Source of the DNA: Halochromatium roseum
GTDB lineage: Bacteria > Pseudomonadota > Gammaproteobacteria > Chromatiales > Chromatiaceae
DNA length: 64,000 nucleotides
Assembly (NCBI RefSeq): GCF_016653315.1
Contig: NZ_NHSH01000064.1
Location: 1 to 64,000 of the forward strand
Direction: 5' to 3'
Of this stretch, positions 1-64,000 are shown one piece after another (position 1 is the stretch's first letter; the number at the start of each line of letters is the position of its first letter). A program made the position numbers and the translations under genes. The notes beneath the pieces were generated by a model, which had not been told where the DNA came from, did not search any database, and saw only the letters and a list, made by a program, of their open reading frames with translations.

Positions 1-98
1 CAGGTTCATCGCGCCGCCTCGCCAATCAACATTGCCCGGCAGTTTGAACCAGACGCGCGGAAATGTCCAGATCCGAGGGTAAGTGCTTCTAAGGTGCG

Positions 99-1031
99 TC
101 AGTTAGGCGTAGAACGGTTTCGCCCTGTCTCGGGCAAATAGGCCGTCTCGCGCACCACGGCCGGGTCCAGACCACGGCCCTCGCGCAGCAGACCGAGCAG
201 ATCCTTGATATGCACAGTACCGAGGATATGATCCAGATCGCCGCGGTAGACGGGATAACGGGTGTGGCGGTGTTGCTTGAGGATCGCGCGCAACTGGGCA
301 TCAGTGGCCTCGATCGGGAGACCCTGGGTGAAGACCCGCGGCACCATCGCCTGCTCGGCGGTCACCTCGCTGAAGTCGGCCAGCTCGCGGAAGACCCGTC
401 CGCTCTCCTCGCTGAGCAGTCCGCCGAGCTGACTTTCCCGCGCGATCAATTCCAGCTCATCGGGATCGAGGTAATGCTGGGCACTGTGAGCACGCTCGAC
501 GCCAACTAGACTCAGCAGCAGGATGCCGGCCCGATTGAGCCCATGCACCAGTGGGAAGAGCAGCAGGCCGATGACGCGCATCGGGGTGCTGACCCAGAGG
601 GCAACCCGTTGCGCATGCCCCAGCGCCAGCGCCTTGGGGATCATCTCGCCGAGGACGATATGCAGGTAGGTGATGAGGCCGATGGCCAGCACCGACGCCA
701 GGCCATGTGAGGTCAGGCTCGCGCCCGTTTCGCTCAGCCCGAGCGCGGCCAGCCAGCCGGCGAAGAGGTGCGCGAGCTGGTGCTCGCCATACATCCCCAG
801 CCCCAGGCTGGCGAAGGTGATACCCAGCTGTGCCGTGGCCACATAGCGGTCGAGCCGGTTCGGGTCTTCGAGCGTGATCACCACCGCCTTGGCACGACGG
901 TCGCCCGCCTCGACCCGCGCGACCATGGCCGTGCGCGGGCTGCTGATGATGGCAAATTCGGCGGCGACAAAGAGCCCATTGAGGGCGACCAGCGCAAGCA
1001 CGATCAACAGGATCATCAGCAGCTCAGTCAT
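99..1031 (-). CDS. CNNM/CorC (HlyC)-family membrane protein, C-terminally truncated
   Basis: 310 residues. The N-terminal DUF21/CNNM membrane domain (about residues 1-195, four hydrophobic segments) is complete, followed by the first CBS repeat, whose end (GTVHIKDLLGLL) is visible near residue 280. After the typical transition YLPET the frame runs into a short unrelated tail (GRNRSTPN) and stops. Family members are about 420-450 residues and continue with a second CBS and a CorC_HlyC domain, which are missing. The start codon overlaps the stop of the upstream full-length paralogue by 8 bp, so the two are probably translationally coupled. CNNM/CorC proteins are implicated in Mg2+/Co2+ transport; whether the truncated copy works is unknown. 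Confidence 0.8.
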   Translation of the reverse strand: MTELLMILLIVLALVALNGLFVAAEFAIISSPRTAMVARVEAGDRRAKAVVITLEDPNRLDRYVATAQLGITFASLGLGMYGEHQLAHLFAGWLAALGLSETGASLTSHGLASVLAIGLITYLHIVLGEMIPKALALGHAQRVALWVSTPMRVIGLLLFPLVHGLNRAGILLLSLVGVERAHSAQHYLDPDELELIARESQLGGLLSEESGRVFRELADFSEVTAEQAMVPRVFTQGLPIEATDAQLRAILKQHRHTRYPVYRGDLDHILGTVHIKDLLGLLREGRGLDPAVVRETAYLPETGRNRSTPN

Positions 1032-2364
1032 GCGCGTCTCCGCCGACAGTCTCGGGTATCCAGACGATCACGGACTCGATGGCGGCACCGGTCATCCGCT
1101 CGATCTCCAGGGCCATCTCGTCGGTCTGCAGGCAGAGCGCGCCAGCGGGGACGGTCTCCAGTTGCTCAAGAATCCAGCCGGCCAGCGTCTCGGCATGGGT
1201 CGATTGGAAACGCGCGGCACCCAGGGACTGGGCCCATTCACTCGCCGCTTCGAGCGAGAGTCGGCCCGGCAAGCGCCAGCGCCCGTCCGAAACGGGCGTT
1301 GGTGTCTGCCCGGTCAAGGATTTGAATTCGTCGGAGAGTTCGCCGAGCAGCTCGCGGATGATGTCCTCCAGACTGATCAGCCCCTCGACATCACCATACT
1401 CATCGACCACCAGGGCGATGCGCGCATGCTCATCGCGCAGTTGGCTCAAGGCGCGGTCGATGCTCAGGCTGCTCGGCAGGATCAGCAACGGACGGACCAA
1501 TGCCTGCAGGCTATCGAGCTGGCTTCCGCTTGCCATCGCGACCACCAGATCCTTGACGTGCAGATAGCCCAGCACCTCATCCAAGCCACCCCGGTGGACG
1601 ACCAGTCGGGTATAGGGAGAGGCGTCGATGACGGCCAGCAGCTCCGGCAGCGGCGCGTCGAGATCGAGTCTGGCGATCTGACCGCGTGGCACCATGATGT
1701 GACGCACCCGATGCTGGGCGAGCTGAATCGCCTCGCGCAAACGCTCGCTCTCCTTGTCCTGCAGCAAGCCGCCTTGACGACTCTCGCGGATCAGGAATTC
1801 GATCTCCTCGGGCGCATGCACATGGCGGTGGCTCGACTCGGCGGAGACCCCGAGCCGGCGCAGGATCAGCGTGCCGCTGCCGTTGAGCAACCGGATAAAG
1901 GGGGCGAACAGCCGCTGCGACCAGCGCATGGGCGGATAGGTGAGCAGCGCGGTCCCCACCGGATACTGCAGCGCCAAGCTCTTAGGAATGAGCTCGCCAA
2001 AGATGACCTGGAGCGAGGTGAGCAGGACCAAGGTCACCGTCGCGGACAGGGCATAGGCGCTGACCGGCTCTAGGAGCCCATGCTCGGCCAACAGCCGGCC
2101 CAGGGCGAGGCCGATTGTGGCCTGCCCGAAGGCGCCCAGCACCAGACTCGAGAGGGTGATGCCGATTTGGCAGCCGGCGATGTACCGATCCAGTTGCCCC
2201 GCATCGCGCAGGATCGGCAGCAATCCGGCGGCCAGGCGTCGACCCTGCGCGGCCAATTGCTCGACGCGCGTGATGCGCACGCTGATCGCGCCAAATTCGG
2301 CCGCGACATAGAGTGCATTGATAAGGATGAGTAGGAGGACCAAGAACGGCGTCCAGAGGCTCAT
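1024..2364 (-). CDS. CNNM/CorC (HlyC)-family transporter, full length
   Basis: 446 residues, usual family length. Order: DUF21/CNNM transmembrane domain (about 1-195), paired CBS domains (about 215-335; VVDEYGDVEGLISLEDI marks the second), then a CorC_HlyC domain to the C-terminus (SDGRWRLPGRLSLEAASEW). Inner-membrane protein; family members are linked to Mg2+/Co2+ efflux or homeostasis, with CBS domains sensing nucleotides. It is first of a two-gene tandem with the truncated paralogue downstream (8-bp overlap). The paralogues diverge clearly, so this is an old tandem arrangement rather than a fresh duplication. Confidence 0.9.
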   Translation of the reverse strand: MSLWTPFLVLLLILINALYVAAEFGAISVRITRVEQLAAQGRRLAAGLLPILRDAGQLDRYIAGCQIGITLSSLVLGAFGQATIGLALGRLLAEHGLLEPVSAYALSATVTLVLLTSLQVIFGELIPKSLALQYPVGTALLTYPPMRWSQRLFAPFIRLLNGSGTLILRRLGVSAESSHRHVHAPEEIEFLIRESRQGGLLQDKESERLREAIQLAQHRVRHIMVPRGQIARLDLDAPLPELLAVIDASPYTRLVVHRGGLDEVLGYLHVKDLVVAMASGSQLDSLQALVRPLLILPSSLSIDRALSQLRDEHARIALVVDEYGDVEGLISLEDIIRELLGELSDEFKSLTGQTPTPVSDGRWRLPGRLSLEAASEWAQSLGAARFQSTHAETLAGWILEQLETVPAGALCLQTDEMALEIERMTGAAIESVIVWIPETVGGDAHD

Positions 2365-2393
2365 CGATCAGCCCTCCGCCCAACTTTCCAGCG

Positions 2394-2441
2394 GCGAGCA
2401 CCTGAATGGGCGAGCGCCTGTATGGGCGAGCACCTGAAACA
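2394..2441. repeat. Three 16-bp tandem repeats upstream of the CNNM pair
   Basis: Three consecutive copies of a unit close to GCGAGCACCTGAATGG, with two or three substitutions between copies, lie 30-77 bp upstream of the CNNM start codon, where promoter or leader would sit. No function can be assigned. Confidence 0.75.
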
Positions 2442-2646
2442 TCTGCTTGGCCAAATAGGCCGAGTGCGGGAAGCAACTGTGGGGCTCGTCGGCATCCTCG
2501 GACACCGGAGTAGGAGAGCCATGCGGCTGTGGATGAGCGTTCATCAGGCGGAAGTATGCCAGAGAAGCCCTAGGCTGACGACATGATGCCGTGGCTTTGC
2601 GAGGCCCGTAATCACTGTTTGCGGGCCGCGATATCGTCGAGCAGCA

Positions 2647-2778
2647 CTACGCCGTTGAGGCGAGGACCGCCTTCAGCTCCGCGGCACCCACCGGCTTCAG
2701 CAGGAACTGGTCGAAGCCCGCCTCTTGGGCCCGCCGGCGATCCTCATCCTGGCCCCAGCCGGTGGTCGCTGTCTGCAA
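2647..2778 (-). pseudogene. Remnant of a response-regulator receiver domain
   Basis: The minus strand reads a short frame containing TGWGQDEDRRRAQEAGFD, FLLKPV and ELKAVL before a stop. This is the C-terminal third of a CheY-like receiver domain: the beta4 T-G-[WYF] segment and the conserved K-P before helix 5. An in-frame stop sits just upstream and there is no phosphoacceptor half, so only about 43 codons survive. The rest of 2365-3050 holds the 16-bp repeats and nothing else recognisable. Confidence 0.7.
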
Positions 2779-3050
2779 TCACCCAGGTCGCCGTGGTTGC
2801 CGATCAGGGCTGGATTGGCGCCGCTGTGATCAGGCTCAACCCGCTGATGAGCGGGCCGACCTCAAGCTTGCTCATCAGGTGTCGATTTGACACGGGTCGG
2901 ATCGACACATGTATCCAATCAACACGCCCGCCTCTCGCGCGGGTGCGACTGCTCGGCCTGTACAGTGCAGCCTGTTGGACCCTGCGATGATCCCAAGGCT
3001 TGGCATGTCATCTGCATTGCGCTTGGTTCACTGAAAAACCACGGAGCATG

Positions 3051-3368
3051 ATGACGATGAATGATGAACGGCATTCGACGGCGCGCCCGTTTGCGACCTT
3101 GACGAAGATCAGCATTGGGCTCTCAGCGGGCGCCGCCTTGGCGCTCGCCGTCGGCTGCAACGGGACCGATATGGGCACGCTGGAAGAGCAGGGTCTCCAG
3201 GAGCCGAAGCAGCCGGAGTGGAATTACAAACAGCCCCAGACATCGCAAGCACCCAACCCGAACCCAAGCGCGGGTGGCACGATGGGCAACCCGAATGATG
3301 GCGCACTGTACGGTGCCCCGGGTGATGAGCCAGTAGGGAATCTCAGCGACGGCCAGAGCCAACGCTGA
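3051..3368 (+). CDS. Small predicted lipoprotein
   Basis: About 105 residues. A basic N-terminus, hydrophobic stretch and a lipobox-like A-V-G-C around residue 35 suggest signal peptidase II processing and a membrane-anchored periplasmic product. The mature part is short, rich in Pro, Gln, Asn and Gly, and probably disordered. A GGAG at 3043-3046 is best spaced for ATG 3051 or 3057; the more upstream in-frame start at 3000 has no such site. No family recognised. Confidence 0.6.
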   Translation: MTMNDERHSTARPFATLTKISIGLSAGAALALAVGCNGTDMGTLEEQGLQEPKQPEWNYKQPQTSQAPNPNPSAGGTMGNPNDGALYGAPGDEPVGNLSDGQSQR

Positions 3369-3547
3369 CCCTCGCTCGTCCGCGCCGGGGCGAAGATCAG
3401 GAGGTTTCTGATGCGCTCCCGAGCGCCCGAACACGAGCGCTGGTCCAGATTTAAAATTCCAGAAGGGCCAGATTGTGGATTGTCAAATACGCACTACGCA
3501 GAGGCTGCTACCTTAGCTCCCGGAACCATCCACTCCTCCTTATAAAC

Positions 3548-3584
3548 ACCGCTCGCGCTGCAGTCAGCTCGGGCGGTTTTTTTT
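3548..3584 (+). terminator. Intrinsic terminator
   Basis: A 13-bp stem (ACCGCTCGCGCTG against CAGCTCGGGCGGT, with one G-T pair and one mismatch) with a CAGT loop, followed directly by eight T. It lies 180 nt after the nearest upstream plus-strand gene, so it may end a long 3' leader of the lipoprotein mRNA or an unannotated small RNA. Confidence 0.8.
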
Positions 3585-3596
3585 GTCCGGCTGGCG

Positions 3597-3652
3597 CGAA
3601 CCTGTCACAACAGGACCGTCACAACAGGACTGTCACAACAGGACTGTCACAA
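3597..3652. repeat. Four 14-bp tandem repeats
   Basis: Three near-identical copies of CAGGACTGTCACAA (3611-3652) preceded by one degenerate copy (3597-3610). The last copy overlaps the stop codon of the minus-strand BON protein. Confidence 0.85.
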
Positions 3653-4444
3653 TAGCCGCTCAATGATCAGGCGCGAATCGACCTCGCGCACCCCGGGGAT
3701 CTCGCTCGCAATGGTCTCGGCAACGCTACGCTCGGCCGCGGAGGTGACCGAGCCGCTCAGTGTCACCACCGACTCGCTCACCTTGATCTCAATAGCACGG
3801 TCGCTCACCGTCGTATCGGACTGCAGTAAGGCCCGCAAACGGCTGCTGATCCAATCATCGCCTCGCTCCAACTGCTCGGCACGTCCTTGCTGCTCGCGCT
3901 CGTCGGCGATCAGGCCGGGATCGACACTGATGTAATTGAAGACCTCGTTGACGCCTTCGGTGCTTTCCGCCATCGCGGCGATCCGATCCTTGGTGGCCGA
4001 GGTGCCGACTTGGCCGTTCAATCGCACCACGCCACGCTCGACCTCAATCTGGATATCCAGAGGTAGATTGCTGACCTGCCAGCGCAGACGTTGGTGCAAC
4101 CGGGCAGCAGTGGTTCGATCCTGAACCTCGCTGATCAAGCCGCTGTTGACCTCCGGCATCGGCGCATCCAACGCCAACGCCGATTCAACCTCGGCGTCAT
4201 TCCCAGCGATCAGCCGCGCGAGCTGCATCGCCAGATTGGCTTCGATCTCATTGGCCACAGCACCGTCGAGACGCAATCCGGCATCGCTTGATCGCACGTC
4301 GATGGCATAACCGCCAAGCAGCGGGTTCATGTCGATCAGCACCTGCGCCTTGGCCGCGGTCTCGGCAGGCAGAGCCGTCTCGGCGCTCGCTGGTAGGCTG
4401 ATAACCCCAAACAGGACGGCGGTCAGGATAAAGCCCTGATGCAT
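3647..4444 (-). CDS. Exported BON-domain protein
   Basis: 265 residues with a signal peptide (cleavage likely after PASA, about residue 20). Two clear BON domains occupy about residues 115-180 and 195-265, each with the V-x-L-x-G-x-V pattern (VVRLNGQVG, VVTLSGSVT); a third degenerate unit (about 30-95, LRLDGAVANE) precedes them. BON domains bind phospholipid or other surfaces, as in OsmY, and the product should be periplasmic. A GAGGAG lies 7 nt upstream of the chosen ATG. The gene follows the DUF4168 gene on the same strand but a strong terminator separates them, so it likely has its own promoter. Confidence 0.85.
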   Translation of the reverse strand: MHQGFILTAVLFGVISLPASAETALPAETAAKAQVLIDMNPLLGGYAIDVRSSDAGLRLDGAVANEIEANLAMQLARLIAGNDAEVESALALDAPMPEVNSGLISEVQDRTTAARLHQRLRWQVSNLPLDIQIEVERGVVRLNGQVGTSATKDRIAAMAESTEGVNEVFNYISVDPGLIADEREQQGRAEQLERGDDWISSRLRALLQSDTTVSDRAIEIKVSESVVTLSGSVTSAAERSVAETIASEIPGVREVDSRLIIERLL

Positions 4445-4475
4445 ATCGATCTCCTCTCTACTCGAGCAACCATCG

Positions 4476-4516
4476 CCAAAAATCAGAAAGCCGCCGGCCA
4501 GGATGGCCGGCGGCTT
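4476..4516 (-). terminator. Intrinsic terminator of the DUF4168 gene
   Basis: A perfect 12-bp inverted repeat (4488-4499 and 4505-4516; core GCCGCCGGCC) with a 5-nt loop. On the minus strand it is followed by a T-rich run (TTTCTGATTTTT). It lies between the DUF4168 gene and the downstream BON gene. Confidence 0.85.
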
Positions 4517-4670
4517 GTTCGAGGGACGCTCACACAGTGCGCGGCTAGGCTCAGGCCCTGTGCGGCTCAGGCTCTGCAGCTCAATCGGCGTTACTCAAGC
4601 ACTGGGCGAGCGCTTGCCCGGCCCGAGCGCTTCAGCATCCGAGTGCAGACTGCAGGTTTTTGACGGGTCA

Positions 4671-5132
4671 TTAACGCGCCTGATCAACGGCCGTCTTGAC
4701 CCGCTCGGCCAGTTTCGGATCACGGCGTATACTGATGGCAATCTCGTTGTATTGCTCAACCGAAATACCGGCCTCTTCGACCTTCTGCGCCATCTCATCT
4801 TGGGCCTCGCGCTGCAGACTCTGCGCGGCCTCGGCACTCGGGGCGTTCGATAACTTATCGGTGAGATCCTCGCTGATCTCCTGAACACTCAGGAAGGCAT
4901 CGGCAAAGTTCGAGACGGTTGAATCATCGACCGTCATCGGCGCACTCGTCGGTGCTTGAAAGCCCGCGCCCGGAGCACCGCCTGCGCCCTGGCCAGCCGG
5001 GCCTTGGCCAGTCGGAGCCTGACCAGCTGGAGCTTGGCCGGCTGTGTTCGACTGAGACCAGGCCGTGCCGGTCACGGCAAGCAGTGCAGTGAGTGCCAGT
5101 GCGGGAGCGAGCGGTTGGCGTGTCATCATCAT
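4671..5132 (-). CDS. Exported DUF4168-domain protein
   Basis: 153 residues. A signal peptide (cleavage near TAWSQ, about residue 26) is followed by a Gly/Pro/Gln-rich linker with repeated GQAP/GQGP units (about 30-60) and a helical DUF4168 domain (about 70-153) with the family pattern of a sensing helix pair and GISVEQYNEI...DPKLAERV at the end. A GGAGG lies 6 nt before the first of three ATG codons. DUF4168 proteins are periplasmic and of unknown function, often in stress-related contexts. Confidence 0.85.
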   Translation of the reverse strand: MMMTRQPLAPALALTALLAVTGTAWSQSNTAGQAPAGQAPTGQGPAGQGAGGAPGAGFQAPTSAPMTVDDSTVSNFADAFLSVQEISEDLTDKLSNAPSAEAAQSLQREAQDEMAQKVEEAGISVEQYNEIAISIRRDPKLAERVKTAVDQAR

Positions 5133-5446
5133 CTGAAACCTCCAGGTGAACCTGTTGTGAATGGCATCAAGCCTCTTTCACCTGCCGTGCCAACCTGGAT
5201 AAAAAAGATGATTCGCTCTTCAGGATCAGAGTGTTAGAAACACAGTCCTCCGCTTGAGCGCCAGCGCCAGCGGGCTCGCCAAGCGAGTCAAAAAGACACA
5301 TGTGTCATTCGGCTACGTGGCACAGTGACCCGGCTCAGCGCCGAGCTGGCTCGAAGCTCCTGCCTGCACATCGCCAAGGGACATCGTGCGTCGCCACCCG
5401 GACAATGAAGCGTTTGTTTAACGCTGACCTGCTCACGGTTACCTGC
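5133..5446. other. Gene-free stretch with a 12-bp palindrome
   Basis: No gene is visible. It must carry the promoter of the DUF4168 gene and the 3' end of the response-regulator mRNA. A perfect palindrome GACACATGTGTC lies at 5295-5306, about 165 bp from the DUF4168 start, too far to be a simple core operator. Confidence 0.5.
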
Positions 5447-6940
5447 TCATGATCCAGCCTGCTCATCATCGAGCTTGCGATACAGGGTCTTGCGCCCGAT
5501 GCCTAAAATCTTGGCGGCGCGCTGCTTGTTGCCCTGGGTCCACTCCAGCACCGAGCGGATGTAACGCGCCTCAACCTCGGCCAGGGTTTGCCAGTCTTCA
5601 TCGGCTTGCGGTGCTGAGGCTCGCTGCGCCAGGGCTCCCGCCATCGAGGCCGGCGCAGAAGCTAAAATCAAAGCCGAATCCAAGGCCGCTGCAGACTGAT
5701 CCAGCCCCTCGCTCAGGCTAGCTTCGGCGCGCACGCACTCCGGCAGATCCTCCAAGCCGATCAGCACATCCGGCGCCAGGGTCACAGCGCGCTCGACCAG
5801 ATTCTCCAGTTCACGCACGTTGCCGGGGTAGCGGTAGCGCAGCAAGGCGCGCCAGGCCTCGGGCGCGAAACGCCGCGCCGGCCGTTCGCGCGCCACCGTC
5901 TGCGACTCCAAGAAACGCTGTAATAAGGCGGCAATGTCATCACCCCGATCGCGCAACGGCGGCACCTGGATGCGGAAGGTCTCCAGACGGTAGAACAGAT
6001 CCTCGCGGAACTGCCCCTCGGCGATGCGCGCGCCGATATCGCGATGGGTGGCGGCAACAATGCGAACATCGGTGCTGATCTCACGATTGGCACCCACCGG
6101 TCGCACGCGGCCATCCTGCAGCAGCCGCAGCAGCTTGGTCTGCATCGCCGTCGGCATCTCGGCGATCTCGTCGAGGAACAGGGTGCCCCCGTCGGCCTCG
6201 ACGAAGAGCCCCTGACGCGCGCCTCGCGCGCCGCTGAAGGCCCCCGCAGCATGACCGAGCAGCTCGGATTCGAGCAAGCTCTCCGGGATGCCGGCACAGT
6301 TGAGCGCGACGAACGGTGCCGCAGCGCGCGGACTCTCGGCATGCAGCGCCCGCGCGACCAGTTCCTTGCCGGTGCCGGACTCGCCGGTGATCAGCACACT
6401 GCTATCAGACTGCGCGATCCGACGGATCAGGTCATAGAGCGCGCGCATCGCCGGACTCTTGCCGAGCATGCCGTGGAACTCGCCGCCCGCAAGCACCTGC
6501 CGGTAGCGCGCCACTTCGGCCTGTAGCTGTCGGTTTTCCAGTACCCGCGCCACCGCCAAGCGCAGATGCTCGAGGTCGACCGGCTTGGTGAGGAAATCAT
6601 CGGCCCCGGCCTTGAGCGCCGCCACCGCTTGGTCGATGGTGCCAAAGCCGGTGAGCATGATGAAGCCGGGGCGCGGGGTCAGCGCGCGGGTCGCCTGCAA
6701 CACCGCGAGCCCATCCTCACCTGGTAGCTGCAGATCGCTCAGGACCAGCGCCACCGCTTGGTTGGCAAGGACCGCTTGTGCCGCACATGCATCCGCTACT
6801 CCGGTCAGCGCATAGCCTGCCTCTTCCAGCTCCTCAAGCAACAACTGGCGATAGCCGCGATCGTCCTCGACCACCAGGATCAGTGGGCGCTCGGCTGCAG
6901 GGGTTGCGGGGGTTTCTGGACGCGCAGGCTCAGCGGACAT
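5447..6940 (-). CDS. Sigma-54-dependent response regulator (NtrC family)
   Basis: 497 residues in the order receiver, AAA+, Fis-type HTH. The receiver (about 20-135) has the acidic pair EDD, phosphoacceptor Asp69 and Lys119. The AAA+ domain (about 158-390) has Walker A GESGTGKE at 186-193 and Walker B GGTLFLDE. The sigma-54 contact loop reads GAFSGA rather than the usual GAFTGA. A C-terminal Fis-like helix-turn-helix (RAAKILGIGRKTLYRKL) ends the protein. It follows its kinase by 22 bp and is its cognate partner. Targets are unknown; the divergent SulP gene is the nearest candidate. Confidence 0.95.
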   Translation of the reverse strand: MSAEPARPETPATPAAERPLILVVEDDRGYRQLLLEELEEAGYALTGVADACAAQAVLANQAVALVLSDLQLPGEDGLAVLQATRALTPRPGFIMLTGFGTIDQAVAALKAGADDFLTKPVDLEHLRLAVARVLENRQLQAEVARYRQVLAGGEFHGMLGKSPAMRALYDLIRRIAQSDSSVLITGESGTGKELVARALHAESPRAAAPFVALNCAGIPESLLESELLGHAAGAFSGARGARQGLFVEADGGTLFLDEIAEMPTAMQTKLLRLLQDGRVRPVGANREISTDVRIVAATHRDIGARIAEGQFREDLFYRLETFRIQVPPLRDRGDDIAALLQRFLESQTVARERPARRFAPEAWRALLRYRYPGNVRELENLVERAVTLAPDVLIGLEDLPECVRAEASLSEGLDQSAAALDSALILASAPASMAGALAQRASAPQADEDWQTLAEVEARYIRSVLEWTQGNKQRAAKILGIGRKTLYRKLDDEQAGS

Positions 6941-6962
6941 GATTGGGATTTTGACTCATGAC

Positions 6963-8474
6963 TCAGTGCGGTCTGGCTGCTGGCGCAAGACGCTCGGGCG
7001 GGCTCAAGGCCGCCCGCGTATCGCCAGACAGCGGTAAGGCGATCAAGAAGCAGGCACCCTGCTCCGCCGCTGAGGCAAGCCAGAGATGACCTCCATGCTC
7101 GGCGATGGCGGCTCGGGCCACCGCCAGCCCGAGCCCGGTGCCCTGGCCGGCCGGCTTGGTGGTAAAGAAGGGCTCGAACAGTCGTTCAACGGCCTCGGGC
7201 GCGACCCCAGGACCATCATCCGCGACCCGCAGCAGGAGCTGGAGCTGATCTTCAGTCAGCTCGGCGCTGATCCACACCTGATGCGTCGCCGCCTGTAGGG
7301 CATTATCCAAGAGGTTGCCGAGCGCCTGCTCCAACCGCAATGGGTCGACATCGAGCTTCAGCCCGGCCAGCTGCTCGGCCAATGCGACCTCGACCTGCAG
7401 GTCGTCGCGCGGCGCGGCCTGGCGAGAACGCGCCACAACCCCCTTGATCAAGGGCGCCAGCTCGACCAAGCGCCGATTCAACCCCCCTTGACGGGCGAAA
7501 TCGAGCAGCTCACGCACAATGCGCTCCACGCGCCCCAGCTCGGCGAGCAACTGGGTCAGCTCGCCCTGCGCGGGTGACTCCGGGGGCAGCTGACGGGCGG
7601 CGCGCTGGGCGCGCCCCGCAACACTACCGAGCGGGGTGCCAAGCTCATGCGCCAAGCCCGCGGCGAGTCGCCCGATCGCGGCCAACTTCTCCGATTGGCG
7701 CAACTCACGCTCGAGCTGCGCCTCACGCGCGCGTTGATCGCGCAGGCGCTGCTCAGAGGCCTCCCAGCGCGCGATCATGGCGTTGATGCTGGCGCCGAGA
7801 CGGCGTAATTCATCGGGACCACGTTCTGGCACCCGTAGTCCGGCCTCGCCGGTCCCGATCGGCTCCATCGCGCCGGTGAGTCCGCGCACATGGCGACCGA
7901 CGGCGCGATGATGGCCGATCAGCACCACCAGCACGAAGACCACGGCGAGCAGACCCAGCGCGCTACTTCCGAGCCATCGCAGACGTTCCAGATAGTCTTG
8001 AAAGCGGGACAGATCGCGCGTCACCTGCAGCAGCCCAACCACCTGGCCGGCCCCGTCGAACAGCGGCAGGAAGAACGAGAACACCTCGCGACCGCGGCGC
8101 TCCTCGAAGCTCCCCTGGGTGCCCTCGGCGGTGAGCGCGCGCGCATCGCGACGCCGCTCCAGCAAGGGGCTGCGCGGACCGCTGGTGGCCACCCGCGCGC
8201 CGGCGCGGTCATAGACATAGGCGCCGAACACCTGATCGATCTGAAACACCGAATCCAGCGCCTCCTGCACCGCATCGGTATCGCCACGCACCATCGCGGC
8301 CGCGATCGGCAGACGGATCGAGCGCGCCACCAGCTCGATATCATCCTGCAGTCGCCGCGTCATCTGCCCCTCGAGCTCGCGCAGGCCCAGCATGCCCACC
8401 ACCACCAGGATGCCGAGCAGTGGCAGCAAGACGAACAGCAGAACGGCGTTGCGCAGTGAGCCTAAGCGTTGCAT
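6963..8474 (-). CDS. Two-component sensor histidine kinase
   Basis: 503 residues from the chosen ATG; an upstream in-frame start would add 34 residues that would precede the first membrane helix and look non-coding. Transmembrane helices at about 9-30 and 170-187 bracket a periplasmic sensor of about 140 residues. Then come a HAMP linker (about 190-245), a HisKA dimerisation domain with phosphoacceptor His276 in LAHELGTPLG, and a HATPase domain with N, G1 (DDGPGV) and G2 (GQGTGLGLAV) boxes. It phosphorylates the NtrC-type regulator encoded 22 bp downstream. The signal is unknown. Confidence 0.93.
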   Translation of the reverse strand: MQRLGSLRNAVLLFVLLPLLGILVVVGMLGLRELEGQMTRRLQDDIELVARSIRLPIAAAMVRGDTDAVQEALDSVFQIDQVFGAYVYDRAGARVATSGPRSPLLERRRDARALTAEGTQGSFEERRGREVFSFFLPLFDGAGQVVGLLQVTRDLSRFQDYLERLRWLGSSALGLLAVVFVLVVLIGHHRAVGRHVRGLTGAMEPIGTGEAGLRVPERGPDELRRLGASINAMIARWEASEQRLRDQRAREAQLERELRQSEKLAAIGRLAAGLAHELGTPLGSVAGRAQRAARQLPPESPAQGELTQLLAELGRVERIVRELLDFARQGGLNRRLVELAPLIKGVVARSRQAAPRDDLQVEVALAEQLAGLKLDVDPLRLEQALGNLLDNALQAATHQVWISAELTEDQLQLLLRVADDGPGVAPEAVERLFEPFFTTKPAGQGTGLGLAVARAAIAEHGGHLWLASAAEQGACFLIALPLSGDTRAALSPPERLAPAARPH

Positions 8475-8539
8475 CGAGCCATTGTGCCGCAGGCCAACCT
8501 CGATTGTCGTCTCAACGACCGCAAGGGATTCAAATTGAT

Positions 8540-8573
8540 AGCATTGATGCACTCCACACCGAACATCAATGCT
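8540..8573. promoter_or_regulatory. Inverted repeat in the divergent kinase/SulP promoter region
   Basis: Perfect 10-bp arms AGCATTGATG (8540-8549) and CATCAATGCT (8564-8573) with a 14-bp spacer, between the kinase start (8474) and the SulP start (8650). The right arm ends 19 bp before a TAGAAT (8593-8598) that could be a -10 element for SulP. It looks like a dimeric regulator site; which protein binds is not known. Confidence 0.5.
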
Positions 8574-8649
8574 CAATAGGGGACGGGCAGGCTAGAATAG
8601 CCCCTCAGAAAAGCCGGTAAAGCCGACCTATCGAGTTTCGAGACGCCCT

Positions 8650-10794
8650 ATGCGCCCTGCCCCCATGCTGAAGACTGTCTTTCCGTTCCTGAACTGGTTC
8701 CCGCTCTCTGGCGACCGACTGCGCGGCGATCTGATCGCTGGCATCACCGTCGCGTTGGTCCTGGTACCGCAGAGTATGGCCTACGCCCAGCTCGCCGGAC
8801 TGCCGGTGGTCTACGGGCTCTATGCCTCGTTCATGCCGGTGATCATCGCCTCGCTCTGGGGCTCACTGCCGCAGCTGCATACCGGCCCGGTGGCGATGCT
8901 GTCGCTGATGTCGGCGGCGGCGGTGCTACCGCTGGCGGCGCTTGGCAGCGAGGACTTCATCGTGCTCTCGGTGATGCTGGCGCTGATGGTCGGCGTGCTG
9001 CGCCTCGCGCTCGGACTGCTGCGCATGGGCATCCTGGTCAATTTTCTGTCCAGTCCCGTCATCGTCGGCTTCACCAATGCCGCGGCGCTGATCATCGGCC
9101 TGTCGCAACTGAGCAAGATTCTCAACGTGCCCTTCCCGCGCACCGACAACTTCGTGCTCGACCTCTGGACCGTGATCGTGCAGTTACCGCAGACCCATCT
9201 GCCGACGCTGCTGTTCGCCGCCGCGACCTTCGTCATCATCATCGGCGCGCGCCGGGTGATGCCGAAGATCCCCGGGGTGCTGCTGGCGGTGGTGTTGCTG
9301 ACGCTGTTGAGCTGGTGGATCGGCTTCGAGCGCAACCAGTCGGTTCCCCTCGACGCCATCCAAGACCAAGAGGCGCGCACCCTGGCGGCGGGCTTCGCCT
9401 CAACCGCACGCGCGATCGACTCGCTCGGCACCACCACCGCCCGCATCAATCAAGACATGCGCGAGCTGATCAGCGCCGATGACGCAGACCGGTTCGCCGA
9501 GGTGGCACTGCTGGAAGCCGATCTCCGCGTGCTGACCCGCGAGATGAATCAGCGCAAGCTGGCCAACAACGAGCGCCAGGTCGCGCTGCACAACCTGCGC
9601 TTCGAGCATGTGCTGACCGAGGATGGCCGTGATCTGTTCTACCGCCACGGCACCGTACCCGCCGATGCCCAGGCCGACGGCCATACCTGGCGCATCAACA
9701 AGGTCGATGGCGATCAGATCAAGATGATGGGCGGCGGTGCGGTGGTCGGCGCCATCCCAGCGGGCTTGCCCAGCTTCCAGGTACCGGAGATGCGCATGGA
9801 CTTCTTCTGGACCCTGTTCCCCTCGGCGCTGGTCATGGCGCTGATCGGCTTCATGGAGGCGACCTCGATCTCCAAGGCCATCGCCGCGCAGACCCGTGAG
9901 CGCGTCGATACCAGCAAGGAGCTGGTCGGTCAGGGCCTGGCCAACATCGTCGGCAGCTTCTTCAGCTCTTATACCGTCAGCGGCTCCTTCTCGCGCTCGG
10001 CGGTCGCGGCCAAGAACGGCGCCAAGACCGGTCTGTTCGCGATCATCAGTGCCATCGCCGTGATGTTGGTGCTGCTGTTCCTGACACCGCTGCTCTACCA
10101 TCTGCCGCAGGCGGTGCTGGCGGTGATCGTGATGATGGCGGTGTTCGGACTGATCAACATCCGCTCACTGGTGCGCGCCTGGAAGATCGAGCGTCAGGAG
10201 GCCCTCGTTGGCCTGATCACCTTCATCGCCACCCTGGCCATGGCGCCGCAGCTCGCCAACGGCATCCTGCTCGGCGCCGGACTCGCCATCGTGCTGTTCC
10301 TGGTCCGCACCATGCAGCCGCGCACCGACATCCTTGGCCGCCGGCCTGACGGCAGCCTGGCTGGCGTCAGCACCAATGAGGTCGAGCCGCTCGGCAATCG
10401 CTTCATCGTCGTGCGCTTCGATGGCTCGCTCAACTTTGTCAATGCCTCACGCTTCGAGGATGTCTTGCTTGAGGCGCGCGCCAAAAACCCCCAGGCACGC
10501 GCAGTCTTGATCGATGGCAGCGGCATCAACGACATCGATGTCACCGGCGAGGAGCGCTTGCGTGATGTGATCGAGACCTTCCGCGACAACGGGGTTGAGC
10601 TCTACTTCTCGAGCCTCAAGTCTCAGGTCTACGAGACGCTAAGCCGCGGCAAACTCTTCAATCTGCTCGATGAGACCCACTTCATACGCACCAAGCGGAC
10701 CGCCATCGACTTCATGGAGGAGACCTTTGATACCGGTGAAGCACCGCGGCCAGCGCCTCCAGCGGTTGGACCGAGCACGCCGGTGCTAGGCTAG
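8650..10794 (+). CDS. SulP-family anion transporter with STAS domain and a large central insert
   Basis: 714 residues. A SulP membrane domain starts with the family signature (DLIAGITVALVLVPQSMAYA, about 27-46) and resumes with IPAGLPSF and a long helix bundle; a cytoplasmic STAS domain follows (about 580-680, IDGSGINDIDVTG). Substrates of the family are sulfate, bicarbonate, chloride or carboxylates; this copy cannot be assigned. Unusual is a hydrophilic, partly coiled-coil insert of about 130 residues (228-362) between membrane segments, which accounts for the excess over the usual 550-600 residues. A Pro/Ala-rich tail ends the protein. ATG 8665 (six codons in) is an alternative start. Confidence 0.9.
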   Translation: MRPAPMLKTVFPFLNWFPLSGDRLRGDLIAGITVALVLVPQSMAYAQLAGLPVVYGLYASFMPVIIASLWGSLPQLHTGPVAMLSLMSAAAVLPLAALGSEDFIVLSVMLALMVGVLRLALGLLRMGILVNFLSSPVIVGFTNAAALIIGLSQLSKILNVPFPRTDNFVLDLWTVIVQLPQTHLPTLLFAAATFVIIIGARRVMPKIPGVLLAVVLLTLLSWWIGFERNQSVPLDAIQDQEARTLAAGFASTARAIDSLGTTTARINQDMRELISADDADRFAEVALLEADLRVLTREMNQRKLANNERQVALHNLRFEHVLTEDGRDLFYRHGTVPADAQADGHTWRINKVDGDQIKMMGGGAVVGAIPAGLPSFQVPEMRMDFFWTLFPSALVMALIGFMEATSISKAIAAQTRERVDTSKELVGQGLANIVGSFFSSYTVSGSFSRSAVAAKNGAKTGLFAIISAIAVMLVLLFLTPLLYHLPQAVLAVIVMMAVFGLINIRSLVRAWKIERQEALVGLITFIATLAMAPQLANGILLGAGLAIVLFLVRTMQPRTDILGRRPDGSLAGVSTNEVEPLGNRFIVVRFDGSLNFVNASRFEDVLLEARAKNPQARAVLIDGSGINDIDVTGEERLRDVIETFRDNGVELYFSSLKSQVYETLSRGKLFNLLDETHFIRTKRTAIDFMEETFDTGEAPRPAPPAVGPSTPVLG

Positions 10795-10801
10795 GCCAGC
10801 G

Positions 10802-11176
10802 ATGAAATTCTCCGAATTCGAGACCGACGTGGGGCCACTGATCGAGGCCCATGAGCCAGGCCAAGTTCGGATTCAAGGCCAGCACTATAGCGGCACGCTC
10901 GCGCTCACCGCTGGGCGTATCCTGACCGATTGGGGGCCGGCCCAGTTCGAGCAGCTCGCAGCAGCGCACTTCGAGGCCATTGCCGCGTTGGCGCCGCAGG
11001 TCGTGGTGCTTGGTACCGGCGCGCGCCAGCGCTTCCCAGACCCGGCCCTCTATGCCTGCCTGCTCGCGCAAGGCATTGGTATTGAGATCATGGACACCGG
11101 CGCCGCCTGCCGTACCTACAACATCCTCGCGGGTGAGGGCCGGCGCGTGGTTGCCGCCCTGATCAGCGACGCCTGA
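10802..11176 (+). CDS. Mth938-like (DUF498) domain protein
   Basis: 124 residues, the usual size of stand-alone Mth938/NDUFAF3-like proteins. The central TGARQRFP and the C-terminal IEIMDTGAACRTYNIL are characteristic. It starts 8 bp after the SulP stop and is likely co-transcribed. The mitochondrial relative NDUFAF3 assists complex I assembly; the bacterial role is unknown. Confidence 0.85.
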   Translation: MKFSEFETDVGPLIEAHEPGQVRIQGQHYSGTLALTAGRILTDWGPAQFEQLAAAHFEAIAALAPQVVVLGTGARQRFPDPALYACLLAQGIGIEIMDTGAACRTYNILAGEGRRVVAALISDA

Positions 11177-11224
11177 GCCAGCAATGAGCGCATGGGCCAA
11201 GATCAAAGGCCTGAGCAAACGCGA

Positions 11225-11262
11225 AACACATGAGTCACCGCTAAACAGATGAGCCATCGCTA
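11225..11262. repeat. Two 19-bp tandem repeats just before a start codon
   Basis: Two adjacent 19-bp copies (11225-11243 and 11244-11262) with three differences, ending directly at the ATG of the next gene. They occupy the place of the ribosome-binding site, which is otherwise unrecognisable. Confidence 0.7.
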
Positions 11263-11976
11263 ATGGACCGCAAGATCCTGCTCTCGGTGCTGACCGGCGC
11301 CCTCCTCGCCTTCATCGGCATCTGGATGCTGCTGTCCGCCTTCCCGGATGAGCGCGCCGGGATTCGGCTCTATCCCTGGGATGTCAGCCGCGCGCCGAAC
11401 GGTCAGCTGCAGGCGTTTGGTCTGACGCTCGGCGAGAGCACCCTGACTGATCTGCGCGCGCTGCTCGGCGAAGATGGCAAGCTCAATCTGTTTGCCGAGA
11501 CCAGGCGCGACGCCCCCGACACCGATTTCACCGTCGAGGCCTACTTCGACAACATCCTGCTCAGCAATCTGAAGGCCGATTGGGTGGTCTCGCTCGCGGT
11601 CCCGCAGGATCAGCTCGCTGGCATGTACGACCGTGGTCTTCGCGCAAGCAAGCTCTCCAGCGGCAGCCGCAAGGTCGTGCTCGACCCCGAGGATGCCGCA
11701 CCGCTCGCCGAGGCGCCGATCCGCTCGATCACCTATCTCCCCTGGAAGAGCCTCCGCCCGGAGGATATTGTCGGCCGTTTCGGCGAGCCCGAGCGCCAGC
11801 TCACCGAGAAGCGCGGCGTGGTGCACTGGCTCTATCCGGATCAGGGTCTTGATATCGCGCGCGATACTGACGGCGGCGTGGTCATTCAGTATCTGAACCC
11901 AGCAGACTTCGAGCGTGCGCTCAAACCGCTACTCAATGCAGACGACAGCGCAAACCCCGACGGGTTCACGCCCTAG
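11263..11976 (+). CDS. Membrane-anchored hypothetical protein
   Basis: 237 residues with one N-terminal transmembrane helix (about 5-25) and a periplasmic remainder. Two stretches, LGESTLTDLRALLGE and RPEDIVGRFGEPE...HWLYPDQGLDI, resemble the turn-helix and strand pattern of BamE/SmpA-like domains, but this is a weak resemblance. It is 86 bp after the Mth938-like gene on the same strand. No family is recognised with confidence. Confidence 0.7.
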   Translation: MDRKILLSVLTGALLAFIGIWMLLSAFPDERAGIRLYPWDVSRAPNGQLQAFGLTLGESTLTDLRALLGEDGKLNLFAETRRDAPDTDFTVEAYFDNILLSNLKADWVVSLAVPQDQLAGMYDRGLRASKLSSGSRKVVLDPEDAAPLAEAPIRSITYLPWKSLRPEDIVGRFGEPERQLTEKRGVVHWLYPDQGLDIARDTDGGVVIQYLNPADFERALKPLLNADDSANPDGFTP

Positions 11977-12124
11977 CGCTCACGCACCAACGCGATGCCA
12001 CACCAGATCTATCGTCATTAGCCCTGACTCGCGGACCAGCGGCTCTATGCTCTGCCGTTCTCCTCCAGTCATTTCTGTCCGGTGGATTAGTTCAGATGGC
12101 TATAGTGCGGCCAACCCCAGACAC

Positions 12125-12484
12125 TCAAGCAGCATCGCGAATCCCGGCGTGGATCAGGATCTCGTCATAAGGGGTTGACAAGGCACCCTGCTGATCTCGC
12201 TCCAAGAGTCCGAGATCAGCAAGCTCGGCCACATCCGCTTGCAGATCGCTGCCATCCCAATTCAAGGCCTGCGCAAGTTGCCGAAGGCTTAACCCCTCAT
12301 GTGCTGCAACATAACGCAGCAGCTCCAGCCGCTGCTCGGTAATCGCCAAAAACAGCTCTCGCAGGCTGCCGAAGGCAAGCCTGGGCGTCATGTCACGGGA
12401 AGAAGATTGCGCTGCAGTCCAAGTCTTGGCGAACTCGCCAAGCGCGGCTTCTGGCGAGAGTACGCTGATCTCGATCGTCTTCAT
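12125..12484 (-). CDS. Antitoxin of a TumE/TumA-type pair (MarR-like HTH)
   Basis: 119 residues from an ATG that overlaps the toxin stop as ATGA; four more upstream codons are possible. The C-terminal two thirds form a winged helix-turn-helix (LSLRQLAQALNWDGSDLQADVAEL), as in the HVO_A0114/MarR-like regulators that accompany DUF6516 toxins. It probably neutralises the toxin and represses the operon. Toxin first, antitoxin second is the usual order of this pair. Confidence 0.75.
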   Translation of the reverse strand: MKTIEISVLSPEAALGEFAKTWTAAQSSSRDMTPRLAFGSLRELFLAITEQRLELLRYVAAHEGLSLRQLAQALNWDGSDLQADVAELADLGLLERDQQGALSTPYDEILIHAGIRDAA

Positions 12485-12771
12485 GTCCACCTCCAAGCTG
12501 CGAGCCTAGCGCAATCCGCACGAAAGTCAGCAAGAAGTTGCTCCACGGATGAAAACGGATAAGGCTCTTCTTGATCTCCGTCGTGACGATGATCGCCCTT
12601 GCCCAACTCATTGTCATAGCGCACCAGACACTGCCCAGGAACGCCGCAAAACAGCCGGTATTTGAGTCCATGTGGCCGCTCCCTGGTTGCTGCAGGAAGC
12701 GCCCAGATCACCATCTCGCAGATGGTCTCGCCCTGACGGGCCTTGTAGCGGAAGAGCTGGCGCGCTTTCAT
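12481..12771 (-). CDS. TumE-type toxin (DUF6516 family)
   Basis: 96 residues. The diagnostic segment RYDNELGKGDHRH (about 51-63) followed by PYPFSSVEQLLADF matches the DUF6516 / toxin-antitoxin system TumE family. It overlaps its antitoxin by 4 bp and ends shortly after it. The gene lies 4 bp downstream of rimI on the same strand, so the pair sits at the end of a housekeeping transcript. The molecular target of the toxin is not evident from sequence. Confidence 0.75.
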   Translation of the reverse strand: MKARQLFRYKARQGETICEMVIWALPAATRERPHGLKYRLFCGVPGQCLVRYDNELGKGDHRHDGDQEEPYPFSSVEQLLADFRADCARLAAWRWT

Positions 12772-12775
12772 CGAA

Positions 12776-13267
12776 TCATAAGGCCCGCGCCATCAGCACC
12801 GCGTCTTCGCGACTGGAGCGACCTGAAGTGGCGCTCGCTTCAGCAGCCGGATAATAGCCCTTGCGCAGACCGATCTCATCGAACCCCTCGGCCTGATAGA
12901 GCCGGATCGCGCCCCGGTTCGATGCCCGTACCTCGAGAAAGGCCGTGTCTGCCTCGCGCTGACGCGCCAGCGCGAGCACGCGCCGCAGCAGTTGCCGTCC
13001 AAGACCACGGCCTTGGTGGCTCGGCGCCACACAGAGATTGAGGATGTGGCACTCGCCCGCGGCCACCGACATCACCGCATGCCCGATCAAGCGTCCCGCC
13101 CGATCGGCAACCAGACAGTAATAGCTCGCACGCAAACAGTCGCGAAAGATGCCCTCGGTCCAGGGCACCGCATAGGCCGCGCACTCAACTTGCATGACCT
13201 CGCTGAGATCAGCCTCGGTCATGCGCCGCAAGGCAATCGCGCGCGCCGGTGTCAGGGGGACGGTCAT
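12776..13267 (-). CDS. rimI: Ribosomal protein bS18-alanine N-acetyltransferase
   Basis: 163 residues, single GNAT domain. Acetyl-CoA-binding motif QGRGLGRQLL and the RimI signature FLEVRASNRGAIRLYQAEGF are clear, followed by the RKGYY segment and EDAVLMAR near the end. It acetylates the N-terminal alanine of ribosomal protein S18; RimI is also close in sequence to other GNATs, so substrate is by family. The start MTVPL is chosen because the upstream extension has no homologous look. The TumE toxin gene follows after 4 bp. Confidence 0.88.
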   Translation of the reverse strand: MTVPLTPARAIALRRMTEADLSEVMQVECAAYAVPWTEGIFRDCLRASYYCLVADRAGRLIGHAVMSVAAGECHILNLCVAPSHQGRGLGRQLLRRVLALARQREADTAFLEVRASNRGAIRLYQAEGFDEIGLRKGYYPAAEASATSGRSSREDAVLMARAL

Positions 13268-13673
13268 TGGCCGATTATAGCCCGCTGCGTGTTCGCCAAC
13301 AGCCCGAGGCCAACCCCGTCTGGCGCCAGAAACCACGGATGATCGACACCTAAAACCCTACTGCCAAGATGTTAAGCAATAATCAGATTTGACCTAAACC
13401 GAAAGGGACAGAGAGCATCCTTGAGCACGTCAGGAGTAACCGACTCAATTTCCTGACCCGGATCATGCGCGAGGTGATTTCCTTGTTGTTCTTGGACCGA
13501 GATCAGCCGGCGCAGGCAAGAATCTCGTTATAGTTTCGCCGAGTTCTCCACCTCCGACCGAGCCGGTGTCCAGGTTGCCCGGGAGACATCGCCGATGTCG
13601 CCTCGGAAACCGCGCCGGCGGCTCATAGGCCCTCGGTCGGAGCACCCATCACCCAATCCAACGTGGTAACACG
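13268..13673. other. Intergenic stretch before nifJ
   Basis: No gene supported. It must hold the divergent promoters of rimI and nifJ. TTGACC (about 13388) resembles a -35 box but no convincing -10 lies at the right distance. The nifJ ribosome-binding site is weak. Confidence 0.5.
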
Positions 13674-17264
<3,591 letters not shown>

Positions 17265-17352
17265 GACCTTAAACGCCGACAGCGCTCGCGAGGGGCTATG
17301 GCACACTCGCGAGCGCGCTCGCCCGACTACGACCTTCGCCCCGGAGATCCCC

Positions 17353-18369
17353 ATGGACCTGACCACCAACTACCTTGGCTTCGAGCTCAAGAACCCGATC
17401 GTTCCCTCTTCATCGCCGCTGTCCAAGAGCATCGCGCAAGCGAAAGAGCTCGAGGATCAGGGCGCCTCGGCGCTGATCATGTACTCGCTGTTCGAGGAGG
17501 CCGTGACCACCGAGACCGAGACCATGAACCGCTTCCTGCACCAGCAGGACACTGGCTTCGCTGAGATCGGCGAGGGCTTCATCCCGGACTGGAATGACTT
17601 CAGTACCGGGCTCGACAACTACCTGGACAATGTTCGCAAGCTCAAGGAAGCGCTCGATATCCCGATCATCGCCAGCCTCAACGGCGTCACCCCGGGCGGC
17701 TGGATCGCGCACGCCAAGGAGCTCGAGCAGGCTGGTGCCGACGCGCTCGAGCTCAACGTCTACTATGTCGCCGCCGATATCAGCCTCGATGGCAGCCAGG
17801 TCGAGGAGCGCTATCTCGAGATCCTGCGGCTGCTCAAGAGCCAGATCAGCATCCCGATCAACATGAAGCTCTCGCCGAGCTTCAGCTCGGTCGGCAACAT
17901 GGTGCGACGTCTGGCCGAGGCCGGCGCCGATGGCGTCTCGCTGTTCAACCGCTTCTATCAGCCCGACATCAATATCGACAGCCTGCGTCTGCAGCCGAGC
18001 CTGCATCCCTCGACCTCGGCCGAGGCGCTGCTGGCCATGCGCTGGATCGCGATCCTCTACGGTCGTATCGATGGGCTTTCGATCGGTGCCACTGGCGGCA
18101 TCCATACCGCCGAGGATGCCATCAAGCTGCTGCTCGCCGGTACCGATGCGGTCCATCTGTGCAGTACCTTGCTCAAGAATGGCGCCCCGCAGATCGCGCG
18201 TATCCTGGAAGGGATCACGCACTGGATGGAAGAGCAGAGCTTCGAGTCGATTGCCGATGTTCGCGGTCGTGTCAGCGCGCTTGCGGTACCGAATCCGGCG
18301 GACTTCGAGCGCGCCAACTACGTCAACATCATCGACAGCTATAGCTTCTCGCCTGGCGTGCTGGTCTAG
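17353..18369 (+). CDS. Dihydroorotate-dehydrogenase-like flavoprotein
   Basis: 338 residues, TIM-barrel of the class 1 DHOD / PreA-like type. It opens with TTNYLGFELKNPIVPSSSPL, has the SLNGVTPGGW and ELNVYYVAADIS segments, and a C-terminal FMN phosphate-binding region (IGATGGIHTAEDAIKLLLAGTDAV). Proteins of this subgroup often sit next to nifJ, as here (88 bp), and are usually annotated only as DHOD-like, because true PyrD is elsewhere. A redox role linked to ferredoxin or flavodoxin is inference. ATG 17353 is chosen; an upstream in-frame start would overlap nifJ. Confidence 0.88.
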   Translation: MDLTTNYLGFELKNPIVPSSSPLSKSIAQAKELEDQGASALIMYSLFEEAVTTETETMNRFLHQQDTGFAEIGEGFIPDWNDFSTGLDNYLDNVRKLKEALDIPIIASLNGVTPGGWIAHAKELEQAGADALELNVYYVAADISLDGSQVEERYLEILRLLKSQISIPINMKLSPSFSSVGNMVRRLAEAGADGVSLFNRFYQPDINIDSLRLQPSLHPSTSAEALLAMRWIAILYGRIDGLSIGATGGIHTAEDAIKLLLAGTDAVHLCSTLLKNGAPQIARILEGITHWMEEQSFESIADVRGRVSALAVPNPADFERANYVNIIDSYSFSPGVLV

Positions 18370-18381
18370 CCGACCAGAAGC

Positions 18382-19815
18382 CTAGGCTCGCGCTGGTCTT
18401 GCCAGCGCGAGCAAGGCGCTGAGGGTCGTCACGCCGATCAAGGCCAGGGCCGCCAGTGGCGCCGAGACCGGAGCGGATAATGACGCGGCCAACGGCCAGC
18501 CTGAGGGCGCGATCATCGCGCCACCAGCCATCAGCAGGGCCCACCCGGCTGCCAGCAGGCTCAGCGATAACGGCCGGCTTGGTCCAATCACCTGCAACGT
18601 CTCAGTGCCATGCCGCGCGCAGAGCAACTGGCCCATGAGTCCGCCAAAAAGGCCACAGGCGGCGATCATGAAGCCGTTTTCGCGGTCGAACGCCAACACC
18701 CCAGCCATGCCTAGTAGCGCATCGGCAAACAACAGCACCGCAAACCCGTTCAGCATCCAGTCAAGCCAGGATTGTCGCGCCCAGCGCCGCGCGCCCTGCA
18801 CCAGCAGTGCCGCCAGCGCCAGCCCGGCCTGGCACAAGGCCAGCGCCATCGCCAGTGCACGCGCCTCGGTCTCGGCTACCGGCATCAGTGCGCCAAGCTC
18901 ACCACCGGAAACACTCAGCAACAGCAGCCAGAATCCACTGAGGGCGCTGATCGCATAACCGAGCAAGGCCTGCTGCCCGCCTTGCAGCATACCCAAGATG
19001 ACCGCCAGCCCCATGCTGGTCAGCGCCATCCAGGACAGCAGCGTTGCCGCATCACCCGACAATGCCCCCGGCGCCAGCAGCCGCAGCCAGGGCAGCAGGC
19101 CGGCAGCGAGTACGAAGCCGATCAGGATCGGGAGCAGCTCAACGGCCCTCCCCGAGAGCATCCGCGGCAGCCAGAGATGCAGGCCGAAGACCGCCGCCTT
19201 AGCGCCAAAGCCCAGCACGCTGAGCACAAGCAAGGCCAAGCTGCCGCCAATCGCGGCACTGGGTGCAACCGCCGGCGCCAGACTCAGCCCAATACCGCTC
19301 TTCACCAGCAGCAACAGCAGCTCAAACAACAGCAGATCGCTGAGCACCAACAACACCACGAAGGCACGCGCGCCAGACTGCCGAGCGGCGAGGCCATAGA
19401 GCGCATAGCCGCTGACCGTCGAGGCGAGCAGGAACACCACCAGGTTGCCCGCCACCACCAAGCCAAGGCTACCGGTCATCGCCAACAAGAACAGCAACAC
19501 CGGCCCTCGGCGGCGCAGCCGTTCACCCGCGAGCCAGCCAGCGACCAGCCATAACAGCCCCAATAGCAGCAGAAACGGCCGCCCGATGGGGTCGATCATC
19601 AGGCTACTACCGAGCAGCAGCTCTGGCAGTAACAGCTCTGTCTGTGGCGCCAACAGCCCGGCCAGCAGGGCTGGTAGCATCGCCCAGGGCGCCAGCCGGC
19701 CAACGGCGCCAACCAGCCGCGGAAACGCCAGCAGGCCGGCTAAGGCCAAGGGCACCACCAGCACCAGCAACGGCGCCCACTGCCCTAGGGTCGCCAGGAG
19801 TGAGGCGACGTTCAT
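18382..19815 (-). CDS. Divergent MrpD/NuoM-like membrane subunit
   Basis: 477 residues, about 12-14 hydrophobic segments, last of the antiporter operon and joined to the previous gene by ATGA. The family's central motif is eroded: the histidine-tryptophan segment reads LHLWLPRMLSG, and the following APAPVSALL signature and lysine are absent. This suggests a structural or modified role rather than a canonical proton channel. The start MNVASL is set by the 4-bp overlap. Confidence 0.8.
   Translation of the reverse strand: MNVASLLATLGQWAPLLVLVVPLALAGLLAFPRLVGAVGRLAPWAMLPALLAGLLAPQTELLLPELLLGSSLMIDPIGRPFLLLLGLLWLVAGWLAGERLRRRGPVLLFLLAMTGSLGLVVAGNLVVFLLASTVSGYALYGLAARQSGARAFVVLLVLSDLLLFELLLLLVKSGIGLSLAPAVAPSAAIGGSLALLVLSVLGFGAKAAVFGLHLWLPRMLSGRAVELLPILIGFVLAAGLLPWLRLLAPGALSGDAATLLSWMALTSMGLAVILGMLQGGQQALLGYAISALSGFWLLLLSVSGGELGALMPVAETEARALAMALALCQAGLALAALLVQGARRWARQSWLDWMLNGFAVLLFADALLGMAGVLAFDRENGFMIAACGLFGGLMGQLLCARHGTETLQVIGPSRPLSLSLLAAGWALLMAGGAMIAPSGWPLAASLSAPVSAPLAALALIGVTTLSALLALARPARA
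18386..18412. terminator. Hairpin between convergent genes
   Basis: Perfect 11-bp stem GCTCGCGCTGG / CCAGCGCGAGC with a 5-nt loop, just after the DHOD-like stop and inside the last codons of the convergent MrpD-like gene. There is no T-run, so termination is uncertain; it could act on both strands. Confidence 0.4.
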
Positions 19816-21338
19816 GGCTGATAGAACTCGCGCTCGGCGATCAGCCGCGCCCATTCCAAAGGCGTAAAGGGCATCGACGCGAACAGGCCGATCAGCAGCG
19901 ACAGCGCGGCGGTGACCAACGGCGGCAACAGCAGCAGCCAGGCGGTCTCCTTGTTGCCGCCGAAATCACGCTCCTCCGGCCAGGCCTCAGGCGGCTCACA
20001 GAACCAGGCGCGATGCAGGATCGGCAGGAAATAGGCGGCATTTAGCAGGCTACTGCCAGCGAGCACGAACAAGGGCCAATGCAGACCGGCCTCGAGCCCG
20101 CCCAAGCCCAGATACCATTTACTGATGAAGCCGGCCACCGGCGGCAGCCCGATCATGCCGAACACGCCGATACTGAAGGCGAGCATGGTCCAGGGCATGC
20201 GCCGGCCGACACCATTCATCTCACTGACCTTGTGGATGCCCAGGGTCTCGGCGAGGTTGCCGGCGCAGAAGAACAGCGTGATCTTCATCACCCCCTGATG
20301 CACCAGATGCACCAGACCGCCGACCGTCGCCAAGGGGCCGACGATGGCGACCCCGAGCACGATGTAGGAGACCTGGCTGACCGTGGAGAAGGCCAAGCGC
20401 CGCTTGAGGTTGTCCTGAAACAGCGCGCGCACTGAGCCATAGAGGATGGTGAACGCCGCCACCAGCGCCAGCGGCTTGGTCACCCCCAGCTCGGCCGCGA
20501 CCTCGACGCCGAAGACATCATAGACGATCAGCACGATGCCAAAGGCGCCCGCCTTCACCACCGCCACCGCATGCAAAAGCGCGCTCACCGGCGCCGGCGC
20601 CACCATCGCCCGCGGCAGCCAGCTTTGCAAGGGCACCAGTGCCGCCTTGACGCCAACACCAATGATCAGCAGCACGAAGATGGCGATCAGCGACCAACGA
20701 TGGCGCTCAACCAGATCAGCGACGAAGCCCTGGGTGGTGAACGTCAGCGTGCCGGCAAGCGTATACAGCCAGACGGTACCGGCCAGCAACAGCGCACCGG
20801 CAATCACCGTATGAGCGAGATAGATCTGGCCGGCGCGGCGCGCCTCCTCGGTGCCACGATGGACCACCAGCGGATAGGTGGTCAGCGTCAGCAGCTCGAA
20901 GAAGATCAGAAAGGTGAGTAGATTGCCGGCCATCGCCACGCCAACGGTGGCGGTGACACAGAGGCTGAAGAAACCGAAGAAACGACTGCGATTCGGCGAA
21001 TCTTCCAGGTAGCCGATCGCATACAGCGTGGTCAGCAGCCAGAGTCCGGCCGAAAGCGACAAGAACAGCAACGACAGCGGCCGCACCCGCAACACCAGAT
21101 CTAGCCCCGGCAGCAGCGGCAGGCTGGCCGCGTACTGCTGCTGATGGAACACGCCCCAGAGCATGGCGCCGACCAACAGCAACTTGACCAGGGAGCCGGC
21201 GAGATTGAGCAGCGTGCGCGTCCAGTAACGCTGCTCGGCAAGAAAAAAGATGACCAGGCCCGGTAGCAGTGAGCTGGCCAACACCAGCAGCGGCAACCAG
21301 GCATTCGGTGGCAACGCGGCATCAATGGCTGGAATCAT
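19812..21338 (-). CDS. MrpD/NuoM-like proton-conducting antiporter subunit
   Basis: 508 residues, about 14 transmembrane helices. It retains WLPRAMVAPAPVSALLHAVAVVKAG, including the lysine of the proton path, but lacks the AH of the usual WLPxAH. A YAIGYL segment and GFISKWYL late motif also fit the family. It overlaps both neighbours by ATGA. Probable ion-translocating subunit of the membrane complex. The upstream extension of the frame overlaps the neighbour and is not coding. Confidence 0.88.
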   Translation of the reverse strand: MIPAIDAALPPNAWLPLLVLASSLLPGLVIFFLAEQRYWTRTLLNLAGSLVKLLLVGAMLWGVFHQQQYAASLPLLPGLDLVLRVRPLSLLFLSLSAGLWLLTTLYAIGYLEDSPNRSRFFGFFSLCVTATVGVAMAGNLLTFLIFFELLTLTTYPLVVHRGTEEARRAGQIYLAHTVIAGALLLAGTVWLYTLAGTLTFTTQGFVADLVERHRWSLIAIFVLLIIGVGVKAALVPLQSWLPRAMVAPAPVSALLHAVAVVKAGAFGIVLIVYDVFGVEVAAELGVTKPLALVAAFTILYGSVRALFQDNLKRRLAFSTVSQVSYIVLGVAIVGPLATVGGLVHLVHQGVMKITLFFCAGNLAETLGIHKVSEMNGVGRRMPWTMLAFSIGVFGMIGLPPVAGFISKWYLGLGGLEAGLHWPLFVLAGSSLLNAAYFLPILHRAWFCEPPEAWPEERDFGGNKETAWLLLLPPLVTAALSLLIGLFASMPFTPLEWARLIAEREFYQP

Positions 21339-22828
21339 CGCGCGGCTCCAACCTCGGCAATAGGCAGGCCGAAGGGATCGCCAACCCCGAGCAGCGGCCA
21401 CAGCCAGGGCGCCGAGAAGCCGAGCAGGATGGCGCCAAAGGCCAGCAGCAAGGCACTCCATTGCATCCTCAGCGGCACCGCCTCGCCCTCTTGGGCGATC
21501 TCGGTCGGGGTGAAGGCATAACCGACCACCTTGAACACATAGCCAGCCGCCAGCACCCCGCCCAACAGCACGACGATCGCGAACCCCCAGCGGCCCTGGG
21601 TAAAGGCACTCTCGAGCAACAGCCACTTGCCGACGAAACCGCCGCTTGGCGGCAGCCCCATGATGCTGATGCCGCCCAGTACGAAGGCGGTCAGGGTCAA
21701 TGGCAGCCGCTGCACCGCACGATCGAGATCGGCGATGCGATCATGGCCGGCAAATTGGAGCAGGTTGCCCGCGCTGAGGAACATCGCCGCCTTGGCCAAG
21801 CCGTGCGCCAGCGCCAGATAGAGCACCGCGCGCCAGGCGACCTCCTCGGCCTGAACGCCGGCCAATGGGAAGCCCAAAAACAAGTAGCCAATCTGAGCGA
21901 CGGTCGAATAGGCGATCAGTAGCTTCAGTCGTCGTTGGCGCAAGGCCTGCACCGAGCCCCAGAGCACGGCGGCGGCGCCGAGTAGTCCAAGCAATTCCGG
22001 CAACAGCGCCGCGAGCAACCCACCGAGTCCGCTGAACAGATCCAGCCACAGGCGCAACAGCAGATAGAATGAGGCCTTGATCACCAACGCCGAGAGCAAG
22101 GCGCTCACTGGCGCTGGGGCGCTGCCGTGCGCGGGCGGCAGCCAGAAGTGAAAGGGCAACAGGGCCGTTTTCAGCAACAAGCCCGCAGCCATCACCAGCA
22201 GCGCAGTCGTGGCGACAGCACCGGCTTCGATGCGCTGGCCAAGCAGGGCGATGTCGACCGTCCCATATCCGTGATAAAGCAAGGCCACGCCGAGCAGATA
22301 GGCCGCCGAGCCGAGCAGACTCACCAGCAGATAGCGCATGGCCGCGTTCAGCCCAGTCGCACTACCGCTAAGGGCGGTCAACGCTGCCGCCGACAGCCCC
22401 AGCACCTCGAGCATCACATAGAGGTTGAACAGATCCGCCGACAGATACAGCCCGTTCAGCGCCGTCCACAGCAGCAGCCAGAGCGGCCAGAACCAGCGCT
22501 GCTGCTGCGGATGCGCGGCAAAATATCCCGGCGCATAGACACTGACGCCAAGCCCGACCAAGGCCGTCATCAGTAGCAAGGCCGCGCTCAACCCATCGGC
22601 CCAGAGATCGATGCCGAGCGGCGCTCCCCAACCGCCGACCGCCACCCGCAGCGGCCCGTCGCTGAGCAGATCCTGCACCAAGCCCAGGGTCGCGAGCAGG
22701 ATCAGCAGGGCCGCCAACACTCCCAGCCAGTCGGCAGCACGAGGCACAAGAAAGCAGGCCAAGGCCGCCAGCAATGGCACGAACACCAGCGCGGTAGCCC
22801 AATCCGCACCGTTCAACAGCATGGGCAT
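21335..22828 (-). CDS. mrpD: Na+/H+ antiporter subunit MrpD
   Basis: 497 residues and the most canonical of the three D-like proteins: FHFWLPPAHGSAPAPVSALLSALVIKASFY carries the conserved WLPxAH, APxPVSALLS and lysine, and SGGFVGKWLL appears late. About 14 helices. It couples proton translocation to sodium export with the other Mrp subunits. The mrpC gene lies 122 bp upstream, a gap filled in part by a hexamer repeat; the downstream D-like gene overlaps by 4 bp. Confidence 0.9.
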   Translation of the reverse strand: MPMLLNGADWATALVFVPLLAALACFLVPRAADWLGVLAALLILLATLGLVQDLLSDGPLRVAVGGWGAPLGIDLWADGLSAALLLMTALVGLGVSVYAPGYFAAHPQQQRWFWPLWLLLWTALNGLYLSADLFNLYVMLEVLGLSAAALTALSGSATGLNAAMRYLLVSLLGSAAYLLGVALLYHGYGTVDIALLGQRIEAGAVATTALLVMAAGLLLKTALLPFHFWLPPAHGSAPAPVSALLSALVIKASFYLLLRLWLDLFSGLGGLLAALLPELLGLLGAAAVLWGSVQALRQRRLKLLIAYSTVAQIGYLFLGFPLAGVQAEEVAWRAVLYLALAHGLAKAAMFLSAGNLLQFAGHDRIADLDRAVQRLPLTLTAFVLGGISIMGLPPSGGFVGKWLLLESAFTQGRWGFAIVVLLGGVLAAGYVFKVVGYAFTPTEIAQEGEAVPLRMQWSALLLAFGAILLGFSAPWLWPLLGVGDPFGLPIAEVGAAR

Positions 22829-22897
22829 CGCACTCGTCCTCGCCCGCGAGTCGGCATCGGCGTCGGCATTCGTATCGCACTCGCTTTCATGCCTATG

Positions 22898-22933
22898 CTC
22901 GCCCTCGCCCTCGCCCTCGCCCTCGCCCTCGCC
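22898..22933. repeat. Hexanucleotide microsatellite (CTCGCC)6 between mrpC and mrpD
   Basis: Six exact copies of CTCGCC in the 122-bp gap between two otherwise tightly packed operon genes. On the coding (minus) strand it reads GGCGAG repeats, 70-105 nt before the mrpD start, in the leader. Length changes could alter spacing or structure upstream of mrpD. Confidence 0.9.
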
Positions 22934-22950
22934 ACAGCATCGGCAACGCG

Positions 22951-23262
22951 CTAGTCCTCATCGCCATGGTCCTCGAGTCGGGTCCGGCCGGTTGCCGAGC
23001 GCAGCGCCAACATCATCGCCAACGCGAGCGCGGTCGCCGCCACTGCCACCACGATCCCAGTCAACACCATCGCCTGTGGCACCGGGTCCGGCTCAGCACC
23101 AGGCGCTCGTCGCGCCAACCCGGCCAAGAGCAGAAAGATGCCGCTACTGATGACATTGAAGGCCAGCACCTTGCGCAGCAGATGCCGCTGTACCAAGAGC
23201 CCATAGAGCCCGAGCCCGATCAGCCCGAGCCCAGCCAGGGCAAACACCAGCACCGAGCTCAT
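22951..23262 (-). CDS. mrpC: Na+/H+ antiporter subunit MrpC
   Basis: 103 residues with three transmembrane helices, NuoK-like fold. The segment LGLYGLLVQRHLLRKVLAFNVISSGIFLL and the second-helix region QAMVLTGIVVAVAATALALAM are family hallmarks. ATGA overlap with the upstream DUF4040-MrpB gene. Confidence 0.9.
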   Translation of the reverse strand: MSSVLVFALAGLGLIGLGLYGLLVQRHLLRKVLAFNVISSGIFLLLAGLARRAPGAEPDPVPQAMVLTGIVVAVAATALALAMMLALRSATGRTRLEDHGDED

Positions 23263-24233
23263 GGCCGCCCACCGATGAATAGGGCCGCGAGGATGGCTCC
23301 GATCGACAGCGTGGCCGCCAGCTCAATGGCCAGGATCGCCGGCTTCGCCCAGCCCGGCGGATAGCCAAGCAGCGGCTGGTCGAAGCCGATTACGGCCAGA
23401 CCAATGAACGCGAACACCGCCACCCCGAGCACGAGCACCAGCCGCAGTGGCCAGCCGGTCGCGCTTAGCGACAGCCGCCAGCCGCTCAGACGCAGCAACA
23501 CCCCGGCAGCGCCGAGCACCGAGCCGGCCTGAAACGCGCCACCGGGCGCATAGGCACCAACCCAGACCAGATAGGCTGCGACCAGGATCATCAGCGGCGC
23601 CAGCAGTCGACTGAGCGCGGCAAGCGCCGGCTCCGGCTCCTCGTCGCCCAGATGCGGCGCCGTCGATAACGACCAGACCCCGATCAGCGCCAGCAGCAGC
23701 ACCGCCAACTCAAGCAAGGTATCGTAACCGCGAAAATTGAGCAGCACAGCGGTCACGGGATAAGCAACGCCGGATTCGTCAAGCCGCGCTTCGACCAGGT
23801 TGCTGAGTCCCGGTGCCGGCACCCACAGCTGCCAGACCGCGAAGCCGAGCCCCGCCAGGAACGCAAGCAGCAGCAAGGCGATGAAAAGTCGCAGCGCGAT
23901 CGGCGCCATCACCGCGGCTTGATCCGTTTGCAACTCGGCCGTTTGCAACTCGGCCGTTTGCAACTCATCCGTTTGAGACGCGGCGGGCTGCAGTTTTGCC
24001 AAGGCTGCGAGCAGCAAGGCGCCGGTCACTCCAGCCCCAAGTGCGATCTCGGCGAGCGCGATATCGACCGCATCCAACCGCACCCAGACCAAGCCCAAAA
24101 CAAGCCCGAGGGCGATGAACAGCACCACTGCACGAAACAGATCTGGGCTATTGAGCGCCCGCCAGGCCAGCCACAGCAGCGTCAGCGCCAACACCAGATC
24201 GATCGCTAGCGGCAGCAGGCTCAACCACGCCAA
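23259..24233 (-). CDS. DUF4040-MrpB fusion subunit of Mrp antiporter
   Basis: 324 residues. The first part (about 8-80, LAEIALGAGVTGALLLAAL) is a DUF4040/MbhD-like region that in standard Mrp forms the C-terminus of MrpA. A middle part (about 105-185) carries two further helices of the MbhE type with FRGYDTLLEL. The last part (about 200-324) is an MnhB domain (GAYAPGGAFQAGSVLGAA). A hydrophilic linker holds a repeated ELQTA/D unit from three 15-bp repeats (23926-23970). It overlaps mrpG by 13 bp and mrpC by 4 bp. No full-length MrpA is present, so this fusion plus the extra D-like subunits probably replace it. Confidence 0.85.
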   Translation of the reverse strand: MAWLSLLPLAIDLVLALTLLWLAWRALNSPDLFRAVVLFIALGLVLGLVWVRLDAVDIALAEIALGAGVTGALLLAALAKLQPAASQTDELQTAELQTAELQTDQAAVMAPIALRLFIALLLLAFLAGLGFAVWQLWVPAPGLSNLVEARLDESGVAYPVTAVLLNFRGYDTLLELAVLLLALIGVWSLSTAPHLGDEEPEPALAALSRLLAPLMILVAAYLVWVGAYAPGGAFQAGSVLGAAGVLLRLSGWRLSLSATGWPLRLVLVLGVAVFAFIGLAVIGFDQPLLGYPPGWAKPAILAIELAATLSIGAILAALFIGGRP

Positions 24234-24517
24234 GGTGCGATCCCCTTGCCTTGCGCCCAGCTCGCGACCAACTGTCCGGCAGTGGCCGAGGCGGCGAGCA
24301 ACAGCAGCCAGATGAACAACAGCTTGCCGGCCGCGGCCAGCGATTCCGCTTGCACCATGAGCCCCAGTACCATCAGCCCCAGGCCCAGATTATCGGCCTT
24401 GGTCAAGGCATGCAGCCGCGTGTAGACATCCGGGAAGCGCAACAGCCCCAGCGTGCCGGCCAGGAAGAAGACGGCACCGGCGACCAAAAGGGCCACCGAC
24501 ATCAGGCTAACGAACAT
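24221..24517 (-). CDS. mrpG: Na+/H+ antiporter subunit MrpG
   Basis: 98 residues, three helices. The family signature GLLRFPDVYTRLHALTKADNLG lies at about 24-45. It overlaps mrpF by 11 bp upstream and the DUF4040-MrpB gene by 13 bp downstream. Confidence 0.92.
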   Translation of the reverse strand: MFVSLMSVALLVAGAVFFLAGTLGLLRFPDVYTRLHALTKADNLGLGLMVLGLMVQAESLAAAGKLLFIWLLLLAASATAGQLVASWAQGKGIAPWRG

Positions 24518-24854
24518 GCCGATCTCCAGCTGAGTGTCTCGCCGAATCAGACGGCAAGTCTCGCAACGAGCCGTCCGTGTCTACCGGGTCTTCCGCGAAC
24601 GCCATCTTCCGCACCCGGCGCGTAAAGGCCGTCACCGTGATCGCCGCTAACAGCGCTAGCACCAGCGCGACATCACGCAACGCTGGCGTTGCCGAGGCCT
24701 CGGCCATCAACAGCAGGATGGCGGTCGCGGTGGTGCCGAACAGCTGTGCTGCCAACATGCGATCAGCAGCGGTCGGCCCACGCCGAATCCGCCACAGCCC
24801 TGCCACCAGCGTGAGCAGCAGAAACAGGATCAGGGCGTAGTAGAGGGTCTGCAT
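24507..24854 (-). CDS. mrpF: Na+/H+ antiporter subunit MrpF
   Basis: 115 residues, three helices. The signature RRGPTAADRMLAAQLFGT at about 24-41 is typical. The start MQTLYY is chosen because the upstream in-frame extension would overlap mrpE coding sequence. A hydrophilic tail (about 90-115) is longer than usual. There are 70 bp to the mrpE stop. Confidence 0.9.
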   Translation of the reverse strand: MQTLYYALILFLLLTLVAGLWRIRRGPTAADRMLAAQLFGTTATAILLLMAEASATPALRDVALVLALLAAITVTAFTRRVRKMAFAEDPVDTDGSLRDLPSDSARHSAGDRHVR

Positions 24855-24924
24855 CGAGCCGTTCCTTAACGTGAATCTCACGCGATTCATTTTCCGGGAG
24901 TGGCGCCGCGCCATGGGCATTAGA

Positions 24925-25467
24925 TCAAAAGCCAGCGAGGCGATAGACTGCGCCAATGCGCTGCTCCAGCCGCTCCAGGTCCTCATGCCATTGGCCACGT
25001 CGGTCGAGCACATGCACCCGCAGGTGATCCTCGCAGATCACTGACAGCGTGCCCGGCATCAAACTCACCAGGCCCGACATCAGCACCGTCGCCGGACCCG
25101 GTGGCAGACGCAGAGGATAGTCGATCAGATCGGGCTGCAGCGGTAATGGCTGTCGAAACGCACGCAGCGCCACATCAACCCCGCCCAGCAACGAATGCCA
25201 GAGGAAAAAGCCGATCAATCGCAGCAGCGCCAATGGTGCGATCGGGCTCAGTTTAGCGAAGCCTGCCCGCGTGCTGAACCGAGCCAGGGTACTGAGCACG
25301 GCCGCGGCGACAACGAAGGGCGCGCCAAATAGCGCTGCAGCCTGCTGCCCGCTGGTCAAGAGCCACCAAAGCAAAGCGAAGACGAACAGCCGCCAAGCGA
25401 GCGCCGCAGCGAATGCGCCAGCTGCAAAAAGCGTCTCACCTGTTGTCTGTTGTTGTCCTGTTGACAT
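24925..25467 (-). CDS. mrpE: Na+/H+ antiporter subunit MrpE
   Basis: 180 residues from ATG 25467; a GTG at 25524 would add 19 residues encoded partly by a 15-bp direct repeat (IDSAPIDSAP). Two to three N-terminal helices are followed by the cytoplasmic domain with LMSGLVSLMPGTLSVICEDHLRVHVLD, the MrpE hallmark. First gene of the antiporter operon order E-F-G-AB-C-D-D-D. Confidence 0.88.
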   Translation of the reverse strand: MSTGQQQTTGETLFAAGAFAAALAWRLFVFALLWWLLTSGQQAAALFGAPFVVAAAVLSTLARFSTRAGFAKLSPIAPLALLRLIGFFLWHSLLGGVDVALRAFRQPLPLQPDLIDYPLRLPPGPATVLMSGLVSLMPGTLSVICEDHLRVHVLDRRGQWHEDLERLEQRIGAVYRLAGF

Positions 25468-25550
25468 GCAACTCACATCAACCGGAGCGCTGTCGATCGG
25501 AGCGCTGTCGATCGGAGTTTCCACCAGACCACAGCCAGGGGCCCAAGCCG

Positions 25551-26321
25551 TTAGACAACATCATGATCTTCCAATCGAAAGCCCATCAGCTCGAGGATCA
25601 GACCGGTGGCGGCGCCGCCGAGCATTCCCCCGAGCGCACCCGTGGGCACCTCCCGTAAGACCTGATCGATCAGCGAGCGCTCGCTGCCAAACAGCATCGG
25701 CGTCGTCATCCCGGCCATCAGCCACACCGCCGCACCAACCACCGAGGCGATCAAACCCGCAACCAAGGGCGCTGCTAGGCTATCCGGGAGCCAGCCGTGG
25801 CAGGCCTGCACGATCCAATGTTCATTGAGCTGAAATAAGGTGCCCACGATCGCGACGACGCCAGCCGCCATCACGAAGGGCCCAACGGCAAGATCCATCG
25901 TGGTGAGTACAACGACCATCGCCAAGCCGGCCCCAAAACCAGCGAGCATTCCGGTCAGCGTCTCCGCCAGTGGGCGCGCATTTTGCCGTCCAGTCCAGGC
26001 AAAAAAGGCCCCCGCCGCAAGGCCACTACCGGCCGCGACGAGCGTGATCATGGTCAAGCTGATGGTCTGCCCTGAGATCACCAGATACGCAATTGACGCC
26101 AAGACGCCGGCTGTGGCACCGACCAAGGCCAGCGGCATCGCGCTATAGAAGGCAGCCGTGGTCATCGCGGCAGTCACGGCGCCAACCACCAACGGCTGCC
26201 AACCGCTGAGTCCGAGCAAGACCAGCACCTCATACAGGCCAATAAACAAGCCGCCGAATAGCGCACCGGCTAAGCACCATACCAACAGCGACACGGCGAT
26301 CGCGAAAAAGCGGTCTCTCAA
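25551..26321 (-). CDS. Polytopic membrane protein of unknown function
   Basis: 256 residues with about eight hydrophobic helices rich in Gly and Ala. No family recognised. It is 83 bp upstream of the antiporter operon on the same strand and could share its transcript. The divergent phaB gene starts 276 bp away across the 14-bp repeat array. Confidence 0.7.
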   Translation of the reverse strand: MRDRFFAIAVSLLVWCLAGALFGGLFIGLYEVLVLLGLSGWQPLVVGAVTAAMTTAAFYSAMPLALVGATAGVLASIAYLVISGQTISLTMITLVAAGSGLAAGAFFAWTGRQNARPLAETLTGMLAGFGAGLAMVVVLTTMDLAVGPFVMAAGVVAIVGTLFQLNEHWIVQACHGWLPDSLAAPLVAGLIASVVGAAVWLMAGMTTPMLFGSERSLIDQVLREVPTGALGGMLGGAATGLILELMGFRLEDHDVV

Positions 26322-26486
26322 AGCAGCAACTCCTCCAAGCTTGTATCGTTATTCTCGTGCCATTCTAGCCCGACGCGACCATCGCGTCGCCGCGAAACGC
26401 TGCCGAGGTCTGCGGTACCATGTCGATGTGGGCGATTATTTCATGAGCGCACGGCAGTCAAGAGCGCGGCCGTCGCTCTGGGCGAG

Positions 26487-26556
26487 CTGTCTAGACGTTT
26501 CTGTCTAGACGCTTCTGTCTAGACGCTTCTGTCTAGACGCTTCTGTCTAGACGCTC
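26487..26556. repeat. Five 14-bp tandem repeats, each with a GTCTAGAC palindrome, upstream of phaB
   Basis: Five head-to-tail copies of CTGTCTAGACGCTT (26487-26556); only the first and last copies differ, by one base each. Every unit contains the 8-bp palindrome GTCTAGAC. The array ends 40 bp before the phaB start codon. It is not a CRISPR array, because there are no spacers. Confidence 0.95.
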
Positions 26557-26596
26557 GCTAAACAACAGCGCACTGAATCAGAGGAGCGACACTAAG

Positions 26597-27319
26597 ATGA
26601 CAAGAACAGCACTCGTCACCGGCGGTACCCGTGGCATCGGCGAGGCGATCTGCATCGCCCTGAAGGACGCCGGCTATCAGGTCGCGGCCAACTATGGCGG
26701 CAATGATCAGGCTGCCCAGGCCTTTACCGAGCGCACCGGTATCCCAGCCTACAAGTTCGATGTCGCCGATTTCGACGCCGTCGCCGATGGCATCAAGCGT
26801 ATCGAGCAGGACGTTGGCCCCATCGATGTGCTGGTGAACAACGCCGGCATCACCCGCGACACCACCCTACACAAGATGCGCCCTGATCAATGGCAGCAGG
26901 TCATCGATACCAATCTGGGCTCCTGCTTCAACTGCGCACACGCCGTCATCGACGGCATGCGCGAGCGCAGTTTCGGGCGTATCGTCAACATCGGCTCCAT
27001 CAATGGCCAGGCTGGCCAATATGGCCAGGTCAACTACGCCGCGGCCAAGTCCGGCATCCACGGATTCACCAAGGCGCTCGCCCAAGAAGGCGCTGCCAAG
27101 GGCATCACCGTCAACGCCGTCGCCCCTGGCTATGTCGATACCGATATGGTGCGCGCGGTCCCAGCCAACGTGCTCGAGAAGATCATTGCCCGCATCCCGG
27201 TCGGCCGTCTCGGCAAGCCGGAGGACATCGCACGCGCGGTGTTGTTCTTAGTCGCCGATGAGGCCAGCTTCGTCACCGGAACGACGCTCTCCGTCAACGG
27301 CGGGCAGCATATGTACTGA
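26597..27319 (+). CDS. phaB: Acetoacetyl-CoA reductase
   Basis: 240 residues, classical short-chain dehydrogenase. Cofactor motif TGGTRGIG at 8-15, NNAG at about 87-90, catalytic Ser (IGSINGQAGQYGQ), Tyr and Lys in the YAAAKSG motif at about 150. The GQYGQxNYxAAKSGIHGFTKALAQE and SVNGGQHMY ends are specific to PhaB/PhbB. It makes (R)-3-hydroxybutyryl-CoA for PHB synthesis using NADPH. GAGGAG at 26581-26586 is the ribosome-binding site. The 14-bp repeat array lies immediately upstream. Confidence 0.93.
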   Translation: MTRTALVTGGTRGIGEAICIALKDAGYQVAANYGGNDQAAQAFTERTGIPAYKFDVADFDAVADGIKRIEQDVGPIDVLVNNAGITRDTTLHKMRPDQWQQVIDTNLGSCFNCAHAVIDGMRERSFGRIVNIGSINGQAGQYGQVNYAAAKSGIHGFTKALAQEGAAKGITVNAVAPGYVDTDMVRAVPANVLEKIIARIPVGRLGKPEDIARAVLFLVADEASFVTGTTLSVNGGQHMY

Positions 27320-27370
27320 ATGGCAAGCCGCACATTCTAGACCCTTTGGCCCGGCAACCGAGGTATCAAC

Positions 27371-27997
27371 ATGCAAGCCTGTTCGCCTGTTCGTTGCGCC
27401 ACCGCGGCGTTCCTGCTCGCCGCCAGCGCGGTGCTGTCACCAATCGCCGCGCAAGCGGATGCGGTGCTGGATCAGATCGACGCTGCGCGGCGCGCCTATC
27501 AGGCCGGCGAGCCAGGGGTCGCCACCGAGGCGTTGAACGTCGCCATTGTCCAAATCCAGCAGCAGCAAACCGAGAAGCAGCTGCAATTGTTTCCGGAGCC
27601 GCTGCCGGGTTGGACCGCTGACGACGCAACTGCCGAGGCCACCGGCTTCATGGCCGCGCTGACAGGGAAGATCCTCAGTCGCACCTACCGGCAGACCGAG
27701 ACCGGCGCTGAGCTGATGATGACGCTCAGTGCAAACTCCCCGTTCTTGGGCTTCATCAGCGGCCTCATGCAGACGCCGTTCTTCACCCAAGGCGCGGAAG
27801 GGCTTGGTGCCTATGTGCATCAGGGCTATCGCGGGCTCCTAGAACCGCAGGAGAATGGCTCCGCGAAGCTCTCGTTGGTGATCGGCAATAGCATCCTGCT
27901 GCAGCTCGAGGGCCGCCAAGGCACAGACGCCGAGATCCTAGAGGCGTACCTGAGCGCCATGGACCTCAAGGCCCTCGAGCAGGCCTTCGACAACTAA
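27371..27997 (+). CDS. Exported hypothetical protein
   Basis: 208 residues with a signal peptide (cleavage near AAQAD, about residue 30). The mature part begins with a helical segment ([30 protein letters not shown]) followed by an alpha/beta region with [25 protein letters not shown]. Similar exported proteins of unknown function occur in proteobacteria, but I cannot name a family. It starts 51 bp after phaB. Confidence 0.75.
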
Positions 27998-28085
27998 GGC
28001 CGTCCGAAACAGACTCAGGCAGTTGTTGTCCAACCTCCGCTGCGCCGATAGACTTCGGCGCTTTGCCCCCAGAGTCCCGCCGCCC

Positions 28086-29813
28086 ATGCGTACCTCAGAT
28101 TTCCCGCTGAACACCGTCAAGGAGACGCCGGCCGACGCCGAGATCGCCAGCCACCAGCTGATGCTGCGTGCCGGCATGATCCGTAAGCTCGCAGCCGGGC
28201 TCTATACCTGGCTACCGCTGGGCCTGCGGGTACTGCGCAAGGTCGAGCGCATCGTCCGTGAGGAGATGGACCGCGCCGGCGCGCTCGAGGTGGCGATGCC
28301 GGCGGTGCAGCCGGCCGAGCTGTGGCAAGAATCCGGCCGCTGGGCGCACTACGGCCCCGAGCTGCTGCGCCTGAAAGACCGCCATCAGCGCGAGTTCTGC
28401 TTCGGCCCGACCCACGAGGAGATCATCACCGAGCTGGCGCGCAACGAGCTGCGCAGCTACAAGCAGCTGCCGATCAATTACTATCAGATCCAGACCAAGT
28501 TCCGCGACGAGATCCGCCCTCGTTTTGGCGTCATGCGGGCGCGCGAGTTCCTGATGAAGGATGCCTACTCCTTCCACACCAATCAGGAGTCATTGGCTGA
28601 TACCTATGCGCTGATGTACGAGACCTACAGCCGCATCTTCAAGCGCTGCGGGCTCGATTTCCGTGCCGTACAGGCCGATACCGGCTCGATCGGCGGCAAC
28701 GCCTCGCACGAATTCCACGTCTTGGCCGACTCCGGCGAAGACGCCATCGCCTTCTCCACTGCCAGCGACTATGCCGCCAACGTCGAGCTAGCCGAAGCCT
28801 TGGCTCTAGCAGAAGCTGCTGCGGCTCCGACCGAAGCCCTGCGTCTCGTCGACACCCCCGATGCCAAGACCATCGCCGACCTGGTCGAGGGCTTTGACCA
28901 GCCGATCGAGCGCACGGTCAAGACATTAGTCGTTGCCGGCGCCAATCCCGAGACCGGCGAAGAACAAGGCCTGATCGCCTTGCTCGTGCGCGGTGATCAT
29001 GAGCTGAACCCGATCAAGGCCGAGAAGCTGCCACAGGTCGCCAGCCCACTGCGCATGGCTAACGAAGAGGAGATCCGCGCTGCCATCGGTGCCGGCCCCG
29101 GCTCACTTGGCCCTAAGGATCTGCCGATCCCTTGTCTGGTCGATCGCAGCGTTGCTGTCACCGCTGACTTCAGCGCCGGCGCCAACCAAGACGGCAAGCA
29201 CTGGTTCGGCCTGAATTGGGATCGCGATCTGCCGCTGCCCGAGGTCGCCGATCTGCGCAGCGTGGTCGAAGGCGACCCCAGCCCCGACGGCCAAGGCCAG
29301 CTCACCATCGCCCGCGGTATCGAGGTCGGCCACATCTTCCAGCTCGGGCGCAAGTACAGCGAGGCGATGAAGGCCGTGGTGCTCGATGAATCCGGCAAGG
29401 CCGTAACCATGACCATGGGCTGCTACGGCATCGGCGTCTCCCGCGTGGTCGCCGCCGCGATCGAGCAGCACCACGACGAGCGCGGCATCTGCTGGCCGGC
29501 TAGCATCGCACCGTTCGAGGTCGCGCTGCTGCCGATGAAGCTCGGCAAGTCGTTCCGTGTACGCGAGGCGGTCGACGATCTCTACGCGCGCCTGAAGGCC
29601 GTCGGCATCGAGGTCCTGCTCGACGATCGCGACGCCCGCCCCGGCTTCATGTTCGCCGATATGGAACTCATCGGCATTCCACACCGCGTCGTCATCGGCG
29701 ATAAGCACCTTGATGACGGCAAGGTCGAGTACAAGGGCCGGCGCGATGCCGAGATGCAGCTGATCGCGCTCGACGAGATCGTGCCCTTCCTCGAGCGAAT
29801 ACTGGCCCGATGA
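28086..29813 (+). CDS. proS: Prolyl-tRNA synthetase (bacterial type)
   Basis: 575 residues, the bacterial ProS length. Class II motifs: motif 1 around [11 protein letters not shown], motif 2 ([25 protein letters not shown]), motif 3 region ([17 protein letters not shown]). The editing INS domain of YbaK type lies between motifs 2 and 3 (about 225-385). It charges tRNA-Pro and clears mischarged Ala-tRNA-Pro. ATG at 28086 matches the usual [15 protein letters not shown] start. Confidence 0.97.
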
Positions 29814-29935
29814 GCCGCAAGCGCTCCTGTCCTCGATGACCTACCCGCGTCATCCACGGTTGATCATTGCGTGCAATCTCGCCCTATCAAGGCGCCCTAT
29901 TCAGACGCCCCACTGAGACGGAATCCAAATCGATC

Positions 29936-30451
29936 ATGAGCAGAACCGAATCCTTCGATCGCGAGCAGTTACTCGCCTGTGGCCACGGCGAGATGTTCGG
30001 GCCGGGCAACGCCCAGCTTCCCGTACCGAACATGCTGATGATGGATCGCGTGATCCGCATCGCCGACTATGGCGGTGAATACGGTAAGGGCGAGATCATC
30101 GCCGAACTCGACATCAAGCCCGAACTCTGGTTCTTCGGCTGCCATTTCCCTGGCGATCCGGTGATGCCCGGCTGTCTCGGCCTCGACGCCATGTGGCAGA
30201 TCGTCGGCTTCTATCTGGCCTGGATCGGCAACCCTGGCCATGGCCGCGCGCTCGGCGTCGGCGAGGTCAAGTTCACTGGTCAGGTGCTGCCGAGTGCCGA
30301 GAAGGTCACCTACCGCGTCTGCATGAAGCGGGTGATCTCGCGCAAGCTGGTGCTTGGCATCGGCGACGGCACCATGGATGTCGACGGACGCGTCATCTAC
30401 ACCGCCAAGGACCTGCGCGTCGGCCTGTTCACCTCCACCGAGGGCTTCTGA
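29936..30451 (+). CDS. fabA: 3-hydroxydecanoyl-ACP dehydratase/isomerase
   Basis: 171 residues, exact E. coli FabA length. Single hot-dog domain with catalytic His in [21 protein letters not shown] (His near 70, Asp near 84). It dehydrates 3-hydroxydecanoyl-ACP and isomerises the product, starting unsaturated fatty acid synthesis. No fabB is adjacent; the YceH gene begins on the next base after its stop. Confidence 0.97.
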
Positions 30452-31204
30452 GTGAGCGACGCGCCGGACTTCGACACCGAAAACGACCAACCGGAAGCGG
30501 CTGCAGCAGCGACTGAGCGGACGCCCGACGAGGCCGCTTCCCCCGAGGCGATGCTCACGCCAGTCGAGGCGCGCGTGCTCGGCTGCCTGATGGAGAAGCA
30601 GCGCACCACGCCAGATCAATATCCGCTGACGCTGAACAGCTTGGTGACAGCCTGTAACCAGAAGAGCGCCCGTGATCCGGTGATGAAGCTCACGCCCGGC
30701 GAGGTTGGTCACTGCGTCGGCCAGCTGCGCGACCGGGGTCTGGTTCACGCCGGCTTCACCGGCCGCAGCGAGCGCTTCGACCACAAGCTGACAGGGCATT
30801 TCATGCTCGACCGCCAGCAGCAGGCGCTGCTCTGTGTGCTCATGCTGCGCGGCCCGCAGACCACCGGCGAGCTGCGCACCCATTGCGCGCGGCTCGCCGA
30901 TTTCGACAGCCTGGCCGTGGTCCAGACCTCGCTCGATCAGCTCGCGCATCACAACCCACCGCTGGTGCGCGAGCTGCCACGCCAGCCCGGCATGCGCGAG
31001 CAGCGCTTCGTCCATCTGCTGTGCGGCGAGCCCTCTACCGAGTCGATTGCCATCGCATCGAGCGCCCGCCAGCCTTCAAGACCAGTCGCCAACGCAGAGC
31101 AGGAAGCACTCGCCCAGCGCGTCGAGCAGCTCGAGACCGAGGTCGCCGCCTTACGCGCCGAGCTGGATGCACTCAAGGCAGAGCTGAAACGGATGAGACC
31201 TTGA
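30452..31204 (+). CDS. YceH-family (DUF480) protein
   Basis: 250 residues from a GTG directly after the fabA stop. After an acidic Ala-rich extension (about 1-33), the DUF480 tandem winged-helix region starts at LTPVEARVLGCLMEKQRTTPDQYPLTLNSLVTACNQKSAR, a highly conserved signature. A coiled coil (about 208-246) ends the protein, as in the E. coli relative. Function unknown; zero spacing suggests translational coupling to fabA. Confidence 0.9.
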   Translation: MSDAPDFDTENDQPEAAAAATERTPDEAASPEAMLTPVEARVLGCLMEKQRTTPDQYPLTLNSLVTACNQKSARDPVMKLTPGEVGHCVGQLRDRGLVHAGFTGRSERFDHKLTGHFMLDRQQQALLCVLMLRGPQTTGELRTHCARLADFDSLAVVQTSLDQLAHHNPPLVRELPRQPGMREQRFVHLLCGEPSTESIAIASSARQPSRPVANAEQEALAQRVEQLETEVAALRAELDALKAELKRMRP

Positions 31205-31334
31205 CTGACGACGAACGCGTCAAGATGGACAAGATCGACATCCCACCCAGGGATGAGGGCCATGTCCGGCGCTGAACTCATCGACCCTTTCAAAGGATGA
31301 ATGAGATTGGTAACCACTCAGGACGGACGCTTTG

Positions 31335-34193
31335 ATGCCGGGTGACCCATCATCGGTTGAGCAGATCCGCATCCGCGGTGCGCGCACCCATAACCTCAAG
31401 AACATCGATGTCGATCTGCCGCGCAATCGGCTGCTGGTGATCACCGGCCTGTCCGGCTCGGGCAAGTCGTCACTCGCCTTCGATACGATCTACGCCGAGG
31501 GTCAGCGCCGCTATGTCGAGTCGCTGTCGGCCTATGCGCGGCAGTTCCTGTCGATGATGGACAAGCCCGATGTCGATCACATCGAAGGCCTGTCACCGGC
31601 GATCTCAATCGAGCAGAAGACCACCTCGCACAACCCGCGCTCGACCGTCGGTACCATCACCGAGATCCACGACTATCTGCGCCTGCTGTTCGCGCGCGTG
31701 GGCATTCCGCACTGCCCAACCCATGCCGAGCCGCTGGCGGCGCAGACCATCAGCCAGATGGTCGATCAGATCCTGGCGCTACCCGCGGGCGAGCGGCTGA
31801 TGCTGCTCGCGCCGGTGGTGGTCGACCGCAAAGGGGATCAGCAGTCGCTGTTCGCCGAGCTGAATGCCCAAGGCTTCGTTCGTGCCCGGGTCGATGGCCA
31901 GCTCTGTGAGCTGGACAGCCCGCCCACGCTGGACGCGAAGCGCAAGCACAGCGTCGAGGTCGTCGTCGACCGGTTCCGCGTGCGTGAGGATCTGCAGCTG
32001 CGACTGGCCGAATCGATCGAGACCGCCCTCGCCCTGTCCAAGGGTATCCTGCGAGTCGCCTGGATGGACCCAGACAAGGACGGCCATGAGCGTCCTCCGC
32101 TGACCTTTTCGGCCAATTACGCCTGCCCGCTTTGCGGCTGGAGCCTCAGCGAACTCGAGCCGCGGTTGTTCTCGTTCAATAACCCAGCCGGGGCCTGTCC
32201 GACTTGCGATGGCCTTGGCGTCGAGCAGTTCTTCGATCCGGCCAAGGTCATCTCGCACCCGGAGCTGAGCCTGGGCACGGGCGCCATCCGCGGCTGGGAT
32301 CGGCGCAATGGCTATTATTTCCAGATGCTCGCCAGCGTCGCCGAGCATCTTGGCTTCGACATTGAAACGGCCTGGTGTGACCTCCCCGAACAGGCACAGC
32401 AGGTGGTCCTCTTTGGCAGCGGCAAGGAGAAGCTCAAACTGAAACTGCCGCACGAGCGCGGCAGCGGCAAGCTACGGACCTTCGAGGGTATCATCCCGAA
32501 CATGGAGCGCCGCTATCGCGAGACCGACTCAGCCACGGTGCGCGAGGAGCTGGTCAAGGTCATCTCGGCGCGCCCCTGCCCAAGCTGCGCCGGTGGCCGG
32601 CTCAATGAGGCGGCCAGGCAGGTGCTGATCGACGGCCGCAACCTGCCGGCCCTCTCCAGCCTACCGGTCGGCGAATCGCTGCGCTGGTTCCAGGCGCTCG
32701 AGCTGCCCGGCGCACGCGGCGAGATCGGCGCTAAGATCACCAAGGAGATCGCCCAGCGCCTTCGCTTCCTGGTCGATGTCGGGCTCGACTACCTCACCCT
32801 CGCGCGCAGCGCCGAGACCCTCTCCGGCGGCGAGGCGCAACGCATCCGGCTCGCCAGTCAGATCGGCGCCGGGCTGGTCGGCGTCATGTACATCCTCGAC
32901 GAGCCCTCGATCGGCCTGCATCAGCGCGACAACGCCCGCCTGCTTGGCACCCTGAGCCGACTGCGCGATCTCGGCAACACCGTCATCGTCGTCGAGCACG
33001 ATGAGGATGCCATCCGCGGCGCCGATCATGTGCTCGATCTCGGCCCTGGCGCGGGGGTCCATGGCGGCGAGATCGTCGCCCAAGGGACAGCCGAGGCGAT
33101 CGCCGCCGAGCCTGCATCGTTGACCGGCCAGTATCTCAGCGGCACCCGCCGCATCGAGATCCCCAGCGAGCGCCGCTCTGGACGCACCGATCAACCGCTC
33201 ATCATCCGCGGCGCCAGTGGCAACAACCTGCACGGCATCGATGCCGAGATCCCGATCGGCACCTTCTGCGTGGTCACCGGCGTCTCCGGCTCCGGCAAGT
33301 CGACCCTGATCAACGACACCCTGTATCCGCTCGCCGCGCGCCTGCTCAACAACGCCTCATTGCGCCCGGCGCCACACCTCGGCATCGAGGGCCTGGAGCA
33401 ATTCGACAAGGTGGTCGACATCGACCAGTCCGCGATCGGCCGCACCCCGCGCTCCAACCCAGCCACCTACACCGGGCTGTTCAATCTCATCCGCGACCTG
33501 TTCGCCAATGTTCCCGAGGCGCGCTCACGCGGCTATGGCCCCGGCCGTTTCAGCTTCAACGTCAAGGGCGGGCGCTGCGAGGCCTGCAAAGGCGACGGGC
33601 TGATCCGCGTTGAGATGCACTTCCTGCCCGATGTCTATGTCCAATGCGATGTCTGCGGCGGCCGACGCTACAACCGCGAGACGCTCGAGGTGCGCTATAA
33701 GGGCAAGACCATCGACGAGGTGCTCAACCTCACCGTTGAGGACGCCCTCGCCTTCTTCGGCCCGGTCCAGGTGATCCGTCGCAAGCTCAAGACCTTGGAA
33801 GACGTCGGCCTCGGCTATCTACGCCTGGGACAGGCCGCAACGACCCTCTCCGGCGGCGAGGCACAGCGGGTCAAGCTCAGCCGCGAGCTGTCCAAGCGCG
33901 GCACCGGGCGCACCCTCTACATCCTCGACGAGCCCACCACCGGCCTGCACTTCGAGGACGTCAAGCACCTATTGCAGGTGCTGCACTGGCTGCGCGATGC
34001 CGGTAACACGGTGGTGGTGATCGAGCACAACCTGGACGTGATCAAGACCGCCGACTGGATCATCGACCTCGGCCCGGAGGGTGGTGACAAGGGCGGACAG
34101 ATCATCGCCACCGGCACCCCGGAGCAGATCGCCGCCTGTGAGGCGTCCTACACCGGCCAGTTCTTGCAGCCGCTGCTGGCACGGGGTTGGTAG
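31335..34193 (+). CDS. uvrA: UvrABC excinuclease subunit A
   Basis: 952 residues, usual length. Two ABC ATPase modules: Walker [10 protein letters not shown] near the N-terminus and GVSGSGKST at about 650, signatures LSGGEAQRI and LSGGEAQRV. Zinc modules CPLC...CPTC (about 260-290) and CEAC...CDVC (about 745-770) are intact. It recognises DNA lesions in nucleotide excision repair. TTG 31332 precedes ATG 31335; the ATG is taken as start. Confidence 0.98.
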
Positions 34194-34341
34194 CCAGCGG
34201 CATGCCGCAATGCGCCAGCCAGAACATCATGAGAAGGAGCGGAGCCGATCGATGCACATCATAGCGACCAACGTCACCGCCCAAGCATCCGCTCTAGGCG
34301 CTCCAGCATCGCGTCGACCTTCTCATCGGTGATCGGCGTGC

Positions 34342-34880
34342 TTACGCCATCGTCTTTCCAGCATGCTCCCGCATGGTGATCAGAGTAAGAAGCGAGATAA
34401 TGGCGGCGATGGTCAAGTAGATCGCAGCCGACTCGTGGTTGCCGGTGAGATGCACGAGCAATGCCGCCAAGGCCGGAGTGGTGCCGCCAAAGAGAGCGCG
34501 TAGGCGAGGCTGAAGGAGAGGGAGAACGCCGTTAGCCGGCTCTGTGGGTGCTGGAACTGCTCGGCCAGAAAGGCCGGGTTGATGCCCTGCTGAGCGGCGA
34601 CGATGACGGCAAACGCAAGCTGGGCACCAAGCACAGTGAGCATGGTCGGCTGCTCAAACAGCAGAAACACCGGCCAGAAGCCAACCACGATGGCGATCAG
34701 CGTCATGAAGGCGATGCGCTTGCGCCCAATGCGGTCAGACAGCCAGCCAAACAGCGGAATCAACAAGGTAATCACAACCAAGGCGGCAGTGTTGACCCAG
34801 AGCGCCTGCTCGCGCCCATCAGCGGCAGCGCGGCCAAGGCCAAGAGGGTCAACAGCAGAAAATACAGCGGAACTCGATGC
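34342..34880 (-). pseudogene. Decayed MFS transporter (metabolite:H+ symporter type)
   Basis: Pieces of one MFS protein lie in different minus-strand frames. 34496-34781 encodes LFGWLSDRIGRKR, the motif-A loop, and following helices to SLAYAL; after a frameshift near 34496 the reading continues as ALFGGTTPALAALLVHLTG to a stop at 34342. Upstream, another frame gives LLLTLLALAALPLMGA (about 34820-34870). The N-terminal half is missing. The rest of 34194-35063 contains no gene. Confidence 0.75.
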
Positions 34881-35063
34881 ACAGAGAGATCAACTATAGG
34901 GGTTAACTAAGGGACTCAACTAAGGGCTCAACAACGACACCATCGACGTCGATGGTTTGACCATGAAAACAAGCGCTTGATCGTCCTGAGCGGCGACGCG
35001 CTATCTAAACCAGCGCAGATGTTTCTGCATGAGAACCGACGCCGGCGACAGGATCGCTTAACG

Positions 35064-35549
35064 ATGACCCTGAAATATGCCCCGGAACGCTACGACGACC
35101 ACCTCTGCCTTCGGGTCCCGGTGACGCTCTGGCTCTGCCTGGCCTTGTTGGTTCGCCATCTGCTGCTGCTCGGGATCACCTTCTTGCCAACCACCGGTGA
35201 AGAGATCACAGTGCTGCGCGAGCTGATCCGCCCCGAATATCTGCTCGCCGATCTCATCGCGCTACCAGTCCTCCTCGCTGGCGTTCGCCGCCGTCCGCGG
35301 TCTCCGCGCTGGATGCCAGCGTTGTGGCGTCTTGGGCGCGGGCTGCTGTTGGCCTCGGCAGGGCTCTATCTGTTGTTGCTGGGAGCCAACCTGCTGGCGT
35401 CGGCACACCCGCTCACCGCGACCCTGAACGAGGCATCCCTGATCTCCATGCTGCTTAACCTAGCCATCATCGCCTATCTGCTTCGCAGCCCGCTGCTTCG
35501 GGATCTTTTCGCGCAGTGGCCGACTGCGCCTTCTCAAGGCTCAGCGTAG
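35064..35549 (+). CDS. DUF2919 (YfeZ-like) membrane protein
   Basis: 161 residues, four hydrophobic helices. The opening YDDHLCLRVPVTLWLCLALLVRH matches the DUF2919 N-terminal signature. The start MTLKYA is chosen over an upstream in-frame GTG/ATG because homology begins there. Inner membrane protein, function unknown. Confidence 0.75.
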   Translation: MTLKYAPERYDDHLCLRVPVTLWLCLALLVRHLLLLGITFLPTTGEEITVLRELIRPEYLLADLIALPVLLAGVRRRPRSPRWMPALWRLGRGLLLASAGLYLLLLGANLLASAHPLTATLNEASLISMLLNLAIIAYLLRSPLLRDLFAQWPTAPSQGSA

Positions 35550-35649
35550 GAGGTTTTCAATCCTGCGCCTGAGCTGGCATAGAATCCATTGCGGTCGATG
35601 CTGACCTTCTTCATCGTCATCTCCCTGATCATCAAGAGAACCTATCGCC

Positions 35650-36255
35650 ATGAACAGCAAACGCATCATCCAGCCACTCGTCGCCGGCGGTCTTGCGCTT
35701 GGACTCTGCCTCCCAGGCGCCGCCTTCGCCTATGGCGAGAAAGACGCGATCCGCGATTGCAATGAGCGCATGCGAAACAACTACAATCTGAGCGACTTCC
35801 GCAGCGAGTCGGCCGAAAAGATCCCCGGTGGCGGCCACCGCTACAAGGTGGTCGGCAAGACCAAGGTCGACGGCAAGAAATACGACTATTCCTGCGAGAT
35901 AAAGGACCGTCGGGTGGTGAAGATGGAATACAACGGCAAGCAGCCAAAGGGCCTTGGCACTGCCGAGTCGCTCGCAATCGGTGCCGCCGCAGCCATCGCC
36001 GCTGGCGCCGCAATCTCGGCGATGTCCAAGGACAAGGCTCAACCCGCAGCCGAGATTAAGCCCGCACCCGCGCCAGCACCCGAGATCAAGGTTCGATCCA
36101 ACGGCGAGATGGAGGTCATGATGGGCAACGGCTGCACCGTGCTCTACAACGACATCGGTCTACGTAAGCGCTACGGCAACAGCTGTAGCCAAACACAGCT
36201 CAACACCGCCAAGCAGGCGATGACCAACTACCTGGCGAAGCAGAGCAGGAACTGA
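35650..36255 (+). CDS. Exported hypothetical protein
   Basis: 201 residues. A signal peptide (cleavage near AAFAY, about residue 27) is followed by a small domain with paired cysteines (DCNERMRNNY, YDYSCEIKDR; about 35-90), an Ala-rich hydrophobic segment (about 105-122), a Pro/Ala linker and a C-terminal region with another cysteine pair (GNGCTVLYN, YGNSCSQTQ). Disulfides are likely. No family recognised. It converges on hsdR, 143 bp away. Confidence 0.75.
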   Translation: MNSKRIIQPLVAGGLALGLCLPGAAFAYGEKDAIRDCNERMRNNYNLSDFRSESAEKIPGGGHRYKVVGKTKVDGKKYDYSCEIKDRRVVKMEYNGKQPKGLGTAESLAIGAAAAIAAGAAISAMSKDKAQPAAEIKPAPAPAPEIKVRSNGEMEVMMGNGCTVLYNDIGLRKRYGNSCSQTQLNTAKQAMTNYLAKQSRN

Positions 36256-36398
36256 CGCTGCGCGAGCCGACTAGACAACGCAGCCTTATCGGCTGCATGG
36301 TCAGCAACGCCCGGCACTAGGCCGACGCGTCCACCCGGTGCTGTCGCCACTGCGGCTCAGACTCATCGGGGCAGCGTGGACGTTATGGTGATCCTCGG

Positions 36399-39556
<3,158 letters not shown>

Positions 39557-39560
<4 letters not shown>

Positions 39561-40765
39561 GGCTGCAACCATTCCATCACCGGGCGCGACAGGAAGGTCT
39601 CCAGCTCGATCCCGTCTCCGCCGACCAGCAGGGTGCGATCGGGCGCGAACGCCGCGACGAAGGCGGCCATGCCGGGCAGGGCATCGCGCCGGCGGCCGCT
39701 CTTCACCTCGATCGCCAACAGACGCTTGCCGTCGCGAACCACGAAGTCCACTTCCCGATTCTTTTCGCGCCAGTAGAACAACTCGCAGTCGCCGCGCTGG
39801 GCGGCGTTGGCCAAGTGCGCGCCGACCGCCGATTCCACCAACCGGCCATAGAAGGAGGGGTCGGCTCGGGCCTCTTCGGGAGACAGTCCTGCCACTGCGG
39901 TCATCAGGGCGTTGTTCAGAACTTGCAGCTTGGGACTGGACGCGCGCTGGCGCACGGCCTGGCCGGCAAACTTCTGCAGGCCGGTCAGCATCCCCGCCGC
40001 CGCCAGCAGATCGAGATAGTGGGCCAGCGTGGTCGTGTTACCGGCATCCTGCAACTGGCCGAGCATCTTGGTGAAGGACAGGACCTGTCCGGAGTAGCGG
40101 CAGCCCAGCTCAAACAGACGACGTAGCAGTGCCGGCTTGTCCACGCGGGTCAGCAGCAGCACGTCACGCGAGATGCTGGTTTCCACGAGCGAATCCAGCA
40201 CGTAACGCCGCCAGCGTGCGGCTTCCACAACCAGTGGCGCGGCGCCAGGGTAACCGCCGAAATACAGATAGTCCTCAAGCGAGAACTCAAAGGCCGCGCG
40301 CATTTCGTCTAACGACCAATGCGGCAGATGCAGGGTCTCGAAGCGGCCGGCGAGGCTCTCGCTGAGCCCGCGCTGGATCAGCAACGGCGACGAGCCCAGC
40401 AGCACCACCTGCAATGGCCGACGGCGGCGCGTGTCCTCGTCCCACAGGTGCTTGACGGATTCCGACCACTGCTCGACCTTCTGCACCTCGTCGATCACCA
40501 GCAACCCGCCATCCGCGCCGGCTTCCAACCGCGCCGCCTCCCACTGCTGCCGCAGCCAAGCACCATCGCGAAGCATCGGCTCATCGGCACTGACAAAGCG
40601 GACTAGGCGCTGCAACGTCTCGGTCACCTGCTGCACCAGCGTGGTCTTGCCAACCTGGCGAGCACCGGTCACCACCTGCACATGACGCCGAGGCTCTGCC
40701 AGCCTTCGGGCCAGTTCGGCTGCCTGGGGGCGTTGGTAGTCGTTTTCCATGTTTACGCTTTTCAT
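39557..40765 (-). CDS. AAA_14/DUF4143 ATPase
   Basis: 402 residues. N-terminal AAA_14 domain with Walker A GARQVGKTTLVQ (about 34-45) and Walker B GGLLVIDEVQK, then a winged-helix region and a DUF4143 domain (about 200-370) with the EVDFVVRDGKRLLAIEVKSG end, which resembles a PD-(D/E)XK nuclease core (E-V-D, E-V-K). Such ATPases are common accessory genes near restriction loci, with unknown function. ATG 40765 or 40750 are possible starts; a palindrome covers this region. ATGA overlap with hsdR couples them. Confidence 0.85.
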
Positions 40766-40783
40766 TGAGTAATTTTACTCAAT
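40764..40783. promoter_or_regulatory. 20-bp palindrome at the DUF4143 ATPase start
   Basis: ATTGAGTAAT / TTTACTCAAT, nine of ten positions self-complementary, AT-rich in a GC-rich region. It sits in the only larger gap (41 bp) of the second half of the operon, directly upstream of or overlapping the start codon. Likely an internal promoter or operator. Confidence 0.55.
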
Positions 40784-40806
40784 GCAATGCGTAGTGCAAG
40801 CGACGA

Positions 40807-41424
40807 TCAAGCGACCGCCTCCAGCAGTGCATCCCGAAAATGGCAAAAACTCTGTGAGCGATTGCGCTCCGGCTCGATCACCCCGCCGAGCGTCCGCGCC
40901 GCCTCGATCTTGCGCAGGCCGCCCTTGAAATAACCACGCCGCTGCATGATTCGCTCGAAGACTTCCCAGGTGCCGCCGGCAATGGCGTCAGGATTTCGAT
41001 AACCCTGCTGGTTCGGAACTGTCGCAGAGAGGCGCGGGTACGCCAAACGCACTGCCGTCCAATCGCCGAAATACCAGGCCTCCAGTTCCTCGATGGCAAT
41101 ACGATTCACGAGTTGCCAAGGCAGACCGCCAGCGCGGCTCCTGGAACAGAGGCAGGACCGGTGCGCAACGGCTTCCAGCCGTTGCTTCAGGCCCAGGCAA
41201 TCCTCGTCGTCACGATCCACCACGACCAAGATGCGCCAGTCGGCGGGGAGCCAGGTCGCGTAGCCGCGCAGCCGTGCCTCCAACTTTCCCAGCAGGTCAG
41301 TCTTGCCTTGGAAGGCGTGCACCTCGAAGGTCCTGTCCTGCGGCAACAGACGCGGCAGCAGGGCGCGCAGAAAAGCCTCCATCGAAGGCTCCTCGACCAA
41401 TAGCTCGAGATGCGAAGCCCTCAT
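40807..41424 (-). CDS. DUF4276-family TOPRIM-like protein
   Basis: 205 residues. [20 protein letters not shown] at the N-terminus (acidic E-E and E of a TOPRIM first motif) and [12 protein letters not shown] (about 67-78, the D-x-D motif) suggest a TOPRIM-like metal site. C-terminal ELEAWYFGD and INRSQSF-like end match DUF4276. The start overlaps the stop of the AAA ATPase by ATGA, so the two make a two-gene module comparable in layout to OLD-type or AriA-AriB (PARIS) systems. A nuclease role is inferred, not shown. Confidence 0.8.
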
Positions 41425-42665
41425 GCGGAGCGTCCGCCTTTCAGCGGCCGGGTCGGCGCGCCTTGGTTAACAAGTGGATCTCCGACACCAAGCTGGCCCT
41501 CCATCCACAGATGGCCGAGCAGTGCCCCCTGCTCGGTGAATGCGCGCACACCCGTCAAGTCCTCGGCACGCCGCGTCTGGGTATAACCCTGCTCATCGCG
41601 CCAGAGCACCCGCACCTCTTGCGGTCGCAGCGCGTTGAGAAAAAACGGCGAATGGGTGGTGACGAGCAACTGCGTCGCGGCCGTGGCCGCGCGACACTCC
41701 TCGGCCAGCTCCGGCAGCAGCCTTGGGTGCAGGAAGTTCTCCGGCTCCTCGATGCCAATGAACGGCGGTGGGCTGGGATCGTAGAGCAGGACCAGATAGG
41801 CCAGCATCTTTAGCGTACCGTCCGAGGCAAAGCGGGCCAAAACCGGGTGACTGAACGGCGCATCCTTGATCTGCAACAGCAATCGGCCATCCGGCATGGT
41901 GTCGGCCAAGACGCGCTCGATGCGCGGCACCCGTTGGCGCAATACCTCGAAGATGCGCTCCAGCCGGTCGCCGTGCCGCTCTACCAGGTGCTGGATCACA
42001 TTGGCCAGATTGTCTCCGGTTCGCGACAGCCGCTCCTGCGGCCCCGCCTCGGGCTGGCCCCGTGCGCTATCGGCCGAGAGGTACGAGACATACCAGCCGG
42101 TGATGAACTCCCGCAGTGCCGCCGCGCGCGGATGGTCCGCGAATTGCCCGAGCGCGTTGACCGCCAGAAGATCGGGCGACTTAAGCGGGATCTCGATGCG
42201 CTGGTCCTGTTCGTCCGGCGCCTCGCCGCTTGCGGCACGGCCCAGTCCCTCCCGATAGTCTAGGAAGCGGAAGGGCCTCCCCCGCTGACCGCGACGCCAT
42301 TGCAGCCACTCCTCGACCACCAGCGGTGCGCCGTCGCGCTCATCCACCGCCAGGTGATAGGTGATCAGCGGATAGCCCGGCTCCTTGTACTTGACCTCGA
42401 TCACCACCGGCCCGTCGCTTCCGCGCGTCTTCAGCTCCTTTGACCGCCCGCGCTTGTCCCAGGCGCGGCGCAGTCCCAGCTCGAAGCACTCGGAGAGGAA
42501 CGCAAAGATGTCGAACACCGTGGACTTGCCACTGCCGTTGGGGCCGAGCAGCACCGTCAGCGGCGTCAGCTCCTTGAATTCCACCTCGCGCAGGGCGCGG
42601 AAGTTCTGCACCTTTAGGTATTCAATGCGCGCTGGGATGGGCGCAGTGACGTTGGCGGGGCTCAT
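41421..42665 (-). CDS. AAA ATPase of OLD/AriA type (AAA_15/AAA_21)
   Basis: 414 residues. SMC/ABC-like ATPase with Walker [10 protein letters not shown] (41-49) after the typical [17 protein letters not shown] opening, and Walker B with following Glu [13 protein letters not shown] plus the H-loop [10 protein letters not shown]. No fused TOPRIM; the TOPRIM-like domain is the next gene. ATGA overlaps join it to HsdS upstream and DUF4276 downstream. Relatives in defence systems sense phage components or restriction inhibitors; that role here is inferred from location. Confidence 0.88.
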
Positions 42666-44437
42666 GGCGTCGTCTCGAGGACTCGTTCCGCTTCCTTCAC
42701 GCGCAACTCGCCGGAGAGGAGTTTGGGGAGGAGGTAGTCGCGGAGATCGGCGATTTTCGAGGATTCCTGCAATGATGCCAGCAACAGATCAAAAATTGGC
42801 GCAACAACGGCCTCAAACGCTGACACAATCTCGCCTGCCGGCTTTGCCACCAGCAACCCGTCAAAAGTGGCGCGTGTGATGGTATCGAACACTGATCCGT
42901 GAGTCCGCTGCTTCAGATTGGCAACGGCCGTCTGCATGAGAAGGTACAAATGGCAAAAGGAGGCATCGTCGCCGGGCAACAGTCCGTAGCAGGATTGATT
43001 GAAAGCCATCGGAGAACCTGCCATTGCCAGTTTCCCAACAGTCCCTCGCGCAGAGATGATCGTGCATCCTTTGGGGACCATTCTCGCCGCACTATTGAGC
43101 AAACCATCGTCGGTGATGCGCTCGGAGGTGTCGAATACCCATATCTCACCGTCGCTCGGCGCGTCTTTGACGGAGTACCAGGGGACGTCGCCACCCCAGT
43201 AGGCTGGCTCAGATCGCTTCGGGGTTCCGCCGCTTACAAGCGTGCTAACGCTGGATAGCGCCGCTGCCTCCAACCCCTCTGGCACGGGGCCGATGTCGGA
43301 ATCGACGAAGCAGGTGGGCAGGGCGTCGAAGACGGGCTGGGGCATGGAGGGGAAGGCTGTGCTGCCTGCGGCCTTGGCCTTGACCGGCTCGAAGTCCACG
43401 AACCAAGCACGGAAGATGGCCCGCGCCAGCCGCTCCAGCGCTTGGGCCGTCCGCCGGTTCTGCTCGATCTTGTCGTCGAGCGCGCCGAGAACGGCGGCGA
43501 TGGCGCGTTGTTCTCGAAGCGGTGGAATATGAAACTCAAATTGAGGAACGTCGCGACATTTGAGGCTATCGAACACAGCCCCTACGTTCAGATACGTTCT
43601 GATCTGCTCCCACCATTGCGGGCCGCGAACAAGCCAGCGCAAGAATGGGGGGTAAACAGAACTGCCGTCCGCCCTTAAAAGAACTAAGTTTTGTCCGAGC
43701 GCGAAGGTTTCTCCTGGGGAGACGTAGCTGGTTTCTCCCGGATTACAGCGCCGTGAGAGCACTACATCGTGCGCCTGAGGATTGGCCTTTAATGTCCACT
43801 CTAGGAAATCAGACTCCGAAATTCGACGTGCTGAAGAAAAGTCTAAACGCCCACGACTCATTTGCGGAATTGCGATGTAGCGATAGGCACCGTCCTGAAC
43901 CTCGGCCGGGGTCTTGTGTAAACAATCGTGCAATCTGACACCGGCTTCTTCCAGGGTCATCGTTTTCCAATCATCAGTTGCCGCGCGCTTTTTCCTCGTT
44001 GTGCCTGCGCGGGATATCGCGCTTCCTGAGCCGAGTTCCCAAACGGGGTTCGGGAGCAAGTTGGGATGTGAGCCCACATCCTCATCCTCGGGTGCGGCAG
44101 GGGCGCTATCTGCGTGCCGTATTACCACATACCCCGCTTCAATCTCCTCCCGAAACGCCTCAGGAATACGCGCCCAATCAACGATCTGCACCAGGATCGG
44201 CAGGTCGCTGTCAGAGAAAGCGGCGGCGATCTCATCCAGGTCGGGCTGCCGGCGGCTGAGGTCATCGGGCTGACGCACGACCAAATCCAGATCGCTGGCG
44301 TCGTAATGATCGCCGTTGACGCGGCTACCGTAGGCCCAGACCTCAGCGTGAGGCAGATAACGGCGCAGGATGTCCTGAACGATCGCCAGGTAACGCGTGG
44401 GCAGGTGCAGAGCCGGGCGGTCGGAGTCGCTGCTCAT
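42662..44437 (-). CDS. hsdS: MntA-like nucleotidyltransferase fused to type I specificity subunit HsdS
   Basis: 591 residues. Residues about 10-110 form a minimal nucleotidyltransferase domain with the exact GSX10DXD active site (Gly37-Ser38, Asp49, Asp51) and a typical end ([14 protein letters not shown]...YVVI). An acidic/Ser/Gly linker (about 110-155) leads into a complete HsdS: first target recognition domain, central conserved helix ([25 protein letters not shown]), second recognition domain, and distal helix ending in [16 protein letters not shown]. The recognition halves set DNA target; the NTase domain matches antitoxins that AMPylate HEPN toxins. The HEPN gene lies directly upstream with ATGA overlap. 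No stop or frame break separates the two parts. Confidence 0.92.
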
Positions 44438-44868
44438 GTCGCCTCCTTGCCGAGCTTGGCGTCCAACCGATCCGCCAGTCGCGAGACATCCTCTAGGAAT
44501 CCGGGGATCAGCGTCAGTGTCTCCCTGGCGAAGGCCTCGCCATAATCGTGGGCGGTATCGTTGCGATTGTCGCGGTACTGAAACCAGCGCTCGACCTCCT
44601 CCAAGGTCAGCAGGTCATGCACCGCAGCGAGGCGGAGAATGTCCTTGATGGGCGTGGATTCGAGCTTTCGGGCGCCGTGACCGAACGCCTTCAGGGCCTT
44701 CTTGAGCAGCTTGAAGGCGATTTCCTGCGTCAGTTCATAACCCTTGACGATGGCGTTGCGAAACACCTCCTGCTCGATGCTGTCGGGCTCGGCGCTTTGG
44801 TACAGCCGCAACGACTGCTGCAGGGTCTCGATGCAGCGGCGTAGATGATCGAGATTCAGATAACGCAT
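44434..44868 (-). CDS. HepT-like HEPN toxin (HI0074 family)
   Basis: 144 residues, helical HEPN fold of the nucleotidyltransferase-substrate-binding (HI0074) type. The RNase motif RX4HXY is intact: Arg102, His107, Tyr109 in RNDTAHDY. In MntA-HepT pairs the HEPN protein is an RNase toxin and the MNT protein AMPylates the motif tyrosine. Here the partner NTase is the N-terminus of HsdS, next gene, 4-bp overlap. hsdM lies 54 bp upstream on the same strand. Confidence 0.9.
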   Translation of the reverse strand: MRYLNLDHLRRCIETLQQSLRLYQSAEPDSIEQEVFRNAIVKGYELTQEIAFKLLKKALKAFGHGARKLESTPIKDILRLAAVHDLLTLEEVERWFQYRDNRNDTAHDYGEAFARETLTLIPGFLEDVSRLADRLDAKLGKEAT

Positions 44869-44922
44869 GGCATCTGCTCCCGGTCGGGTGCGCCTGACGG
44901 CGACCAGCGCGGGCCTGTTGAC

Positions 44923-46629
44923 TCAGCCATGACCCACCCCGTTCAGCCGCTCGCGCACCACGCCCATCAACCGCTCTCCTTCCACGAAGCAGGCCTCCAG
45001 CTCCGCTAACAGGCGCGGGTATTTCTCCTCAAAAGGCTCGCCGTCGTCCTCCTGCGCCTCGGCGCCGACATAGCGGCCGGGGGTGAGCACGAAGCCGTGC
45101 TTGGCGATGCCCTCGATGGTCTCGGCCTTGCAGAAGCCGGGGATGTCGCGGTATTCCCAGCTGCCGTGCCCGCCTTCAGCAACAGAGGCCTCGTCCCACC
45201 AATCGGGCGCCGGCTCGCCGCGCCACTGGCGGAAGGCGTAAACGATGCGGCCGATGTCGGAATCGGCGTTCGGGTCGCCCATGCCGTCGGCCAGCAGGGT
45301 CTCGCCGTCGTCGCCGCCGGTGAGCACGCGCAGGGTGCGGGTGCGCAGGGTACCGAGCTTGCGCGCATCGATGAACAGGGTTTCGCCGCTGCGGTCGCGG
45401 CCGCCATGGGGCAGGTTCTTGCCGGTCTTGTCGCGGGTCAGGAACCAGAGGCAGGCAGGGATGCCGGTGGTAAGGAAGAGCTGCGCTGGCAGCGCGACGA
45501 TGCAGTCCACCAGGTCGGCCTCGACGATGCGCTGGCGGATCGCGCCCTCGCCGCCGGCACCGCTGGAGAGCGAGCCATTGGCCATGACGAAGCCGGCCAC
45601 CCCGCCGCCTTTGCCCCCGTTTGAGATAGGCGGCGGCGAGAGATGGTGGACGAAGTGCTGAATCCAGGCGTAGTTGGCATTGCCGACCGGCGGCGTGCCA
45701 AAGCGCCAGCGCACATCCTCGGCCAGCAGCCTCCCCGACCAGTCCGAGATGTTGAACGGCGGATTGGCGAGGATGTAGTCGGCCTTGAGGTCCGGATGCA
45801 AGTTGCGCAGGAAGCTGTCGGCGGGCTGCGCGCCAAGGTTGGCCTCGATGCCGCGGATGGCGAGGTTCATGTGCGCCAGCCGCCAGGTGGTGGGGTTCGA
45901 CTCCTGGCCGAAGATCGAGATGTCAGTCTTCTGCCCGCCGTGGGCCTCGACGAAGCGCTCCGACTGCACGAACATACCGGCCGAGCCGCAGCAGGGGTCG
46001 TAGACGCGGCCCTCGTAGGGCTCGAGCATCTCGACCAGGAGCCGCACGATGCAGCGCGGGGTGAAGAACTCACCGCCGAGCTTGCCCTCGGCCTGGGCGA
46101 ACTTGCCGAGGAAGTATTCGTAGACGCGACCCAGCGTGTCACGGGCCTTGGCGCGGTCGCCCTTGAAGCCGATATCGGCGATCAGGTCGATCAGCCCCTT
46201 CATCTTCTCCGGTGCGATGCCGCGGCGTGCGTAGTCGCGCGGCAGCTTGCCCTTGAGGTTTGGGTTGTCGCGCTCGACGGCGAGGATGGCGTCGTCGATC
46301 AGCGTGGCGATGTCGGGCCGTGCGGCCTGGTTCTGCAGGTTCTGCCAGCGTGCCTCGGGCGGCACCCAGAAGACCCGCTCGGCGGTGTATTCGTCGCGGT
46401 TCTCCAGCAGGCCTTCGAGCTGCGGCCCGGTGATGCCGTCGGCTGTGAGTTCCGCCTCAAGCTCGTCGCGGCGGGCCTCGAAGGCGTCGGCGATGTACTT
46501 CAGGAACAGCAGTCCGAGCACGACGTGCTTGTATTCGGCGGCGTCGATCTGGCCGCGCAGCGTATCCGCCGCCTTCCAGAGGATCTCGGCGCGGGCCAGA
46601 TCGGTGTTGTTGGTCTCTGGGCTCGCCAT
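44923..46629 (-). CDS. hsdM: Type I restriction enzyme, M subunit
   Basis: 568 residues from ATG 46629, which has GGAG at a spacing of 6 nt; a longer in-frame start exists but is unsupported. N-terminal HsdM_N helical domain (about 8-150), then the N6-adenine methylase with motif [11 protein letters not shown] and motif IV NPPFN. With HsdS it methylates the target, with HsdR it forms the nuclease. First gene of the defence operon. Confidence 0.95.
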
Positions 46630-47013
46630 CAGGGCTCCATCTCGAACTCGGCGCGATGCAGTCCAGGCTGGCCAATGATCACCGGTCAAGTCCTGTCCGC
46701 TCGCTAAACCATCATATTAACGCGTCGCCGCAGGTTCCCCCAAGATGTCCCGGCTCCTCGCACTCGGGCGCGGTGCAATTGATGCAGGCATAGCTGCTGC
46801 GCGGGTGCAGCTAATCCCGTTCCAGAAGCGGATGTTGCAATCGGCATGGGCTTGGGTACCAAGACAACCAAGATGCTCCAGTAGGCAGCCCAGGTCTGAC
46901 GGCAACCACCGCGCCGGGCCTGCTTGCCGTCGCGCTACCGCAGTTGCAGAGCAGCTAGGCTGCGCTAGCACAGGCACCGGATATCCTGCGCCTCTGCGAG
47001 GCCGGCGCCTCTG
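46630..47013. other. Intergenic stretch between the RimK-like gene and hsdM
   Basis: 384 bp with no supported gene. It should contain the hsd operon promoter; AT-rich CATCATATTAA (about 46707) is the only promoter-like composition. Short frames here have no coding look. Confidence 0.5.
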
Positions 47014-48495
47014 CTACGGGCGCTGGCCGCGTCGCCGATCAAGACGGGCGACAAACTCGCCAATCAGCCTTGTATAGAGCTGATCGCCAAGCACCTTGTC
47101 CTCGACATCGGCATCCAGACTCGGGTTGTCGTTGACCTCGATCACCACCGGCCCCGTTGGCGTCTCCTTGAGATCGACACCATAGAGCCCATCGCCAATC
47201 AGGTCGGCGGCCTTGAGCGCGGTCTTCAGCACCGCCGCCGGCACCACTTCTAGCGCCAAGGTCTCGTAGCCACCCTGCTCGTGGCGACCGTCTTGCTCAT
47301 GCTTGACGATCTGCCAGTGCCCGCGGCTCATCAGATACTTGCAGGCATAGAACGGCTGGCGGCCGAGCACACCGATGCGCCAATCGAAGGGTGTGTAGAG
47401 ATATTCCTGCGCCAAGATCAGGTCCGATTGCTTGAACAGCTTGGTCGCGATGCGGGTCAGCTCGGCGCGCGTCTCGGCACGGAAGACACCCCGCGAGAAC
47501 GAGCCTTCGGGGATCTTCAGCACCACCGGATAGCCGATCTGCTGCTCGGCCTCGAGCAGCGTTTCACGGCGCAGCACCAGGGTCTTGGGTCGCGGTATCC
47601 GATGCGCCGCGAGCAGCTCGGCAAGATAGACCTTGTTGGTGCAGCGCAGGATCGAGTCCGGATCATCGATCACCACCATCCCTTCCCGATCGGCCTTCTT
47701 AGCGAAGCGGAAGGTGTGATGACCAATGCGCGTGGTCTCGCGAATGAAGAGCGCGTCGTACTCGGCGAGTCGGCTGTAATCCTTACGCTGGATCAGCTCG
47801 ACATTGACCCCGAGCGCCTTGCCAGCCTTGATCAGCAACTGCAGCGCCTTGCCGTCCGATGGCGGCAGATCTTCGTTTGGATCATGCAGTACCGCGAGAT
47901 CGTAGCGATAGGATAGTCGCGCGCGCGGCTGCCGCCAGCGCCGCGACAGATAGCCTTCCAGCGCGGTAAACAACGCCGCCTCGCCCTCGGCCGGCACCGC
48001 CGCCAGTGGCAGGGCCTTGATGGCACCGATCCGCCAGGTGCCGTTGCGCTTGAACTCGACGCGCAGGATCGGACAACGAAACACCTCGAAGATCTCGCGC
48101 GCCAGCGGCTGCAATTCTTTGACGTCGCATTGACCGAAACAGAGGGTCAGCTCGTAAGCGGTTGGCGCCAGCGCCGAGGTCTTACGCCGGCCGAGCAGAC
48201 GCTGCACCAGGCCATCGAGCTCTTCGGTCGAGAGGCTATAGAGCGAACGGCTGGACAGCTCCTGGATGGTGCGCACATCCGGGATCACCTTCTGCCCGCG
48301 CGCTTCGGCCAGCAGCGAGCAGTAATAGCCCACCGAGAGGTAGCGATAGCTGCGGCAGAGGTTGATCACTCGCAGGCCGCGCTTGGCGGCGAGCTCGCCA
48401 CCGCTCAGGTATTCGCGCGCGCTCACCACGGGCAAGCGGGGAAAACCGGCCTTCCAATCGTCCGGTTGCTCGACCAGCAACAGATGCTCAGCCAT
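47014..48495 (-). CDS. RimK-like ATP-grasp ligase with RLAN domain
   Basis: 493 residues. N-terminal RLAN-type region (about 1-220), then an ATP-grasp ligase (about 270-480) with LKIPEGSFSRGVF, the KXX ATP lysines and the metal site DLKETPTGPVVIEVNDNPSLDADVED. ATP-grasp ligases of this class add amino acids to peptides or proteins; the substrate is unknown. The start overlaps the GNAT-C39 gene by 8 bp. Last gene of a three-gene operon. Confidence 0.88.
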   Translation of the reverse strand: MAEHLLLVEQPDDWKAGFPRLPVVSAREYLSGGELAAKRGLRVINLCRSYRYLSVGYYCSLLAEARGQKVIPDVRTIQELSSRSLYSLSTEELDGLVQRLLGRRKTSALAPTAYELTLCFGQCDVKELQPLAREIFEVFRCPILRVEFKRNGTWRIGAIKALPLAAVPAEGEAALFTALEGYLSRRWRQPRARLSYRYDLAVLHDPNEDLPPSDGKALQLLIKAGKALGVNVELIQRKDYSRLAEYDALFIRETTRIGHHTFRFAKKADREGMVVIDDPDSILRCTNKVYLAELLAAHRIPRPKTLVLRRETLLEAEQQIGYPVVLKIPEGSFSRGVFRAETRAELTRIATKLFKQSDLILAQEYLYTPFDWRIGVLGRQPFYACKYLMSRGHWQIVKHEQDGRHEQGGYETLALEVVPAAVLKTALKAADLIGDGLYGVDLKETPTGPVVIEVNDNPSLDADVEDKVLGDQLYTRLIGEFVARLDRRRGQRP

Positions 48496-49690
48496 GGGCG
48501 ATGTTGTCCTGTGCCGAGATCTGGGCTTCCTGCTCGCCCACCGAGCCATGAGCTCGCAGCCCGCCTAGAGCCGGATCATTCGCTTGTGGCTGATCCTGCG
48601 ATGCTGAGATCAACACCACCGCTTGCAGCCCAACGCGACCATAACGGGCCATGCGGCTGAAGTCCTCGCGGCGAATGGGCATATCGATCGAGTCCAGTGT
48701 CGTCTCTCCGTTGTCCAGATCAACATAGGGGTCGTGGCAATAGACGAAATGGGCATCGAACCCCGTCACCACGACCCAGTGCGGGAATTTCTCGCGATAG
48801 ATGCGGTACGAGCTGATCAGCACCAGCGGCACCGCGCCACGATCCCAGCGCCCCTGTAGGTCTTCCATGCCGAGCGTGCCCTGCTGCACGGGGATACCCC
48901 GGCGCTCGCTCTCAGCGCACATATCCTCATGCACCAAACGCATCACCTCTTTCTTCTCCGGGCTGCGCACCGAATCGATCAATGGCACGCCAGGGTCATT
49001 GACGAAGACCTCAACCGAAAACCCGCGCCGCTGCGCCGCCAGCGCCAAGCCGAGCGGCCCGCAGCCACCATGCCCGGAGGTCATGAAGATGGTGGTCGAC
49101 TCGCGCCAGATGCGCAGCTCCAGGGTGCGCGTTAGCTCGATCTCTGGTCGCAGCGCCTGCATCGCCATCATCAGCGACGAGGGCCCGCAGGTGAAGTCGA
49201 GGGTCTGCGCATAGAACGGCACGCGCTTGAGCACTGGCTTGCGTTCCGGCGAGAGCCGCTTCTCGTAGCGCAGCGCCTCCTCGTGGTCGGCATAGTAGTC
49301 CGAAAGCACCCCGAAGCGACGATAGCCAGCGGCTTCGAACAGCGCCTGCGAGGCCCTGTTATCACGTCGGATCTCGAGCCGCATGAAGGCGCGCTCCTCA
49401 GCCCAGGCGGCCTGCTCGGCAGCGCCCACCAGCGCTCGGCCCACACCCTGGCCGCGCGCCTGCTCGGCAACGGCGATCGAGTACAGCCGCGCCACCGAGG
49501 TCGCACGGCTGAACAACACGAGCACATAGCCGAGCAGACGCTGGTCATCCTCAGCGACCAGCGTTTGTGCATGAGCCCGCGTGAGCATGTAGCGAAACTG
49601 CCTGCGGCTGAGCCGATCACTAGCGAAGCTCGCCCGCTCCAACTCGAGCAATGCGTCGATATCCGCTACCGCGGCCGATCGCATGCGCAT
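48488..49690 (-). CDS. GNAT acetyltransferase fused to C39-like peptidase
   Basis: 400 residues. A RimI-like GNAT domain (about 1-155, ARGQGVGRALVGAAEQ, NRASQALFEAAGYRRFG) is followed by a papain-fold C39-like peptidase (about 160-370) with catalytic Cys168 in LDFTCGPSSLMMAMQ and His in PHWVVVTGFDAHFVYCHDPYVD. The domain pair plus RimK-like neighbour is known as a co-occurring set, function unresolved. It follows the DUF2490 gene by 3 bp and overlaps the ligase by 8 bp. Confidence 0.88.
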   Translation of the reverse strand: MRMRSAAVADIDALLELERASFASDRLSRRQFRYMLTRAHAQTLVAEDDQRLLGYVLVLFSRATSVARLYSIAVAEQARGQGVGRALVGAAEQAAWAEERAFMRLEIRRDNRASQALFEAAGYRRFGVLSDYYADHEEALRYEKRLSPERKPVLKRVPFYAQTLDFTCGPSSLMMAMQALRPEIELTRTLELRIWRESTTIFMTSGHGGCGPLGLALAAQRRGFSVEVFVNDPGVPLIDSVRSPEKKEVMRLVHEDMCAESERRGIPVQQGTLGMEDLQGRWDRGAVPLVLISSYRIYREKFPHWVVVTGFDAHFVYCHDPYVDLDNGETTLDSIDMPIRREDFSRMARYGRVGLQAVVLISASQDQPQANDPALGGLRAHGSVGEQEAQISAQDNIAHG

Positions 49691-49693
49691 CGC

Positions 49694-50347
49694 TTAAAAG
49701 AAGACATTGATGCCGGTGACCAAGATATTGCGGTTGGACCAGTCGTCGCCCGAGCGGAACCGGTTCCAACGATAACCCAGCTTGAGCTTGACGCCTTTCG
49801 CCGGACGCCAGGCGAGCCCTCCGCCGAGCCAATTGGCCTCGATCCACTCGTTTCGCGTGCTGTAGAAGAGCTCCTCTTCCAGATAGGGCGTCAGCCGCAG
49901 CGGCGTCAGCTCCCAAGGTGCCTCCAGGGTGATCTCGTTGCGCAGCCGTACATCGTCGCTGCGCCAATCGAAGCGTCGCAGCTCGATTCGGGCGCGATTG
50001 GTCAGGCGAAAACCACCGAGGCGCTCGGCGAAATAGCCCTCCAGATAGCCCCGATTCTCGGGCTGCCAGTCGTCAGTGAAGCGAAACCAGGCACGCCGAT
50101 AACCGAGCCGCAGGCTGAAGCTCGGGGTCAGCTGATAGCCGATCCCGAGCCCCGTATAGGCGAGGAAGTTGTCCTCAAAATTGTTCCGCGAGGCTAGGTT
50201 TGAGCGCGAGATAAGGAACCAGTCATCGCTCAGCGAGGCCTTCAAGAGCAGGTTGTAGCTGGCACCGGCATCCTGCTCAGCCATCAGCGGCGGCGCCACC
50301 GGGAGCAGCGCCGAGCTTGTAACGACTGCGGCCAACAATCGTCGCAT
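49694..50347 (-). CDS. DUF2490-family outer-membrane beta-barrel protein
   Basis: 217 residues. A signal peptide (MRRLLAAVVTSSALLP..., cleavage near LMAEQ, about 23) and then alternating amphipathic strands with many aromatic residues (YQLTPSFSLRLGYRRAWF, YRWNRFRSG), ending NILVTGINVFF with a C-terminal Phe typical of outer-membrane barrels. The start is set at the signal peptide; a longer frame adds an unlikely 45 residues. First gene of the GNAT-C39/RimK operon, which hints at a cell-surface link. Confidence 0.75.
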   Translation of the reverse strand: MRRLLAAVVTSSALLPVAPPLMAEQDAGASYNLLLKASLSDDWFLISRSNLASRNNFEDNFLAYTGLGIGYQLTPSFSLRLGYRRAWFRFTDDWQPENRGYLEGYFAERLGGFRLTNRARIELRRFDWRSDDVRLRNEITLEAPWELTPLRLTPYLEEELFYSTRNEWIEANWLGGGLAWRPAKGVKLKLGYRWNRFRSGDDWSNRNILVTGINVFF

Positions 50348-50696
50348 CCCAATGATGTCGAGTTGTCGGATAAAGGGTCGGGGCCGTAGCGTCGGATTGG
50401 GTTCAAGCATTCGCAACTGGACTGAGCCAAGAGGGTTCGTGAGGATTGACAAGTCGAGTCTATACCCGAGCCAGCTCAGCATCTAGCCAGGCAACGGGTG
50501 CGTCCTCCGCATCATGTCAATCAGAGGGGCCATGTCGCGTAGACGACACGAGAAAAGAGATCTCGCGAGCCTCTTCTTGCCACGTCACAACATCACGCGA
50601 CACCATGTCGAGGCTACACCCCAGGCAACCTCAGCCAAAACCCTGCTGACCGTGAGAGAATAGGCATCACTGACTCGCTGACCGGAAGGATCACCC
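50348..50696. other. Divergent promoter region
   Basis: 349 bp between the DUF2490 operon and the dioxygenase gene. No gene supported. TTGACA at about 50447 is present but without a -10 box at proper spacing on the plus strand. Confidence 0.5.
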
Positions 50697-51572
50697 ATGC
50701 CCCCATCGCCATTCGATCTCGCTGCCGAGCGCGCCTATCAGCGCTGGCGCGAGCGCAAGCTCGCCGAAGCACCCACTCGGCTTGAGGATCTCGTGGTCGA
50801 GATCAACGACCCGCGCCAGCTCAAGCCAGCTGAGCAGTCAGCCATCCTCGAGCGCTGCCAGCGCGCCAACATGGCCATCTACATCGGCAAGACCGGCGAT
50901 GATCCCGACAAGGCGATCCCCACCCAACTTGGTGCAGCGTTCGGGCTGCAGCGGCTCGACCACAACCGCGGCGCCGATGAGGACGCCATCACCTCACTGA
51001 CGGTACAAACCGACGCCCGGCATCGCGACTATATCCCCTATTCCAACCGCCCCATCGCCTGGCACACCGACGGCTACTACAACGCGCCCGAGCAGCGCAT
51101 CGACAGCCTGCTGCTGCACTGCGTCCACCCCGCCGAGCAGGGCGGCACCAACGATCTGCTCGATCACGAGATCGTCTACATCCTGGTGCGCGATCAATCA
51201 CCCGAGTACATCCGCGCCCTGATGCACCCCGACTGCATGACCATCCCAGCGAGCTATGTCGACGGCGAGCAGGTGCGCCCGGATCGAACCGGGCCGGTGT
51301 TCTCGATCCGCCCTGACGGCCAGTTGCACATGCGCTACACCCATCGAGCGCGCAATATCAGCTGGCGCGACGACCCGCTGACGCAAGAGGCCGTGGCCTA
51401 CCTGAAAGCCACACTCGAGCGCGACACGGACTGGCATTTGCAAGGCCGTCTGGAATCCGGCTGGGGACTGATCAGCAACAATGTGCTGCATACCCGCACC
51501 GGCTTCAGCGATGGGGACACACCAAGACTGCTCTATCGGGCGCGCTACTACGATCGCATTCAAGGCACCTGA
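50697..51572 (+). CDS. TauD/TfdA-family Fe(II)/2-oxoglutarate dioxygenase
   Basis: 291 residues. Iron-binding HxD in AWHTDGYY (His123, Asp125), distal His265 in NNVLHTRTGF, and Arg281 in LLYRARYYDRI for 2-oxoglutarate. Substrate unknown. GGAAGG lies 8-13 nt before the ATG. Monocistronic, followed by the convergent Rpn-type gene. Confidence 0.85.
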   Translation: MPPSPFDLAAERAYQRWRERKLAEAPTRLEDLVVEINDPRQLKPAEQSAILERCQRANMAIYIGKTGDDPDKAIPTQLGAAFGLQRLDHNRGADEDAITSLTVQTDARHRDYIPYSNRPIAWHTDGYYNAPEQRIDSLLLHCVHPAEQGGTNDLLDHEIVYILVRDQSPEYIRALMHPDCMTIPASYVDGEQVRPDRTGPVFSIRPDGQLHMRYTHRARNISWRDDPLTQEAVAYLKATLERDTDWHLQGRLESGWGLISNNVLHTRTGFSDGDTPRLLYRARYYDRIQGT

Positions 51573-51629
51573 GCCTGGTGTAATCCATTTGACGCATCTG
51601 CATCACTTTTCCGGCGTCAAGATGGCTCT

Positions 51630-52622
51630 TTAATGATCCTTGCGCTGCTTAGCTAGCCAGGCTTCGATGAAGGCTGGATCAAGCCCCTTGAGTCGCTCCT
51701 CGGGATCGAGCCCCTTGAGTCGCTCTTCGGGATCAAGCCCCTTGAGTCGCTCTTCGGGATCAAGCCCCTTGAGTCGCTCCTCGGGATCGAGCCCCTTGAG
51801 TCGATCCTCGGGATCGAGCCCCTTGAGCCGATCCTCGGGATCAAGCTGATCAAGATAGTGCTTGACGAGCCACTCACGGGCTTCGCGTTTCATATCTTCT
51901 GTGGTGTGCGCCATGTTGCCCTCTCCGAACCTATAGTGCGCGAGTAGATTATGCAGGTGAACACCGATCTCGCTGCGCGGGCAGTACTGTTCAAGCGCCG
52001 CGCGTCGGTGCCGCTCATCACTGGAGAATAGCCCCCAAGGGGCATTATGCGGCAGCCGGCGGAGCTGGTTGATGACGACGAGGCGTACTTCACGCATGCC
52101 GGCCTGGAGCCGATAGATGCCCGGTGTTTGACTCCTTTGACAACTCCCAGCGGGCAGTTGTTTGATCAGCTTGCGTGGAAAGTGGGTCGCGATGGCGTAG
52201 CTGCGAAAGTCTGCCGCCGGTAGCAGCGGGTAAGCTCTGCGCGGCTCGACGACGGGCGTGCCAGGGTCTTGATCAGCGGCCGGCAACGGGCGCAGCGCGC
52301 GGATGGAGGCGAGCTTGCGGTAGGTGACGTAGTGGCTGTTGAGCTCTTCGAGCGCCCAGGCGTCGAAGACGGCGCCGCTGGCCTTGAAGCTGAGCAGATT
52401 ATGCGCGACGAGCTCTTCCAGTCCGTCGGGGCGCTGTTCCGGGGAGCGAACGCGCTGAATGTCTTGCGGCGCTGGGCGCTGCTCGATGATGAGCACGTCG
52501 AGCCTCTGGCTGCGCAGGGCCAGTTCCTCTTCGGTGCTGACGTTGTAGGGTAGCCCGTTAAGGGCATCAGCGAGGGCTTGGCCAAGCAGTGCGCGCCAGG
52601 GGATGCGTTGATCGCGACTCAT
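51630..52622 (-). CDS. Rpn-like (PD-(D/E)XK-type) protein with C-terminal 9-residue repeats
   Basis: 330 residues. The first 230 residues resemble Rpn/YhgA-like recombination-promoting nuclease-associated proteins (RLDVLIIEQRP..., EELVAHNLLSFKA, ALEELNSHYVTYRKLASI). The C-terminus carries six RLKGLDPE[ED] units encoded by 27-bp repeats, the extension seen in many such proteins of gammaproteobacteria. A second, 195-bp copy of its 5' end and upstream DNA lies at 54923-55118. Start at 52622. Confidence 0.75.
   Translation of the reverse strand: MSRDQRIPWRALLGQALADALNGLPYNVSTEEELALRSQRLDVLIIEQRPAPQDIQRVRSPEQRPDGLEELVAHNLLSFKASGAVFDAWALEELNSHYVTYRKLASIRALRPLPAADQDPGTPVVEPRRAYPLLPAADFRSYAIATHFPRKLIKQLPAGSCQRSQTPGIYRLQAGMREVRLVVINQLRRLPHNAPWGLFSSDERHRRAALEQYCPRSEIGVHLHNLLAHYRFGEGNMAHTTEDMKREAREWLVKHYLDQLDPEDRLKGLDPEDRLKGLDPEERLKGLDPEERLKGLDPEERLKGLDPEERLKGLDPAFIEAWLAKQRKDH
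51676..51837. repeat. Six 27-bp tandem repeats in the Rpn-like gene
   Basis: Six head-to-tail 27-bp units (GGATCAAGCCCCTTGAGTCG... type) encode the RLKGLDPEE repeats on the minus strand. Copies differ by one to three bases; two central ones are identical, which suggests recent copy-number change. Confidence 0.95.
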
Positions 52623-52800
52623 CGCGGTAGTTTAGCCGATTGGCAGGCAGTGTATCGAGAACGGGCGACGGCCTTCACTGGCGATCAGGCAAGCTTAGGG
52701 GACATAGGGCTGTTGACCCAGATCCCTTTCCCCAACCCCAGCAGCAGCCCTCGTCATTGCGTTCGATGCAGCGAGGCTCCCGTAAGTCGTTGTCGACATG

Positions 52801-52813
52801 ACGGGTTTCCCGT
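52801..52813. promoter_or_regulatory. Small dyad upstream of the HigB-like gene
   Basis: ACGGG-TTT-CCCGT, perfect 5-bp arms, 13 nt before the toxin start. Position fits an autoregulatory operator of the toxin-antitoxin operon. Confidence 0.45.
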
Positions 52814-52825
52814 ATCGTTAGACAC

Positions 52826-53125
52826 ATGCTCACCGTGATCGAAACACCCACGTTTCAGAGACTTGCTGACAATATCTGGTCAGAGGATGAGCGATTGGAG
52901 TTTGTCACGTGGCTGTCACAACATCCGCTTGCCGGTGATGTCATTCCCGGCGCAGAGGGTGCACGCAAGGTGCGCTGGACTTGCTCCGGCCAAGGCAAGC
53001 GTGGCGGCGTTCGGGTCATCTACTTTAACCTGTCGTCAGAAGGCGTGCTGACGCTCATCACGCTCTATCGCAAATCAGATCAGGACAACATCACGACTGA
53101 CGCTGTCAAGAGGGCGATTGAATGA
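52826..53125 (+). CDS. HigB/RelE-superfamily toxin
   Basis: 99 residues. Pattern of the RelE/HigB group whose members carry GARKVRW...GKRGGVRVIYF...LTLYRKSD. Expected action is ribosome-dependent mRNA cleavage. Toxin-first order and ATGA overlap with the XRE antitoxin are typical of HigBA. All characteristic segments are intact, so it is likely functional. Confidence 0.85.
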   Translation: MLTVIETPTFQRLADNIWSEDERLEFVTWLSQHPLAGDVIPGAEGARKVRWTCSGQGKRGGVRVIYFNLSSEGVLTLITLYRKSDQDNITTDAVKRAIE

Positions 53126-53430
53126 ACATTGACAGGATCGCCAACGCCATCGAGGCCGATGCCGGCGAAGAGATCCCGGGGCTGCGCGAGGGCTTGGCGG
53201 AGATGCAAGCCGAGCAGGTCGGGCGTCGCACGACAGCCGAGCAACTCCTGGTCCGCTCTGCACGCATCAAGCTTGGCTTATCGCAACAGGCGTTTGCCGA
53301 GCTGATCCGCACCCCTGTGGCGACCATCCGCGACTGGGAGCAAGGTCGCGACATCCCGCCAGGTGCCGCACTGCGCCTCATGGAGATCGCGCTGACACAC
53401 CCTGATGTGATGCGCGACGAAGCGGCATGA
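53122..53430 (+). CDS. HigA-like antitoxin (XRE HTH)
   Basis: 102 residues. C-terminal XRE helix-turn-helix (LGLSQQAFAELIRTPVATIRDWEQGRDIPPGAALRL, about 50-84) after a helical N-terminal region. Overlaps the toxin by ATGA. Should neutralise the toxin and bind the operon promoter. Confidence 0.85.
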   Translation: MNIDRIANAIEADAGEEIPGLREGLAEMQAEQVGRRTTAEQLLVRSARIKLGLSQQAFAELIRTPVATIRDWEQGRDIPPGAALRLMEIALTHPDVMRDEAA

Positions 53431-53559
53431 GCGCTTAGCCTGTCTTGATGCCCAATTCGCTGGCTGCGCAGGATGACTGCTGACCCGCGCTGCGTTCTGA
53501 CAAGACTCGGGGTGCCCTCGTCGTGGTCGTTGTCATCAGCCATCTTCGTCGAGCCGTCT

Positions 53560-54355
53560 TTCAGATCGGGCTGCAGGCCTGGCACGGATGATACGCATCG
53601 CTCCGTCGCGCTCGCCGTGCGCAACGGCCAACAATCGCCCAACGACGGAGACGCCGAACGTGATCCAGCGGGCCTCGCCCGTTGTCTCGCGGCAGATGAC
53701 TCACCTTTCCTACCCAATCAGCGCTGTAGCGCCATGCAATATCAGTGAGGGCGTTAATGCGGATACCGCCGGCGCGCCAGGCAGCGGCAGGCGCAACCGC
53801 ATGGATCGTTCCCGTGTTGATGGTTGGGGTCGCATCGACCGCGCCGCTGTCATCGGGATCAATGTCAAGGCCGCCGGTCGCAGTGACCAGAACCCACTCA
53901 TCGTCAGGAACACCGGGCAAACTGAGTCGCCGCGTCTGTCGGCCTCAAACATCGCGGCGACTGTGCAGTCGTTTGTGATCGGGGCAGTGTTGTAGGTCTT
54001 GCCCGAAAGCGTCCCTGTACCGCAGCCGTTCACGGAGGCGATAATGAAGCCGCTAGCGGGTGCGACGCTGCAGGTACTCTGTTCACCATCCACCACCGAA
54101 CGGGGGCTGCAACTGAGGGTGCCACTGCTAGCGGGGCTGACTTCGGTCGCGATGCTGTGCTGCTGTGAGGCCCCACCAATACGTGCTGTGAGCCGAGCAC
54201 CTGGCTACAATCTGAAGGGGGCCTGAAAAACGATCCGCTGCCCCGCCTCAAGATCCAGCACAGCAGCTGCTGAGACATTCAGATTGGGACCAACCGTCAA
54301 AGACTGACAGGTCTGGTAGCGTGCTTGCCCAGTGACGACCTGATCCTTGAGCTGA
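53560..54355 (-). pseudogene. Remnant of a secreted surface protein with bacterial (InlB-like) repeat
   Basis: The minus strand first reads a coathanger-type segment (TVGPNLNVSAAAVLDLEAGQ, IVFQAPFRL), an in-frame TAG, then PGARLTARIG and a bacterial repeat unit (EVSPASSGTLSCSPRSVVDG, then GFIIASVNGCGTGTLSG, TNDCTVAAMFE). After a frameshift near 53930 it goes on as VLVTATGGLDIDPDD and decays. Both ends and the signal peptide are missing. Family assignment is from sequence pattern only. Confidence 0.65.
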
Positions 54356-54611
54356 AAATGGTCGCCGTGTGTGCCCCCCAATTGGTAGCGGGGAGTTCGA
54401 TGGTGATGATGGTAAGCAGCTGTGGCTGCATCCAGGGCGTCGCTAAGCGTGCGTCCATCGGTAAGTTCGCGGTCACAATGCTTGCTCCGTATCAGCCAAT
54501 CGGCGTCGTGCCCGGGGATGGGCGCTTCAACGAACGGGTCAAAGATATCGCTCTCGCGAGCACCAATGTAGGTCAGGCGCGTGTCGGTGAGGGCCGGGTG
54601 GTTGCGGGTGA
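54356..54611 (-). pseudogene. IS4-type transposase fragment
   Basis: The minus frame LTYIGARESDIFDPFVEA...DADWLIRSKHCDRELTDGRTL resembles the central DDE part of IS4/Tn5-like transposases, where the conserved reading is DREADI; the Asp is replaced by Ala here. A frameshift follows at about 54405 (ITIELPATNWGAH). No complete element or terminal repeats seen. Confidence 0.55.
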
Positions 54612-54641
54612 GTAATCACCCGCAACCACCCGGCCTCTGCA

Positions 54642-54860
54642 TGATGGCAACCACGCTGACCTGGATCTATGCCGAGCGCCTGCTACAGACACCGCAGCGC
54701 CGACATCAGATCCGCGGCCGATCGGCTTTCGCCTTCTCCGATGTGCGCAGGCTCTTGCGAAGCGGCGCTGCATCCGGATTTTCAATCGCTTTGCCCCCGA
54801 CCATCCCAAAGCCCGCAAAATCCTTTTGTCCAGATGCTCTTACGCATGGTGGCTTGAGCT
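54642..54860 (+). pseudogene. Probable transposase C-terminal fragment
   Basis: Plus-strand MMATTLTWIYAERLLQTPQR...AFAFSDVRRLL, continuing after a frameshift as NPFVQMLLRMVA, looks like the C-terminus of a transposase. It lies back-to-back with the IS4-type fragment across a 17-bp inverted repeat. Identification is tentative. Confidence 0.4.
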
Positions 54861-54922
54861 TCAATGAATCGAGCGGCGTAAGATCTCAGGAAACTTCAGT
54901 TCCCTATACTGTCACCCAAATC

Positions 54923-55118
54923 CCTCGATGATGAGCACGTCGAGCCTCTGGCTGCGCAGGGCCAGTTCCTCTTCGGTGCTGACGTTGTAGGGTAGCCCGT
55001 TGAGCGCATCGGCGAGGGCTTGGCCAAGCAGTGCGTGCCAGGGGATGCGTTGATCACGACTCATCGCCGCAGTTTAGCCGATTGGCCGACACCGTATCGA
55101 GAGCGGGCAACGGCCTTC
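54923..55118. repeat. Partial second copy of the Rpn-like gene 5' end
   Basis: About 195 bp nearly identical to 52482-52676: the first ~47 codons of the Rpn-like gene on the minus strand plus ~55 bp upstream. It is preceded at 54899-54922 and followed at 55128-55152 by the same ~24-bp sequence (TTCCCTATACTG[TC]...ACCCAAATCCC). Confidence 0.9.
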
Positions 55119-55178
55119 TTGTCCCCAATTCCCTATACTGTTACCCAAATCCCACATCATCCAAATTCCAGAACCAAA

Positions 55179-55388
55179 ATGACGATCGTACAGGCCGACA
55201 TCCCCGACGACCTTTCCCGACAGGCCCACGCACTTGCGCAGACCCGCAGCGTACCCTTTGATCGATTGGTCGAAGAAGCCTTACGAAGCCTCGTTGCACC
55301 GGAGCCGTTCCATGACGAAGCTTCGACACTCAAGGCCGTAGAGTCCTATGAGGCGGACACACTCCGTGATGGACCTTGGCAACCGTAA
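55179..55388 (+). CDS. Small antitoxin-like protein
   Basis: 69 residues. N-terminal ADIPDDLSRQAHALAQTRSVPFDRLVEEAL resembles the ribbon-helix-helix/helical part of small antitoxins. It overlaps the MazF-like gene by 13 bp. Since that toxin looks damaged, the antitoxin may be a survivor. Confidence 0.65.
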   Translation: MTIVQADIPDDLSRQAHALAQTRSVPFDRLVEEALRSLVAPEPFHDEASTLKAVESYEADTLRDGPWQP

Positions 55389-55702
55389 GCCGCGGCGATG
55401 TCGTCCTCGCAGTGACGCCGGGAGACTACGCTGGCTCGTCGTGCAGGCGGATGCATACCGCAGCGGCACGACCGGGCTCAATCTTGGCTTGTCCGTTCAC
55501 CACGTATGAAGAGGCGGCACCTTATCGAGCACGCTTCGATCTTCCCGCTGGCGAGGCCGTGCGCCGTTCCTACGTGATGGTAGACAAACTCACGGCCGTT
55601 CGGCGCGACAGGCTCGGGGCGCAGATTGGCCGTGCCTCTTCGCAGCAAATGCAGCAGGTCGCGTCGGCGATGAGAGGCATACTGGGACTCATCGAACCGT
55701 AA
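55376..55702 (+). pseudogene. MazF/PemK-like toxin with compensating frameshifts
   Basis: The frame starts (TTG) with a MazF-like VSRGDVVLAVTPGDYA and ends MazF-like (ILACPFTTYEEAAPYR, SYVMVDKLTAVRRDRLGAQIG). Between them, about residues 20-34 (GSSCRRMHTAAARP) are alien, while the +2 frame there reads the expected VVQADAYRSGTTG. A loss just upstream and a gain of one G near 55478 explain this. The ORF stays open but the conserved RPxLVVQAD segment is lost, so activity is doubtful. Confidence 0.7.
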
Positions 55703-55739
55703 CGATCTTCGGCATGACTGCGCGAGTGCAGTGGTCCCT

Positions 55740-56072
55740 CTAGCCCTTACTAAGCCCCCGCTGCCGCCACAACAGATAGATCGCCGGGATCACGAACAGA
55801 CTCAGCAGCGGCGCGGTGATCATGCCGCCGACCATCGGTGCGGCAATGCGACGCATGACCTCGGAGCCAATACCCCCAAGCAGCATGATCGGCAACAGGC
55901 CCGCAAAGATGGTCGCCACCGTCATCGCCTTGGGCCTGATACGCAGCACCGCGCCCTCCTCGATCGCGCCCTTGAGTTCCTCGACGCTCGTCAGCCGGCC
56001 CTCCTGCGCCTGCAGCGTAAATACCGGCAGAAAGCTCAGTGTGATGATCAGCAGCGAGAAGAACAGCGCCGG
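55740..56072 (-). pseudogene. Internally deleted copy of cusA
   Basis: Minus strand reads [20 protein letters not shown], then [20 protein letters not shown] and on to the C-terminus (LLWRQRGL). In the intact cusA (59799-62930) the two parts are about 1.45 kb apart; they are joined here at a shared EGRL / GCCCTCCT site. 5' sequence ends abruptly at about 56072. Confidence 0.85.
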
Positions 56073-56119
56073 GCTGAAGCAATCAAAAACTACTTCCGGC
56101 CTGATGGGAGCCCCGAAGG

Positions 56120-56136
56120 TGTCGAAAAATTTTACA
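56120..56136. promoter_or_regulatory. TGTCGAAAAATTTTACA motif, copy 1
   Basis: First of three related motifs upstream of the PEP-CTERM gene, about 400 bp before the sigma-54 promoter. Reads TGTCGAAAAATTTTACA. Confidence 0.5.
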
Positions 56137-56296
56137 GTAGCAAAACACCGCGAGAAGAAACCAAAAAGCGGTTAGATAAATCAGTAACTTGCCGATTTTT
56201 AGACATTTAGTTTATCTTGCGAGCGTAACCATATCGTCACATAACACATTCAGTGCGAATTTTTCTGCATTTTGCCCCGTTTTACCGGCCTTCAGG

Positions 56297-56313
56297 TGTC
56301 AGGATTTTTTACA
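56297..56313. promoter_or_regulatory. TGTC-N-ATTTTTTACA motif, copy 2
   Basis: TGTCAGGATTTTTTACA, flanked as GGTGT...ACACC to form an imperfect dyad. About 220 bp upstream of the sigma-54 promoter. Confidence 0.5.
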
Positions 56314-56452
56314 CCTCAAACCAAGGTGCCTGGACACCACGAAGATCGACTAAAAGCACCCTAACTCATTGAATCAAATAACCAAAAAATTGACTAAAAT
56401 CGTAGACATTAGCCCGCAGTAAGTCACGGAAGCGAATTTACGCCAAGAAAAC

Positions 56453-56470
56453 AGTCGAAAAATTTTTACA
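56453..56470. promoter_or_regulatory. AGTCGAAAAATTTTTACA motif, copy 3
   Basis: Third copy, about 65-80 bp upstream of the sigma-54 promoter, a normal distance for an enhancer-binding activator site. Confidence 0.5.
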
Positions 56471-56533
56471 CTTTCAACCTGCCGTGCGATGGCACTATTT
56501 CTATAAGTGCTATTTTTAAGACATAAATAAAAG

Positions 56534-56549
56534 TGGCTCGGTTTTTGCT
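56534..56549 (+). promoter_or_regulatory. Sigma-54 promoter of the PEP-CTERM gene
   Basis: TGGCTCG-N4-TTGCT, matching the -24/-12 consensus TGGCACG-N4-TTGCW with one change and exact spacing. It is 116 bp before the ATG. The core is framed by the inverted repeat GTGGCTC...GAGCCAC. Confidence 0.75.
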
Positions 56550-56664
56550 TGAGCCACCGTGCGACCAGGGAAGCTGTCGGCTGACAGGAACCAAGGTTTC
56601 CTCTTTTTCTCTGAAGTTCGCGTTCAGTTCCAACATTCATCGATATGTGCAAAGGAGATTCCCT

Positions 56665-57378
56665 ATGAACTCGAAGGCAGTACGTCGTTTGGCAACATCC
56701 ACCGCCGCCGCCATGGCGCTCATTGTCGGGGGGGGGGCGCAAGCCACGCTGATCAACTTTTACCTCGAATCAACCACGACGGTGACGGTCGAATATGTCA
56801 CTGTTAACCCTTTCGAATCGTATTTTTCTTTTAATTTAGATGGTAGCGACGTGATAGGGAATGCTGGTTATGCCACAGGAACAGGAAGTGATCCTGCATT
56901 AGTGTTTGTCGCTCCGGCAGATCAAACATTTGTAAACTCTCAATCGATTATTTTGCCGATTTCTATTACTGATTTGGATAACAGTCAAACAATTACTCAG
57001 AACGTGGAATTCTCCGTAATGAATCAGGTCCAGCAGTTTCCCAACGGCAATTGGTTAAAACAAGGTACTTTAAATATTGTTAATACCCCACAAAGTTTGT
57101 TTTCCTTCAATGCAGGAGATTTAAAAATATCTCTCCTGAGTGGCCGGGCAAGTGCATGGCTCCAACCTGAAGGATTCGTGGCAAGCGACAATTCACTTAC
57201 CACTGGGGCTCGCTCCCCTCAACCCAGCGCGCCCCCACCCACGAGTGTCCCCGTGCCAGCCTCAATCTTCCTGCTGGGAGCAGGACTGCTCGCGCTGGTG
57301 GGAGGGCGCTTGTTAACAGGACAGCGGCCCCCGAAACTCCGTCGAGGCACCCAATCTCCGCTAACATCCGCCGCTTGA
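56665..57378 (+). CDS. PEP-CTERM sorting domain protein
   Basis: 237 residues. Signal peptide (about 1-27, cut near GAQAT), a beta-rich Ser/Thr/Asn-rich exported part, then a C-terminal sorting signal VPVPASIFLLGAGLLALVGG followed by a basic tail; the motif is VPxP, typical of PEP-CTERM. Exosortase processing and surface or matrix (exopolysaccharide) location are inferred from the family. AAAGGAGA at 56651-56658 is the ribosome-binding site. The middle of the gene is AT-rich against its surroundings. A G10 tract lies in the signal peptide. Confidence 0.88.
   Translation: MNSKAVRRLATSTAAAMALIVGGGAQATLINFYLESTTTVTVEYVTVNPFESYFSFNLDGSDVIGNAGYATGTGSDPALVFVAPADQTFVNSQSIILPISITDLDNSQTITQNVEFSVMNQVQQFPNGNWLKQGTLNIVNTPQSLFSFNAGDLKISLLSGRASAWLQPEGFVASDNSLTTGARSPQPSAPPPTSVPVPASIFLLGAGLLALVGGRLLTGQRPPKLRRGTQSPLTSAA
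56728..56737. repeat. G10 homopolymer tract in the signal peptide of the PEP-CTERM gene
   Basis: Ten G in a row, codons 22-25 (Gly-Gly-Gly-Ala). A gain or loss of one base would shift the frame within the signal peptide, so it can act as a phase-variable switch. Confidence 0.9.
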
Positions 57379-57514
57379 GCCGACATGACCGCCCCGGTGA
57401 TACCCTGCCGCAGCCGGGGCGGTTCATGGCTTATGGCGCCGAGAGCGAATTCTTTGGCTGCATCACGGTGCCCTGTTCCTTTGTATTGAAAACGCAATCT
57501 AAGGAAATTCGCCT

Positions 57515-58021
57515 ATGACTCGATTCATTGGTCTTGCGCTCATTGTTCTGCTGCCGTTAAGCGCCACATCAGCTATCGCAGCTTAGCTTCCTGCGCCCGT
57601 TAAGGCGCAAATCTCGGAATTGAAATCCTCGTGTCGCGGGGTCGATGGTAAACTTGTCAATCCGAAACAGGCCATCCTAAGCGCGGATCTCAACGGGGAT
57701 GACCAACCAGATTATGCGATCGATCAGTCGGCCCTCAACTGCGACGGTGCCGCCTCAGCGTTCTCTGGCTCGGGTGGCTCTCAAGTCGATGTCTTCGTTT
57801 CGACGCCAAGCGGATATATCAACGCTTGGTCCGGTGGGACGTTCGGCGCGAAAGTCGAGCAACAAAGGCTGTGGCTGGCACTTGGAGGCCGTTACTGCGG
57901 CCAACAGAAGCCCTCAAGCCGGGCCGCAGCGCAAGGATGCTACCGCGCGTTATCCTGGAACCCCAACAAACGCAAGATGGTCATCGACCCCAAGATCAAG
58001 CCGCGTCCGGTCGGGCCTTAA
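57515..58021 (+). pseudogene. Small exported protein interrupted by an amber codon
   Basis: 168 codons in one frame except for TAG at 57584-57586. Codons 1-23 encode a clean signal peptide (MTRFIGLALIVLLPLSATSA...), and the stop falls at the expected cleavage point. Downstream, the frame remains open with a coherent mature domain (SADLNGDDQPDYAIDQ, DVFVSTPSG; Cys residues in SCRGVDG, LNCDG, GRYCGQQ, AQGCYRALSWNP), suggesting a recent or read-through stop. AAGGAA is 8 nt before the ATG. Family not recognised. Confidence 0.75.
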
Positions 58022-58210
58022 CTCACCCTGTCGGCGCCTTTGCAAGCCTTACTCTTGCTGCCTTCTAGCCCCCAACCCAGCATCTTTCGCGCCTGCGGGC
58101 GGGGTGTCTTGTCAGACCGACGGATCGCCGAGCCCCGTTTGCTCCCTCGGGAACAGGGTCGACTTTATCGCGCTGTTGTTCGATGATCGCAGCCCATCAC
58201 CAGCATCCCC

Positions 58211-59770
58211 ATGGCCGCGATCATGCCCCGCCGCAAACTGCCCATTGGCATACAGACCTTCGCCAAGATGCGCGAGGAGGACTACTACTATGTCGATAAG
58301 ACCGGCTTCATCGCCCGGTTGATCGACGAGGGCAGCTTTTACTTTCTCTCCCGTCCGCGCCGCTTCGGCAAATCTCTGCTGATCGACACCATCGGCGAGC
58401 TGTTCGCAGGCAATGAGCCGCTGTTTCGCGGGCTGGCGATTCATCCCGACTGGGATTGGTCGGTGCGTTACCCGGTTATCCGCCTGAGCTTCGGTGGCGG
58501 GGTGGTGCGCTCTCGCGCGCGGCTCGATACCAAGATTGGCGAGCAGTTGCGTCTGAACATCGCCGAGCTGGATGTCGAATGCACCGAGCCAGAGCCGGAA
58601 GCCTGTCTCGCCGAACTGATTGGCCTTGCCCGTCAAATGAGCGGCCAGCGCGCCGTGGTGCTGGTGGACGAATACGATAAGCCCATCCTCGACAACCTGA
58701 CCCGTCCGGAACTGGCGCGCGAGTTGCGCGACGGGTTGCGCAATCTCTACTCCGTGATCAAGGATCGCGAGGGCGATGTGCGCTTTGTCCTCATCACCGG
58801 AGTGAGCAAGTTCAGCCGGGTAAGCCTGTTCTCCGGACTGAATAATTTAAACGACATCACTGTCGATGCGCCTTACTCGGCGTTGTGCGGCTATACCGAG
58901 ACTGATCTGGACACCGTCTTTGCGCCTGAGCTGCACGATTTGGATCGCACCGAGATTCGCCAGTGGTACAACGGCTACAACTGGCTGGGCGATGCAGTCT
59001 ACAACCCCTTCGACCTGCTGCTGCTGTTCCAGAAACGCGAGCTGCGTTCGTTCTGGTTCGAGACCGGCTCACCCACCGGGCTGATTGACCTGCTGATGCA
59101 GCGCGGAATTTTCACCCCCGATCTATCCCAGACCATCGCCGACGACGAGCTGCTGTCAAGCTTCGATGTCGATCATATCGCCACCGAAGCCCTGTTATGG
59201 CAGACCGGTTATCTCACCTTCGCCAAAGTGCAACGTATCGGCGCCCGCGCGCGCTACCGCCTGACCTATCCCAACCTGGAAGTGCAGAGCGCCCTCAATG
59301 ACGTGCTGGCCAAGGCATTGATGGGCAACGCCAGCCAGGCCAGCCGACTGTCCGGGCAGCTCTACGATATCCTCCAGGCTGGCGACCCCGAACCGCTGCG
59401 TGAGCACCTGCACAGCCTGTTCGCCGCCATCCCGCATCATTGGCACGACAACACGCCGATTGCTCACTACGAAGGCTACTGGGCCAGCGTCTTCTACAGC
59501 CATCTGGCCGCGCTTGGCCTGGAGCTGATCGCCGAAGACATCACCCACCACGGGCACATCGACCTGACGCTCAAGTTCAACCACCAGATTTGGCTATTCG
59601 AGTTCAAGGTTGCCGAACGCTCGCCTGCAGGCAGCGCCTTGCAGCAGATCAAAGACAAAGGCTATGCCGACAAATACCGCGCGCTCGGGCAGCCGGTTTT
59701 TCTGATTGGCATCGCCTTCAGCGAACAGCAGCGGCAGCTGGTGGGCTTCGATGTCGAACGGATCGGCTGA
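58211..59770 (+). CDS. AAA-ATPase-like / PD-(D/E)XK nuclease (DUF1703) protein
   Basis: 519 residues. N-terminal AAA-ATPase-like domain with the signature DYYYVDKTGFI...FLSRPRRFGKSLLIDT (RPRRFGKS P-loop) and VVLVDEYDKPI Walker B. C-terminal PD-(D/E)XK domain with GHIDLTLKFNHQIWLFEFKVAE. This family is abundant and of unknown function, with a suspected link to selfish or defence elements. ATG 58211 or 58223 could be the start. Confidence 0.88.
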   Translation: MAAIMPRRKLPIGIQTFAKMREEDYYYVDKTGFIARLIDEGSFYFLSRPRRFGKSLLIDTIGELFAGNEPLFRGLAIHPDWDWSVRYPVIRLSFGGGVVRSRARLDTKIGEQLRLNIAELDVECTEPEPEACLAELIGLARQMSGQRAVVLVDEYDKPILDNLTRPELARELRDGLRNLYSVIKDREGDVRFVLITGVSKFSRVSLFSGLNNLNDITVDAPYSALCGYTETDLDTVFAPELHDLDRTEIRQWYNGYNWLGDAVYNPFDLLLLFQKRELRSFWFETGSPTGLIDLLMQRGIFTPDLSQTIADDELLSSFDVDHIATEALLWQTGYLTFAKVQRIGARARYRLTYPNLEVQSALNDVLAKALMGNASQASRLSGQLYDILQAGDPEPLREHLHSLFAAIPHHWHDNTPIAHYEGYWASVFYSHLAALGLELIAEDITHHGHIDLTLKFNHQIWLFEFKVAERSPAGSALQQIKDKGYADKYRALGQPVFLIGIAFSEQQRQLVGFDVERIG

Positions 59771-59798
59771 CGCCGGCTGGGTGCTTTTTAAAGCATAG

Positions 59799-62700
59799 CT
59801 ACTCTCCTCGCCGCAACCCCCGCTGCCGCCACAACAGATAGATCGCCGGGATCACGAACAGGCTCAGCAGCGGCGCGGTGATCATGCCGCCAACCATCGG
59901 CGCGGCAATGCGGCGCATGACCTCGGAGCCAATGCCGCCGATCAGCATGATCGGCAGCAGCCCGGCGAAGATGGTTGCTACCGTCATCGCCTTGGGCCGG
60001 ATGCGCAGCACCGCGCCCTCCTCGATCGCACCCTTGAGCTCCTCGACACTGGTCAGCCGGCCCTCCTTGCGCCACTGCTTCAGCGCATTGTCGAGATACA
60101 CCAACATCACCACGCCGAACTCAGCGGCAACCCCGGCCAGCGCGATGAAGCCCACAGCGACCGCCACCGAGAGGTTGTAGCCGAGCAGATCGATCAGCCA
60201 GAAGCCACCGACCAATGAGAACGGCAACGACAACATCACCAGCAACGCCTCGCCACTGCTGCGGAAGGCGAGATAGAGCAGCAGGAAGATGATCGCCAAG
60301 GTGACTGGCACGACCTGGGTCAGCCGCTCTCGCGCGCGCTCCATGTACTCATACTGACCGGACCAAGCGAGCGAATAGCCAGGCGGCAGCTCGACCTCGG
60401 CGCTCACTACCTGCTTGGCCTCCTCGATCCAACTGCCGAGATCGCGCCCACGGATATCGACGAAGGTCCAGCCGTTCAGCCGCGCGTTCTCGCTCTTGAG
60501 CATCGGTGCACCGTCGGCGATCACCACCTCGGCGACCTGCGCCAGCGGGATCTGCGCGCCGGTTGGAGTCACGATCGGCAGCTCGCGCAATTCCTGCACG
60601 CTGTCACGCTGCTCGCGTGGGAAGCGCAGGTTGACCGGATAGCGCTCCAAGCCCTCGACGGTCTGCGTCAGGTTGATACCACCGATCGCGGCAGCGACGA
60701 CCCGGTTGATGTCGTCGACATTGAGCCCGACCCGCGCCGCCGCCAATCGATCCGGCCGAATCTCGACATAACGACCACCGGCGACCCGCTCCGAGAACGC
60801 CGAGCTGGTGCCCTCGACCTGCAGCACCGCGCGCTCCACTGCCTGCCCAATGCGCTCGATCTCGGCCAGATCGGGCCCGGCAATCTTGACCCCAACCGGG
60901 GTCTTGATGCCGGTGGCGAGCATGTCGATGCGGGTCTTGATCGGCATCACCCAGGCATTGGTCAGACCCGGCAGATCAACGGTCGCATCCAGCTCCTCGA
61001 TCAGCTTGTCGACCGTCATCCCCTCGCGCCACTCGGACTCCGGCTTGAGCTGGATCAGGGTCTCGATCATGGTCAGCGGCGCCGGGTCGGTCGCGGTGTC
61101 GGCGCGACCGATCTTGCCGAACACCCGCTCGACCTCGGGCAGCGTCGCGATCAGCCGATCGGTCTGCTGCAACAACTCCTGCGCCTTGCCGATCGACAGC
61201 CCCGGCAGCGTCGTCGGCATGTACATCAGATCGCCTTCGTAGAGATCGGGCATGAACTCGGAGCCCAGCCGCGACAGCGGGATCAGGGTGCTGACCAGCA
61301 CCAGCAAAGCCGCCAGCAGGGTCGTGTAGGGCCAGCGCAGCACCGCACGCAGCAGCGGCCGATACAGCCAAATGAGCACCCGGTTGAGCGGATTGCGCAT
61401 CTCATTCGGGATGCGTCCGCGCACCAGATAGCCCATCAGCACCGGCACCAGGGTCACCGCCAGCCCGGCCGCCGCCGCCATCGCATAGGTCTTGGTAAAG
61501 GCCAGCGGTGCAAACAGCCTGCCCTCCTGCGCCTGCAGCGTAAACACCGGCAGAAAGCTCAGCGTGATGATCAGCAGCGAGAAGAACAGCGCCGGACCGA
61601 CCTCGCCCGCCGCCTCGCCGATCACCTGCCAATGTTGCTCACCGCGCGGACGCTCGCCATGCTCGGCCTCGTAGCGCTCCAGATGCTTGTGCGCGTTCTC
61701 GATCATCACGATGGCCGCATCCACCATGGCGCCAATCGCGATCGCGATGCCACCGAGCGACATGATGTTGGCGTTAATGCCCTGCAGTTGCATGATGATG
61801 AACGCGACCAAGATGCCAAGCGGCAGGCTGATGATCACCACCAGCGATGAACGCAGATGCAGCAAGAAGGCCATACAAACCAGCGCAACGACGATCAGTT
61901 CCTCGATCAGCTTGGTCTGCAGATTGTCGACCGCCCCCAGAATCAGCTCCGAGCGATCATAGGTCTCGACGATCTCGACCCCCTTGGGCAGCCCCGCGCG
62001 CAACTCATCCAACCGCGCCTTCACCGCCTCGATCGTCGCCAGCGCGTTCTCGCCCGAGCGCATCACGATGATGCCGCCGGTGATCTCGCCCTCGCCGTCC
62101 AGATCTGCCACCACTCGGCGCATCTCCGGGCCGATCTGCACCCGCGCGATATCGCGCAGTAGCACCGGCGTGCCCTCCGGTGTGGACTGCACGGCGATCA
62201 GCTCGATATCCTCGAGCGAGGTCAGATAGCCGCGCGTGCGCACCATATACTCGGCCTCGGCCAACTCCAGCACCGAGCCGCCGACCTCGCGATTCGCGCC
62301 CTGCACCGCCGCCATCACCCGCTGCAGCGGAATGCCATAGGCACGCAGCTTCGAAGGATCAACGACGATCTGATACTGGCGCACCATGCCACCGACCGTC
62401 GCCACCTCCGAGACACCCGGCACCGACTGCAGCTCGAACTTCAAGAACCAATTCTGCAGACTGGTCAGCTCGGCCAGGTCATGCTGCCCGGTGCGATCCA
62501 CCAGCGCATAGCTATAGACCCAGCCAACCCCGGTCGCATCCGGCCCAATCCGCGGCTCGACCCCCTCCGGCAAGGCCGCCGCCGCCTGATTCAGATACTC
62601 CAGCACCCGCGCCCGCGCCCAATACAGATCCGTGCCATCCTCGAAGATCACATAGACGAAGGAATCACCAAAGAAGCTGAAGCCGCGCACCACCTTCGCA

Positions 62701-62930
62701 CCCGGCACCGACAGCATCGTCGTCGTGATCGGATAGGTCACCTGCTCCTCGACCACCCGCGGCGCCTGCCCCGGAAAGCGGGTCTTGATAATCACCTGCA
62801 CATCGGAGAGGTCCGGAATCGCATCCAGCGGCGTCTGCTTCACCGCCAGGATGCCCCAACCGGTCAGCATCACCGCTACCAGCAGCACCAGAAAACGATT
62901 GCGAATCGACCAAAGGATGACGGACTTCAC
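59799..62930 (-). CDS. cusA: Cu(I)/Ag(I) efflux RND pump CusA
   Basis: 1043 residues, full HME-RND length with 12 helices and two large periplasmic loops. The HME-RND motif in helix 4 reads [15 protein letters not shown], the HME4 type associated with monovalent Cu/Ag. Uses proton motive force to expel metal through a CusCBA tripartite complex. The cusB-like gene is upstream, 306 bp away, unusually far. A deleted second copy is at 55740. Confidence 0.93.
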
Positions 62931-63031
62931 AGCACAGCCTCCAGGGCCTGAAATGACCGCTTAAGCCGAATGCCAGCGCCACCATCGAGCACAACGCCGC
63001 CCAGCGCCAAACCAGCACCAACGCCGACAAG

Positions 63032-63137
63032 GGGCGGCCGGGTAGCGCCCGGCGGGGGTGTGCGCAGCAAGGATGCTGCGCTCAAGCCTCCAAGGACGGA
63101 TTCACGGCGTCCCCCGCCGGGCGCTACCCGGCCGCCC
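63032..63137. repeat. Nested palindromic (REP/REPIN-like) element
   Basis: Perfect 27-bp arms (63032-63058 and 63111-63137, core GGCCGGGTAGCGCCCGGCGG) enclose 52 nt that include a second perfect 8-bp hairpin, GCGCAGCA-AGGA-TGCTGCGC (63062-63081). It lies in the 306-bp gap 62931-63236 between cusA and the cusB-like gene, which has no gene. The look is that of a mobile REP-type intergenic element. Confidence 0.85.
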
Positions 63138-63236
63138 AGACCGCCAAGATCAAGGCCCTGCTCCCCCTGCATTGACAGCAACGCCAGTGCTAAACGGAAA
63201 CCAAAGCGTCCAGAAACAACACCCGTCTCAACAGCA

Positions 63237-64000
63237 TCAATGGTGCGCATGCGACCCTCCCTCGGCCATTCCGCCACCCGTATTGCTAGCACCGTCCTCG
63301 TCACTTGCCCCAGATCCACCGACACCCGACATCCGCTGAAAGCTCGCCTGCAGGTTCGACTCCGAATCGATCAAGAACTGTCCAGAAAGGACGATCTCAT
63401 CGCCCTCCTCCAGCCCCGACAGGATCTCGACCTCCCCAGCCCGCTGCATCCCAGTGACCACATCCACCGGCTGAAAACGCCCATCCCCGAGCACCCTGAC
63501 CACCGCCTCCCGCTCCCCGGTCACGATCAGCGCCTCGGCCGGGATCTTCAGCACCTCGCGCTTCGGTCCGCCATAGATCACCACATTGGCAAACATGTTC
63601 GGCTTCAGCGCCAGATCCGGATTCTCAAACACCAGCCGCACACGCAGCGTTCGCGACACCGAGTCCAGCTCCGGATAGAGATAATCGACCTCACCCTCCC
63701 AGGTCCGCCCAGGTCGCGCCGGCACCTTCATCTCGGCCGTGAGTCCTTCCTCAAGCCAATCGATCTGAGATTCATAGATATCGACCATCACCCAGACCTG
63801 GCTTAGATCCGCGATGGTGAACATCTCGCTCGACTCGGTCACATACATCCCATCGCGAGCCATCATCTGGGTGACAATGCCATCGATCGGCGCCCGGATC
63901 GGCACCCGATTGCGCGCCTCGCCATCGCGCTGGATCGCCGTGATCACATCATCCGGCACATCCAACAGCCGCAAGATATTGCGCGCCTTGTCCTCACTGA
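63237..64000 (-). CDS. cusB: CusB-like periplasmic adaptor, 5' end outside window
   Basis: Last 254 codons, open to the window edge. Beta-barrel and membrane-proximal parts of an RND membrane-fusion protein: IRAPIDGIVTQMMARDGMYVTE (lipoyl half), TIADLSQVWVMVDIYE, PGRTWEGEVDYLYPELDSVSRTLRVRLVFENPDLALKPNM. It links CusA to the outer-membrane channel. The tail is Gly/Ser-rich and ends SHAHH, possibly metal-binding. Confidence 0.92.
   Translation of the reverse strand, partial: SEDKARNILRLLDVPDDVITAIQRDGEARNRVPIRAPIDGIVTQMMARDGMYVTESSEMFTIADLSQVWVMVDIYESQIDWLEEGLTAEMKVPARPGRTWEGEVDYLYPELDSVSRTLRVRLVFENPDLALKPNMFANVVIYGGPKREVLKIPAEALIVTGEREAVVRVLGDGRFQPVDVVTGMQRAGEVEILSGLEEGDEIVLSGQFLIDSESNLQASFQRMSGVGGSGASDEDGASNTGGGMAEGGSHAHH

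Follow-up and report, generated by a model that had tools for sequence, protein, structure and literature searches.

The restriction-modification operon

We analyzed a 64,000-nucleotide stretch of DNA from Halochromatium roseum (contig NZ_NHSH01000064.1; hereafter the window) and identified a type I restriction-modification operon in which hsdM, hsdS and hsdR occur together. The gene order is hsdM-HEPN-[NTase-HsdS]-cargo-hsdR, and all features described here lie on the minus strand. The first gene, hsdM (44923..46689), encodes the N6-adenine methyltransferase subunit (PF02384, E 7.3e-91; HsdM_N, E 1.3e-25). The last, hsdR (36399..39572), encodes the restriction and translocation subunit (TIGR00348, 501.8 bits, above the cut-off; T1RH-like_C and HSDR_N).

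The cargo consists of three genes. An AAA_21 ATPase resembling AriA and HEC-01A (41421..42665; PF13304, E 2.7e-31; HEC-01A, E 1.4e-159; AriA, E 3.3e-31) overlaps the NTase-HsdS gene by 4 bp. It is followed by a DUF4276 protein (HEC-01B; 40807..41424; PF14103, E 2.9e-29; HEC-01B, E 1.5e-83) and by an AAA_14/DUF4143 ATPase (PDC-S01; 39557..40765; PF13635 and PF13173; PDC-S01, E 3.7e-177) whose open reading frame shares 16 bp with that of hsdR. We considered the DUF4276 protein as a partner in a PARIS-like pair and found no viral relatives of it; its two-sequence AF2 model has a mean pLDDT of 58 and gives no Foldseek match below 0.001.

The HEPN protein and the NTase-HsdS fusion

The second gene of the operon (44434..44868) encodes a 144-residue HEPN protein of the HI0074/NTase_sub_bind family, a candidate RNase toxin. 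It matches PF08780 (NTase_sub_bind; E 2.3e-21, 76.5 bits, cut-off 31.8), and its score against the HepT-like profile PF01934 (20.2 bits) lies under the cut-off of 23.5. Residues R102-X4-H107-X-Y109 form an exact RX4HXY motif, and the protein is under purifying selection (dN/dS 0.045 versus Thiocapsa). The HEPN gene overlaps by 4 bp (ATGA) the gene for the NTase-HsdS fusion protein, a single open frame (42662..44437; 591 residues).

The fusion protein consists of an NTase (MNT) domain (approximately residues 5-110; 44108..44425), a tether predicted to be disordered (residues 114-153; 43979..44098) and a type I specificity subunit, HsdS (approximately residues 156-588; 42674..43972). PF01909 matches residues 21-110 (29.2 bits, cut-off 21), Methylase_S matches the protein in two stretches (67.5 bits) and PADLOC Specificity_I matches residues 179-588 (E 3.9e-92). 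In the AF2 model the NTase has a pLDDT of about 93, residues 114-153 fall below 50 and HsdS begins at residue 156, an architecture that bears out the earlier proposal that the NTase is tethered to HsdS. An internal ATG is present at residue 160, just inside HsdS and after its first conserved tryptophan, and may serve as a separate HsdS start. We also considered that the linker might be an inserted genomic repeat; this was dropped, as the linker DNA matched only itself in one search of its own genome.

The NTase carries an exact GSX10DXD site (G37, S38, D49 and D51), and both the GS and the DxD are kept in all 127 HEPN-NTase pairs compared. The domain is under purifying selection (dN/dS 0.10 versus Thiocapsa). 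However, the third acid is replaced by Gln84, which aligns with D71, the corresponding Mg ligand in MntA, and adenylylation might therefore be weak or not occur at all; the D71 criterion is mechanistic and lies outside the published motif definition of class I HEPN/MNT. Among the 127 pairs, window included, this position is Asp in 91, Gln in 27 and Glu in 9. Private decay of this NTase as the cause of Gln84 was rejected, since the Gln recurs in close relatives and purifying selection acts on the domain. Together, the profile E-values, motif conservation, selection and AF2 model confirm that the observation exceeds chance. The coordinates, open reading frames, 4-bp overlap and both motifs are as the sequence-only reading of this DNA had given them.

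That reading had called the NTase MntA-type, which is a loose label. A PF01934 or PF08780 HEPN with RX4HXY adjoining a PF01909 protein with GSX10DXD defines class I HEPN/MNT (HepT/MntA, type VII), and the pair described here, with its PF08780 HEPN, has these features (PMC7641770, PMC11586414, as far as their available text goes). It is thus a cousin within the class by motif, in the HI0073/HI0074 (PF08780) branch that Yao et al. 2020 include (PMC7641770, available text). However, the NTase is not filed as MntA, since it scores 24 against the cut-off of 60 of the NCBIfam equivalog NF047752. The HEPN protein scores 53.4 bits against TIGR01987 (HI0074 family), just under the cut-off of 55.8, so that the pair falls below the NCBIfam cut-offs for both MntA and HI0074.

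Recurrence of the fusion

The fusion is not confined to H. roseum. Among 148 distinct NTases, 19 are fused to HsdS, the window included. Thiocapsa (L047) has the same fusion with a different HsdS sequence, a Zymomonas plasmid carries one annotated as a single protein (WP_014466389.1), and the rest come from 16 other records, one with a decayed HsdS and one running off its contig. A HEPN gene lies directly upstream in 18 of the 19; the exception is L162 (G508), where neither the locus nor the genome has a HEPN. At 13 of the 19 loci hsdM directly precedes HEPN, and at 15 the fusion is followed by a complete or partial hsdR. L156 also has an NTase-HsdM fusion, preceded by a HEPN gene of its own. 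More broadly, hsdM or hsdS lies beside the HEPN-NTase pair at 7 of the 29 loci of our class survey, against an expectation of about 0.2-0.3% based on assumed genome sizes.

We read the joins by eye for methionine codons. Of the 18 fusions with an HsdS start, 14 have none in the stretch from the end of the NTase to the first tryptophan or strand of HsdS; the other four have a methionine at the join from which HsdS could be translated separately.

Carriage by phages or viruses was considered and rejected: two queries gave no NTase match in a phage collection, and scanning viral sequence with the entire fusion protein gave nothing; two viral-contig loci were short, weak matches.

A proposed guard of the restriction enzyme, and possible neutral fusion

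The architecture, the motifs, the operon, the recurrence of the fusion and the selection on both domains are the observations from which we propose that a class I HEPN/MNT-like pair has had its antitoxin built into the type I complex, so that control of the toxin would follow the state of the restriction-modification enzyme in a manner like that of PrrC-EcoprrI. We give this reading an even chance of being correct. That the same arrangement recurs in distantly related bacteria points to the toxin as a guard of the defence enzyme.

Under this proposal HEPN would be a latent RNase toxin encoded within the operon itself, and the antitoxin would be the MNT-kind NTase at the N-terminus of HsdS, attached through a flexible tether about 40 residues long. 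As a domain of HsdS, the NTase should belong to every M2S1 methylase and every R2M2S1 restriction complex. In the healthy complex it would silence HEPN through binding and, most probably, through adenylylation of Tyr109; both the toxicity and the adenylylation are presumed by analogy with the class I HEPN/MNT literature. If the complex came under attack, for instance from an anti-restriction protein, or if restriction were failing, silencing would lapse and the freed RNase would cause cell arrest; PrrC acts in this way upon inhibition of EcoprrI by phage T4. This coupling and its trigger are suggested by the fusion and by the PrrC analogy. More tentatively, and with slightly less than even confidence, we suggest that HsdS repeatedly, and HsdM at least once, came to keep a latent HEPN RNase in check enzymatically. 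Every assembled complex would then carry an adenylylating antitoxin as a tamper sensor, which would release the toxin when a phage attacks the complex or blocks it by DNA mimicry.

The sequence-only reading had further supposed that loss of HsdS would free the toxin, a form of genetic addiction. Lamprobacter (L046) and Thiohalocapsa (L048) have lost the HsdS half and keep the HEPN and the NTase domain with their motifs intact; in L156 (Magnetococcales) the NTase is intact and is followed by a remnant of the HsdS half. HEPN and NTase thus outlive HsdS decay in all three, which contradicts addiction at the level of the gene. The N-terminal position of the NTase means that it is protected from HsdS truncation.

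The persistence of the NTase in L046 and L048 also fits another account, in which an ordinary HEPN/NTase toxin-antitoxin module hitch-hikes with type I operons and stabilizes them, the fusion being neutral and the antitoxin acting independently of the restriction-modification complex. In this account the NTase and HsdS genes overlap by a few bases and a single indel joins them. In other relatives NTase and HsdS are separate genes, so fusion is not required, and the unfused genes do overlap, by 4 bp in three loci (L049, L057 and L058), 8 bp in L037 and 1 bp in L196. On a tree of the 127 pairs the fusion label changes at least 15 times, at least 10 of these changes being forced by well-supported branches. 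Shuffled labels gave a mean of 17.1 changes, with 27 of 500 shuffles as low as the observed 15; a label scattered nearly at random is what neutral gain and loss would also produce. However, the recognised in-frame partners among the 148 NTases are all proteins of restriction-modification operons (19 HsdS, one HsdM and one YhcG-type nuclease), and the presence of the fusion in 19 loci implies that it is at least tolerated. Six other open reading frames longer than 180 residues overlap the HEPN gene in another frame. We consider neutral hitch-hiking rather unlikely.

Other explanations

It is also conceivable that the pair is a two-protein nucleotidyltransferase rather than a toxin-antitoxin system, with HEPN binding the substrate and the NTase adenylylating another target, perhaps a restriction-modification subunit, thereby regulating restriction or modification. 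The nearest solved relatives are HI0073 for the NTase (E 1.4e-16) and HI0074 for the HEPN (E 2.3e-08), and the PDB title describes a two-protein nucleotidyl transferase. Of the 68 best HEPN matches in a survey covering 48 genomes from a single order, 8 lack any NTase match within 600 bp. RX4HXY is intact in five of the eight, one of which sits about 200 bp from the end of its contig, and is lost in the other three; such unpaired HEPNs also count against the guard proposal. However, the motif is kept in 118 of the 127 paired HEPNs, and an RNase motif is needless in a substrate-binding subunit. Furthermore, the tested pairs with such motifs are toxin-antitoxin systems, and PF08780 is within the class definition (PMC7641770, PMC11586414, in the text available). 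We therefore regard this explanation as improbable.

An assembly or sequencing error merging two genes is refuted in practical terms by the same fusion in Thiocapsa, Zymomonas and the 16 other records.

Comparison with known systems

The pair and the type I operon are each of known kinds; what differs here is that the antitoxin, not HEPN, is fused, and to the modification side (HsdS, HsdM). In class I HEPN/MNT systems the two proteins are likewise adjacent with the same motifs, whereas here the antitoxin forms part of HsdS within a type I operon and has Gln84 in place of the third Mg ligand. HI0073 of Haemophilus influenzae (114 residues; PDB 1no5 and 1jog for HI0073/HI0074) is a free-standing NTase, in contrast to the fused domain described here. 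The gene order also differs: HEPN precedes the NTase for all 59 paired NTases of the 48-genome survey (one order), whereas such dyads nearly always begin with MNT according to the available text of PMC3710099.

In PrrC-EcoprrI, a HEPN-type RNase encoded within a type I hsd cluster is kept latent by the restriction-modification enzyme and is released by a phage anti-restriction peptide (available text of PMC3506569 and PMC2610378). PrrC is an ABC ATPase-nuclease protein, whereas here a separate, small HEPN is paired with an NTase antitoxin fused to HsdS; the HEPN is not a nuclease domain fused to an ABC ATPase, being 144 residues long and matching PF08780, with a sub-threshold HepT-like match only. 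A PrrC-like way of working is possible despite the different architecture.

HEPN families clustered with or fused to restriction-modification components, and the idea of a guard, have been described (PMC3710099). As far as the available text of that study goes, Anantharaman et al. 2013 find restriction-modification-associated HEPN domains fused to nucleases, helicases and ATPases, not to methylases; Table 1 lists PF08780/DUF86 HEPNs as occasionally fused to MNT and nucleic acid methylase domains; and neither the word 'HsdS' nor an MNT fused to HsdS or HsdM occurs in it. A further parallel is Cmr1-MntA (PDB 9z7q, 9z7v and 9z7x), to judge by its name an MntA antitoxin joined to an immunity-complex subunit. 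Our literature search found no paper on Cmr1-MntA. Cmr1 belongs to CRISPR type III-B, so this would not be a restriction-modification system.

If true, a guarded type I enzyme would be the covalent example so far missing for the idea, put forward in 2012, of immunity systems acting as antitoxins themselves (PMC3506569, available text). If the coupling is real, this would be a small system showing how innate immunity joins suicide, with the tether as a covalent handle. We found no description of, or experiment on, an NTase-HsdS fusion in the openly licensed PMC literature. Our results suggest that guard systems may lie behind some of the proteins annotated as 'HI0074 family' or 'specificity subunit'. 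Positions 1-102 of the PADLOC profile PDLC03138 ('Specificity_I') match the NTase domain, so NTase-HsdS fusions are already present in that database, labelled as specificity subunit only.

Operon organization

The NTase-HsdS fusion gene (42662–44437) stands third in a minus-strand operon, after hsdM (44923–46689) and the HEPN gene (44434–44868). It is followed by genes encoding an AAA_21 ATPase (41421–42665; AriA profile, E 3.3e-31; HEC-01A, E 1.4e-159), its partner DUF4276 (HEC-01B; 40807–41424) and an AAA_14/DUF4143 ATPase (PADLOC PDC-S01; 39557–40765), and lastly by hsdR (36399–39572). Three junctions show 4-bp overlaps and the last two ORFs overlap by 16 bp. The restriction-modification (R-M) system looks functional because Pfam matches cover its subunits along their span and because we read, by eye, what we take to be NPPF in HsdM and the Walker A and DEAH motifs in HsdR.

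The AAA_21 and DUF4276 genes (40807–42665, minus), between hsdS and hsdR, may form a second backup module of PARIS-like type within this operon. An intact copy of the AAA_14/DUF4143 gene (7671–8879) persists in Lamprobacter locus L046, itself decayed; the gene is not seen in the Thiocapsa operon. Elsewhere in the window, a 330-aa ORF (51630–52622, minus) carries six copies of the nine-residue unit LDPE(E/D)RLKG near its C-terminus.

Catalytic sites and selection

HEPN residues R102, H107 and Y109 and NTase residues G37, S38, D49 and D51 match their motifs exactly. Across 127 HEPN/NTase pairs GS and DxD are invariant, and R/H/Y is complete in 118 HEPNs. Among the nine remaining HEPN rows, that of locus L052 is an alignment gap. 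In L159 two HEPN genes (3040–3860) lie in tandem ahead of an NTase-HsdS fusion; the row represents the far copy, which lacks the catalytic His, and the near copy is intact.

Sections of PMC7641770 describe the acid D71 of Shewanella oneidensis MntA as a third Mg ligand; this residue aligns with Gln84 of the window NTase. Of the 127 pairs, 91 have D here, 27 have Q and 9 have E. Gln84, which could weaken adenylylation, is a clade trait, since it is common to Lamprobacter, Thiocapsa, Thiohalocapsa and further tree rows and since dN/dS between the window and Thiocapsa is low, at 0.045 for HEPN (33 synonymous and 6 non-synonymous changes) and 0.10 for the NTase.

Recurrence of the fusion

NTase matches were found in 42 of 369 genomes in a class survey queried with the window's NTase, in 73 of 398 in a phylum survey using profile A1, and in 36 of 48 in an order survey (taken to be Magnetococcales) that overlaps the phylum survey. 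From named genomes 80 of 454 loci were taken, those nearest the window's NTase; plasmids were also surveyed. The sampling is not neutral: A1 is mainly fusion-built (7 of 10 rows), and the class-survey query and the 80 loci are centred on the window's NTase. The 171 NTase ORFs were reduced to 148 distinct ones, among which 19, including the window's, are NTase-HsdS fusions and one is an NTase-HsdM fusion. A HEPN gene lies directly upstream in 18 of the 19; the exception, L162, has no HEPN in its locus and its genome (G508) has no HEPN match at E 1e-10. Among the 19, the HsdS half of L156 is decayed and L161 is truncated by the end of its contig.

Immediately ahead of HEPN stands hsdM in 13 of the 19 fusions; in L056 and L156 it is one gene further upstream or itself fused, and L036 and L157 are cut off at that point by the end of the record or contig. 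Downstream, hsdR is present whole or in part in 15. The Thiocapsa locus (L047) has the window's gene order minus DUF4143 and a different HsdS sequence. On Zymomonas mobilis plasmid pZMOB01 a HEPN gene (3–392) precedes the fusion, a single protein (WP_014466389.1), and then hsdR. Acetobacter plasmids carry hsdM-HEPN-NTase-hsdS-hsdR with NTase and hsdS unfused; on three further plasmids the pair occurs without an R-M gene in the stretch shown. Eighteen of the fusions have an HsdS start. When their joins were read by eye, for methionine only, 14 showed none from the end of the NTase up to the first tryptophan or strand of HsdS. The window is among these, with a methionine just inside HsdS; L038, L047, L163 and L165 have one at the join.

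In the class survey hsdM or hsdS adjoins the pair in 7 of 29 loci (L007–L035; window's own locus excluded; flanks up to 1.5 kb), a count that the R-M-linked query favours. Chance would give approximately 0.2–0.3% per locus (111 HsdM_N matches in 113 other genomes of assumed size 2.0–2.7 Mb).

A quick IQ-TREE tree was built from NTase and HEPN columns of the 127 pairs, with 18 rows labelled NTase-HsdS. The label needs 15 changes, at least 10 of them forced by starred branches; the tree thus indicates that the fusion was gained or lost many times, without separating gain from loss. Shuffled labels needed a mean of 17.1 changes, and 27 of 500 shuffles needed as few as 15. Of the four loci in the window's clade (100*), two are fused and two decayed.

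Other R-M operon proteins are also fused to an NTase. L156 reads HEPN, NTase-HsdM (3632–5695; 687 aa; PF01909, HsdM_N, N6_Mtase; same contig as L106), HEPN and an NTase-HsdS remnant, and its two pairs, in one operon, fall in different clades. In L056 a DUF1016/YhcG-type PDDEXK protein (1670–3121) bears an NTase of the same family at its C-terminus, followed by HEPN and NTase-HsdS. A DUF559 domain follows the methylase domain in an HsdM-like protein of L056 (1–1680), and another within the HsdS half of an NTase-HsdS protein in L041 (8699–10942).

Searches of openly licensed PMC papers returned no description of an NTase-HsdS fusion. The fusion is not unseen, because PADLOC PDLC03138 already includes the NTase and a 'Cmr1-MntA' protein, known by name alone, is listed in three PDB entries. 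The guard proposal, and the presence of HEPN genes within R-M operons, are already in print (portions of PMC3710099 and PMC3506569).

Possible mechanism and natural deletions

In class I HEPN/MNT systems the HEPN protein acts as an RNase whose motif tyrosine is adenylylated by the MNT (parts of PMC7641770 and PMC11586414). Beyond the directly observed architecture, motifs, selection and recurrence, we consider it an even chance, by analogy, that the NTase borne on HsdS of each complex would keep HEPN silent and that disturbance of the complex would lift this silencing. PrrC-EcoprrI is similar in that disturbance of the R-M complex lifts silencing there too (excerpts of PMC3506569 and PMC2610378).

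The sequence-only reading held that loss of HsdS could itself free the toxin. Natural deletions contradict this and show that the NTase survives without HsdS. Compared with the window, Lamprobacter modestohalophilus L046 is missing most of hsdM, hsdS, AAA_21, DUF4276 and hsdR through several separate gaps, and retains HEPN and the NTase domain at 95% DNA identity and the DUF4143 gene at 93%. Only an hsdM scrap, HEPN and NTase are left in Thiohalocapsa L048 (14.3-kb locus), and in L156 an intact NTase is attached to a decayed HsdS. The deletions fit a HEPN/NTase pair that is hard to lose. Neutral fusion of such a resident toxin-antitoxin pair to HsdS is a possible, less probable alternative to release of HEPN on disturbance of the complex.

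In the 48-genome order all 68 NTase rows were compared with the 68 best HEPN rows, weaker HEPN rows being dropped. For 60 of these HEPNs an NTase lies no more than 600 bp away, and 59 NTases have a HEPN, upstream in all 59, leaving eight HEPNs and nine NTases alone. RX4HXY is kept in five lone HEPNs (one of them, L177, approximately 200 bp away from the end of its contig) and lost in three. Lone motif-intact HEPNs sit uneasily with a simple toxin, unless they rely on an NTase encoded elsewhere. A further reading, in which the pair is a nucleotidyltransferase outside any toxin system, is unlikely.

The window's own genome has ten HsdM_N matches, the top count among 114 genomes searched. It also contains a short piece (G000:C58:42037-42189), 65–69% identical to approximately residues 74–122 of the fusion's NTase part, that is perhaps a relic of a second NTase copy.
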